Assembly: GCA_903824665.1 (NCBI GenBank)
Contig: CAIJXT010000008.1
Location: forward strand, 26,357 to 90,356
DNA length: 64,000 nucleotides
Source: an uncultured Bacteroidota bacterium
GTDB lineage: Bacteria > Bacteroidota > Bacteroidia > Chitinophagales > Chitinophagaceae
Direction: 5' to 3'
The notes under the pieces are model-generated. The model had not been told where the DNA came from, did no database searches, and was given only the letters and a program-made list of their open reading frames with translations. Positions within the stretch are counted from its first letter, which is position 1. Every line of letters begins with the position of its first letter. Both the position numbers and the translations under genes were made by a program. Positions 1 to 64,000 of this stretch are shown one piece after another.

Positions 1-108
1 CAACCTCTATAGCCGCTAAGCTTAGCAAGTTTATTAAAGATAACTGTAACCAATTCTTTAAATTCATCCGGTATTCACCATTTAATTGCAAAGCAACTAA
101 TATGTGCA

Positions 109-732
109 TCAACCATGTATGACTGGAGTCATACTACAGCAATAAACTTTCCCTTTTCGAATAGTGATTGTGCCTAATTCGTGCATATGCCTCATTGCAC
201 GAATAACCGTCTCAACTCGCAGGCAGGTCATATTGGCAATTTGTTGCCGTGTCAGTTTTATCTTACCGCATTGCGTGCAGAAATTATGTTTGTTATATTG
301 CAGATATGCTATCAATGAAGTAATGCGCTCTTCTGGCTCGTTGCAAAGTAAATCTTTCAGCATGAAAAATTTGAACCTAAGCCTTTGAGCCAACAATTTT
401 GAGAAGGAAAGCAGAAGAGCATGATTCTCTTCAAGCAATTGGTGAAACGTTGATTCATGTAGCTTAAGGATAACAGAGTCTTCTTCTGCAAAAGCTGAAG
501 CGGCATAGGGTCCGGGATCAAATAGTGGCAATTCTCCGAAAGATTCGCCAGGTTCTACCATATATTGCAGATATTCTTTTCCTTCATCATTGATGTTAGC
601 CCACTTAATCTTCCCACTGACTAATTGATGATAAAAGTTGCATCTGTTGCCCTCCATAAAAATTATTTCTCCATGAAATACTTTCTTGTAAGAAGCCCCT
701 AGCGCCAGCAATAAATCAATATCTATCATCAT
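109..732 (-). CDS. Crp/Fnr-family transcriptional regulator
   Basis: Cyclic-nucleotide-binding-like N-terminus (GEIIFMEGNRCNFYHQLVSGKIK...GESFGELPLF) and C-terminal HTH (LTRQQIANMTCLRVETVIRAMRHM). Confidence 0.9.
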   Translation of the reverse strand: MMIDIDLLLALGASYKKVFHGEIIFMEGNRCNFYHQLVSGKIKWANINDEGKEYLQYMVEPGESFGELPLFDPGPYAASAFAEEDSVILKLHESTFHQLLEENHALLLSFSKLLAQRLRFKFFMLKDLLCNEPEERITSLIAYLQYNKHNFCTQCGKIKLTRQQIANMTCLRVETVIRAMRHMHELGTITIRKGKVYCCSMTPVIHG

Positions 733-1094
733 AACTGAACAGTTGAATTATCAATAAAAATAGCCAAAGCTAAAGAATACATTAATGACGGTCGACATCC
801 AAACAGATGATGAGAATCATGTCTATTGTCTTTATCCATACACATATACTAGATATATATGCATGAATAATATATAACTTGTGTTTGCTTCTATATATAT
901 GAAAGTCGGTTGGTGATTCCACATTTTTTCATCCGTGTAATGAAATTGCAAAATAGAGGATTTTGCGAATGGCGAAACCTGTAATTTGGCAAATCATTCA
1001 GAAAATACTAGTTCCTACAATTTCAACTTATTAGCGACTTGATAAATTTTAACCAAATCATCCCATATCTGGTTCGACATTTCCCCTGTCGAGC

Positions 1095-1138
1095 CTACGA
1101 AAAAAAGGCAATCAGAAATGGTTGCCTTTTTCGTTTTT
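1095..1138. repeat. tRNA-3'-end-like plus terminator hairpin repeat, copy 1
   Basis: ctacgaaaaaaaggcaatcagaaatggttgcctttttcgtttt, identical over ~43 bp to 41792-41834; preceded by ggttcga T-loop-like sequence. Confidence 0.75.
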
Positions 1139-1243
1139 GGGTTCCTGCCCGAAGCTAATAAAAATGAGGCTGCCTCCTTTTTTATGCCAACCGGCATCGA
1201 AGACAGCCTCACCACCATTCCTATACACCCACTTAACTTTTGC

Positions 1244-2539
1244 CTACTGTGTTATGGTCACATGCTTATAAAATATTTCCCGGTCTGTCACCAGCCGTAC
1301 CACATACTGCCCTGCCGGCAAGCTCCCAATATTTACCGGGGAACCCTTTGTCCAATTTGTGGCGACCATAGCTCTGCCTACAAGATTGAAAAGGGCAACT
1401 TCCCCGGTAACTATTGCCATATCTGCTACATCAATGTTTAAAAGTTCTTGGGCTGGATTGGGGTATATGGTCATGCCTTGTCCCTTCTGTATTGTTGGCA
1501 CCATTGTTGATGGTGCTGCAGTATCCATTACCCGGTACCAGTCGCGGTAGAAAGTCTCTCCTGGTCCGCTTGCATAAGTCCAACCCGCACCCAGGTAAGC
1601 CTTGTTGCCAAACGATGCTGCCACTCCATAGCCGCGCGCCGCTCCGGGGAAGGTAGCAATCGCCGGCCCCCATGTGCCTGCTGTTGCGTCATAGGCATAA
1701 AACGTGTCGGTATATACCGTAAAGTTGAGTCCCGCCATGCCACAATACCCTTTGTTGTTCATGGTAAAGGCAATGCCACCCCTTACAGGTGAGCCGGGAT
1801 AATCGGCCTTTGCAGTCCATGTATTCGTGTCAGGGTCATAAGCATACGTTTTTTTGCTGGCAGCCGACCCTACTGTACCGCACGACACATACCCCCGCGC
1901 ACTGGTGCCTGTCCCCAGTGCAAAGGCAAACGGATCGCTTATGCCGCCAGCGGGGTATTGCGCTTTTGCTGTCCATGCATCAGTAGATGGGTTGTACTCC
2001 CACACATCTGCAGTAGCATAAGCGCCTAAATCACCACCTACTATGTACGCTTTGTTATTGACTACAAAACACGCAGCGCCATCACGGCCAGTGTCAGGAA
2101 AAGGCGTTTTTCCTACCCATGTATCCAGTGTGGGGTTGTATTCCCACAAGTCGGCAAGCGGTACAGCCCCTCCGCTGATGTCAAGGTAATTTTCAGACCC
2201 CAGGCCAATATAGCCCTTGCCACCAATAGCAAATGCAACACCTGCAGTACGATTAAGTGAGGCTGGCAGATCGGCTTTTGCAGTCCATACATTAGTAGCG
2301 GTGTCATATTCATAAAACTCACGCGAGTTGGTGAGCGACGCTATGTACCCCCCTCCCACATAAATCTTTCCGTTGATAGCAAAACACATGGCGCTTCTGC
2401 CGCCTATTACACTTGGTGTCGTCAGCGGTAAATCTGCCCTTGATGTCCACTTTATCGATTGTGCGAACGCGCCCGGCAAAACCGCAAATAAATTAATGAT
2501 CCCTAAAGCAAGTGCCCAGAATAAAAATGTTCTTCTCAT
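1244..2539 (-). CDS. Kelch-repeat secreted protein with T9SS C-terminal sorting domain
   Basis: Signal peptide; repeated GGY/AFAIGGKGYIG..LWEYNPTLDTW kelch motifs; C-terminal IYPNPAQELLNID...LPAGQYVVRLVTDREIFYKHVTI. Confidence 0.9.
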   Translation of the reverse strand: MRRTFLFWALALGIINLFAVLPGAFAQSIKWTSRADLPLTTPSVIGGRSAMCFAINGKIYVGGGYIASLTNSREFYEYDTATNVWTAKADLPASLNRTAGVAFAIGGKGYIGLGSENYLDISGGAVPLADLWEYNPTLDTWVGKTPFPDTGRDGAACFVVNNKAYIVGGDLGAYATADVWEYNPSTDAWTAKAQYPAGGISDPFAFALGTGTSARGYVSCGTVGSAASKKTYAYDPDTNTWTAKADYPGSPVRGGIAFTMNNKGYCGMAGLNFTVYTDTFYAYDATAGTWGPAIATFPGAARGYGVAASFGNKAYLGAGWTYASGPGETFYRDWYRVMDTAAPSTMVPTIQKGQGMTIYPNPAQELLNIDVADMAIVTGEVALFNLVGRAMVATNWTKGSPVNIGSLPAGQYVVRLVTDREIFYKHVTITQ

Positions 2540-2720
2540 AAAAAAATTTGTTTTTAGTTGCTACATAAGACGAGCCTACGTTTCGCGTGGTTTGCGATTT
2601 CCGGTTAACAATACTTAAGCGATACTTAAAACAAGCTTAATAACCACGGCAATACTTAAAACACTCTTAATTGGCAACCGTCTGCTGATTTTTGCAGTCT
2701 ATTTATTCGATATTTGGCAC

Positions 2721-4244
2721 ATGCGAAAGAAGCGGATATACTTATTGATGGGCGTAATCAGCACCATGCTGGTTTCGCTTATCATTATACAGGTATTGTG
2801 GTTGCTGGGTGCTGCAAAAGCCGAAAAACGCGAAAAACACTTGCGTGTCAGCACCGCACTGAATAAAGTGCGGGAACAACTTAAGGACAACAGCCTTTGT
2901 TTCGAGTCATTTGCCAAGTCATATGTGGATGTGGGCGAACGCTTCTATATGCTGCATGTACAAAAGAATGGCCAGACAGACACAGTGGTAATCTATTATG
3001 ACGAAGCGTTAACACGCGATAAAAAAGTGGGCGTATTGAATTCGATGAAATTAGGACTACCTTTTTCAATGGACATACAACTGCGTGCCTATGTTACCGC
3101 CGAAGATTCATCCCGTTTTTTGAGCAGGAAAAACGCATTTTACGAAGACCTCAAAGGAGGTACATTAAGAGAGATCATCAGAAACAAACAACCTATCGAT
3201 TCTATGTTCAGCCTGGCGGTAATCGACTCATTGATAGGGGCTAGCCTGGAACACGAAAAAGCCGACACATCATTTGGCTTCGGCCTCATCGACCTTGAAA
3301 ACAATAAGATCGCATGCCAATTGCGGATAAAAGATAGTATGGCTTTGCGGTCATCTCCACACTATTTAGCATTGTTTACAGACAACCGGTTTATGACACC
3401 CTATAAACTTGCAATAGTATTCCCGGCATCAAATTCGTTGTTTAGCATCAATTACTTACTCATCCTTTCCGTGTTGGTAATACTTTTACTTACGTTTTCA
3501 TTTTACGCATTTGTGAGTATGTACCTGAAACAAGACCAGCTATCAAAGATGAAGTCAGATTTCATACACAATCTCACACACGAATTCAACACCCCTATGG
3601 CCAACATCGCACTGGCGTTAGAAACACTAGACGGCCCCAACAAAATCTTCGATGAGAATACAAAGAAAGTGATTAACATTATTTCTGTTGAATCTGCCCG
3701 GTTGCAGGAAAATATTGAACGGTCGCTGCAAATAGCAGTCATGGATGAGGGCGGACTGCTCCTGCACAAAGAAGAGATTGATATTGTCGAACTGCTCAAT
3801 ACTGTTGTAAACGCCTACGCGTTGCAATGCGAAACATTGGGTGGCAACATTACATTCAGCTGCGCGTCAAGCCCGGTTGTTTTTGCCGACGAGACCCACC
3901 TCCTTAATTGTGTCGTAAACCTGCTGGATAACGCTATTAAGTACAGGAACGGAGCACCCGTCATAAACATTAGCGTAGAGCAAAAAGCTAACACAATTGT
4001 GATAACAATTACCGACAATGGAATAGGGATGGACAATGAAACCCAAAAGCACATTTTTGACAAATTCTACAGGGCTCATGAAGGCGACACGCACAATACC
4101 AAAGGTTTTGGATTGGGCCTTAGCTATGTAAAAGGCATAGTAACTAAGCATGGTGGAACCATAGAAGTATGGAGCAAAAAGGCAGTAGGTTCAAAATTCG
4201 TAATCACACTACCCATAACAGATGTGACTGATGGAAAAAACTAA
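2721..4244 (+). CDS. Sensor histidine kinase
   Basis: TM segments, H-box HNLTHEFNTPMANI, N-box NLLDNAIKY, G-boxes ITDNGIGM, GFGLGLSYV. Confidence 0.95.
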   Translation: MRKKRIYLLMGVISTMLVSLIIIQVLWLLGAAKAEKREKHLRVSTALNKVREQLKDNSLCFESFAKSYVDVGERFYMLHVQKNGQTDTVVIYYDEALTRDKKVGVLNSMKLGLPFSMDIQLRAYVTAEDSSRFLSRKNAFYEDLKGGTLREIIRNKQPIDSMFSLAVIDSLIGASLEHEKADTSFGFGLIDLENNKIACQLRIKDSMALRSSPHYLALFTDNRFMTPYKLAIVFPASNSLFSINYLLILSVLVILLLTFSFYAFVSMYLKQDQLSKMKSDFIHNLTHEFNTPMANIALALETLDGPNKIFDENTKKVINIISVESARLQENIERSLQIAVMDEGGLLLHKEEIDIVELLNTVVNAYALQCETLGGNITFSCASSPVVFADETHLLNCVVNLLDNAIKYRNGAPVINISVEQKANTIVITITDNGIGMDNETQKHIFDKFYRAHEGDTHNTKGFGLGLSYVKGIVTKHGGTIEVWSKKAVGSKFVITLPITDVTDGKN

Positions 4245-4959
4245 TCAGGAAAAAATTCACATCCTTCTTGTCGAGGATGATGTAAATCTGGGTTACCTGC
4301 TGGTCGAGAACCTTCATGCCAAAGGCATAGACGTTACACTAGCCAAAACAGGCAGGGAGGGAATTGAAGCCATAATGAAGGGTGGCTTCGATTTGTGTAT
4401 ACTGGACGTTATGCTGCCCGAAATCGATGGTTTCAAATTGGCCGCACGCCTCAGGTCTTTACATCCATCCATTCCGTTCATCTTCCTGTCGGCACGCATG
4501 CTGGAGGCCGATAGGATCAACGGATTTGAAACAGGAGCCGACGACTATGTCACCAAACCGTTCAGCTTCAAAGAATTATTCTACCGCATATTGGTGATAC
4601 TCAAACGCAGGAACATTGCTATTCTACCCGCCGATCCAATGCAGGTATCGGCAGGCAATGCCGTCTTAAATACAAAAGAGCGTATACTATCTGTAAATGG
4701 TGTAGCCAAAAAACTGAGCCGCAGAGAGGCTGACGTATTATCGAAACTGATGCAGCAACCCGGCAAATATGTGAGCAGGAGCGAAATACTGAAACAAGTA
4801 TGGGGTAATGACGATTACTTCACAGCAAAAAGCATGGATGTATATCTAACCCGTATCCGCAAACTGCTAAAGGATGATCCGTCCCTCGAAATCGAAAACC
4901 TTTATGGCTCTGGTTACCGGATAAGGACAAATGAATCAAATGAAAGTACAGCACCCTGA
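4231..4959 (+). CDS. OmpR/PhoB-family response regulator
   Basis: Receiver domain (LLVEDDVNLG...CILDVMLP...GADDYVTKPF) and winged-helix DNA-binding domain; overlaps kinase by 14 bp. Confidence 0.95.
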   Translation: MEKTNQEKIHILLVEDDVNLGYLLVENLHAKGIDVTLAKTGREGIEAIMKGGFDLCILDVMLPEIDGFKLAARLRSLHPSIPFIFLSARMLEADRINGFETGADDYVTKPFSFKELFYRILVILKRRNIAILPADPMQVSAGNAVLNTKERILSVNGVAKKLSRREADVLSKLMQQPGKYVSRSEILKQVWGNDDYFTAKSMDVYLTRIRKLLKDDPSLEIENLYGSGYRIRTNESNESTAP

Positions 4960-5024
4960 TTGTATTCCATGAGTACTGTCAAATAACCTTACCAATCCGC
5001 TTTTGGAAAGCGGTTTCAGGGGCT

Positions 5025-5083
5025 TGGCGTTTGCAACGCTACCATTCACGGAGGATTGACGGGTTCGATTCCCGTACATGCTA
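5025..5083 (+). pseudogene. tRNA 3'-half-like sequence (anticodon-stem-like hairpin, T-arm, acceptor 3' strand); candidate left attachment site of element A
   Basis: TGGCG-TTTGCAA-CGCTA hairpin, ACGGG-TTCGATT-CCCGT T-arm, then ACATGCTA; no matching 5' acceptor AGCATGT found upstream. Confidence 0.45.
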
Positions 5084-6602
5084 CGGAAAGGGAAGAAGGG
5101 TCGAAATTATTCGACCCTTTCCCTTTTTTTTGCGTGAAATCCTTTGTGGCATTGATAAGTAGCGGAAGAACGCCGCTCTCAGGATTGGTTCGAAGTTCCT
5201 TATTTTCAAAAACTATCTTTTCAGGGAACATCGAACCAATAATTTGATGTTTTGCCTCCAAACTCGCTTCAGTAAAGAGTTTCGTCATATTACTCAAAAA
5301 ATAAAACCCAAATTCCATTACCTCCTGCTCTTCCGGGTTTTTCTCGTTTAGATTGATTTGCTTTCTTATTAAGCGTTCGATTTCAGGTTCCAATCTCGAC
5401 TTAATACTGCGATACTCGCCAGCATCCAAGGCTCCATCTAACATGAGAGTTTGAGCATTCTGTAGCCTATTGCGGTAGGTTTCAATTTCCCGATCTACTT
5501 TCTCAACTTCAAGCGATTGGTCTTTATTGTTCTTTTTGTAGTGATCAGTAGTAATATGTTTTAACGTTTGCAACAACTTCTTATTACCACTGATTTGATT
5601 TAATAGCCCATAGAACAAGTCATTGGCAATTGGTGCTTTAAAACGCTCTGTACAGCCATCAAAACAATGATAGTAATAATATTTACCACCGTTGCCTTTT
5701 GAGCCACTACCCGTTAAAGTCTTACCACATTTAGCGCATTTTAGGAAACCTCGCAAAGGCAATTCTTCCTGTTTGCTGTTATGGGTCGGAAATCCCAATC
5801 TCTTCCTTCCCAATATAACATCCTGTACAGCATAAAATAAAGCATCAGAGATAATGGGCTCATGTTTGCCCAGCACAATTGTTGCTTCTTCATCTTTATA
5901 GGGTGGAACTACTATCTTGCCAATATAAATGGGGTTGCGAACCATATGCCAAAATACGTTCCTGCTTATCTTCAAACCTTTGGCATTGGCTAATTTTCTT
6001 GCTGCTTCGATGTTATACTGCCCGGTTGCCATCTGCTCAAAAGCGAACTTAACCAATGGAGCATCTTTACTCGGTAAAATGCAAGGTCGGTTGGCTTCGT
6101 CCCTTCTATTAATAAAACCCTTGGGTGCCTGCCCCATCCACCTGCCATCTTTTAACGCCCGTCTCATTCCGGCAATAACATTGAGCGATCTTCTGTCATT
6201 CTCCACCTCGGGTGTTGTAAGATAAACTGCCAGCATTATTTTGTTCTCCGGCACACTCATATCCAACGGCTGTTCAATCGCTTGCGGCTCTATCATCAAT
6301 TTCCCAAGCACACTAATCATGTTGTATGCTTCAGGTGCGTTTCGTGAAAACCTGTCCCATTTCAGAAATAACAGTAAGTCGGCATATCTCTTGTTCTTTT
6401 TCAGGAACTCCAGCATTTTCCTGAACTCTGGCCTTTCAAAGGTCTTAGCTGAGTGATCTTCTTTGTACAGTGCAACTACTTCTATGCCATTGATGGCACA
6501 GTGATTACGCAGCCGCTCTTCCTGGTGCCGTAAACTGTGTCCTTTTTCAGCTTGCTCGTCTGTACTCACCCTGATGTATAGGATAGCTTTCTTCTGTCTC
6601 AT
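5046..6602 (-). CDS. Large serine recombinase / integrase (element A)
   Basis: YIRVSTDEQAEKGHSL resolvase N-terminus, recombinase domain, Zn-ribbon (CAKCGKTL), coiled coil; C-terminus TGIEPVNPP reads through the tRNA-like T-arm. Confidence 0.95.
   Translation of the reverse strand: MRQKKAILYIRVSTDEQAEKGHSLRHQEERLRNHCAINGIEVVALYKEDHSAKTFERPEFRKMLEFLKKNKRYADLLLFLKWDRFSRNAPEAYNMISVLGKLMIEPQAIEQPLDMSVPENKIMLAVYLTTPEVENDRRSLNVIAGMRRALKDGRWMGQAPKGFINRRDEANRPCILPSKDAPLVKFAFEQMATGQYNIEAARKLANAKGLKISRNVFWHMVRNPIYIGKIVVPPYKDEEATIVLGKHEPIISDALFYAVQDVILGRKRLGFPTHNSKQEELPLRGFLKCAKCGKTLTGSGSKGNGGKYYYYHCFDGCTERFKAPIANDLFYGLLNQISGNKKLLQTLKHITTDHYKKNNKDQSLEVEKVDREIETYRNRLQNAQTLMLDGALDAGEYRSIKSRLEPEIERLIRKQINLNEKNPEEQEVMEFGFYFLSNMTKLFTEASLEAKHQIIGSMFPEKIVFENKELRTNPESGVLPLLINATKDFTQKKGKGSNNFDPSSLSVACTGIEPVNPP
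5096..5131 (+). terminator. Hairpin plus T-run directly after the tRNA-like sequence
   Basis: aagggtcgaa-loop-ttcgaccctt followed by ccctttttttt. Confidence 0.6.
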
Positions 6603-6825
6603 TCTTAATGGGGTTTAAATTAATAATGTTGTTTCCCTTTATCTTTTTGGAAGCATCAAAAATTACATCTGCCAATACATACACCCACTCCCTCATTTTC
6701 AGCAATTGCTCATCCGTATATGTATTTTCTTTATCATTCCAGATACTTCTCATTACTTCTAAAGATACCTTATCTGTAAAAGCATCTACTCTAAATTTCT
6801 CAGGCTTTAACGCTTTGCAACTCAT
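6547..6825 (-). CDS. Small protein upstream of and overlapping the serine recombinase; possible accessory/directionality factor
   Basis: 56-bp overlap with recombinase; contains YTDEQLLKMREWVYVLADVIFDASKK, similar to element B 82-aa protein (YTDEQVNELIDTIKKYTRFIYNVVSKRQ). Confidence 0.6.
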   Translation of the reverse strand: MSCKALKPEKFRVDAFTDKVSLEVMRSIWNDKENTYTDEQLLKMREWVYVLADVIFDASKKIKGNNIINLNPIKNETEESYPIHQGEYRRAS

Positions 6826-6870
6826 AAAATTAATATTTCGTGCAAAGTATCCTGTCTTAAAAAACTGCTT

Positions 6871-6916
6871 TCCCGATCAGGATCGATTTTCCCCGATCAG
6901 TACAAATTTTCCCCGA
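6871..6916 (-). repeat. Iteron array (left copy, inverted relative to right copy)
   Basis: Reverse strand reads tcggggaaaatttgtactga tcggggaaaatcgatcctga tcggga (20-bp period). Confidence 0.85.
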
Positions 6917-6927
6917 TTTCAAAAAAA

Positions 6928-7143
6928 TCAGGCAGCATCCATCTCATTTGGTTCGCCAATTTTGTCAAAAATGATTTCTACTTGCTTTATTGTGTAAAAC
7001 CTACCTTTTTTATCTCCGATGAAAGAAGAAAATGGTTGAAGCCAGATCTTTACGGTTCTGGGCTTAACTTCATATAGTGCAGCGAGTTCTTTCAGTGAAT
7101 AGGGCCGCAACGGGATTGTTTTATTCTTGGATATAGTGTCCAT
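6928..7143 (-). CDS. Small HTH DNA-binding protein (paralogue of 9276-9500)
   Basis: IPLRPYSLKELAALYEVKPRTVKIWLQPFSSFIGDKKGRFYTIKQVEIIFDKIGEP. Confidence 0.8.
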   Translation of the reverse strand: MDTISKNKTIPLRPYSLKELAALYEVKPRTVKIWLQPFSSFIGDKKGRFYTIKQVEIIFDKIGEPNEMDAA

Positions 7144-7223
7144 ACCAAACTGTTTAACTGTTAATACGCTTATGTCTTGATTTCATCTTCGTTGTGGAGT
7201 TGTGAGATAGTAGTTTCGTGATA

Positions 7224-8246
7224 TTAATTGTAACGTGTTGTAAATTCATCCATATTTAGATGAAACAGGGAAGCCACCCCTTTATCATTCAGCTTCTGTT
7301 TAGTTTTTAATTCTTTGATCCATTTTTTTACCAATGATTCTCTCTCAATCGGGACATCAAGTTCTTTGGGTTCCCTCCTACGCATCTTTTGCTCATTAAA
7401 TTGCTGTAATAAGTACCGCTTCTGATTGGGTGTGAGGTAGCCGAGGTCATCAGCACGATATAATAAAGATATCATCGACACTTTCCATTTGCGCTTTAAC
7501 TCCCCAAGTAATGGCAGCGTTACACCATTCTCAAAATCACCCCTGATGGCTGCTTCCGGCATCAGGAACTCAGATGCGAAAAGGTTTGCCTCATGCGCAA
7601 CGTCCCTTTCCCAATCTACACTAGTTGAAGTGTGCATAACAAGATGCCCTAATTGAAATGCCAATGAAAACCGTTGACGGTCGCCAAGCAAAGTATTATT
7701 GTAAATAATGATCGGCTGCAAGTCATCGGTTAGCACACAACGGCTATCAACACGCTCTGTACCAAAATCAAAACTTGTGACAACAATTCCTTTGCTTTCA
7801 AACAATTCAACAATTTTCTCAATTATAGGACTATCAACCTTCCATGCCTTCCGTATTTTCTTTGCAATAGTGGCTGGCGTGTTTTTATCGTTAACCTCGA
7901 ATGACGGTAAATCTGACTTCCTTATGTTTAATTCAGATAATAATCGCTGAATATGCAATCTTACGATATTTACATTAGCGTTTAACGGTGTAAGTAGTTT
8001 CTGTGCAACACTATCTCTTTTACGGTAATTCAAATGTTCAGGGTAAATATCATTCTCCTGATTAAAAAAGGAAACGGGAAAATTTGTTTCCTCAGCAATT
8101 AGCCCAATAGCTTCATCGCTGGTGTTCAGATCACCCTTCTCCATTTTACTTAATGTGGTATTTGCCACACCTATCTTCTCTGCTAATTCCAGTTGGGTGA
8201 TCCCCCTCGCCTCTCTCGCTAAAACAATCATGCTCTTGTTTATCAT
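7224..8246 (-). CDS. XRE-family HTH plus ImmA/IrrE-type metallopeptidase repressor
   Basis: ARGITQLELAEKIGVANTTLSKMEKGD HTH; FQLGHLVMHTS..E..ANLFASEFLMP (HExxH-like region degenerate to QLGHL, still ImmA-like). Confidence 0.9.
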   Translation of the reverse strand: MINKSMIVLAREARGITQLELAEKIGVANTTLSKMEKGDLNTSDEAIGLIAEETNFPVSFFNQENDIYPEHLNYRKRDSVAQKLLTPLNANVNIVRLHIQRLLSELNIRKSDLPSFEVNDKNTPATIAKKIRKAWKVDSPIIEKIVELFESKGIVVTSFDFGTERVDSRCVLTDDLQPIIIYNNTLLGDRQRFSLAFQLGHLVMHTSTSVDWERDVAHEANLFASEFLMPEAAIRGDFENGVTLPLLGELKRKWKVSMISLLYRADDLGYLTPNQKRYLLQQFNEQKMRRREPKELDVPIERESLVKKWIKELKTKQKLNDKGVASLFHLNMDEFTTRYN

Positions 8247-8537
8247 ATCATCTTCTTTTCTCTTTTCGGGACAAATCTAAAAAACAATTTGTAATTTGCC
8301 CAATTTATTTTCCTAATTGTTTTCCGTTTTATTATTCTGATACTGAGCGCATCGCAATAAGTTGTGCGAAAATTGGCATTTTCACGAAAAACCGAACTGC
8401 CGTGAATAATACCTTACATTTTCAAACATTTTCAAACGCCCCGCGAATCCCCCACGAACCCATTTCGAATCCTGAAATCGTGATTTCGTCTCCCCCTGGT
8501 ACATCTTACAGCTACTTTTTCGATCAAAAAATTGCAC

Positions 8538-8655
8538 AAACGTTTAAAAAAATGCAACAACATGCACAAACTGTCAACTTTTGTCAAAAAAGTGCAGAAA
8601 ATGCTACAAACGTTTAAAAAGTATCAATTTTATTCAATCTTGTTGAGAAACGTTT
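8538..8655. promoter_or_regulatory. Candidate triple operator between repressor and rightward operon
   Basis: Perfect palindrome AAACGTTT three times at 8538-8545, 8608-8615, 8648-8655 in the divergent intergenic region. Confidence 0.6.
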
Positions 8656-8724
8656 AGAAAGTGTTAGAAACAGGAAAGTGCCACTTTGCGGTGATAGCAT
8701 CTTTGTGTCGCAAAACAAAGAAAT

Positions 8725-9273
8725 ATGCGCACAGCAAAGATTATAGACCTCGTACCTCACTCACAACCTGGCCGCAAAAGGCAGGTAGTCGCCATTGATA
8801 AACTTTCCAATGCCGCATGGAATTTCGCCCATACCATTTTATGGCCGCAGCAAACATTCTGCAAAGAAGATCTGAACGGGACATTGGAATCTATTCAGTC
8901 TTACTTTGAGTTGTCAACGGATAAGAAAAAAGCGTTTACCAGCTTTTGCGAACGTATTATACTTACAGACCGATACGTTTCCGCCCGTCCTGAAAGATAT
9001 GTCCCCAACCCCTCCGTGTGGTTCAACAGAAATTATGAATTCGGTTTTGCAGGAACTAAAAGCTGGTATCAGCGGTTACAACTACAACGAGAAGAAATAC
9101 CCGGCTATTTGCAACAAAGCTCCGTTATCGCCAGTTGCTACCTTGACTATTCGCTAAAGCCCTCTGCCAAAGTATTTACCCGGTGCCGGAAGAAGCTGCT
9201 TGAATTGAAAGCAAACAAGCTACTTCAATACTTCTACAATTCTATTATTCATCTCAACTACTCAATACAATAA
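8725..9273 (+). CDS. Hypothetical protein, first gene of rightward operon of element A
   Basis: 182-aa ORF, 3 bp upstream of HTH gene start. Confidence 0.7.
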   Translation: MRTAKIIDLVPHSQPGRKRQVVAIDKLSNAAWNFAHTILWPQQTFCKEDLNGTLESIQSYFELSTDKKKAFTSFCERIILTDRYVSARPERYVPNPSVWFNRNYEFGFAGTKSWYQRLQLQREEIPGYLQQSSVIASCYLDYSLKPSAKVFTRCRKKLLELKANKLLQYFYNSIIHLNYSIQ

Positions 9274-9275
9274 TA

Positions 9276-9500
9276 ATGAGCAAGACAATCAACACAATTG
9301 CTGCTACAAGTATTCCGCTACAACCCTACACGCCTTTGCAGCTTAGTGCCATGTATCTGGTAAGCAAAAAGACATTTAATAAATGGTTGCAGCCATTTGC
9401 TGAAGAAATCGGTGAGCGGAAAGGACACTTTTTTACCGTCAATCAGGTGCAGACAATTATTGAAAAAATTGGTTTTCCTGGCACTTTAATCGCTGAATAG
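9276..9500 (+). CDS. Small HTH DNA-binding protein (paralogue of 6928-7143)
   Basis: IPLQPYTPLQLSAMYLVSKKTFNKWLQPFAEEIGERKGHFFTVNQVQTIIEKIGFP. Confidence 0.8.
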   Translation: MSKTINTIAATSIPLQPYTPLQLSAMYLVSKKTFNKWLQPFAEEIGERKGHFFTVNQVQTIIEKIGFPGTLIAE

Positions 9501-9510
9501 CATAAGTAAA

Positions 9511-9570
9511 TCGGGGAAAATTTGTCCTGATCGGGGAGATTTTGTCCTGATCGGGGAATATCGCTCCTGA
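9511..9570 (+). repeat. Iteron array (right copy), 3 x 20 bp
   Basis: tcggggaaaatttgtcctga tcggggagattttgtcctga tcggggaatatcgctcctga. Confidence 0.9.
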
Positions 9571-9821
9571 TGGCGAAAGCAGTCCAGAATGGCAATAGAC
9601 CTTTGTCCTACAAAAGCAAAAAAATGATGAAACCAGACACAGTAAACGCAACCTCAAATTTCAGCAATGTGATGCTTACAGGAACAATACTGCTTGCCAA
9701 TGTGGACATGAATGGTTTGCTGGACTATAGCCTCAAAGCATTTTTTGGCGGAGCAATATGGCTTGGGTATAAGATAACTGCTGACTACCTGGAACGGAAA
9801 CGTAAATCAAAAAACAAATGA
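9570..9821 (+). CDS. Small membrane protein (start possibly at an internal ATG)
   Basis: Hydrophobic segments VMLTGTILLANV and LKAFFGGAIWLGYKI with basic C-terminus; annotated ATG overlaps last iteron. Confidence 0.6.
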   Translation: MAKAVQNGNRPLSYKSKKMMKPDTVNATSNFSNVMLTGTILLANVDMNGLLDYSLKAFFGGAIWLGYKITADYLERKRKSKNK

Positions 9822-10300
9822 GTACAGCAAACAAAATTCTGGCGGGCTCTGTAATAGGAGCCGGAGCCATTGCCGCCATTGCTTACCTGAAAAACATTAA
9901 AAGAGCGCAGGCACAATTGGAAATTATCCCTGTTATTAACATCCACCAGATAAGTCTTGAAGGACTAACCGTAAGAGTGGATGCTTTACTGAAGAACCCA
10001 ACAGGTGCAAGTTTTAAAATCAAGTATCCATTTGTCAAGTTGAATCACAAGGATGCACTGTTAGGCAGTTCTCAGGCTGTCAATAAGGACATAAAAATAC
10101 CCGCATTTGGGCAGGTGATGATAAAGGATATAATGATTAAAGTGCCCGTGCTTAGTTTTTTCTCGGTTGGCTACGACATTATCAAAGCCCTGATGAACAA
10201 GCAGCCCATAACACTGACCATATCAGTAATCACAACAGCCGATTTAGGCGTAACGCAGGTAGCTATTGAACACAAACAGGACATGACACTAAAAAAGTAA
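9818..10300 (+). CDS. LEA/WHy-domain-like membrane-anchored protein
   Basis: N-terminal TM (ILAGSVIGAGAIAAIAYL) then beta-rich VDALLKNPTGASFKIKYPFVKL.. typical of LEA14/WHy folds. Confidence 0.6.
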   Translation: MSTANKILAGSVIGAGAIAAIAYLKNIKRAQAQLEIIPVINIHQISLEGLTVRVDALLKNPTGASFKIKYPFVKLNHKDALLGSSQAVNKDIKIPAFGQVMIKDIMIKVPVLSFFSVGYDIIKALMNKQPITLTISVITTADLGVTQVAIEHKQDMTLKK

Positions 10301-10303
10301 ATA

Positions 10304-12148
10304 GTGGAAGCAAGAAAGAAACGAAATATTAAAAGCGGTGAGCAGTACAGCCGATTGTTCCCGGAAGCAAATACAGCTACGCATACCATAATGACAAATG
10401 CGGGAGTAGGCGATACTGTGGCATTTATCCCGAAAGTAGTGCGTAAAACACTCGATCATACAAAGGCTATTGCTAAAGTACTGAAAGGAAACAGTGACTA
10501 TGACACATGCCGTAATATCTGGCAATTCGTGTACGACCACATTGCGTACCGCAGGGACAAAGATGGCTATGAGCAGATAAGAAGCCCGGCAAGATCATGG
10601 CATGACCGTCAAGCAGGAGTTGATTGCGATTGTTACACCACGTTCATCAGCAGCATACTTTCCAATTTAGGTATTGCGCATAAGTTGAGAATTACGAAGT
10701 ACAGCAAACCCTACTTCCAGCACATCTATCCTATTGCCAACTGTAACGGCAGGGACGTAATACTGGACTGTGTTACAGACCAATTTGATTTTGAAGTACC
10801 ATACAGTGAAAAAAAAGACTATCCAATGGATCTACAATACTTAGATGGCTTAGATGATATAGGCTACAATGACAACCGCCTGTTTGACGGCACGGGCGAA
10901 ATGGAAGAATTAGGGAAGCTGTTTAAAAAGAAAGCAAGCGCACCTGCCTCCGGTGGCGGCAATAAAAAGGGCGGTGGCGTATTCAAAAAGATCGGCGCTG
11001 CCGCAAAAAAGGTCACAAAAGCAGCCGGAGGAGCGGTAAAGAATACAGGTAAGAAAATAGCTACCACAGCTAAAAAAGCCAACCTGAAAAAGGTGCTGAA
11101 TGTCGTTAACAAAGTAAATCCGGCAACGGTAGCCCTTCGTAATGGATTGTTGGCAGGCATGAAGCTGAATGTAAGTAATGTGGCAAAGAGGCTCCGGTGG
11201 AGTTACCTCACCCCCGATCAGGCAAAAGCAAAGGGGATGCAGATGGACAGGTGGAATAAGCTGGTACAGACTAGACAAAAGCTGGAGAACATCTTTTATG
11301 GTGCTGGTGGCAACCCTGCCAATCTGAAAAAGGCAATACTCGGTGGTAAAGGCAATAGCGATAAGGCGGTAAATGGCTTTGATGGCTTTGATGGCTTGCG
11401 AAACCGCAGTGATGCAGCACAAATGAGCGTACATACTTCTTTGTCGCAACTGCTCGGCCCTGAAATATACTATTCTGAAAACGGATATCAGTCGCTTGGT
11501 GAATTAGGAGAACCGGTTACCCTTGCGGTAGTTGCCGCAGCATCGGGCGCAATCGCAACGATTGCCGGGCTTATCAAGAAAATTGGCGACATCTTCGGTG
11601 GCAAGGGTGAAGGCTCTAAAGATTTCAACGAGGCTGAAAATGCAGTAGCTGAAAAAGAAACTCAGGCGATCACCCAACAAGCAAACGAAGCTGGTGTATC
11701 ACCTGCCGAAACATTTACGCCTACAAGCCCATCTGCAACCAATGAAGGCGGTGGCGGATCGCCCGGAAGTGCCACACCCCCGTCTGCTTCATATGACAAC
11801 CCAATGCCCAGCGACAGCGGTGGTGGAACTACTACGGCTGTTTCGCCACCAGCGCAGACGAGTACCGAAGCAACCGAAAGCGGAGAAAAGACAGCGGCAA
11901 AAGCTGCCACAGATGCAGGCAATAACGAAGAAGGATTTTGGAACAAGCATAAAAAGTGGCTGCTTCCGGTGGGAATAGGTATAGGAGGGTTAACGATAAT
12001 AGCCATAGCCGCCTCTGCCATGAAATCGAAATCCAATACCCCTATACCTGCAAAGGCAAAACCTATGCACGGGCTGCCATCCAGAAAAAACCACCAAAGA
12101 AGCAAAGGAAAAAAGCAGGGCAAGAAAAAATCAGTCAAACTGTTGTGA
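10304..12148 (+). CDS. Transglutaminase-like cysteine peptidase domain protein with Lys/Ala-rich region, NGFDGFDGL motif and C-terminal TM
   Basis: VDCDCYTTFISSIL ... YFQHIYPI ... VILDCVTDQF (Cys-His-Asp transglutaminase-like triad); C-terminal WLLPVGIGIGGLTIIAIAASAM. Confidence 0.7.
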   Translation: MEARKKRNIKSGEQYSRLFPEANTATHTIMTNAGVGDTVAFIPKVVRKTLDHTKAIAKVLKGNSDYDTCRNIWQFVYDHIAYRRDKDGYEQIRSPARSWHDRQAGVDCDCYTTFISSILSNLGIAHKLRITKYSKPYFQHIYPIANCNGRDVILDCVTDQFDFEVPYSEKKDYPMDLQYLDGLDDIGYNDNRLFDGTGEMEELGKLFKKKASAPASGGGNKKGGGVFKKIGAAAKKVTKAAGGAVKNTGKKIATTAKKANLKKVLNVVNKVNPATVALRNGLLAGMKLNVSNVAKRLRWSYLTPDQAKAKGMQMDRWNKLVQTRQKLENIFYGAGGNPANLKKAILGGKGNSDKAVNGFDGFDGLRNRSDAAQMSVHTSLSQLLGPEIYYSENGYQSLGELGEPVTLAVVAAASGAIATIAGLIKKIGDIFGGKGEGSKDFNEAENAVAEKETQAITQQANEAGVSPAETFTPTSPSATNEGGGGSPGSATPPSASYDNPMPSDSGGGTTTAVSPPAQTSTEATESGEKTAAKAATDAGNNEEGFWNKHKKWLLPVGIGIGGLTIIAIAASAMKSKSNTPIPAKAKPMHGLPSRKNHQRSKGKKQGKKKSVKLL

Positions 12149-12177
12149 ATCATCTTCAACAATTAAAACAAACCAAA

Positions 12178-12810
12178 ATGGCAAAACAAAAGAAAGGCGG
12201 CAAAAATAAGTTTGCCCAGAAAGCAAAACAGGCTGGATTTATTGACTTTCATCAGCGATTACAGACGAAGGACAACATAAAAAATTCAGCCCTCGAAACA
12301 GGCAAAGATTTACTGATTGGTGTAATAGGTGGCGGTGTGGCGGGTGCGGCAATAGGTAAACCCTCCCTCCTTGTTGGAATCGGGTTAACAGGTGCGGGAC
12401 ACTTCACGGACAACCACTTGTTAAAGCTGTTCGGTATCGGGTTGATGGCAGCCAATGGCTTCCAAAGATCAAAATCTGTGAACGGGCTGGAAGGGCTGGA
12501 CAAACAAGCAATCCTCAACCGCATACAAGCCTACAAAGACAATTTTTCTGAGAAGCTTTTTATAGACAAACTGACTGGCAGACGTTCTGCTAACACTGAA
12601 TCTGCAAATGGTATTGGGGAACTCCAGTTCTTCAATTACCCAAACGATGTGAATGGCGCATACGATGAACTGGCAGCCCTTGAGGACTTGGAACAGCAAA
12701 TTGCACAAAGCGGTATCGACCAGATGCAGGTATCGGGCATGGGTGAGTTTGGAGAATTTGGGGAAATGGGAGAACTGGCATCTATAGACGCATCAGATTT
12801 AAACCTGTAA
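12178..12810 (+). CDS. Gly-rich hydrophobic (probable membrane/virion) protein; likely start 12178 rather than 11956
   Basis: DLLIGVIGGGVAGAAIGKPSLLVGIGLTGAG; contains SVNGLEGLD, SANGIGEL, GMGEFGEFGEMGEL. Confidence 0.6.
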   Translation: MAKQKKGGKNKFAQKAKQAGFIDFHQRLQTKDNIKNSALETGKDLLIGVIGGGVAGAAIGKPSLLVGIGLTGAGHFTDNHLLKLFGIGLMAANGFQRSKSVNGLEGLDKQAILNRIQAYKDNFSEKLFIDKLTGRRSANTESANGIGELQFFNYPNDVNGAYDELAALEDLEQQIAQSGIDQMQVSGMGEFGEFGEMGELASIDASDLNL

Positions 12811-12863
12811 CAAACAATATAACAACAATCAATAACCAAATTAAAAACCAAAAAACAACTATT

Positions 12864-13580
12864 ATGTTAGAATTCAACGGAATTGAAGAGTACAGCAACC
12901 AGGGCGCACTGCTTGGCGTGGACGGGCTGGATGATGCGGAACTGTTAGGTGCATTACGGAGCATGAACCCCATCAAACGTGCCAAGACAGTCAACAAGCT
13001 GGCAAACAGCGGCCCTGCCAGCAAGGGGTCGAGGGCGGAAATGGAAAAACACTTCGGTGAGCTGCCGCCCAATATCAAGCAGTCATTGGTAAAAGGGGAA
13101 TTGCGCCTTGCGGACACAATCGTCTATTCTATCAAGAAGGTAGGAGCCAAGACCATAAAGATGTTTGAAACGCAGGACACGAAGGAAATAGGCTTGCGCA
13201 ACATTTCCAATGCCAAACTGCCAAAGAACCAGATATTGCTGGTAAGCGGCATTATCCTTCTTGCTGGTACGTCTGCGGATGCGACCAATGACAAGGTAAT
13301 GGCAACGGAATACAAAGGCATTGAGTTTTTTCCGGCAATCGCATCGGGAGAGCTTAACCTGAAGTCCAACAAAAAGCAGATAGTACCGGAAACAGGCTGC
13401 GGTGTATTCAAGACAGGTAACTATCATGGCGTACCTGCTGGCTATTACAAGCTGGCTAATCCCCGGCTGATCCTTGATGATGTGCTGATAGAACTGACCA
13501 TTGAGTTAGGCACAATGGACGGCATACCTGCCAATACCTACCTGTATGCGGCATTGCATGGCACGATCACCACTCCATAA
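12864..13580 (+). CDS. Candidate major capsid/structural protein of element A
   Basis: 238 aa, helical N-terminal ~75 aa with GVDGLDD motif, then beta-rich body (ANPRLILDDVLIELTIELGTMDGIPANTYLYAALHGT); position upstream of lysis genes. Confidence 0.45.
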   Translation: MLEFNGIEEYSNQGALLGVDGLDDAELLGALRSMNPIKRAKTVNKLANSGPASKGSRAEMEKHFGELPPNIKQSLVKGELRLADTIVYSIKKVGAKTIKMFETQDTKEIGLRNISNAKLPKNQILLVSGIILLAGTSADATNDKVMATEYKGIEFFPAIASGELNLKSNKKQIVPETGCGVFKTGNYHGVPAGYYKLANPRLILDDVLIELTIELGTMDGIPANTYLYAALHGTITTP

Positions 13581-13631
13581 CCGGCAGCGGCAGCTATTGC
13601 GCCTGCAATAGCTGCCGCCTAAATAAACAAC

Positions 13632-14201
13632 ATGGCAAACCTGTTAATCAAACGGCTACCCAACATACCCTATCTGCCCTATATAGCCATGAGCATTGCC
13701 GTTCCCGCATTGCTGGTGATATTCAGTAAGAAAGCAAAGGCTGCAAACCAAAGGGCATCAACGCCCTACAATAACCTGAAAGCCTTTCTTACCATGATCC
13801 AGTATGCTGAAGGCACTTATGGGCAGGACGCTTACCGTATGCACTATGGCGGACAATTATTTAACAGCTATGCCCGTCATCCCAATATCGCTATTACCAA
13901 AAGTGGCATTACAAGTACAGCCGCTGGCGCATACCAGATATTGTACCGGACATGGACAGGCGTACAACAGGCATTGCAACTGCCGGACTTTAGCCCGGCA
14001 AGCCAGAACAGGGCAGCCATTGAACTGATCCGGCGAAGGGGTGCATTGCAAGCGGTGTTGGCGGGACGGTTTGAAGATGCGGTGGAAAAATGTAAAAAAG
14101 AATGGGCATCACTCCCCGGTGCAGGTTATGGGCAGCGGGAACGTAGCCTTGCACTACTCAGCGATGTGTATAGAAGTGCGGGTGGGCAGGTAGTAGTATA
14201 A
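13632..14201 (+). CDS. Membrane-anchored lambda-R-like (GH104) lysozyme
   Basis: MIQYAEGTYGQDAY...TSTAAGAYQILYRTW...LPDFSPASQNRAAIELIRRRGAL...WASLPGAGYGQ; N-terminal TM IAMSIAVPALLVIF. Confidence 0.9.
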   Translation: MANLLIKRLPNIPYLPYIAMSIAVPALLVIFSKKAKAANQRASTPYNNLKAFLTMIQYAEGTYGQDAYRMHYGGQLFNSYARHPNIAITKSGITSTAAGAYQILYRTWTGVQQALQLPDFSPASQNRAAIELIRRRGALQAVLAGRFEDAVEKCKKEWASLPGAGYGQRERSLALLSDVYRSAGGQVVV

Positions 14202-14219
14202 CAATTAAAAAATAAACAG

Positions 14220-14630
14220 ATGAGCGAAAACAATGCGCCAGCAATCAACATAGCGGGCATCGTCAAAAAGCGGTTTGACTTGCTGATAACCGCAGGGGAT
14301 GCAACCTACACCCAAACATTCGAGCTGGATAAGACAATTGCCTTTGTAAAGGGAGTGTTGCTCACATCGGATAAGGACGACCTGATGTATTACAGGGGTT
14401 CGCAAAAGATAGAGATCAACAGGCAGGAAATATTCCCTGAAGGCTATGAAAGCAAATTGGTTATCAGCGGTATCAACTGCCCTGTCAACCAGCGGTACTA
14501 CCTGACGGGAAATATGCCCATCGGCAACGGGCTTATAAAGATTGACTACAAGGATAAGGATGACAGCCGTGCGCCATTTGAGGCATACCGCATTTCGCTG
14601 TACCTCGATTGTGAACTGAAAGCCTATTAA
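14220..14630 (+). CDS. Beta-rich hypothetical (candidate minor capsid/jelly-roll protein)
   Basis: 136-aa ORF in tight operon between lysozyme and further beta-rich ORFs. Confidence 0.5.
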   Translation: MSENNAPAINIAGIVKKRFDLLITAGDATYTQTFELDKTIAFVKGVLLTSDKDDLMYYRGSQKIEINRQEIFPEGYESKLVISGINCPVNQRYYLTGNMPIGNGLIKIDYKDKDDSRAPFEAYRISLYLDCELKAY

Positions 14631-14649
14631 CCCGATAAACTGCAAAACT

Positions 14650-15105
14650 ATGCTGACCAATGTAATTATTGTGCCTATCCCCATAACAAGACGAGGGCAG
14701 AAGGTCTTTTTCGAGGTAAGCATCCCAAAAGACGTGAACAGGATAATCGGGATCGAAGCAAGCATAACTGGCTTATCGGGTATAACGCTGGTCGAAATTA
14801 TTGGCAGGCAGGTTGCTGGGATGATAAAGCTGCAAGCCGAAGGTATAGCGAACCAATGCTACAGCACTCAGGCACATATCGGCATCAGCAGTTTAGACAA
14901 GAACCAGCCCGGCTTCAACCCTGCATATACAGCTTGGCAGCAAAACGCATATGTAGGCAGTTATAACCGGGAACCGGAACAAGTAAGGATCGGCAATACG
15001 AACACGCTTTACGGCAGTTATACGGACATATATGGCAAAAGAATAAGCAGGGATTTGGTTTACACTATCGGGCTGTATTTATGGACGGAAAGAAAAGACA
15101 ACTGA
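14650..15105 (+). CDS. Beta-rich hypothetical (candidate structural protein)
   Basis: 151-aa ORF, operonic position. Confidence 0.5.
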   Translation: MLTNVIIVPIPITRRGQKVFFEVSIPKDVNRIIGIEASITGLSGITLVEIIGRQVAGMIKLQAEGIANQCYSTQAHIGISSLDKNQPGFNPAYTAWQQNAYVGSYNREPEQVRIGNTNTLYGSYTDIYGKRISRDLVYTIGLYLWTERKDN

Positions 15106-15106
15106 A

Positions 15107-15439
15107 ATGACACAAGAACTGGCAATAGCCTATATCCGAAAAAGAACGGCAGAGCTTGGGCAAGGCGATCAATATTACCTCCGCTTCCGGCATTATGTGC
15201 TACCCCCATTGGGTGAACAGGTAATAACAGGAGGGACAGCATTATTCGTGCTGGTTGACCCATCACCACATATCAGGGTAGAAAATGAAACAGGATTGTT
15301 TGACCTGACCGAAACAGCAGTCAACGAATTGCAATACGAGTACCAGGGTATATTCCATATAACCAACTACAGCCCTTCACTGCAACACGTTCAAATGATA
15401 CAGGTAATTTTTAAAAACGAAGCACAATGCCACAGATAG
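15107..15439 (+). CDS. Beta-rich hypothetical (candidate structural protein)
   Basis: 110-aa ORF starting 2 bp after previous gene; overlaps next. Confidence 0.5.
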   Translation: MTQELAIAYIRKRTAELGQGDQYYLRFRHYVLPPLGEQVITGGTALFVLVDPSPHIRVENETGLFDLTETAVNELQYEYQGIFHITNYSPSLQHVQMIQVIFKNEAQCHR

Positions 15440-16254
15440 AAGAAAAGTTTGACCAGGACAGGGTTGACGGTCTCAAAAGATACCTTCAAAGAGAGGCATC
15501 GAAGAACAGGAAGAAGGACTTTGAAATTGTAGTGGATGGCTTTAAGGTAGTGTCCCGTACCAATAACGTTGACGAATTTGATGAGTATGAACAGGAACTC
15601 AGGAATGATACCAGCAGCCTCAGTATCCTCATCTATGATGGTCCGACAACCAACCGCAATACGAAGCATTCGTTCTACTTCAATGACGAACGAACCACAA
15701 ACCGAAAAGCGGTGAACGGATTGGGCAGCCTTGGGGAAATTGATCACCTGGTGCAGATGAGGATTGATGAAAATAACAGGGATCATATGGTTGCGAAGCT
15801 GCGGGAAGACCTGGAGCGGACACAAGATGAACTGGATCAGGCTTTGGAGTACAATGAAACGCTGGAACAGACGGTCAACACCTTAAAAAGTAAGAAGCTG
15901 TCCGACAACAACAACCTCGGAGACTTACTAAATGCGTTCATCGGCTCTATAGTCAAATCCAATGCCAGCAAGCTGCCGGGGGGTGAAATGCTTGCTGGGC
16001 TATTTGCAGGTGCGGAAACGGAAAAACAACCAATAGAACTCCCACAGGAAGGGGAGCCGTCTAAAGTAACCTTCAAAAAACAAAAACCAGCGGACGAACC
16101 AGATGAAATGACCCAAAACCGGATGGCATTGATTGCGGATCTACAGAAAAAACTCAATGAACTGCAAATGGTGGGCTTGTTCTCCATTATTGAACACCTG
16201 ACCACCAAACCGGAACAAATACAAACAGTAATCGAAATTCTTAACGACAAATAG
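15427..16254 (+). CDS. Two-domain protein with coiled coil, NGLGSLGEI linker
   Basis: N-terminal ~95-aa domain, KAVNGLGSLGEIDHLVQM linker, then DLERTQDELDQALEYNETLEQTVNTL coiled coil. Confidence 0.6.
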   Translation: MPQIEEKFDQDRVDGLKRYLQREASKNRKKDFEIVVDGFKVVSRTNNVDEFDEYEQELRNDTSSLSILIYDGPTTNRNTKHSFYFNDERTTNRKAVNGLGSLGEIDHLVQMRIDENNRDHMVAKLREDLERTQDELDQALEYNETLEQTVNTLKSKKLSDNNNLGDLLNAFIGSIVKSNASKLPGGEMLAGLFAGAETEKQPIELPQEGEPSKVTFKKQKPADEPDEMTQNRMALIADLQKKLNELQMVGLFSIIEHLTTKPEQIQTVIEILNDK

Positions 16255-16261
16255 AAAAACA

Positions 16262-16444
16262 ATGACACACCAATACGATTTCATTATCGAAGCACCTACG
16301 GAAAAAGAAGCTGAACAAAAGATCAATGCCTTGGCAATGCTTGCAAGCAAGTTAAAAACCAACGAACTGGTAAAACTGGCATTGGTGGTAGAAAAAGACC
16401 CGGTAACAACCCGGCTGGCAAAAAAATTCCTCAAACTCAATTAG
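16262..16444 (+). CDS. Small helical hypothetical protein
   Basis: 60-aa ORF, operonic. Confidence 0.5.
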   Translation: MTHQYDFIIEAPTEKEAEQKINALAMLASKLKTNELVKLALVVEKDPVTTRLAKKFLKLN

Positions 16445-16495
16445 GAGCAGGTCTTAGGCTAAGAAAGTTTACAAACCCAAAAAGTAAATCTAACC

Positions 16496-17188
16496 GTGTA
16501 CACGAACAATGAACAAGCAAGTAGCGAAAGGGAACTTACCGTCCGTGAAAAAATACAATACTCCTTGCTGGGTGTCCTTGTGTTGGGAGGGGCGGTAATG
16601 CTTGGGCGGACAATTGTAAAAAAAGCCACCTCCAACAATGAGCAGCGCAAAACCTATACAGAGGGCAATACAGCAACGTATGCCAAGCAGATAAAAATGG
16701 CTTTTGACAATGACGGCTGGTGGGGAACGGACAAAGATGTTTTACGGCAGGTAGTACGGGTAATACCAAGTAAGGGCGAGTTCAGAAAGGTAATGACCTC
16801 TTACCAAAAGCTATACGGCAGAAACCTGCTGGCAGATATGCAGGGTGAATTAAAAACAACAGAGTACAATGAAATACTGGCAATCATTTCAACAAAGCCG
16901 GAGCATGGCGAAGAGACTGTCAACGAAGTAACGGCTGAAAAATTGCAAAGCTGGGCAAAACGGGCAAGGGCGGCATTTGAGATCAGCTATGGCCCGTTTC
17001 CGGGAACAGATGAGCCAGCAATCAGGGCGGTGTTCCTTGAAATACCGACACAGGAAGCATACCGGAAAATGGCAGCCGTGTATCAATCCATGTACGGTAA
17101 CAGTTTTACGGACGACCTCAAAAGCGAACTTGAATTATGGGAATACGCACCGATGATGCAGCTTATTTCCGGCAAACCAAAAAATTAA
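16496..17188 (+). CDS. TM-anchored protein with two annexin-like repeats
   Basis: TM IQYSLLGVLVLGGAVMLG; repeats WGTDKDVLRQVVRVIPSKGEFRKVMTSYQKLYGRNLLADMQGEL and PGTDEPAIRAVFLEIPTQEAYRKMAAVYQSMYGNSFTDDLKSEL (GTDE...YxxxYGxxLxxDLxxEL annexin signature). Confidence 0.7.
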   Translation: MYTNNEQASSERELTVREKIQYSLLGVLVLGGAVMLGRTIVKKATSNNEQRKTYTEGNTATYAKQIKMAFDNDGWWGTDKDVLRQVVRVIPSKGEFRKVMTSYQKLYGRNLLADMQGELKTTEYNEILAIISTKPEHGEETVNEVTAEKLQSWAKRARAAFEISYGPFPGTDEPAIRAVFLEIPTQEAYRKMAAVYQSMYGNSFTDDLKSELELWEYAPMMQLISGKPKN

Positions 17189-18204
17189 ACATGGCAACGA
17201 AAACGAAAAAGGCAGCGACAAAAAAAAGCGGTAAAGCAGCACCTCCCAAACAACCGAAGACACGAAAGGCAAAACAACCGATGGGAAAAGGTGCAACTGC
17301 CAAACCTGCCGCAAAGGATAAGACAGGGCAGATCATCATGACCACCCTTGCTGTAGGTTTAGCAGGTGTCGCTGGATACTTCGGTTGGCAGTACATGAAA
17401 AAGCGCATGGCTACCCGCAACGATGCGGACATAAATATTACCGATACTGATTTTGTTACTCCGGTTATCAAACCCATAAAACCCATAAAGGAAACGCCTA
17501 CCCCTTCACCCGGAAACTATGCCAAAAGCCGCAATGACGATTTCCCTTTAAAGAAAGGCAGCAAGGGTGACCGGGTCAGGTCTTTGCAACAGGCATTGAT
17601 TGACAAATATAGCAGCAGTGCTTTACCCAAATTCGGAGCGGATAGTGATTTCGGAACTGAAACTGCCAATGCGCTGAAGAAGTACGGAATACCAATACCC
17701 GTTACAGAAAGTGCATTCAACCTGCTCACACAGGCAGGTGGTAATGTGGGAAATGCAGCCGGAATAGCAAACAAATTACATGCTGCCGCATCAAATAAAA
17801 ATTTTGATAGTGTGCTGAGTTTGCTCAAAAACATCAGGAACAAACAGGACTACCAACAAGTTGGCAACAGTTTCCTGCAATTACGGTTGCGGGGAGTAAG
17901 GCAGACCCTCGTCAACGGACTACTCAGCAGCTTTGATAATGCAGAGCAGAAACAAAAGATAGGTATGGAGTTCGTTCGTATGGGTTTGCAATACAATGGC
18001 AGCAAGTGGAGCCTGGCTGGTTTCGATGGGCAGCCGGTAGTAACAACGGAACCCGCCACCGTTTGGATCTCTTCCGCCCAAAGCCTGCAAGTGCCTGCAA
18101 TGATGGTGTTGGGTAATGAAGTAACACGCAGGTTGGACTACACCCTTTTTGAAAACAACAACAAGTATTTTTTAGTCAAAACACAATCAATCAAATATCT
18201 ATAA
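17137..18204 (+). CDS. TM-anchored peptidoglycan-binding protein (likely start 17191)
   Basis: Lys/Ala-rich N-terminus, TM MTTLAVGLAGVAGYFGWQYM, PLKKGSKGDRVRSLQQALIDKY...FGTETANALKKYG PG_binding_1-like. Confidence 0.75.
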   Translation: MGIRTDDAAYFRQTKKLNMATKTKKAATKKSGKAAPPKQPKTRKAKQPMGKGATAKPAAKDKTGQIIMTTLAVGLAGVAGYFGWQYMKKRMATRNDADINITDTDFVTPVIKPIKPIKETPTPSPGNYAKSRNDDFPLKKGSKGDRVRSLQQALIDKYSSSALPKFGADSDFGTETANALKKYGIPIPVTESAFNLLTQAGGNVGNAAGIANKLHAAASNKNFDSVLSLLKNIRNKQDYQQVGNSFLQLRLRGVRQTLVNGLLSSFDNAEQKQKIGMEFVRMGLQYNGSKWSLAGFDGQPVVTTEPATVWISSAQSLQVPAMMVLGNEVTRRLDYTLFENNNKYFLVKTQSIKYL

Positions 18205-18205
18205 C

Positions 18206-18613
18206 ATGAAAAACAGACACAAAAGAAGAACAGGCAATGGACATGTCCGGCACATCGTAGTACACAACACGGGAACAAGACCGGATATGCGGGTTAGGGA
18301 ACTCGACAAGCTACCTTATCACTACATCATTACAAGGGGCGGCAAACTGCTTAACCTCAAACCTGTCCGTAAAGAAGACAAAACAGTAGAAGTGGCATGG
18401 CTGGGTGGGCTGGACAGGTATGGCAGGCACACCGACAACCGAACGGAAGGACAAAGCGACACTTTGTTTAATACGCTCGTGTTGTTGACAGAACGTTTTC
18501 CCGAAGCACAGATAACACCTGCAGACAAGCTGTACCTATATGGCTATGCCAATCCCGGCTTTGACCTGATAGCGTGGCTAAACGAATACATTCCCGCCTT
18601 TCTCGCAGCATAG
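18206..18613 (+). CDS. N-acetylmuramoyl-L-alanine amidase (amidase_2-like)
   Basis: HIVVHNTGTRPDM...PYHYIITRGGKLLNL...YGYANPGFDLIAWLNEYI. Confidence 0.75.
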   Translation: MKNRHKRRTGNGHVRHIVVHNTGTRPDMRVRELDKLPYHYIITRGGKLLNLKPVRKEDKTVEVAWLGGLDRYGRHTDNRTEGQSDTLFNTLVLLTERFPEAQITPADKLYLYGYANPGFDLIAWLNEYIPAFLAA

Positions 18614-18656
18614 CGCACGGACATTCCTTTCTTAACGGGTTACCAACCAAAAAAAT

Positions 18657-28041: not shown

Positions 28042-29682
28042 TTAGTTTTTAATATAGATGGTATTGGCTTCGTAGTCAAACCCGTTTAACTCAAAAGCTC
28101 CTTCAAGTTCAGTGAAGCCTCTCGCAAAAAGGTACTCATCGATATCTGATTTGAGCGTATGTCCTTCGTAGTATGGCTTTAGGCCCACCTCCGTCATAAT
28201 AACCTTAGTGTTCTTCAAGAGATTGTCGGCACCCTGGAACACCAAGAGCTCTGCACCCTGCACATCAACCCACATTATATCTACGCCGTCTATCTTGTTA
28301 GCAGCACTCCAGTTATCGAGCGTATCTGCTTGTACTTTGATCTCGTTTTGTACAAGATTTTGTCCGAAAGGCGTTCCATTCAACCCGTCAATGAATTTGA
28401 ACATGGATGATGCACCTATATTCGCAACAGAGCTTTTTTCAGGGTCAACAGGATAAAAAGACACTTCTCCACTTTCATTTCCCAATGCTATGTTGTGAAT
28501 TTTCACTTTCTCCTTTCTTTGGTCATTCATTGAGTCCCGATGCTTAACGCATAACTGGTAGGAATCGGGGACAGGCTCAAATGCATGGATATCAGCATCA
28601 GGGAAAATGTTTGAAAACTCGATACTTTGACCCAAATGCCAGCTACCTATGTCAAGGATACAGCTAATTTTGCCAAGGTCTGTTTTCTCTAAAAGATGTA
28701 CGAGTCTTTTTGCTACCATGCTATTACGATTGGCCTCTGCAACTATCTTATCCTTCAGACTCCAACTGGAATTTTTTTTTTGGTCTTCTGCCACCGTTTC
28801 TAGGTTTGGCTCCCTTGCTAAAGTTTCTATGATTTGTTGAGCGTTAAATATCTCTCCTTCATGGTTGTACGGGAATTCGGTCGGTTGTCCCGAAATATTG
28901 TATTTACTAAAGACCGAATGTCGCAACTCTGGTTTTATCGTAGGTTCACTGGCTAGTATATTAGTATGAATATCATACCCGAATTGCGAGGGCGTATTGC
29001 CGATCCAGCACACCACCGATGGCATACCCAGTGCCGCAGCCGCATGTTGGCAAAAACTGTCAATAAAAAGCCTTTTATGGCTCATAGTTATAAGCGTAGC
29101 CACTGCCCTAAAATCGGCCTGTAGCGGCGTTGTATTTTGTAACGGAAACTGGTCCTCCCTGCGTATGTGCACAACATTGTAGTGGGGTGCAAAAGCATTC
29201 ACAACCTGCTGCGCCGTTGCCATTGGCAGATCACGTGTCCACGAGTATTTATTAGGCTGGTTGGGTGCACCGCCATTCGTCTGAATTAGCATAATGGGTT
29301 TCTCTGACCCAAAACTCTTACCATAAAACTCACGTTCCCGGTTATTGATGAAAAGCTCAGGTTGCTCGCCGTTGTATTTTACGCCGAACATCTCGCACCA
29401 TACCTGTATTAGGTGGCCTTTGCGGTTAATAAAGTCCGTTTCCAGATATGGATTATGCAAAAAGGTATTCACTTCCTGCCCTTCAATATGATCTTGGTAG
29501 AAGTAGTTTAAGTTATTAAAGTTAAAAACCTTATCCACGTTGGGATTGCAGAGAAACACTTCTGGGTAGCCGGTTATCACGTAGAGCTTATCCTTTGGGT
29601 ATTGTGCTTTTATTGCCTTGCATACTGCTGTGCCAGCTATGCTTTTGCCTATGCCGCCATCTATCTGGAAGATAATTTTCAT
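28042..29682 (-). CDS. GT9-like glycosyltransferase fused to FkbM-family methyltransferase
   Basis: N-terminal heptosyltransferase-like region (SHKRLFIDSFCQHAAAALGMPSVVCWIG); C-terminal ILDIGSWHLGQSIEFSNIFPDADIHAFEPVPDSY...VDIMWVDVQGAELLV. Confidence 0.8.
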   Translation of the reverse strand: MKIIFQIDGGIGKSIAGTAVCKAIKAQYPKDKLYVITGYPEVFLCNPNVDKVFNFNNLNYFYQDHIEGQEVNTFLHNPYLETDFINRKGHLIQVWCEMFGVKYNGEQPELFINNREREFYGKSFGSEKPIMLIQTNGGAPNQPNKYSWTRDLPMATAQQVVNAFAPHYNVVHIRREDQFPLQNTTPLQADFRAVATLITMSHKRLFIDSFCQHAAAALGMPSVVCWIGNTPSQFGYDIHTNILASEPTIKPELRHSVFSKYNISGQPTEFPYNHEGEIFNAQQIIETLAREPNLETVAEDQKKNSSWSLKDKIVAEANRNSMVAKRLVHLLEKTDLGKISCILDIGSWHLGQSIEFSNIFPDADIHAFEPVPDSYQLCVKHRDSMNDQRKEKVKIHNIALGNESGEVSFYPVDPEKSSVANIGASSMFKFIDGLNGTPFGQNLVQNEIKVQADTLDNWSAANKIDGVDIMWVDVQGAELLVFQGADNLLKNTKVIMTEVGLKPYYEGHTLKSDIDEYLFARGFTELEGAFELNGFDYEANTIYIKN

Positions 29683-29722
29683 TTCTTGGGGATATTTTTT
29701 GAAGGATTGAAATTAGCTGAAT

Positions 29723-31636
29723 TTATTGTTTTACAAACCGCTGAAAATAAATACCATTCACACGCACCACATACACTCCTGCTGGCAATGATGCTACATC
29801 TATCACAGCATGGTTATCTTCCTTAGTCATCTTTATACTGCTGAATGACTGACCCATGCTATTGCTCACAGAAATGGTTTGTATTTTGCCCATGGCTGTT
29901 ACGGTTAGTACGTTATGCGCGGGATTAGGGTGTAGCTTTATTCCCTCTAGATGCTGCGATATTGGTTCATTAACACTTACTGCCCCTTCGTTTATAGTAT
30001 GTGCTGCGGATGTAGTAGTATCGTAGCAACCGGTAGCTGCTGTTGACGACACACGTGCTGTTATAATATCCGTGCCAGCACTTTTGGTATAGGTAGTAGT
30101 GGGCGTACTTGTGGTAGCAAACAGCACACTGTTTTTGTACCACCTAATGCTGTAGCTGCTGCCTGCACTGCCCACGGTAGCATTTACTGTTACTATACTG
30201 CCTATTGCGGCAGATGTTGCAGGAGATGATGTGAGCGATATAGTAGGTGCTGTAAGTGGCGTTACAACCATATCTATGGTATTGCTGCTGGGGTAGCCAA
30301 TAAAGCTGCATATGTCCACACCCGTATATACACAGCGCACACTATCTCCTCCTTCTGTGGCAGTGGCTGGGTAGGTGTATGTTGCGGTTGTTGCCCCCGG
30401 CACTATTACGCCATTCTTATACCAGCTAAAGCTCATAGTGCTGCCGCCTGTAGTAGTAGCGGTATATGTTACCGGGGTGCCCACACATACGGTATCATTG
30501 GGGGTCACCGTAATGCTTACTGTGGAGATACTTGTGGGATTGAAAGTGACTTTACGGATACGGCGGCCACCAACATCAGAAATATATAGGTTACCGCATG
30601 GATCAAACGCTATATGGCTTGGATCCCATATAGAAGCCGCAGTAGCAGGTCCACCATCTCCTGCCGATGCCGAACTTCCATTACCGACCACGAGGTGGAG
30701 TATCCCGGAAAGATCTATCTTATATATACGATTGTTAGGATGATCGGAAATAAATAACTGGCCGGAAGTGTCTAAAGCTAAGAACCGTGCGCCCATTGTC
30801 GCAGCCGTCGCAGGAATTCCATCCCCAGTATAAGCCCATGCTCCGTTGCCTGCAATGGTTGTAATAATTCCGGCAGTATCTATCTTTCGTATCCTGTTAC
30901 TCAAAGTGCTGCCTGCTGTTTGTGCCAGGTACACATTACCTGTACCATCTATTTCCACCCCCCACGGGGCTACAAGGTGTGCAGCGGTGGCGGGCCCACC
31001 ATCTCCCAATCCCACGGTAGAACCTCCACCAGCAATAGTGTTAATGATACCCGAAGCATCTATTTTCCGTATCCGGTTGTCATAGAAAGCACCGATATAA
31101 ATATTACCCATCGCATCAACACGTACATCTTGTGGGTTATACAGGTTGGCAAGTGTAGCAAGTCCTCCATCTCCTCCGTAGCTTCCTGCCCCAGTACCCG
31201 CAATAGTAGTGATGATACCAGTTGCCATATCAATTCTCCTGATCCTGTTATTTGGCGGGTCAGCAAAATACAGGTTCCCTGCAGTATCCAAATCTATTCC
31301 TCCTGGCCCTCCGAGACGGGCAGCGGTTGCAGGACCGCCATCGCCAATATATCCGCCCATTCCCGTACCGGCTATTGTTGAGATAATACCACTGGGAGTA
31401 ATCTTTCTAACTCTAAATGAATTCAGACCATCAACAATATAACAATTTCCCTGTCTATCAAAAACAATTCCAGATGGGTTAGGAATGCCTGCGCTTGTAG
31501 CGGGAACCCCTATTCCACTAAAAACTGAAGAACCGGTTCCAGCAAATGTTGTAATGGTTTGCGCTGATGATTGCAGCGAGATAAAAAGGACGAGTAACCA
31601 ATTCCATATCTTCATAACAATACCTGTTTTCCTCAT
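29723..31636 (-). CDS. NHL-repeat secreted protein with Ig-like and T9SS sorting domain
   Basis: Repeated GIITTIAGTGxxGYxGDGGPATAA motifs; C-terminal LHPNPAHNVLTV...LPAGVYVVRVNG. Confidence 0.9.
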   Translation of the reverse strand: MRKTGIVMKIWNWLLVLFISLQSSAQTITTFAGTGSSVFSGIGVPATSAGIPNPSGIVFDRQGNCYIVDGLNSFRVRKITPSGIISTIAGTGMGGYIGDGGPATAARLGGPGGIDLDTAGNLYFADPPNNRIRRIDMATGIITTIAGTGAGSYGGDGGLATLANLYNPQDVRVDAMGNIYIGAFYDNRIRKIDASGIINTIAGGGSTVGLGDGGPATAAHLVAPWGVEIDGTGNVYLAQTAGSTLSNRIRKIDTAGIITTIAGNGAWAYTGDGIPATAATMGARFLALDTSGQLFISDHPNNRIYKIDLSGILHLVVGNGSSASAGDGGPATAASIWDPSHIAFDPCGNLYISDVGGRRIRKVTFNPTSISTVSITVTPNDTVCVGTPVTYTATTTGGSTMSFSWYKNGVIVPGATTATYTYPATATEGGDSVRCVYTGVDICSFIGYPSSNTIDMVVTPLTAPTISLTSSPATSAAIGSIVTVNATVGSAGSSYSIRWYKNSVLFATTSTPTTTYTKSAGTDIITARVSSTAATGCYDTTTSAAHTINEGAVSVNEPISQHLEGIKLHPNPAHNVLTVTAMGKIQTISVSNSMGQSFSSIKMTKEDNHAVIDVASLPAGVYVVRVNGIYFQRFVKQ

Positions 31637-31637
31637 T

Positions 31638-34600
31638 TTACATTATAAAAACCACACACCCGCTAGCCGGTAAAGGCCCAGTGGATAAATCGTGATACAT
31701 TAATGTGCCTACAGGCGGAGTTCCGATGGGAAGCATATTCTGCGCTACATAGTTGTTAGCATGAAACGCACAAGGTAGAACTGATGTCACATTATACCCA
31801 CTAACAGTTGCCCAATCATGCGTCACACAGTTATTTTGTCCACCAACTATAGCTGAAAAACAAGCGCCGGCGCATATTTTATTATTTTGTCCGCCACCAA
31901 TAACACCAAACCAGGTATCTGAGCCGGCGGTTGTGCCGGTATCTATGCAGTTTTGACTACCACCACCTATAAATGCGCCTCGTGCACCATAGTAACCAGA
32001 ACCGGTTGCAATATTAGATATCGTATTATCAGAGCCACCACCTATAAACCCATTATCAGATGCGTTAAGTATCTGGTTTTGATAACCATTTCCAATAAAG
32101 CCATTATGACCCGCAACATCAATTTTGTTGAGGCCACCATTGCCGATAAATCCACTGACCGTGCCCGGGTCTATAAAATTTGCTGCTCCGTTTCCAATAA
32201 AGGCGTTTTGCCCACATGCACAGTTTAGGCGGCCATTGCCTACGAAAGAAAAATCACCTGCGGCATGATTATTTACTAACGGGCCAGGAGTAATAAATCC
32301 GTTCCCTACGAACGAGTACCTGCCCGATGCCGTGTTAAGGTGGCCACCCACTACTACAGAATAGTCGCTACTGGCTATATTATACGAGCCACCACCAGCT
32401 ATCGAGCAGTTGCCGCTTGCGTTGTTGTTTGTTCCACCGCCCATAAACGTGCCATCTGCCTGCGTATTGTTTCCATCTCCGCCTGCAATTACGGATCGTT
32501 CACCACCTACTATGTTAAGACAGCCGCTGAATACACCCCCAAAATTAGCACGTACATTGTTAAAACAGCCTCCACCAACGGTAGCGTAATAATTTCCTGA
32601 TACTGTATTGCATCCACCGCCCGACACCGTGCCTCCCAATGCTCCGAAAACAAAATTACAATTGCCTCCACCTATTGTTGAATAACAGGAATTGTCTGCA
32701 GAGACTAGGTTACATAACCCTCCACCAATAACTGCGTATTTTGTAAATCCATTCAGCGGCAGAACAGACGTGTTCGTAATCGTGTTTTCTTCGCCTCCAC
32801 CAATAAAATTATATTGCGAACACGCCCAGTTGATAGTATTCTTGTGACCGCCTGCTACAGCAGCATAACATCCGTTACTAATATTTTCGCTGCCGCCACC
32901 TAAAAACGAAAATTCTCCGACTATATTCTGGCAGCCAGACTGAATCCCTGAATAACAACCATCAGTTACGTTACCGCACCCACCTCCAATTACAGAGTAG
33001 GAAGCTACATGTGAATGTTGGTTACCCATACCGCCTGATATAACAGAACAATCACTGCAAACATAATTGCCCAACCCGCCCCCCACCACAGAATGATTTA
33101 CTGGTTGGAAATTAAGACGTTTACCAGTGCAGTTTCCTTGCCCGCCTGCCACTACATTGGCAACCCCCGCGCATATCATATTCCGAAGTCCGCCACCTAT
33201 AAAACCATGTGTTCCTGGACCGGCAAAAGCACCATCGCAATGAATAAAATTCTGCTGCCCGCCACCTATTGTAGAATATGAGTCGCAGCTGTTGTTAAGC
33301 TCACCGCCACCGATAAAGCTAAAGTTACCCTGACATGCGACATTCCTGCCTCCACCCGCAATGACAGAAGCGTTACCGTAACTGCAATTACGAAAGCCAG
33401 TAACAGCACCCGACCACCCGCCAAAAACACAATTACCGTCACCAGAAAGGATACCGCTATAGTTTCCACTAACAGTATTGACAACCCCGCCACCTATTGT
33501 ACTCGATGTACCAGAAATTATGTTGCCGCGGCCTGCGCCTATGAAAGATTGCGTGCCCGTTGTCTGGTTAGATACTCCACCAACAATAAATGAGCAATTC
33601 GCGCTATTTACATTCGACACCCCGCCTCCAATTCCTGAAAATGTTGCAGACACTATGTTACCAACTCCACCGCCAATAAAGGAGCATCCTGCGGAGTCAA
33701 TACAATTATCACAACCACCAACAATAGCGGACATCCGACCAAACCTAATCTCATTATCACTACCGCCACCAATTATGGCGTGTGGTGATAATCTTAATAT
33801 CTGATTACCTTGCCCCCCTCCAATGACCGCTAAGTCAGTATAGATATTATTTTGCAGACCTCCCAGTATAGCAGACCTGCATACTATAGGTTCATTTATC
33901 GCCGGTGAAATGAAGTTGCAGTCTCCACCACCTATAACTGAGAAATGACTATCAACAAAGTTAACACATCCGCCAGCAATGGCATTTCCCACCCCTCGTG
34001 CAGAGTTTCCAAGTCCGGCGCCAATAAATGAATAGTTTGATGCTGAATTGATACTGTTGTACCCGCCGCCGCTAATTACGCTACTAGATGCGTTTTGCAA
34101 GGTGTTGCAAATCCCCCCCCCGATGAAAGAATAATTGGATACTGAATTAATATCATTTTCCCTTCCTCCGCCTATAAATCCGAAGCACGAATTTTGTATC
34201 GTGTTCATAAAACCAGTGCCTATCGCACTAACATTGGAAGATGCACTTATTACATTACAAGCCCCACCACCAATAACGCCATATATTGTATTTTGCACTT
34301 GATTTGCACATCCCGATCCTATAAAACCATAATCAGAAACCACATCAATTGTATTGATAGTCCCACTCCCAATTAGTGAACAATCTCCACTTACTATATT
34401 GCCAAGGCCAGGTGTTCGGCCTCCACCGCTTACAATGGCCGAATACTGCCCGCAAACCAAATTGCAAGAACCAGATACTATAGATGAATAAGAGCTGCAT
34501 ACAGTATTGTCAATCCCTCCTACTATCGAAGAAAAACTCGCTTGAGCCCCCCCATTTATTCCACATATACAATTAGTGTGCCCTCCTGAAACTACACTTC

Positions 34601-34982
34601 CATACCCGCAACAAACTAAATTACAAGCACCGCTTAGTAATCCTGAATACTCTGTATTGGCGCAGATACACTGCCTATATCCGCCAGATATTGTATTCCC
34701 ACCGTATATACATGCACTTCCCGCTAGTACGCCAGAATCAATAAGATTTTCTCTACCATTAGCAATAATATTAAAATTCCCCTGCACGATATTATTTTGA
34801 CAACCATGCCCAACAATATTAAATGTACAATTGCCTATTGTATTCTGACACCCTCCCAGAATGGAAGAATTAATTGCACCTGGAGCTATAACGCCAGCAC
34901 ACCAACCTGTCGGTGGGTCTACGCGTAATGTATGGATGTTCGCAACGGTAGTATCACTATAAGGATTTGCTGTAATTGACAT
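31638..34982 (-). CDS. 1114-aa Gly/Asn/Cys-rich repetitive beta-solenoid protein (YadA-head-like repeats)
   Basis: Dozens of S-x-I-G-G-G-x-x-N-x-[IV] repeats spanning almost the full length; no obvious signal peptide or T9SS domain. Confidence 0.8.
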   Translation of the reverse strand: MSITANPYSDTTVANIHTLRVDPPTGWCAGVIAPGAINSSILGGCQNTIGNCTFNIVGHGCQNNIVQGNFNIIANGRENLIDSGVLAGSACIYGGNTISGGYRQCICANTEYSGLLSGACNLVCCGYGSVVSGGHTNCICGINGGAQASFSSIVGGIDNTVCSSYSSIVSGSCNLVCGQYSAIVSGGGRTPGLGNIVSGDCSLIGSGTINTIDVVSDYGFIGSGCANQVQNTIYGVIGGGACNVISASSNVSAIGTGFMNTIQNSCFGFIGGGRENDINSVSNYSFIGGGICNTLQNASSSVISGGGYNSINSASNYSFIGAGLGNSARGVGNAIAGGCVNFVDSHFSVIGGGDCNFISPAINEPIVCRSAILGGLQNNIYTDLAVIGGGQGNQILRLSPHAIIGGGSDNEIRFGRMSAIVGGCDNCIDSAGCSFIGGGVGNIVSATFSGIGGGVSNVNSANCSFIVGGVSNQTTGTQSFIGAGRGNIISGTSSTIGGGVVNTVSGNYSGILSGDGNCVFGGWSGAVTGFRNCSYGNASVIAGGGRNVACQGNFSFIGGGELNNSCDSYSTIGGGQQNFIHCDGAFAGPGTHGFIGGGLRNMICAGVANVVAGGQGNCTGKRLNFQPVNHSVVGGGLGNYVCSDCSVISGGMGNQHSHVASYSVIGGGCGNVTDGCYSGIQSGCQNIVGEFSFLGGGSENISNGCYAAVAGGHKNTINWACSQYNFIGGGEENTITNTSVLPLNGFTKYAVIGGGLCNLVSADNSCYSTIGGGNCNFVFGALGGTVSGGGCNTVSGNYYATVGGGCFNNVRANFGGVFSGCLNIVGGERSVIAGGDGNNTQADGTFMGGGTNNNASGNCSIAGGGSYNIASSDYSVVVGGHLNTASGRYSFVGNGFITPGPLVNNHAAGDFSFVGNGRLNCACGQNAFIGNGAANFIDPGTVSGFIGNGGLNKIDVAGHNGFIGNGYQNQILNASDNGFIGGGSDNTISNIATGSGYYGARGAFIGGGSQNCIDTGTTAGSDTWFGVIGGGQNNKICAGACFSAIVGGQNNCVTHDWATVSGYNVTSVLPCAFHANNYVAQNMLPIGTPPVGTLMYHDLSTGPLPASGCVVFIM

Positions 34983-35072
34983 AGAATTATAGTTTATAAA
35001 TATTATTTAATAGCAAATGAAGTAAACAGATGCAAAATTGTTTGGGGTAATAAATTATTATTTTTAATTTAA

Positions 35073-35501
35073 CTACATTGATAGTGTTTCTATCTCTTTA
35101 ATAAGTTCAATTAAATGTGTAGAGATTTTATCACTCCACTCAAAACGTTGGTGAATGTTTTTTTCGTTTCTCGGCCGGAAGTCAATGAATGAGTTGTTGG
35201 AAATATTAATGACGTGTATATTCTCCATGCTGATATTCGCACCTTTTTGCTGCATTGTTACCAAGTGTTCCACGAATGAAGCAATAGATTTGACTTTTTC
35301 ATTCTGCACTTTGATATTTGTATTCCTTCCTAATAATTGCGTTTCTCCATAACCATAAATATGAATAGAACTCCAGGAAGCAATCTCATTTCTTTGTTTT
35401 GGTTTTTCTGGTGCATTCTCAGTAACGGCAGGGACAACCTTCTTAGCTGTCACAGTTTCTTCTGCTGTTTTCTTAGGGGATACTTTTGCGGACTTTGCCA
35501 T
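35073..35501 (-). CDS. Hypothetical protein
   Basis: 142-aa ORF with Lys/Ala-rich N-terminus, same strand upstream of solenoid gene. Confidence 0.6.
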   Translation of the reverse strand: MAKSAKVSPKKTAEETVTAKKVVPAVTENAPEKPKQRNEIASWSSIHIYGYGETQLLGRNTNIKVQNEKVKSIASFVEHLVTMQQKGANISMENIHVINISNNSFIDFRPRNEKNIHQRFEWSDKISTHLIELIKEIETLSM

Positions 35502-35996
35502 AAGAGAAAAAGTTTAGTTGGTTTCAATTTCAAATATATACAATTGTATTTTTCCGACAAAATAAATTTTAATGATTCTTCATGATTTTAAAAAAAAATA
35601 ATCAAAACACGTTGTAGTCATCTAAGGTAGACATTCAGTACGGCATTTTTTTCTCCTATGACCACTGTGTATATTTCTACACTGTCTTGTTCCGGCATAG
35701 TTTTATGCAACACAGCTACTACCTTTAGAGCAGTAGAGCCATTACCGCTAACGCTTGAATTATACTGCACCAACTCTCCAATTCGGGGAAGCGCAAGAAG
35801 TATTTATATAACCTCCACTTGTGTCCATAGGGTATGTCCGTTACGTCTGTCTATAAAAAAAATGTACACGTCAATCATACGAAATCACTATTTAAAGTAA
35901 GACCACAAAAGTATGCGTAATAAATATAAATGTTTGCTGAGACAAAACAAAATATCTTCGCATTGCGCATTGTTTTACTTAAATTACTTTTACTTC

Positions 35997-36251
35997 ATGC
36001 AAAAAAGCTCCACTCTATTAAAAGGCAATATCGCTTTCAAGCTCCGCTTCAATACCGCCCACGGCGATACAGACCTCTATTGGAGGGTAATAGTAGATGA
36101 TACAGAGTACCTCACCCGCTCTGTACGCTGCAAAGTAGAAACATGCTCAGATGCCTCTTTCGATAAAACCGCTGGAGTAGTAAAGTACCACATAGCAGGT
36201 GTGTGCAGTGAGCTGATGATAGATGAAAATCTAAATGCGGTTTTTAAATAA
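35997..36251 (+). CDS. Small hypothetical protein linked to cysD
   Basis: MQKSSTLLKGNIAFKLRF... ORF ending 3 bp before cysD start. Confidence 0.55.
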   Translation: MQKSSTLLKGNIAFKLRFNTAHGDTDLYWRVIVDDTEYLTRSVRCKVETCSDASFDKTAGVVKYHIAGVCSELMIDENLNAVFK

Positions 36252-36253
36252 CA

Positions 36254-37150
36254 ATGATGGATCATTTGGAAATACTTGAAGGCGAAGCAATCCACATTCT
36301 CAGGGAAGTGGCGGGACAGTTCCGCAATCCAGCACTAATGTTCTCTGGTGGTAAAGATTCAACGGTATTAATTCACCTTATGGTAAAGGCATTTTATCCC
36401 TCACCGCCGCCGTTCCCGGTGCTGCACATTGATACAGGGCATAATTTCCCGGAAGCATTAACTTTCAGGGATGACCTCGCAAGACAATATGGTCTGAAAC
36501 TGATTGTGAAAGAAGTAGAGCATACAATTAGTAAGAGAGGATTGCAGGATGCAACCGGTAAATTTCCAAGCCGCAATGCGTTACAATCTCATACGCTCAT
36601 GGACGCGATAAAAGAATTGGGTCTCGATGCGTGTATTGGCGGTGGCAGGCGGGATGAAGAAAAAGCACGGGCAAAGGAGCGGAATTTTTCTGTCAGGGAT
36701 GCGAGCGGGGCTTGGAAACCATACAATCAGCGACCTGAACTATGGGACATCTATAACGGCAGAATACAGCAAGGAGGAAATGTGCGGGTATTCCCAATTA
36801 GCAACTGGAGTGAATTGGATGTATGGCGATATATTCAGCGAGAAAAAATAGGCTTACCATCTCTGTACTTTTCACATGAACGTGAGTGCATTCGTCACAA
36901 CGGCAGGCTGGTGGCTGTGTCTGAGTACATACTAATAGACGGTAGTGATGTTCTGGAAACCAAAAATGTAAGGTATCGCACCGTTGGCGACATGACCTGT
37001 ACTGCCGCGGTGGAGAGCAATGCTTTTACTGTGGAAGAAGTGATAGCAGAAATTGAGAATACAAACATTAGTGAACGTGGACAGACACGCATGGACGATC
37101 AGCTATCAGAGGCTGCGATGGAAGATCGTAAACTGAAAGGGTATTTCTAA
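36254..37150 (+). CDS. cysD: Sulfate adenylyltransferase subunit 2
   Basis: PALMFSGGKDSTVLIHLMVKAF, GGGRRDEEKARAKER. Confidence 0.95.
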   Translation: MMDHLEILEGEAIHILREVAGQFRNPALMFSGGKDSTVLIHLMVKAFYPSPPPFPVLHIDTGHNFPEALTFRDDLARQYGLKLIVKEVEHTISKRGLQDATGKFPSRNALQSHTLMDAIKELGLDACIGGGRRDEEKARAKERNFSVRDASGAWKPYNQRPELWDIYNGRIQQGGNVRVFPISNWSELDVWRYIQREKIGLPSLYFSHERECIRHNGRLVAVSEYILIDGSDVLETKNVRYRTVGDMTCTAAVESNAFTVEEVIAEIENTNISERGQTRMDDQLSEAAMEDRKLKGYF

Positions 37151-37194
37151 AAACATATCTAAAACGATTTCTAATAACTACTATTGACAGTGAA

Positions 37195-38400
37195 ATGGAT
37201 ATACTAAGATTTATCACTGCAGGAAACGTTGATGATGGTAAAAGCACACTCATTGGCAGGCTGCTGTACGATACCGGCAATATCAAGACAGATGTACTCC
37301 AAACAATAACAGGTGAGGATACCATAAATCTGGCACACATCACCGATGGCTTGCGGGCAGAAAGGCAACAAGGCATCACAATTGATGTTGCATACAAGTA
37401 TTTTACAACGGCTGATCGTAAATTCATTATTTCAGATGCACCAGGACATTTTCAATATACAAAAAACCTCGTAACAGGTGCGTCTGGTGCTGATGTTATG
37501 ATATTGCTTGTAGACGCTGTCACTGGTATTACAGCACAAACCAAAAGGCATGCACTGGTAGCATCTTTTCTACGGAAAAAGCAGATTGTAGTTGCCATAA
37601 ACAAGATCGATGCAGTTGGGTACTCTCAAGCTATTTATACTTCCGTTTGCGATACGTTCAGCAATATTGCCGCCCATTTGAGTTTACCCGGCATTACCTA
37701 CATCCCAATTAGTGCTTTATTGGGTGACAACGTAATAAATCTATCCACCAATACCCCATGGTACAGGGGGGCTTCATTGTTACAATATCTGGAATTATGC
37801 CCTCCAGATCAACCAATAAACAATATCTTCCGTTTCATAGTACAATATGTCACAAAAGGCAATGGCATACAGTATTGTGCAGGCAAGGTGGTGGCAGGCT
37901 TTGTTTGCGCTGGAGACACGGTTGTAATATATCCTGATGGTTGCACAGCTGTAGTCAGAATGATAATGAATGGCTTTCAAGATACCGACATTGCGCATGC
38001 TGGTCAGAGCGTTTGCCTTTACATTGAGTGCACTCAAGCTATATCACGGGGAAGTACAATATCAGAAAGTAATATTATACCCCAGGTCAACAATACGATG
38101 GACGTAAATGTTTGCTGGCTCGATGAAGAACCATTGGTACCCGGCAAAGAATACTACCTTCAAATGAACAGCTGCAATACCATTTGCTGTATCAATGAAA
38201 TAATTTCAAAAACATCGGTGGACACTCTGGAAAATTTGCCGGGAGGCGTAACGTTGGAAATGAATGAATTTGCAAGAATAAAAATTAAGACGAAAGATTC
38301 TTTAGCATTCGATTCGTTCCAGCATATTCCACCTACTGGCAGAGGAATAATTATTGATATGGAAACTTACTATACCAGTGGTGCTTTTGTGATATTGTGA
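37195..38400 (+). CDS. cysN: Sulfate adenylyltransferase subunit 1
   Basis: GNVDDGKSTLIGRLLYD GTPase, DAPGHFQYTKNLVTGAS, NKIDAV. Confidence 0.95.
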   Translation: MDILRFITAGNVDDGKSTLIGRLLYDTGNIKTDVLQTITGEDTINLAHITDGLRAERQQGITIDVAYKYFTTADRKFIISDAPGHFQYTKNLVTGASGADVMILLVDAVTGITAQTKRHALVASFLRKKQIVVAINKIDAVGYSQAIYTSVCDTFSNIAAHLSLPGITYIPISALLGDNVINLSTNTPWYRGASLLQYLELCPPDQPINNIFRFIVQYVTKGNGIQYCAGKVVAGFVCAGDTVVIYPDGCTAVVRMIMNGFQDTDIAHAGQSVCLYIECTQAISRGSTISESNIIPQVNNTMDVNVCWLDEEPLVPGKEYYLQMNSCNTICCINEIISKTSVDTLENLPGGVTLEMNEFARIKIKTKDSLAFDSFQHIPPTGRGIIIDMETYYTSGAFVIL

Positions 38401-38909
38401 AGAACGAATTCGACAAGCTTCTTTGCGGATGCATCTACCGGCTCCAAACCTGTTTGAATGTGTAGATCCGCATTTATAGGCGCTTCATAGGGATCATTTA
38501 CTCCAGTCAAATTGTTGATTTTTTCTGGGTGTCCTTGCGGCAAAAGTGCTTTCTTATAAAGTCCTTTAGTATCTCTTTCTATCAGCACAGGCAGATCGCA
38601 ATCCACAAATACCGTTTTTACATTGGGGTAGATTTCGCCGATTTCCTTTCTTATTTCTTCATAGGGGTTTATCGCGCAAATAATCGTAATAATACCACAT
38701 TGCGAGAGCTTATATGCCACAAACGCCAACCGCCTGATATTCTGGTTTCTGTCTTGCCTGGAGAAACCCAGATCAGAGCAAAGCACTTTCCGGTACTCAT
38801 CTCCATCTATAACTTCGACCAATATATTGTGCTTCAACAAAGCTTGCTTTGCTATTTGTGCAAGAGTTGTTTTCCCACTACCAGACATGCCAGTGAATTG
38901 AATTATCAT
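38370..38909 (-). CDS. cysC: Adenylylsulfate kinase
   Basis: FTGMSGSGKTTLAQIA, DGDEYR, LGFSRQDRNQNIRRLAFVA. Confidence 0.95.
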   Translation of the reverse strand: MIIQFTGMSGSGKTTLAQIAKQALLKHNILVEVIDGDEYRKVLCSDLGFSRQDRNQNIRRLAFVAYKLSQCGIITIICAINPYEEIRKEIGEIYPNVKTVFVDCDLPVLIERDTKGLYKKALLPQGHPEKINNLTGVNDPYEAPINADLHIQTGLEPVDASAKKLVEFVLHNITKAPLV

Positions 38910-39474
38910 AAGTGATAGCTATTCCTTGCAAATTAGAAAAATAAACGCAAAATGCCTTATCGTGACCAGAGAAAATGGTTAGGTAAAGAAGCTGGTTGAT
39001 TTTGTAATCAGCTAACTAAAGACGATGTTATTTGGCATAAAATATATCTTAAATCACTTAACCGATTCGAAGTATTGTCTGCTTGGGGTGCAAAGCATGA
39101 AGAGAGGTAAATCAAATAAATGCTGTTTATTTTTTGTTCCACGATGTGTAAACTTGAATGCATCCTACATTTCGTTCGTCCAAAAACTTCTGCCTCGGCT
39201 AACATTCATGTTTCACCTACATTCCTTCCAAAGACATAGCGCTATTGGTTTGAAATTTCGTCCACCAAACAGTTCCGCTGTTAATGGAAGCACTCTAGAT
39301 ATCGTTAAAGATCATTGGCTGGTAAAATCGCAAATATCAAAAATGACGTCGTCAATTACTCCGAAAGAGTTTTGAAGTAGAAAACAAATTCAATCAAAAG
39401 AAATTAAATATTGATGTTTTTTGTTTGACTCCAGTTTATAGTTCTCCAATAATTTTATTGACTATTTTTGCTGT

Positions 39475-40398
39475 ATGAACTCATTAAAGGAAATCAAAAA
39501 AACTATTAAACAGGCATTGAGCTTACATACATTTGTAGCCTCGGAAATAAAAATACCTTCTGACACACCCGGTCAGGCCGATCGATCTGGTACACATTTT
39601 ACCGATGTTAACCACATGAGAGATATTGTATATTTACTGGATAACATTGGGCTGTTCAAATCACAAATTAAAGCTTTACGTGGAACATCCATTTTTAAGT
39701 ATCAAGAAAACAAGCTCAATATACTAAAAAATGAAGCTGCAATTATTAGCAATAATTTCAAATACATCATGGATAATGCTATCGAATTAGCTATTATTCT
39801 AGACGAAATAGTGCCAGATGAGAACCCAAATTCGATAAATATAAAACTCCCTTCCAATGTTACGACCCTCGACGATTTAAGTCAAGTTTCGAGAGAATTG
39901 CATTTAGCAATCTCACAGGTCATTTTTAATGAAGAAATTAATGGAGAAGAGAAAATTACAGGAGTTGAAAATGGTTCAATTTGGGTTAACATTTTTCTTA
40001 GAACATCAGCTGCTGCAACCTTAATTGCATCTATTTCGTGGTCGGCAATAGTTTTGCTCAAAAAAAAGAGGGAGTTAGACTTATTCAGCAAGCAAGTACA
40101 GGCTTATGGCCTGCAAGTAGCAAATAATGAAAGTCTACTTGAAATGAATAAGAAACAAATTGACATTGTTGTTGAAGCAGAAGCAGAGTACATCCTTTCC
40201 GAACATTTTAAAAATAGTCCAGAGGATAATATCGAGAGAATAAAGAACTCTATAAGAATAGTTTCGAAAATGATTGATAATGGAGCAGAAATACACCCTT
40301 CAATAACTTCTCCCGAACCGGTATCAAATCTCTTCCCTTCTATGAAGAACCTCCTTGCTGTCGAAAGTAAAATAAAAAAAATTGGAGAAAGCAACTAG
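39475..40398 (+). CDS. Hypothetical membrane-associated protein
   Basis: 307-aa ORF with one TM (FLRTSAAATLIASISWSAIVLL) and helical C-terminus. Confidence 0.6.
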   Translation: MNSLKEIKKTIKQALSLHTFVASEIKIPSDTPGQADRSGTHFTDVNHMRDIVYLLDNIGLFKSQIKALRGTSIFKYQENKLNILKNEAAIISNNFKYIMDNAIELAIILDEIVPDENPNSINIKLPSNVTTLDDLSQVSRELHLAISQVIFNEEINGEEKITGVENGSIWVNIFLRTSAAATLIASISWSAIVLLKKKRELDLFSKQVQAYGLQVANNESLLEMNKKQIDIVVEAEAEYILSEHFKNSPEDNIERIKNSIRIVSKMIDNGAEIHPSITSPEPVSNLFPSMKNLLAVESKIKKIGESN

Positions 40399-40507
40399 TG
40401 TAAAGATGACAAATAGCCATTTAATGGTAGACTGTACACATTTTAACAGCTCACAAGTTGAGAATATAGGAAGGGCCGGAGGAACGAATGTACCTGTATT
40501 AGTGTGA

Positions 40508-40636
40508 TTAGCTTTTACGGTTTTTAATTTTCGGCGCCTTTTTAGTCGCCAAAGTGTTTTTCTGAGCGTCTTTTAGAGACAAACCATAAGGTAGTTTAGC
40601 TATCTCGTCATTCTTAGTTTTTTGCTTCTTTGCCAT
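40508..40636 (-). CDS. Small Lys-rich hypothetical protein (from ATG at ~40636)
   Basis: MAKKQKTKNDEIAKLPYGLSLKDAQKNTLATKKAPKIKNRKS. Confidence 0.35.
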   Translation of the reverse strand: MAKKQKTKNDEIAKLPYGLSLKDAQKNTLATKKAPKIKNRKS

Positions 40637-40843
40637 GATTTGATCGAGTCGAAAGATCGGCGCCAAAACACCTTTCTTTTTGTCATTTATTTGGCTCTTT
40701 ATTAGAATGTATCTACAGGCATACATTGAATACACACTTGCTTGTATCATGTAGGGTGCGCTTAACTTTTTTACGCTAATTAATGCGTTAGCTTCCCAAA
40801 GAAATATGTGTTAACCCTTTCATCGAATCATACAAAGGCTTAC

Positions 40844-41311
40844 TTATACGCGTAAGCCTTTGTTTCGTAAATCCGTCATAAATGCATTATCTGAATTAGA
40901 AATGTTTTGCCAAATTCTGTTCTGAATATATATACCAAATTTTTCCATAATTATAGTGGGTACATTAAAAGCAGGATTCGTTGATTCTTGAGAATATATA
41001 AATTGAGTATATCCTGTTACAAAATTGACGACATCCAATTTTTCCAAGTGATTAAGTTTAAGGTTTGGATAAGAATCATCGTTTTGTACTATCTCATAAG
41101 TCTTTATATACAAAACACCTACCGTAGCTTTTATTTCTGCTGCCATTAAATACCTATGCGAGCCAAACCTTATTTCAACACGTTGTTCCTTCTTATCTAT
41201 TATTTGTACAAGAGGGGTACCAAAAGCAGGCTGAGGGATAATTTGTTCAAGTGATTTGAATGCCAATTCAAAATTTTTCAGTAACTCAGAATATATTTCT
41301 TGTGGTGTCAT
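40844..41311 (-). CDS. Hypothetical protein
   Basis: ORF from MTPQEIYSELLKNFELAFKSL. Confidence 0.5.
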   Translation of the reverse strand: MTPQEIYSELLKNFELAFKSLEQIIPQPAFGTPLVQIIDKKEQRVEIRFGSHRYLMAAEIKATVGVLYIKTYEIVQNDDSYPNLKLNHLEKLDVVNFVTGYTQFIYSQESTNPAFNVPTIIMEKFGIYIQNRIWQNISNSDNAFMTDLRNKGLRV

Positions 41312-41791
41312 GTTGTTATATTTTTGGGATTTTATCCAAAAATATACCGTTTTTAATAATCGAAACATATCGTTTTTGCAGAAAACTGTTGAATGGAATT
41401 ACAGGATAGTAGTGACGCTCTTACCGCCAGTTTCAGCAACAGTTTTCAAAACGTCAAACCAGTAGTATTTACAAGCAACGGTCAAATGTGTACCATATTG
41501 GTTGACTATCTCGAATAATGCAATTTCAAGGTTTGGTGATTGATTGTTTGTCAAGTGCAAATTGCTTATTCGGATTAAGTCCCCAAAAGCGGTAACTAGA
41601 GTATAGATAAAAAATGTTTACAAATCTAATAGCACATTGTTTTTGATAGTTTTGTGAGTGGTTAGCATAGATACCACGTTGCCTAATTTAAATTTAGTCT
41701 TTCTAAAGTTCAATTGGAATAAACTGATGACGAAAATCGTACATTTTATAAAATAATTTTATTATTTGGTTCGAAGTTTTGTCTGGTCGGA

Positions 41792-41834
41792 CTACGAAAA
41801 AAAGGCAATCAGAAATGGTTGCCTTTTTCGTTTT
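41792..41834. repeat. tRNA-3'-end-like plus terminator hairpin repeat, copy 2
   Basis: Identical ~43 bp to 1095-1138; preceded by ggttcgaagttttgtctggtcgga. Confidence 0.75.
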
Positions 41835-41892
41835 GGGTAACATAAGAGGCAAATAAAAAAGCGTCTAATGGCTTAAAGCGAATTGGATAATA

Positions 41893-42603
41893 TTACAACG
41901 TACCATTTGCCCGGTCAATAATACTCATGAATTGCTTCTTATAAGTGTCTGAGACAGGGATCAAAGTGTCCTTTATACGTATCCGGTCACGCTCTATAGA
42001 GTCTATTTTGCTTATAGACACCATATACGATCTGTGTATGCGGCATATTGCGGTAGGTGGTATTTGTTGTTCCAGTTCAGTAAAGGTCTGCAGCGTCATT
42101 ATCTTTTTATTGACAAGATGAATCTGCCTGTAGTCCCTCATTCCTTCTATGAATAGTATGTCGTCGAGCAATATCTTCTCAAGGCGGTACTCTGTTTTTA
42201 TAAATATAAACTTAACATCACTCCGAATCACTGCCTTCGGTGTGTTGTGCTGAACGCGCTCTGCAGCCTGAAAAAACCGAGCAAACGTATATGGCTTCAG
42301 GAGGTAGTCTGTAACATTCAGCTCAAACCCCTTCAGGGCATACTCCTGGTAGGCCGTGATCATGACTACCTGGGCTGTAATGTTTATAGACTCCATCAAT
42401 TCTATACCCGTCATCTCTCCGAGGTTTATGTCAAGAAATATCAGGTCTACCGCGTGCTGCTTCAGGTACATCATTGCATCGATGCTATTGTCAAATACTG
42501 CTGCCAGATTCAGGAATGGTATCCTTAGCACATACTGCCTCAGCCGCTCTGCTGCCAGCGGCTCATCTTCTACTATTATACAATTAATTATTGCTGTGCT
42601 CAA
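41893..42603 (-). CDS. LytTR-family response regulator
   Basis: IVEDEPLAAERL, DLIFLDINLGEMTGIEL, C-terminal LytTR (ICRIHRSYMVSISKIDSI). Confidence 0.95.
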   Translation of the reverse strand: MSTAIINCIIVEDEPLAAERLRQYVLRIPFLNLAAVFDNSIDAMMYLKQHAVDLIFLDINLGEMTGIELMESINITAQVVMITAYQEYALKGFELNVTDYLLKPYTFARFFQAAERVQHNTPKAVIRSDVKFIFIKTEYRLEKILLDDILFIEGMRDYRQIHLVNKKIMTLQTFTELEQQIPPTAICRIHRSYMVSISKIDSIERDRIRIKDTLIPVSDTYKKQFMSIIDRANGTL

Positions 42604-43627
42604 TTGTCAATGTTATTATATACATTTCGTTTTCATCGCTGATGCTCAAAGTATGCTTCTCGTCAAACAGTAGCTGTAATCGTCTTTTTATCAGATCATT
42701 TCCAATGCCACTATATGCTTTGTGTCGCTTTGGGTGTGTTATATACTTGTTTTTGCAAGTAAACGTTAACCTTCTCTCGGTAAAACTAAAGCTGATAAGA
42801 ATGGCATTCTCTATATGTGTGTTCTCTGCATGCTTGAAAGCATTTTCTATGAAGGGAATGAAAAGCATTGGCTCTACTGATACCTGGTCATAGTTGCCAT
42901 CAACAGTATAGATGACATAGCTGTCGTTTGATGTTCTTATCTTCTGCAGGGCTATGTACTTTTCTATGTATTGCAGTTCTCTGGCCACAGGTATCTTTTC
43001 CGTTTTTGTTTCGTAGAGCATAAAGCGCATTATATCTGATAGCATGTTGAGGTATTCTGATGCCTTAACCGGATCAAGTTCTATGAGCACATCGATATTG
43101 TTCAGTGTGTTGAAGAGAAAATGCGGGTCTATCTGCGACCTTATAAGAGCCAGCTCCGTTTCGTGGTTTTTCCTGCTTAGCTCTTCTTTCAGCTTAATAT
43201 CGCCATACCATGTAATAAAGCCCCGCATGCCCAAACCAAATAAACTATTGACTAGCGGTATTACGGACATAAACAGTGTGATCATCACAGCAAGCACTGG
43301 CCCGTCATCAAACAACAAGTTGCGCCCTACCAGATATCTGAGGCTGAAGCCCCCGATTGTCGTAGCTGCATATGCTACGGCTAATACCAGCAGCGACAAA
43401 AGCAGTATTCTTTTGCGCTGCAAAAAGCTGTTAAACAACCATGTATAAGCAGTATAAAACCCAATGAGACCCGGCACAATGGCAAACCCCACTGACAGAT
43501 GTACGAAATAAAGTGTACGCCCAACAACCATGTTAGTTTGCACAACCAACTTGTATGCAAAAAAAAGTAGCATAATGAAGCAAAACCAATAAGCGGCATG
43601 GATGACTATGACGGCAGATTTTTTCAT
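42584..43627 (-). CDS. LytS-like sensor histidine kinase (His_kinase family)
   Basis: SQIDPHFLFNTLNNID, PMLFIPFIENAFKH. Confidence 0.95.
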   Translation of the reverse strand: MKKSAVIVIHAAYWFCFIMLLFFAYKLVVQTNMVVGRTLYFVHLSVGFAIVPGLIGFYTAYTWLFNSFLQRKRILLLSLLVLAVAYAATTIGGFSLRYLVGRNLLFDDGPVLAVMITLFMSVIPLVNSLFGLGMRGFITWYGDIKLKEELSRKNHETELALIRSQIDPHFLFNTLNNIDVLIELDPVKASEYLNMLSDIMRFMLYETKTEKIPVARELQYIEKYIALQKIRTSNDSYVIYTVDGNYDQVSVEPMLFIPFIENAFKHAENTHIENAILISFSFTERRLTFTCKNKYITHPKRHKAYSGIGNDLIKRRLQLLFDEKHTLSISDENEMYIITLTIEHSNN

Positions 43628-43651
43628 TTGTACGATTTTCTGCGGTGAGAC

Positions 43652-44434
43652 CTAGCTTTTCTCTTCCTTGTTTATATACAGCAAATAACTCACCAGCGTT
43701 ATAAGTGCAAAGTAAGCAATTGCACACCAGTGTCTGCTTACATTCTGGCCTACAATGTTGCGGTTTTCTCTAAAGCCAAGAGGCAGGTATATGTAAGGCA
43801 CGACATATCCATACTTCCAATTTAGCGCAAGTAAGGATATCACCAGGAGGGCAAAACCGCATCCAATAGCCACAAGAAAGTTTTTGAACCTTAAGCCCAA
43901 TAGGTATTGCAGCGCAATGATGGGGGTGCAATCTACAAAAAAGTACATAGCAGCCCTGGTATAGTCCTTAAGCGGAAAAGGTGCTGAAGGAAATGGAACG
44001 TCCTTCACCAATAATGACGGTATAATTGCCGATACATATATGCCAACATGAAAAAGCAGGAATAGCTGCATCGTCATCAGGAAGATAACAACGTACTTTG
44101 ACAGAAATATAACCTGGAAGGTTTGCGGCGTTGTATGGAGCTGTTTCCAGGTGTTGTTTTTATATTCCATATTAGTAATGAGGCTTACAAAGAGTATAAT
44201 TGACATGGGCATGAGAAACATGCCCATGGCTGCCCAGTTGCGGTAGTGCATCATCTTCCACAACGGCTTTAGCAAGTTCTCTTTCCGTGTTTCATCAAGT
44301 TGGGTCATCCTTATCCCCAGCGTTAGCAAAGGCATAAAGAATGCACCTGCTAATATCAGCCATGTAGCTGCTGTGTGCTTTTTTTTCAGCCATTCGCTTT
44401 GTATCCCGTTCAATAGTGCGGTGCTCATGTTCAT
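43652..44434 (-). CDS. ABC transporter permease (ABC-2 type)
   Basis: Multiple TM segments; overlaps ATPase gene. Confidence 0.85.
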   Translation of the reverse strand: MNMSTALLNGIQSEWLKKKHTAATWLILAGAFFMPLLTLGIRMTQLDETRKENLLKPLWKMMHYRNWAAMGMFLMPMSIILFVSLITNMEYKNNTWKQLHTTPQTFQVIFLSKYVVIFLMTMQLFLLFHVGIYVSAIIPSLLVKDVPFPSAPFPLKDYTRAAMYFFVDCTPIIALQYLLGLRFKNFLVAIGCGFALLVISLLALNWKYGYVVPYIYLPLGFRENRNIVGQNVSRHWCAIAYFALITLVSYLLYINKEEKS

Positions 44435-45339
44435 TAGTTTTTAGTAAGGTCAATAAATATCGTTTCCAGGTCGCTTTTCACTATCGTAATGCCGTATACC
44501 GCTATGCTGTTGCGCGTCAACAGCGCACTCAGCAGGGCTATTTTATCTTTTGTCACTACCGGCATCACTATTTTATCGTTTTCTATGCGTGCCGGCAATC
44601 CCATTTCGTTCATCATTGCTGCAGCTCGCGCATTATCACTAGTCTCCAGCACATGTGCAGATGTTTGTTCCTGCATTTGCATAAGTGTATCCAGCGTACC
44701 CTGAAACAGCAAGGAGCCATGGTGAATTACACCTACATGCGTTGCCACTTTCTCTATCTCTGCGAGCAGGTGGCTTGATATCACTATCGTTATTTTCTGT
44801 TCCTGGTTCAGCCTTCTCAGAAAGTCGCGCATCTCTGTAATACCGCTGGGGTCAAGACCATTTGTAGGCTCATCCAGTATCAGCAGCGAAGGGTCGTTGA
44901 GCAGTGCTATCGCCACGCTAAGCCGTTGCTTCATACCCAGCGAAAACATGCCTGCCTTTTTTTTACCTGTATTGCCTATTCCGGTAATGTCCAGCACCTC
45001 TTGCATTCTTGTGCGCGGGATGCCGTATACCTTCTGCAATGCCATCAGGTTTTCCAGTGCGCTCAGATGGGAATATACGGATGGGCTATCTATAAGCGAG
45101 CCTGTTTTTCGCAAAATGCTAATTCGGTTTTGCTCCAGCCGCTGGCCAAAGATGTATATCTCTCCTTTTTGTTTCTTCAGCAGTCCCAGCAGCAGCCTGA
45201 GCGTGGTAGACTTCCCGGCTCCATTAGGCCCCAGAAAACCATACACAGCCCCCATGGGCACCTCCAGATTTATGCCTTTTAGTATCGCCACGCCATCGCT
45301 ATATCTGTACCACAGATCTTTTGTTTCTATACAGTTCAT
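44434..45339 (-). CDS. ABC transporter ATP-binding protein
   Basis: GPNGAGKSTTLRLLLGL, FSLGMKQRLSVAIALL, LLILDEPTNGLDP. Confidence 0.97.
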   Translation of the reverse strand: MNCIETKDLWYRYSDGVAILKGINLEVPMGAVYGFLGPNGAGKSTTLRLLLGLLKKQKGEIYIFGQRLEQNRISILRKTGSLIDSPSVYSHLSALENLMALQKVYGIPRTRMQEVLDITGIGNTGKKKAGMFSLGMKQRLSVAIALLNDPSLLILDEPTNGLDPSGITEMRDFLRRLNQEQKITIVISSHLLAEIEKVATHVGVIHHGSLLFQGTLDTLMQMQEQTSAHVLETSDNARAAAMMNEMGLPARIENDKIVMPVVTKDKIALLSALLTRNSIAVYGITIVKSDLETIFIDLTKN

Positions 45340-45351
45340 TTTACCTTGTTT

Positions 45352-45693
45352 TTAGTTGTTCATTAAGTCGTCCGGGAATAGTATGTGCAGGATAGCCACA
45401 AAGGTCCTCATCTCGTTTAGCTTGTCTGTCAGCAACAGCTTACCCGTTTCGCTTATGATATAGTATTTTCTCATGCGCCTGCCGTTATATGCCATCTCTG
45501 CATGCAGCAAGCCGTCTGCATGCAGTGCATGGAGCACAGGATATAGGGCACCCTCGGTTATACGGACCCTGCTAAAGGTCTGGTCTTTCACAGTTCTTAT
45601 TATATCGTATCCATACATGCGGTCCCCATCCCCAACGGTTTTCAGCACTATTGTTTTCAAAATTCCCTTCAGTAATTGAGGTTGCATTGTCAT
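45352..45693 (-). CDS. PadR-family transcriptional regulator
   Basis: MYGYDIIRTVKD...ITEGALYPVLHALHADGLL. Confidence 0.92.
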   Translation of the reverse strand: MTMQPQLLKGILKTIVLKTVGDGDRMYGYDIIRTVKDQTFSRVRITEGALYPVLHALHADGLLHAEMAYNGRRMRKYYIISETGKLLLTDKLNEMRTFVAILHILFPDDLMNN

Positions 45694-45718
45694 GTTGTGA
45701 TTGGCGGTTTCATGTGTA

Positions 45719-48142
45719 TTAATCCAACTTTCTCAGTCGATTGCGTTCTTCTTCATTGCTTTTGCCTATGTTTCTCCGCATTTTCATTTTGCCAAAGGTG
45801 TAGCTGGCGGCAAGCTTTATGCGTCGTGTATCTGTTTTCTGCTTGTAGTAATAACTCTGGTGTGGCAGGCTGCTTGTAGCCGATGCAACTTCAGAGTAAA
45901 ATATGTCTGCCATAGCTGCGGTCACCATCAGACGTCCAAATGCCCGCTGCACCATGACGTTTGCAGAGAACGAAGGATAATTGTGCTGAATGCCATCTGT
46001 AAAAGGGGATGAGTAGTTGCCCGATATTTGTAGCCGCACACTGGCAGGCAGGCGCAATTCATTGACCAAAGATGCATTGAACCTGAAAGATTGAGAGTTG
46101 GCATTTGCGCCGTATACAGAGCCGCGCAGCATGCCCATTGCTCCCATTACCGCTATTTGTACCCTGTACCATTTTTTCACCTGCTTATCTGTAAACACAC
46201 TTAGCGAATACACATCTCTCTGTGGAAAGTTGAAAATGGTATCTATGCTTACTTTCGAGATTGTATCCGTGTAGTTATAACTATATAGCAGGTTGGCTGA
46301 GTGAATGTAGCCCAGACTTGCCGTCAGTATGCCCTTACAGTTATAGTCGGCACTTAAATTGTGGCTAAACTCCGGGAGTAGCGCTGCATTACCAGCAGAG
46401 TAGCCCAGTTGTTCGTTCACAATGCGTATTGGGTTCAACCGTTCATAATCGGGGCGCATTATACGGTAGCTATAGCTTAGCTGCATACTGTGCACATCAG
46501 TGCCACTATAGTTTACAGCCAAGTTGGGAAACAGATTTGTATAGCTCCTGTTCAGTACAAAGCTCCGTGAATCATTGGCGCTATTCACCTTTGTGTGCTC
46601 TGCACGCAGGCCGGTTTGTACAACCATTTTCCCAACAGCCGCCGATGCAGACGTATATGCTGCCACTACTTGTTCATTGTAGCTGTAGGTATACGATAGC
46701 AATGTATCTCCATACATTCCCGACCACGCGGCGTTGGTTGTCTGCAACGCTGCATCGCTCTTGTTGGCTATGTTGCTATATTTAGCACCAGCTTCTATAT
46801 CTACCTTACCCAGCCTCTTCGTCATATCCAGTTTTTGGGTGAGTATCCTGAAGGTGCGGCGCACAGCATTATCAAAGATGGCCACTGGCAGCGCCTCGGT
46901 CATCAAATCAGTATAAAACCTATTTTCACTCATCTTGGTCTGGTAGTTGTAAAAAGTTGTATAGCCACCGGAGTACCGCAGTTGTTCGCCCTGCTTACCG
47001 GGTTTGTACACCAGGCTGACATCTGCAGATGGGTTTGTATAGCATTCATCAGAGCGGGTATTATATCTCAGGTGGCTGTAACCTATAGTATTGTCGCCGC
47101 TTATTGTGGTATGTGCCGCAGTTCCGGGTCGCAGCATCCCACCCGCCAGGCTGCCGTTTACCGACAGGCTTGTCTTTGCCGATAGTGCATAATCTATGCC
47201 TATATTACCGTTGGCTACACTCTTATGGTTTTCATCCTGTCCTGATTGGTCTATGCGCTGCTTTTCTGCATCAGTCGCTACGCTTCTGTTAAATGTGTAT
47301 GTGTCTTTGGTATTTATGCTCATATAGGCTGCACTACTGAATATACTCAACCTTTCACCCTTATAGTTGAGCATCAGTGCCGGGCTGTTCCTGTATCGTT
47401 TACCTTGCGACATGCCATCGGATACACTTCCGTTCCATCCCCTTGTTTTAGAGCGTTTAGTCACTATGTTTATTAGTCCTGCAGTACCCTCTGCATCATA
47501 CTTTGCCGATGGGTTTTTGTTTAGCTCAATTGTGGCTACGCTCTCCGCGCTCATGCCATTCAGCAGTGCTGATAGCTGTGAGCCGGATAGCCGCTGCAGC
47601 CGCCCATCTATCATAAAACGCACCCCACTTTTGCCATTTACTAATACTGTATTCTGATCGTCTGTTTGCACTCCCGGCACCAGCTTTAGCATTTCCCACA
47701 CTGTGCTGCCAGCCGCCTGCAAATTGTTTTCTACATTCAGTATAACCACACCATTCTTCAGCTCTATCATTGGTTTCTGCGCCGTTATTGTAACCGCCTT
47801 CAGTTGGGCTTGCAAGCCTCTCAGCAGCAGTGGTGCCAGCAATATAGTGTCCCGGGTGTCCACACGTATTGTGTCGGACGTTACAGGCTCATAGCCAAGC
47901 ATACTTGCCTTTAGAAGGTACATCCCTGTATTCACATCTTTAAACACAAATCGACCAGACACATCGCTTATATTGTCTGCTGCCATATGATAGTCAGCAC
48001 ACCTTATCAGTGCTACTGCACAATATGCCAAAGCGTTGCCGCTTGTATCTTCTGTCCGTCCGCTTATCACAGACCCTCCGTAGCAGGTAGGAGTTAACAA
48101 TATCAAATAACCGAGGCTCAAAAACATTCGTTGCAGTACCAT
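45719..48142 (-). CDS. Outer-membrane beta-barrel / TonB-dependent receptor-like protein
   Basis: Carboxypeptidase-like N-terminal domain, plug (VWEMLKLVPGVQ...GKSGVRFMIDGR), long barrel. Confidence 0.9.
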   Translation of the reverse strand: MVLQRMFLSLGYLILLTPTCYGGSVISGRTEDTSGNALAYCAVALIRCADYHMAADNISDVSGRFVFKDVNTGMYLLKASMLGYEPVTSDTIRVDTRDTILLAPLLLRGLQAQLKAVTITAQKPMIELKNGVVILNVENNLQAAGSTVWEMLKLVPGVQTDDQNTVLVNGKSGVRFMIDGRLQRLSGSQLSALLNGMSAESVATIELNKNPSAKYDAEGTAGLINIVTKRSKTRGWNGSVSDGMSQGKRYRNSPALMLNYKGERLSIFSSAAYMSINTKDTYTFNRSVATDAEKQRIDQSGQDENHKSVANGNIGIDYALSAKTSLSVNGSLAGGMLRPGTAAHTTISGDNTIGYSHLRYNTRSDECYTNPSADVSLVYKPGKQGEQLRYSGGYTTFYNYQTKMSENRFYTDLMTEALPVAIFDNAVRRTFRILTQKLDMTKRLGKVDIEAGAKYSNIANKSDAALQTTNAAWSGMYGDTLLSYTYSYNEQVVAAYTSASAAVGKMVVQTGLRAEHTKVNSANDSRSFVLNRSYTNLFPNLAVNYSGTDVHSMQLSYSYRIMRPDYERLNPIRIVNEQLGYSAGNAALLPEFSHNLSADYNCKGILTASLGYIHSANLLYSYNYTDTISKVSIDTIFNFPQRDVYSLSVFTDKQVKKWYRVQIAVMGAMGMLRGSVYGANANSQSFRFNASLVNELRLPASVRLQISGNYSSPFTDGIQHNYPSFSANVMVQRAFGRLMVTAAMADIFYSEVASATSSLPHQSYYYKQKTDTRRIKLAASYTFGKMKMRRNIGKSNEEERNRLRKLD

Positions 48143-48289
48143 AAAACGATAATTATTTTATGTAAAGCAACAACGAGTAGCACACATCAAAAACTCAAGT
48201 CTGCAAGACAATGCTATTTGTCTGCGAAATGACTGTTTTAAGCTGCAGGCGGTCGCTGCGGGGTAGGAAAATTGAGACTTTATTACACC

Positions 48290-48371
48290 TCAAAGTGCAA
48301 GGTAGACCAGCGGGTGCTTGTCTGGCTCATAACCTGAAGATCATCGATTCGATCTCTGTCCTCGCTACGAA
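48290..48371 (+). pseudogene. Degenerate tRNA-fMet-like sequence followed by the ctacgaaaaaggcaatcag repeat
   Basis: aaggtagaccagcgggtgcttgtctggctcataacctgaagatcatcgattcgatctctgtcctcgctac aligns along its length to tRNA-fMet at 58334-58408. Confidence 0.75.
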
Positions 48372-48404
48372 AAAGGCAATCAGAAATGGTTACCTATTTC
48401 GTTT
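48365..48404. repeat. tRNA-3'-end plus hairpin repeat, copy 3 (diverged)
   Basis: ctacgaaaaaggcaatcagaaatggttacctatttcgttt. Confidence 0.7.
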
Positions 48405-48782
48405 CCGGCCAATAATTCGTTTTTTCACACCTACCACCGTAAAGCCCCTTTCCCTGCGGTCTTCACTTCACCCTCCGCTAAAAGCTCTTTTTTGGCGCGG
48501 TTTTTGTGGCATATCATCAGCAGCCAATACTATCAAATATTTCATTTTCTGCCATGGCAGCAACTGCGCAAAAAGTGCGCAAAAATAAAAAATCACAGTA
48601 CCTATAAACACCTGATAATCATTACAAAACACCAAAATGAACCCACTCACTAATTTATTCAAAAAAGTGCGCAAAAACTATCCTCGCCTTACAAGAGCCC
48701 CATAAATATCAGCGCTGCCGCAATTTCGTCTTACAGAAACCCTACCCTCTCTTTATCCCTTTTGTATCTTTGATCATCACAC

Positions 48783-49367
48783 ATGAGCACACCACCGGCC
48801 CACATAGAAACCTTCACCCCTGCGAGTAGTGCGCACTGGCGCGAATGGCTGCAACAGCACCATCAAAGCAAACAGGCAGTATGGCTGATCTGCTACAAAA
48901 AAAACGCCGGTATCCCCACCGTCACCTGGAGCGATGCAGTAGACGAAGCACTATGTTTTGGATGGATAGATGCAATCCGGAAAACAGTAGACCACCAAAG
49001 CTTCATGCAGAGGTATACCAGGCGAAAACCCAATAGCGGCTGGTCTAAGATCAATAAAGAAAAAATAGAGAAGCTCACAGCGCAGGGTCTCATGACCGCT
49101 GCTGGTCTGGAGGTAGTACACATAGCAAAGCAAAACGGATCATGGCTGCTGCTGGATGAAGCTGAAACTATGGAGATCCCACAAGATCTCGGCGCGCTGT
49201 TCGCAGCCCACCCCGGCGCTGCAGATTGGTTCTTGGGTCTCAACAAGTCGGTACGCAAGCGCATATTGCACTGGGTTACCACCGCCAAACGACCTGAAAC
49301 CCGCCACAATCGCGCTACCGAGGTTGCCCGCATGGCTGCCATTGGCCAGATTCCAAAACAATTCTGA
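48783..49367 (+). CDS. YdeI/OmpD-associated family protein
   Basis: WREWLQQHHQSKQAVWLICYKK...VDEALCFGWIDAI...RKRILHWVTTAKRPETRHNR. Confidence 0.85.
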   Translation: MSTPPAHIETFTPASSAHWREWLQQHHQSKQAVWLICYKKNAGIPTVTWSDAVDEALCFGWIDAIRKTVDHQSFMQRYTRRKPNSGWSKINKEKIEKLTAQGLMTAAGLEVVHIAKQNGSWLLLDEAETMEIPQDLGALFAAHPGAADWFLGLNKSVRKRILHWVTTAKRPETRHNRATEVARMAAIGQIPKQF

Positions 49368-49401
49368 TCAACGGGTTGAAAACCAAAACCTACCTCAAGC
49401 T

Positions 49402-49785
49402 ATGATATCCGCCATACACCATATCGCCATTATTTGCTCAGACTATGAGCGGTCCAAATACTTCTATACTACCATTCTGGGCCTCACCCCGGTGCGCGAG
49501 GTATATCGCACCGAAAGACAATCCTGGAAATTGGATCTAGAACTGAACGGACACTATATCATTGAGTTGTTCTCCTTTCCCAACCCTCCGCCGCGCATCT
49601 CCCGGCCCGAGGCTGTCGGTCTCAGACACCTCGCATTTGCAACACCACACCTCGACAGTATTATCCCCCATTTGGCAGGGTTCGGCATAGCGGCAGAACC
49701 GGTGCGTATAGACGAGTTTACCGGCCGGCGGTTCACATTCATTTCAGACCCCGATGGACTGCCTATCGAGTTTTACGAACAGTGA
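49402..49785 (+). CDS. VOC-family (glyoxalase-like) protein
   Basis: IHHIAIICSDYERSKYFYTTILGL...GLRHLAFATPHLD...FISDPDGLPIEFYE. Confidence 0.9.
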   Translation: MISAIHHIAIICSDYERSKYFYTTILGLTPVREVYRTERQSWKLDLELNGHYIIELFSFPNPPPRISRPEAVGLRHLAFATPHLDSIIPHLAGFGIAAEPVRIDEFTGRRFTFISDPDGLPIEFYEQ

Positions 49786-49813
49786 TCAGCCCCCCCTGTG
49801 CTCAACACAGCTG

Positions 49814-50191
49814 TCAGATTTCACAGTTGTTATATACAGCGTCGGCAGAGTACGTCAACCCCCAATTGGCCATTGCCTGCAGCACAGGCGCAAGCGACAT
49901 CCCGGCTCCGGTTAGGCTGTAAGTGACATGTGGCGGCACCACAGGTTTCACATCCCGTACCACCAGTTTATCCGCTTCCAGCTCTTTTAGTTGCTGTATC
50001 AGCATCTTTTCGGTTATCGCTGGCAAGGCCCTTTTCAACTCGCTATACCGCAGTTGTTTGCCATTCAGGTGATACAATATAAGCGCTTTCCACCTGCCGC
50101 CAATTCTGTCCAGCGTATAGGTCACCGGGCATTTACTGAGCGAGGTCTGCTTGTTGAGTTGATTAGTCGAGCTTTCTTTGGCAACATACAT
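49814..50191 (-). CDS. HxlR-family transcriptional regulator
   Basis: CPVTYTLDRIGGRWKALILYHL...RYSELKRALPAITEKMLIQQLKELE. Confidence 0.93.
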   Translation of the reverse strand: MYVAKESSTNQLNKQTSLSKCPVTYTLDRIGGRWKALILYHLNGKQLRYSELKRALPAITEKMLIQQLKELEADKLVVRDVKPVVPPHVTYSLTGAGMSLAPVLQAMANWGLTYSADAVYNNCEI

Positions 50192-50277
50192 AATTTGAAC
50201 ACACTTTTTGGTTAGTACTTGTCAAAAAGTAAGTACAAAGATACCTTTGTGTTTCAAATAAACAAAAACCAGACAAA

Positions 50278-51162
50278 ATGAAATTAGTAGTAACAGGCGC
50301 CCTCGGGCACATCAGCAAACCAATGGTTGAACAATTGGTGAAAGAAGGCCACCAGGTAACAGTTATCAGCAGCAACCCTGCCCGGGTCGCAGAAATTGAA
50401 GCACTCGGTGCAAGTGCCGCTATCGGATCGGTAGAAGATGTCTCATTCCTCACTACCACATTCACTGGCGCCGACGCAGTGTATACAATGGTACCACCTA
50501 CATGGAGCGCCGCCGACTGGAAAGGGCATATCCACAACATAGGCAAAAACTATGCAACGGCTATCAGAAACTCCAGAGTGAAAAAAGTAGTAAATCTCAG
50601 CAGCATAGGCGCGCACATGCCCACCGGCTGCGGACCTGTAAGCGGGTTGCATGGTGTTGAATCAGAACTGAACGCTCTTGAAAATACAGATGTATTGCAC
50701 CTGCGTCCCGCATACTTTTTCCACAATCTGCTCAGCAATATCGGCATGATAAAACACATGGGTATTATGGGAGGCAACTACGGAGAAAATGCAACCATGG
50801 TATTGGTACACCCAACTGATATTGCTGCTGTCGCCGCTGCAGAATTGGGCAAAGCACAATTCACCGGCAAGTCTGTAAAATACATTGCCGGCGACGAACG
50901 TACTACGACAGACATTGCACAAACGATCGGCAATGCTATCGGTAAACCCGGCTTGCCCTGGGTAAACTTCAGCAATGAAGACGCACTGAATGGCATGGTA
51001 CAAGCCGGCCTGAGCAGCGAAGTGGCTGCTAACTATGTAGAGATGGGCAGTGCAATGGCCAGCGGAGCAATGGCTGAACAATACAATTCCGGAAAACCAG
51101 CATTGTCACCAACCAAGCTGGAAGATTTTGCAAAAGAATTTGCAGCTATTTACGCGTTATAA
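50278..51162 (+). CDS. NmrA-like NAD(P)-binding protein
   Basis: VVTGALGHISKPMVEQLVKEGHQVTVISSNP; divergent from HxlR gene. Confidence 0.9.
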   Translation: MKLVVTGALGHISKPMVEQLVKEGHQVTVISSNPARVAEIEALGASAAIGSVEDVSFLTTTFTGADAVYTMVPPTWSAADWKGHIHNIGKNYATAIRNSRVKKVVNLSSIGAHMPTGCGPVSGLHGVESELNALENTDVLHLRPAYFFHNLLSNIGMIKHMGIMGGNYGENATMVLVHPTDIAAVAAAELGKAQFTGKSVKYIAGDERTTTDIAQTIGNAIGKPGLPWVNFSNEDALNGMVQAGLSSEVAANYVEMGSAMASGAMAEQYNSGKPALSPTKLEDFAKEFAAIYAL

Positions 51163-51408
51163 TTCTATACTGCATTGTCCCAAAAAGGGCTGTACCTGCA
51201 ATGGTACGGCCCTTTTTGCCGTTTGTTGCACACCTTCCTCAAAACCACATCATCGTCCACCACCCACTTCTACCACCCACTACCTTATATATACCATTAC
51301 TCATTAACGCACTGTAGTAAAACTTTAACAGTACTATTTATTGCATAGTACTAAACTTTTACTACTTTTGTGTCAGCAAACAAGGTAATCAACATAAAAC
51401 CAGGCACA

Positions 51409-51858
51409 ATGAATATAGAAAACACGCAAAGTCAGATGAGAAGAGGAATACTTGAATTCTGCATTCTTTCTGTTATCAGGCGGGGCGAAGCATACCCTAG
51501 TGACATAGTAGAGGAAATGAAAACGGCCAGATTGCTTGTACTGGAAGGCACTTTATACCCACTGCTCACCCGTCTCAAAAATGCTGGCATGCTCACCTAC
51601 AGATGGGTGGAAAGCAACTCCGGTCCGCCACGCAAATACTTCTCGCTCACTGAAAAAGGTATTGACTTTTACAAAGAGCTGGAAGATACCTGGAGCGAAC
51701 TTGCCTATGCTGTCAACGCGCTGAAGAACAAGAAAGACGCTCTTCCCCCCGTTGCAGAACAGCAGGGATCAACACCACCAATCACACCGGCAGACCAGGG
51801 CACAGATCTCCCTGCAAGCACAGAATCGCCCGAAGAACAAACGCAACCCATACAATAA
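51409..51858 (+). CDS. PadR-family transcriptional regulator
   Basis: RRGILEFCILSVIRRGEAYPSDIVEEM...EGTLYPLLTRLKNAGML. Confidence 0.93.
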   Translation: MNIENTQSQMRRGILEFCILSVIRRGEAYPSDIVEEMKTARLLVLEGTLYPLLTRLKNAGMLTYRWVESNSGPPRKYFSLTEKGIDFYKELEDTWSELAYAVNALKNKKDALPPVAEQQGSTPPITPADQGTDLPASTESPEEQTQPIQ

Positions 51859-51932
51859 AGGCACCAAAACCAAACAGAACATTCACATTACTCAAATTGG
51901 TGTAGCAACCAGTTTTCATCAATCACAAAACA

Positions 51933-53768
51933 ATGGAAAAAATAATCAGCATAAATTTTCATGGCAGGGTAATACCTATTGAAGAAGGTGCTTACAACGA
52001 ACTGAAAAAATATATCGACAGCCTGCGCGGCCACTTTGCCAATGAGGAAAGCAGTGAAGAAATCATCCACGATATAGAATATCGTATCGCCGAGCTTTTT
52101 GCTGAAAAACTGAAAAGCGGAATTTCATGTATCGGCAAAAACGAACTGAATGCAGTTATAGACAGCATCGGCCGGCTTGAAGATATTGAAGCTGCTGAGC
52201 AGGAAGAAACACAATCTACCGGGAGCACTATGCCCCCACCTGCCTACCAGCCCCAGAAAGGACGCTTCTTCCGAAACGCCGATGATAAGATGATCGCCGG
52301 CGTGTGCAGTGGCATAGCTATACGCAGTGGTATAGATCCGGTTATTGTTCGTTTGCTATTTGTTTTGCTTATTGGCGTCATATCCTGGATCTACATCCTG
52401 CTATGGATAATCGTGCCTTCTAAGAGTTTTGAATCAAATATTACCAGGAGGCTCTACCGCAATCCGGACAATAAGATGATAGCTGGCGTTTGCAGCGGCT
52501 TGGCTGTGTATTTCCGTGTCGACAAATGGATTCCCAGACTGATATTTGCATTGCCGCTGATTGTCAGCATATTTTCTGGCAGCATGCATGCCATGTGGTG
52601 GCCATGGGGTTTCGGAAGCAGCGTTTTTGCAGGGTCATTCGGCAGCGGTATGTTCATTATCTATGTAGTACTATGGATAGCGCTACCCTATGCCACCACC
52701 GCCACAGATAAGCTGGAAATGCGTGGCGAGAAAATTGATATAAACTCTATAAAAGCCGCAACAATTGCCAATGCTACAGCACCAGTCAGCCGCGTTCACA
52801 CCGCAGGTAGCGGTCTGGGCAGAGCCATAGGGCTGCTTTTCAAAGCATTTTTCCTCTTCATTGCAGGTATCATGGCACTTAGCCTGTTCGGTGTACTCAT
52901 AGGTCTGTTGTTTGCGGGCATGGTTGCATTTCCCTTTACAGACTTTGTGCTAAACAGCACGGGACAATATGCTACTGCCTGGACCAGCCTCGCATTGTTC
53001 CTGGGGATACCACTGTTGGCGCTTATTACATGGTTAGTTCGCCGCATGATTGGTGTGCGTTCACACCGGCACTACCTGGGTTATATATTTGCCGGACTGT
53101 GGGTAATAGGTCTGCTCGGTCTGATAACCTCAGTTGGAATATTTGCTGACAATTTCAGATACAAATCTGTTGTAGAAGAGGCCTACCAGATTCAGCAGCC
53201 ATCCGGAAACAGTTTATTAATAAACACAGAACTCAACAGTGAGTTGGAAACCGAAAACGGCCACAATTACTGGTGTGCCGACTGGGAAGATGATGAAGAT
53301 ATGCCATTTCGATTGGTAGACAAGGATCAGTTGTGGCTGCGGACAGTGAAAATAAACGTGGCAAAAAGCCCCGATTCGTTCTATCATATCTATGAACATA
53401 GAATCAGCAGGGGTAATACGACCAACGAAGCACGCAAACGGGCACAACAAATTAGCTTTGGTATTCAACAACTGGATAGTGTCATCACATTGCCCGACGG
53501 ATTTGCGATTACAACCAAAGACAAATTCCGCAATCAACAGGTGATCCTTATTGTAGAAGTGCCATTGGGAAAGTCTGTGAGTTTTAATGAAAACGTAAAT
53601 AAATATGTATGGTTTAATGTAAATGTGGATGGTCGCAGCAACTTCAACGTTGAGCAAAACGACTACTACAATTCTTATAGAAATAATAGCACCTATGTCA
53701 TGACTTCAACAGGGTTGATTAACTCCGCTGACTCGTCAGATAAACGGGACCTGGAGGAAGATGAATAA
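51933..53768 (+). CDS. PspC-domain membrane protein
   Basis: Two PspC-like segments (RNADDKMIAGVCSGIA..., RNPDNKMIAGVCSGLAVYF...). Confidence 0.9.
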   Translation: MEKIISINFHGRVIPIEEGAYNELKKYIDSLRGHFANEESSEEIIHDIEYRIAELFAEKLKSGISCIGKNELNAVIDSIGRLEDIEAAEQEETQSTGSTMPPPAYQPQKGRFFRNADDKMIAGVCSGIAIRSGIDPVIVRLLFVLLIGVISWIYILLWIIVPSKSFESNITRRLYRNPDNKMIAGVCSGLAVYFRVDKWIPRLIFALPLIVSIFSGSMHAMWWPWGFGSSVFAGSFGSGMFIIYVVLWIALPYATTATDKLEMRGEKIDINSIKAATIANATAPVSRVHTAGSGLGRAIGLLFKAFFLFIAGIMALSLFGVLIGLLFAGMVAFPFTDFVLNSTGQYATAWTSLALFLGIPLLALITWLVRRMIGVRSHRHYLGYIFAGLWVIGLLGLITSVGIFADNFRYKSVVEEAYQIQQPSGNSLLINTELNSELETENGHNYWCADWEDDEDMPFRLVDKDQLWLRTVKINVAKSPDSFYHIYEHRISRGNTTNEARKRAQQISFGIQQLDSVITLPDGFAITTKDKFRNQQVILIVEVPLGKSVSFNENVNKYVWFNVNVDGRSNFNVEQNDYYNSYRNNSTYVMTSTGLINSADSSDKRDLEEDE

Positions 53769-54137
53769 TAAATTGCCATCTGGCGCACAAACAAATTAAT
53801 AAAATGACATAATTTTTCAATGAATGGTATATCAAACATATAATTGACATGTCATTTTTACACACTCATAATACATTATTTTTCAATCCTAACCACACTA
53901 CGAAATATACTGTTTCATAAAATCAATATTCCACAACAAGTAAAATTTAGACTCATTTATATTGATATTATTTACGTGTATATAGTTGGTAAAATATTAT
54001 TTTTATAACAAAATACTTGCAAATTCACCGCATTTAAATTAACTTAACAGTCGTAAATTCGCAGTCCTTTAAGAAAATCATTTCTTCACTTTTGCAGGCT
54101 GGCGAGTGGTTTTAATAACTTTTAGTTAATTACGTGT

Positions 54138-56360
54138 ATGGAATCTGTTAGTAGTCGCGCAAAACATAATATCAAAAAAGAATTACAACAATATTTTGGA
54201 TTTGACTCCTTCAAGGGTGAACAGGAAGAAATAATAACAAGTATACTTTCCGGCAGAGATACATTTGTAATCATGCCTACAGGCGGCGGCAAGTCGCTTT
54301 GTTACCAATTACCTGCACTGCTTAGTGAGGGTGTGGCGATAGTGGTTTCTCCGCTGATAGCCCTGATGAAAAATCAGGTAGACCTGATACGCGGGTATAG
54401 CTCGCGCGACAACATTGCCCACTTTCTGAACTCAACACTCAGCAAAGCCCAGCAGAAAAAAGTAAAGACAGACCTTACAGAGGGACGAACAAAAATGCTG
54501 TACGTAGCGCCGGAAACGCTTACCAAGCAAGAGAATATTTCGTTTTTCTCCGATCTTCAGATTTCTTTCATAGCTGTCGATGAGGCGCATTGTATATCAG
54601 AATGGGGTCATGATTTCCGCCCGGAATACCGCAAACTCAGAGACATGATCGATATGATCAACCCTGAGTTGCCAATCATTGCCCTTACCGCAACCGCAAC
54701 ACCAAAGGTGCAGGATGACATTGTAAAAAACCTGAATTTACGCAACGCAAATATTTTTATCGACTCGTTCAACAGGCCTAATCTGTATTATGAAATTGTA
54801 CCGAAGATCTCTAAAGAGCAAACACTAAAGAGCATCGTTAAGTTCATTAATACAATGAAAGGTAAGAGCGGTATCATTTATACACTGAATCGTAAAACCA
54901 CCGAAGAACTTGCTCAGACATTGCAGGCAAACGGCATCAGTGCTGTAGCCTACCACGCAGGTCTGGAGTCACAGATCCGCTCCACAAGGCAAGATCAGTT
55001 CCTGATGGAAAAGGTAGATGTGATTGTTGCTACCATAGCTTTCGGTATGGGTATTGATAAGCCTGATGTGCGCTTTGTGATCCACTACAACATCCCAAAA
55101 TCACTCGAGAATTACTACCAGGAAACAGGCAGAGGTGGACGCGATGGCATGGAGGGTAAGTGCCTGCTGTACTATTCGCACAAAGATGTGCAGAAGCTGG
55201 AACACCTGATGCGCGACAAACCACTGAGTGAGCGCGAAATGGGCGCCCAGTTGATTTCTGAGACACTGGCCTACGTAGAAAGCGGCGTGTGCCGGAGGAA
55301 GTTGTTGTTGCACTATTTTGGAGAAGAATATAAAAAGACCAATTGTGGCAATTGTGACAACTGCAAAAACCCCAAAGAAAAACTGGAAGTAAAGGACAGC
55401 ATAAAAATAACGCTGGACGCAATCAAAGAACTTGACGAACGCTTCGGCATTGACTATGTTGTAAATGTCATTCTGGGCAAAGCAAATCCACAGATCCAAA
55501 CGTTCAGACACGATAAGCTGAAATCATTTGGTGCCGGCCTGGTCATGGAAATGGATGCCAATTTCTGGAACTCACTGATACGGCAAATGATGCTGGAAGG
55601 CATGATTCGCAAAGACATTGAAGAATACGGTCTGCTGAAAATAACAGAGAAAGGACAGAAATTCCACAAAAAACCATATTCGATCATGGTGGCACTCAAT
55701 CATAAGTATGATGATGCCACTGCCGACGATGATGAGGTAAGTGGTGGAAGCAGTGGCCCGGCTACAACCGACCCTGTACTCTTCGATATGCTGAAAGATC
55801 TGCGCAAGCAGGTTGCCCGGGAGAAAAACCTTCCGCCCTTCGTAATATTCCTCGAAAACTCACTCGAAGATATGGCCACCAACTACCCCACTACACTGGG
55901 TGAGTTGGAAAAAATACAGGGGGTGAGCAAGGGCAAGGCTATACGTTACGGCAAAAAATTCGTTGATCTCATAGCCAAGTATGTAGAGGAAAACGACATC
56001 ACAAAGCCGGATGATTTTGTGATGAAAAGCGTGGTAAACAAAAGCGGAATGAAGGTGTTCATCATACAGAACATTGACAAAAAAATACCACTGGAAACCA
56101 TTGCCAAAAACAAAGGCCTGTCTCTGCCCGATCTGCTGCTGGAAATGGAAACCATCGTAGCCAGCGGCACAAGACTGAACCTCGACTACTGCCTTGAACA
56201 GGAACTGGATGAAAATGAGCAGGATGATATTTTCGACTACTTCAAAAACAGCCATGACGACGACATGGACAGCGCGTTCGAAGAGTTCAAAGACAGAGAT
56301 GTGAGCATAGAGCATCTGAAAATGATGCGTATCAAATTTATGAGCGAATACGCGAACTGA
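54138..56360 (+). CDS. recQ: ATP-dependent DNA helicase RecQ
   Basis: MPTGGGKSLCYQLPAL, DEAHCISEWGHDFRPEY, QETGRGGRDG, Zn-binding and HRDC regions. Confidence 0.96.
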   Translation: MESVSSRAKHNIKKELQQYFGFDSFKGEQEEIITSILSGRDTFVIMPTGGGKSLCYQLPALLSEGVAIVVSPLIALMKNQVDLIRGYSSRDNIAHFLNSTLSKAQQKKVKTDLTEGRTKMLYVAPETLTKQENISFFSDLQISFIAVDEAHCISEWGHDFRPEYRKLRDMIDMINPELPIIALTATATPKVQDDIVKNLNLRNANIFIDSFNRPNLYYEIVPKISKEQTLKSIVKFINTMKGKSGIIYTLNRKTTEELAQTLQANGISAVAYHAGLESQIRSTRQDQFLMEKVDVIVATIAFGMGIDKPDVRFVIHYNIPKSLENYYQETGRGGRDGMEGKCLLYYSHKDVQKLEHLMRDKPLSEREMGAQLISETLAYVESGVCRRKLLLHYFGEEYKKTNCGNCDNCKNPKEKLEVKDSIKITLDAIKELDERFGIDYVVNVILGKANPQIQTFRHDKLKSFGAGLVMEMDANFWNSLIRQMMLEGMIRKDIEEYGLLKITEKGQKFHKKPYSIMVALNHKYDDATADDDEVSGGSSGPATTDPVLFDMLKDLRKQVAREKNLPPFVIFLENSLEDMATNYPTTLGELEKIQGVSKGKAIRYGKKFVDLIAKYVEENDITKPDDFVMKSVVNKSGMKVFIIQNIDKKIPLETIAKNKGLSLPDLLLEMETIVASGTRLNLDYCLEQELDENEQDDIFDYFKNSHDDDMDSAFEEFKDRDVSIEHLKMMRIKFMSEYAN

Positions 56361-56447
56361 TATTTAAACCCAATGCTTTGCCGGAAAACCGGTATATTTT
56401 TCATATTCTCCGGCATACTTTCAAATGCCGGGCTAATAGCAGCGTAA

Positions 56448-57119
56448 ATGGTCAACAAACCAGTTTGGGAAAAACTAACCAGCGAACTGGCCGCTACACA
56501 TACGACTCTGATAGCGGTTTCAAAAACCAAACCTGTTAGCGACATACAAGAGCTATACGACCTTGGTCAGCGCGACTTTGGAGAGAACTATGTGCAGGAA
56601 CTTACCGAAAAATACAGCCTGCTGCCACCAGATATCAGATGGCATTATATAGGGCATTTGCAAAGCAACAAAGTAAAGTACATTGCTCTATTCGTGCATA
56701 TGATCCATGCTGTAGATAGCTTCAAACTTCTGGAAGAGATCAACAGGCAGGCGTTGAAACACAACCGATGTATCGATGTATTGCTACAGATGCACATAGC
56801 AGAAGAGGAAACGAAATTCGGGATGGACGAATCTGAAATCGCCCGCATGCTGGAATACTATACCGCTCAACAGGACACCCTGAATAATGTACGCATATGC
56901 GGACTCATGGGCATGGCATCAAATACTGAGGACGAAAATAAAATAACGTCTGAGTTTGCACGCCTGCGCAATTACTTCATCTTTCTGTCAGAAACCATAT
57001 TCTTCAATAAGGCATCATTTTCAGTCTGCTCTATTGGCATGAGTGCCGACTACAAACTGGCGGTAAAACAGGGCGGTAATATGGTACGGATTGGCAGCAT
57101 GCTCTTCGGGTCGAGATAG
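56448..57119 (+). CDS. YggS-family pyridoxal-phosphate homeostasis protein
   Basis: LIAVSKTKPVSDIQELYDLGQRDFGENYVQEL, IRWHYIGHLQSNKVKYI, SIGMSADYKLAV. Confidence 0.95.
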   Translation: MVNKPVWEKLTSELAATHTTLIAVSKTKPVSDIQELYDLGQRDFGENYVQELTEKYSLLPPDIRWHYIGHLQSNKVKYIALFVHMIHAVDSFKLLEEINRQALKHNRCIDVLLQMHIAEEETKFGMDESEIARMLEYYTAQQDTLNNVRICGLMGMASNTEDENKITSEFARLRNYFIFLSETIFFNKASFSVCSIGMSADYKLAVKQGGNMVRIGSMLFGSR

Positions 57120-57704
57120 CTACTTACCCAGCGACAATGCAGTAGGCAGGCCATCCAGACTCTGGGTGTTCTTTTCCTGCTTATATTTTTCAATACCTTC
57201 CACTCCCTTTTTCTCCGCCCACTTTATTGCGTGATCGCGCTCGCCGGTGTATTCATAAAGGGGTACGCTGTATCCGCAGGAAGTTTGTACCAAATCTATG
57301 TCAGCAACTATGATTTGTCGCGTTGCGGGCAAAATGGTAAAGTGACTCGCTAATTCTGTCCATTCAGGCGTGTTTGGCAAAACTGTATATCCTTTACCAT
57401 ACAACCTGAGAATATTTGGTGGACCATCAAAAGCGCAAAACATAAAAGTGATGCGACCGTTCTCCAGTATGTGTGCTGATGTTTCGTTGCCGCTGCCTGT
57501 CACATCCAGATAGGCTACCCGCGCCGGAGACAATACACGAAAACAGTCGAGCCCCTTGGGTGAGAGATTGATATGCCCGGTGCCAGAAAGTGGCGCAGTA
57601 GCTACAAAGAACATTTTCTGCTTTTTGATAAATGTCTGGTGGCTGGCTTTGATATGATCGGAGAAATTGCCCATAATAACAGTTGGTCTAAGGATATTCC
57701 TCAA
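57120..57704 (-). CDS. Pyridoxamine 5'-phosphate oxidase-family protein
   Basis: FFVATAPLSGTGHINLSPKGLDCFRVL...RLYGKGYTVLP. Confidence 0.88.
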   Translation of the reverse strand: MRNILRPTVIMGNFSDHIKASHQTFIKKQKMFFVATAPLSGTGHINLSPKGLDCFRVLSPARVAYLDVTGSGNETSAHILENGRITFMFCAFDGPPNILRLYGKGYTVLPNTPEWTELASHFTILPATRQIIVADIDLVQTSCGYSVPLYEYTGERDHAIKWAEKKGVEGIEKYKQEKNTQSLDGLPTALSLGK

Positions 57705-57792
57705 AAATACAGATAGCTATGCGAAATGTCTTGATGAAAGCATGGAATAGGTCTAATTTTGTACATCCAAACAATTTACAATCTATATCATT

Positions 57793-58245
57793 ATGGGAAA
57801 GCCAAGCAGTATCAGCAGCAAATTCGATCGTTTCTCGGGTTTTGTAACCAGAATAACCGGCAGCCCGGCAGCCTTTACCACAGCACTGTCAGTGATAGCA
57901 CTTTGGGGGCTTACCGGACCACTGTTCAACTATTCTGACACCTGGCAACTCGCCATCAATACCGGAACCACAATTGTGACTTTTCTGATGGTTTTCGTCA
58001 TTCAGCAGGCACAAAACAAAGAGTCGATGGCTATGCAGTTGAAGCTGAATGAACTTATAGCGGCAACAAAGGGCGCCAGCAACCGCGTAATAGATATTGA
58101 AGACCTTACAGACGACGAGCTGCGTGTACTTAAGAAATTCTACATCAAGCTCAGCAAACTGGCAGAGCAAAGTTCAGACATAGGTGCCACCCACTCTATC
58201 GACGAAGCAGAACGGAACGAAGCCTTCAAAAAGGGTACATACTAA
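57793..58245 (+). CDS. Low-affinity iron permease-family protein
   Basis: TTALSVIALWGLTGPLFNYSDTWQLAINTGTTIVTFLMVFVIQQAQNKE. Confidence 0.88.
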   Translation: MGKPSSISSKFDRFSGFVTRITGSPAAFTTALSVIALWGLTGPLFNYSDTWQLAINTGTTIVTFLMVFVIQQAQNKESMAMQLKLNELIAATKGASNRVIDIEDLTDDELRVLKKFYIKLSKLAEQSSDIGATHSIDEAERNEAFKKGTY

Positions 58246-58333
58246 AAAGGCTGCCTGTGAAAAATAAAGACGATAATAGTTTCAGATTTATTTGGCTGGC
58301 CCGATTAGTTACAATACCTTTGCACCCTCACAG

Positions 58334-59968
<1,635 letters not shown>

Positions 59969-59972
<4 letters not shown>

Positions 59973-60217
59973 GCTGCTTTTGTTAGTTGATTATCAATGT
60001 GTAGTGCAATTTTCTTGCCAAACTTTTGACGTTTAGAAACCACATTATAAATAAATCGAGTGTACTTCTTAATAGTGTCTATCAGTTCATTGACTTGCTC
60101 ATCAGTGTAGTCTTTAAATCTTGCAAATTGCCTTACCTCTTCCGGGGTAATGTCATGTGTCCGGTCATACGAATTTACGCCAAGTAGTTTTCTTTTCATG
60201 CCAAAATGATTTACCAT
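59969..60217 (-). CDS. Small protein translationally coupled to element B recombinase
   Basis: 4-bp overlap with recombinase start; YTDEQ-containing, similar to 6547-6825 product. Confidence 0.65.
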
Positions 60218-60502
60218 ATTGTACTACAATTGGCACGCCATAAAACCGGGCATTTTTGACAAATTTTCCGTTTCAAATGAAATCTAATGCTCGTCTAAAT
60301 CGCCGCAAATGGTGTTTAAATAGTGCAATGTATATTTATTTTCAGATTGTCAAATAGGCGTATGTAAAGGCTTGGCGTGTCATGAAATGATGGCAGAAAT
60401 CGAAAAACAGGATACATATAAAAGCGCAGATCAACGTTCATGAATTTTACAACACATATTGCAACATTTTTGCGAGACAAAATTCATTTGCAGGGGATTC
60501 AA

Positions 60503-60558
60503 AAAATGTTTGAAAATCATTTGAAAATGTTTAAAAATGTTTGCCAATGTTTGAAAAC
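60503..60558. repeat. Short phased direct repeat array (AATGTTT units)
   Basis: AATGTTT at 60505, 60526, 60536, 60546 with an AATCATTTG variant in the 21-bp gap. Confidence 0.6.
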
Positions 60559-60723
60559 ATATTGGATTTGAGTGGAACTAGCAATTGCCAGCGAAAATGA
60601 ATAGACGATTGTGGTCTGTAATTGGAAGAAATCATATTGTGCTCAATTTTAATTAAGCAGTAACCCTGTAAAACATCATTATCAATCACATGTTTTATAT
60701 CTTTCCGTTTATTTGTTGTATGC

Positions 60724-60843
60724 TTGACCCCTATATCTACGGAAACCCACGTTAACCTTATTGACCAGATGGTCGATAAGGCTGGCTGGAATTTGTCTGA
60801 CCGGATGGAGGTTCCGCAGATGGACACCATGTGGCACCGATGA
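60724..60843 (+). pseudogene. Fragment resembling the N-terminus of a type I restriction HsdR subunit
   Basis: Frame reads LTPISTETHVNLIDQMVDKAGWNLSDRMEVPQMDTMWHR*; sE.d.R..LID..L..AGW-like motif. Confidence 0.4.
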
Positions 60844-60932
60844 ATGGCTTTAATAGTAGCGTATTGCACTATTTTATGAGGTTGAGGTGAAATTTTGAAA
60901 ATGACAAAGAAATTGATTGCTTAAATTCTAAT

Positions 60933-64000: not shown

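Follow-up and report, generated by a model that had tools for sequence, protein, structure and literature searches.

The window analyzed here, a 64,000-nucleotide stretch of DNA from an uncultured Bacteroidota bacterium, contains a block of genes on the forward strand that includes a gene for a 614-residue protein with a transglutaminase-like fold (hereafter the TG gene and TG protein; Table 1). Its open reading frame is the one given in the preliminary description of this DNA; it has a GTG start, and the homologues begin at the same residue. The gene order, namely p9570, the LEA-like p9818, TG, p12178, the coat-like p12864, p14220, p14650, p15107, p15427, the annexin-like genes and the amidase, is kept, and profile searches detected the core block genes in 70-82 of 83 loci; more distant loci have the same layout with diverged sequences. 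The beta-rich minor proteins of the block are minor jelly-roll-like proteins. In one genome (G556; locus L171, 3962-5080 in flipped coordinates), the LEA-like protein and the TG domain form a natural fusion, which hints at a joint function. A separate observation concerns the annexin-fold proteins with an N-terminal transmembrane segment (TM) inside this phage structural block (16496-18204), as bacteria seldom encode annexins and a virion would not be expected to contain them.

Table 1. Features of the TG gene block and associated genes, in coordinates of the window
Feature	Position	Strand	Support or remark
Small MerR/HTH-like protein, upstream of block	9276..9500	+	Recurrent, 49 loci; synteny
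p9570, small conserved protein	9570..9821	+	67/83 loci
p9818, LEA_2-like protein with N-terminal TM	9818..10300	+	82/83 loci
TG protein, 614 aa	10304..12148	+	GTG start
Transglutaminase/papain-like domain, about aa 10-176	10331..10831	+	AF2, Foldseek, DUF553
Catalytic Cys108 codon (DCDCYT)	10625..10627	+	Invariant, 54 homologues
Catalytic His140 codon (QHIYPI)	10721..10723	+	Invariant, 54 homologues
Catalytic Asp155 codon (LDCVTD)	10766..10768	+	Invariant, 54 homologues
Putative processing site L180-x-G182, right behind TG domain	10841..10849	+	Conservation, linker edge, gene splits
Conserved L203-G204 island, disordered linker	10910..10915	+	Column conservation
VNGFDGFDGL motif, aa 356-365, between two ordered helical segments	11369..11398	+	Conservation, pLDDT
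Conserved L401-G402 island, before hydrophobic helix	11504..11509	+	Column conservation
Hydrophobic helix, aa 406-424	11519..11575	+	Hydropathy 2.06
C-terminal TM, aa 553-571	11960..12016	+	Hydropathy 2.04
M588-x-G590 motif, between TM and basic tail	12065..12073	+	G590 0.98 conserved
p12178, small hydrophobic Gly-rich protein, basic N-terminus, motif-rich C-terminal half	12178..12810	+	78/83 loci
p12864, coat-like protein, single jelly roll aa 80-238	12864..13580	+	AF2, Foldseek
Lysozyme/endolysin with N-terminal TM	13632..14201	+	phrog_90 3e-45
p14220, beta-rich minor protein	14220..14630	+	79/83 loci
p14650, beta-rich minor protein	14650..15105	+	76/83 loci
p15107, conserved small protein	15107..15439	+	76/83 loci
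p15427, coiled-coil protein, VNG aa 96-98 between N-terminal domain and coiled coil	15427..16254	+	
Annexin-like protein with N-terminal TM	16496..17188	+	Pfam Annexin 1.2e-7
Second annexin-like protein, with PG-binding-like region	17137..18204	+	
Amidase-like protein	18206..18613	+	Amidase_2 0.004; 2e-17 in homologue L165
Strawberry-notch-type helicase, 1571 aa	20923..25638	+	
RecA/AAA-type ATPase, LNG aa 278-280 in linker before ATPase domain	25650..27113	+	
Serine recombinase	58365..59972	-	Closest match of element-linked recombinases in G048 and IMG/VR contig

The TG protein is composed, in order, of the TG-fold domain, a basic helical segment, a hydrophobic helix, a disordered tail, a TM and a basic C-terminus. 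AF2 modeling with 54 homologues was confident for aa 10-175 (pLDDT about 75-98). Beyond this domain, the model has a disordered linker at 178-254, ordered helical structure at about 255-350 and another helical region, which includes the hydrophobic helix, at 380-460; a long disordered stretch and the C-terminal TM follow. The previously described Lys/Ala-rich segment (about aa 205-260), NGFDGFDGL sequence (aa 357-365) and C-terminal TM are all present.

Fold and catalytic triad of the TG domain

The closest Pfam family to the first ~176 residues is DUF553 (PF04473, transglutaminase-like; E = 4e-4). The window protein scores 20.2 bits, just below the gathering cut-off of 20.5, and 36 of the 54 homologues match the family at E-values up to 0.01. 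Structure prediction of the domain, set beforehand as a test, returned a transglutaminase/papain-like fold. In Foldseek searches against the PDB, 3isr (a putative Cys protease of Cytophaga), 4xz7 (a TGase), 3kd4 (a putative protease of Parabacteroides) and LapG ranked at the top; the top six matches, comprising putative Cys proteases, a TGase and LapG, are all of one fold and score a Foldseek probability of 1.00, at modest E-values of 0.005-0.06. The AF2 secondary structure (helices 65-79, 95-100 and 108-121; strands 126-132, 139-147 and 150-153) places the Cys at a helix start and the His and Asp on later beta strands, the arrangement of TG/papain-like enzymes.

The proposed triad was found in the motifs DCDCYT, QHIYPI and LDCVTD, and the conservation check bore it out, with Cys108, His140 and Asp155 invariant in 54 of 54 aligned homologues and kept in more distant copies as well. 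The Cys is missing from just two sequences, short stand-alone TG paralogues that have Gly or Ala in its place. Both belong to one genome (G011; L024 1985-2431 and L045 6197-6661, each on the minus strand) and keep the His and Asp; they are possible regulators or decoys of the enzyme.

The suggested membership of a transglutaminase/NlpC superfamily is upheld for transglutaminase by DUF553, AF2 and Foldseek and not for NlpC/P60, whose profile had no Pfam match in the TG protein or its homologues. The Ulp1/AVP fold was absent from the top 50 Foldseek matches, which are TG/papain-like, and no meaningful sequence match to solved structures was obtained for the TG protein or the coat protein. Fold and Cys-His-Asp order are common to the TG protein, the DUF553/transglutaminase-like superfamily (PF04473, PF01841) and LapG-type Cys proteases; unlike in those enzymes, the domain here shares its chain with a basic helical segment and a C-terminal TM and is encoded in a coat-gene block. 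The same fold is also used by transamidases and by hydrolases of non-protein bonds.

Coat-like protein and nature of the element

The coat-like p12864 (238 aa) was predicted by AF2 to form one jelly roll (pLDDT 83), with pLDDT over 90 for most residues of aa 80-238 and a low-confidence N-terminus (aa 1-60) that carries two or three copies of the motif described below. Its best Foldseek matches are jelly-roll capsid proteins (EhV-201, SPV1 VP4, PBCV-1 and the FLiP penton) at low TM-scores of 0.2-0.45, and Ena spore fibres are also among the matches. With one predicted jelly roll, the protein differs from the two-jelly-roll coats of Bamfordvirae.

Linkage between the coat and TG genes was examined in 395 genomes of the class by a search that used only the coat profile and yielded 51 matches in 35 genomes. 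A TG gene lies 1.6-3.8 kb upstream, on the same strand, for 47 of the 51. Among the four matches lacking a full TG gene, two retain partial TG sequence at a contig edge, one begins at the end of its contig, and the fourth (G551, contig C41) was rejected as a genuine coat gene without TG because it is a truncated remnant. With these exceptions explained, the TG gene has the coat linkage that characterizes the viral maturation protease class.

A scan of 85,462 species genomes gave 124 TG relatives, and the best 80 of the 124, which were kept, are all recorded as Bacteroidota (Chitinophagales, Cytophagales and Flavobacteriales). Their distribution is patchy, with several TG copies in some genomes. 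As expected of a prophage, the structural block is accompanied by repressor, recombinase and lysis genes: repressors of the HTH/M78 phage type in 30 loci, serine recombinases in the window, G048 and an IMG/VR contig, a recurrent holin-like protein near the block, and the lysozyme and amidase within it. Dam methylases also occur nearby. In Persicobacter, the TG gene resides on circular replicons of 47.6, 48.8 and 53.2 kb (L181, L182 and L183; CP012854.1, CP012856.1 and NZ_AP025302.1); the two smaller ones, whose sequences were examined, carry the block together with par genes, and these replicons may be phage-plasmids. A search for the G048 flank in one genome of the same genus found diverged flank sequence only and established no empty site. 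TMs are predicted in several block proteins, which suggests that the particle contains a membrane. A tailed-phage origin was rejected, as no tail, portal or terminase family was found in the block with Pfam and PHROGs.

A different possibility is that the element specifies a non-viral protein assembly, such as a fibre, appendage or contact structure, equipped with a processing enzyme. The Ena matches of the coat-like protein would agree with this, as would the finding that no terminase or packaging ATPase (FtsK/HerA-like) was recognized near the block by Pfam or PHROGs, the only P-loop candidate being the 25650-type RecA/AAA ATPase. The phage-type HTH/M78 repressors, the holin-like and lysis genes, the recombinases, the viral contigs, the circular 47-53 kb Persicobacter replicons and the patchy multi-copy distribution all speak for a virus instead, and a non-viral assembly appears quite improbable. 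The element is apparently a widespread and undescribed prophage family of Bacteroidota. It occurs in three IMG/VR contigs and is absent from 50,697 named phage records; set against the coat gene in 35 of the 395 class genomes, this would mean, if the viral assignment is true, that a major chromosomal virus group has been missed.

Shared motif and split TG genes

An NG motif had been reported as common to the TG protein and other element proteins. It was indeed found there, in a broader form, phi-[N/S/D]-G-phi, NG being one version of a hydrophobic-x-Gly motif in which Gly is preceded by N, S and D in 37, 38 and 25% of cases, respectively. Six element proteins of the window contain 18 occurrences of phi-[NDS]-G-phi versus 2.75 expected, a count reached in 0 of 2000 shuffles, compared with 7 versus 4.0 in the other element proteins and 21 versus 16.8 in the rest of the window. 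Over the 83 loci, enrichment amounts to 4-9x in TG, p12178, p12864, p14220 and p15427 and about 4x in the annexin-like proteins and p19466, against 1.17x in background ORFs and none in p14650 and p18657, although counts across related loci are non-independent and conserved positions carry more weight. For p12178 the enrichment is 4.9x, and for p15427 it is 8.8x over shuffles with 81% position conservation. In distant lineages, the TG protein is 2.6x enriched and the neighbouring genes only weakly (1.79x versus 1.47x in other ORFs). The occurrences at aa 127 of p12864 (a predicted beta strand) and aa 82 of p14220 (a probable jelly-roll strand) are probably structural.

The most conserved columns in the disordered linkers of the TG protein are L180-x-G182, L203-G204, V356-x-G358, L401-G402 and G590. 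L180 and G182, at the edge of a disordered linker, are 100% conserved, and V356 and G358 are conserved at 0.96 and 0.98 in a region with a local pLDDT of 55. In the 25650 ATPase, L278 and G280 are invariant in five homologues, and this linker motif hints that the ATPase, too, may be processed and may belong to the virion or the packaging machinery.

Three lineages (Aquimarina, G172 and G556) have a split TG gene, and in each the second ORF opens at the motif site L180-x-G182, beginning with MELHRLDGLD, MTRIAYLGSA and MAGNTIYLNGIEP, respectively. The tree requires three changes, and well-supported branches force two of these, with some rows on long branches, so that splitting at the motif involved at least two independent changes. 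In the split Aquimarina copies, the TG half carries its own C-terminal TM. A further split gene, in G257 (L168), was left out, as its break falls inside the helical segment and is probably a frameshift.

The motif could alternatively be a docking or hinge short linear motif that binds coat or other element proteins, with the TG domain acting elsewhere or being recruited without cutting. Several motif repeats in p12178 and p12864, as expected for multivalent docking, gene splits that leave the motif on the second half, and the two catalytically dead stand-alone paralogues are in line with such a role. The strictly conserved triad and the invariant L-x-G right behind the catalytic domain, between precursor segments, which is a typical processing-site layout, argue the other way. 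We regard docking as a serious rival to a maturation protease, if an unlikely one.

Considerably less probable is capsid cross-linking, with the TG protein acting as a true transglutaminase or isopeptide ligase. The TGase fold would suit such an enzyme, and a review describes DUF553 as acting on peptidyl glutamine (PMC10318531). Cross-linking is disfavoured because the recurrent motif contains neither Gln nor Lys and tolerates Ser or Asp; given the similar shares of N, S and D before Gly, an Asn-based isopeptide cannot be general, and this variant was rejected since Asn is freely exchanged for Ser or Asp. The earlier suggestion of a protease or ligase acting on the motif is thereby narrowed to its first member, a predicted protease being favoured by the coat block and the motif.

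Proposed proteolytic maturation and comparable systems

A maturation protease is the best reading because the TG fold, the full triad and the obligate coat link occur together with hydrophobic-x-Gly motifs between the protein's own segments and in its partners. Specifically, the TG gene may encode a virion-morphogenesis Cys endopeptidase of a jelly-roll prophage that cuts virion proteins at the motif, a proposal to which we assign about an even chance. From the computed gene, fold, triad, block membership, motif enrichment, linker conservation and splits at the motif, we infer peptide hydrolysis as the chemistry, the motif as scissile site and maturation as the timing. The product would serve in virion morphogenesis in a temperate element that has a jelly-roll coat, its N-terminal TG-fold domain acting as a cysteine endopeptidase. 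While particles assemble or afterwards, virion proteins, the TG protein included, would be cut in flexible linkers at hydrophobic-[N/S/D]-Gly sites. The TG precursor would yield the enzyme, the basic helical segment and membrane-anchored segments, and its partners (p12178, the N-terminus of p12864, p15427 and probably the 25650 ATPase) would be trimmed or separated. The coat-like proteins of Aquimarina (L111, L119, L122, L124 and L125) do not have the ~50-aa motif-bearing N-terminus, so coat processing cannot be universal. The motif renders the protease claim directly testable.

The TG domain might instead be a virion-associated entry or cell-wall enzyme, that is, a membrane-anchored Cys amidase or endopeptidase for crossing the peptidoglycan or envelope, with no connection to the NG motif. 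Cell-wall peptides are cut by papain/TG-fold enzymes, among them PeiP, itself a Foldseek match, and the TG protein is TM-anchored and adjoins lysis genes. Yet the block already has a lysozyme, an amidase and PG-binding-like proteins, the TG protein has no attached wall-binding domain, and the conserved L-x-G islands and the splits exactly there would be left unexplained; this role is considered unlikely.

A maturation protease of this kind can be compared with several known systems. Tailed-phage prohead proteases (HK97 gp4, T4 gp21) are serine proteases of other folds; like the putative enzyme here, they are maturation proteases linked to a capsid, but no tailed-phage genes were recognized in the TG block. 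The adenovirus protease and related enzymes that mature the particles of eukaryotic jelly-roll DNA viruses are of the Ulp1 type (clan CE). Adenovirus-type systems and the TG element alike link a Cys protease gene (a putative one here) to jelly-roll coat genes and have hydrophobic-x-Gly sequences (candidate sites here) in linkers of several virion proteins, whereas the fold here is that of transglutaminases and no sequence relation is claimed. Related proteases of Polintons and virophages are covered in PMC4028283 and PMC4409740. FLiP and phiCjT23 (Finnlakeviridae and relatives), tailless Flavobacterium phages, resemble the element in their Bacteroidota hosts, jelly-roll coat and lipid content (a membrane being suggested here by TMs), and differ in their size of 6-9 kb and double jelly-roll coat, whereas the module here by itself exceeds 10 kb and has one jelly roll along with the TG gene. 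FLiP lacks a packaging ATPase, and proteases go unmentioned in the same survey of prokaryotic double jelly-roll viruses (PMC5894146), as do both protease and transglutaminase in the phiCjT23 paper (PMC9719478).

No description of the element group was found in the open-access literature on annexin, transglutaminase, strawberry notch or tailless Bacteroidota prophages. To our knowledge, if the reading is true, the element would be the first prokaryotic jelly-roll virus group with a Cys maturation protease. At somewhat less than an even chance, these loci could represent a widespread but hardly noticed group of temperate Bacteroidota viruses that are tailless, probably contain a membrane and have a single jelly-roll coat protein. 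They would be matured by a TG-fold Cys protease that cuts its own segmented precursor and several partner proteins at hydrophobic-x-Gly sites, a solution convergent with the adenovirus-type protease and undescribed for prokaryotic viruses. If true, this would bear on the origin of maturation proteolysis in jelly-roll DNA viruses.

Two minor observations concern genes that accompany the element. Several genes at 27191-38400 of the window, including an FkbM methyltransferase (28042-29682), are common to the block-carrying IMG/VR contig and are possibly cargo for surface-glycan change. In G048, a restriction-modification-like gene pair lies just upstream of the element repressor (L043, flipped 6579-10896).
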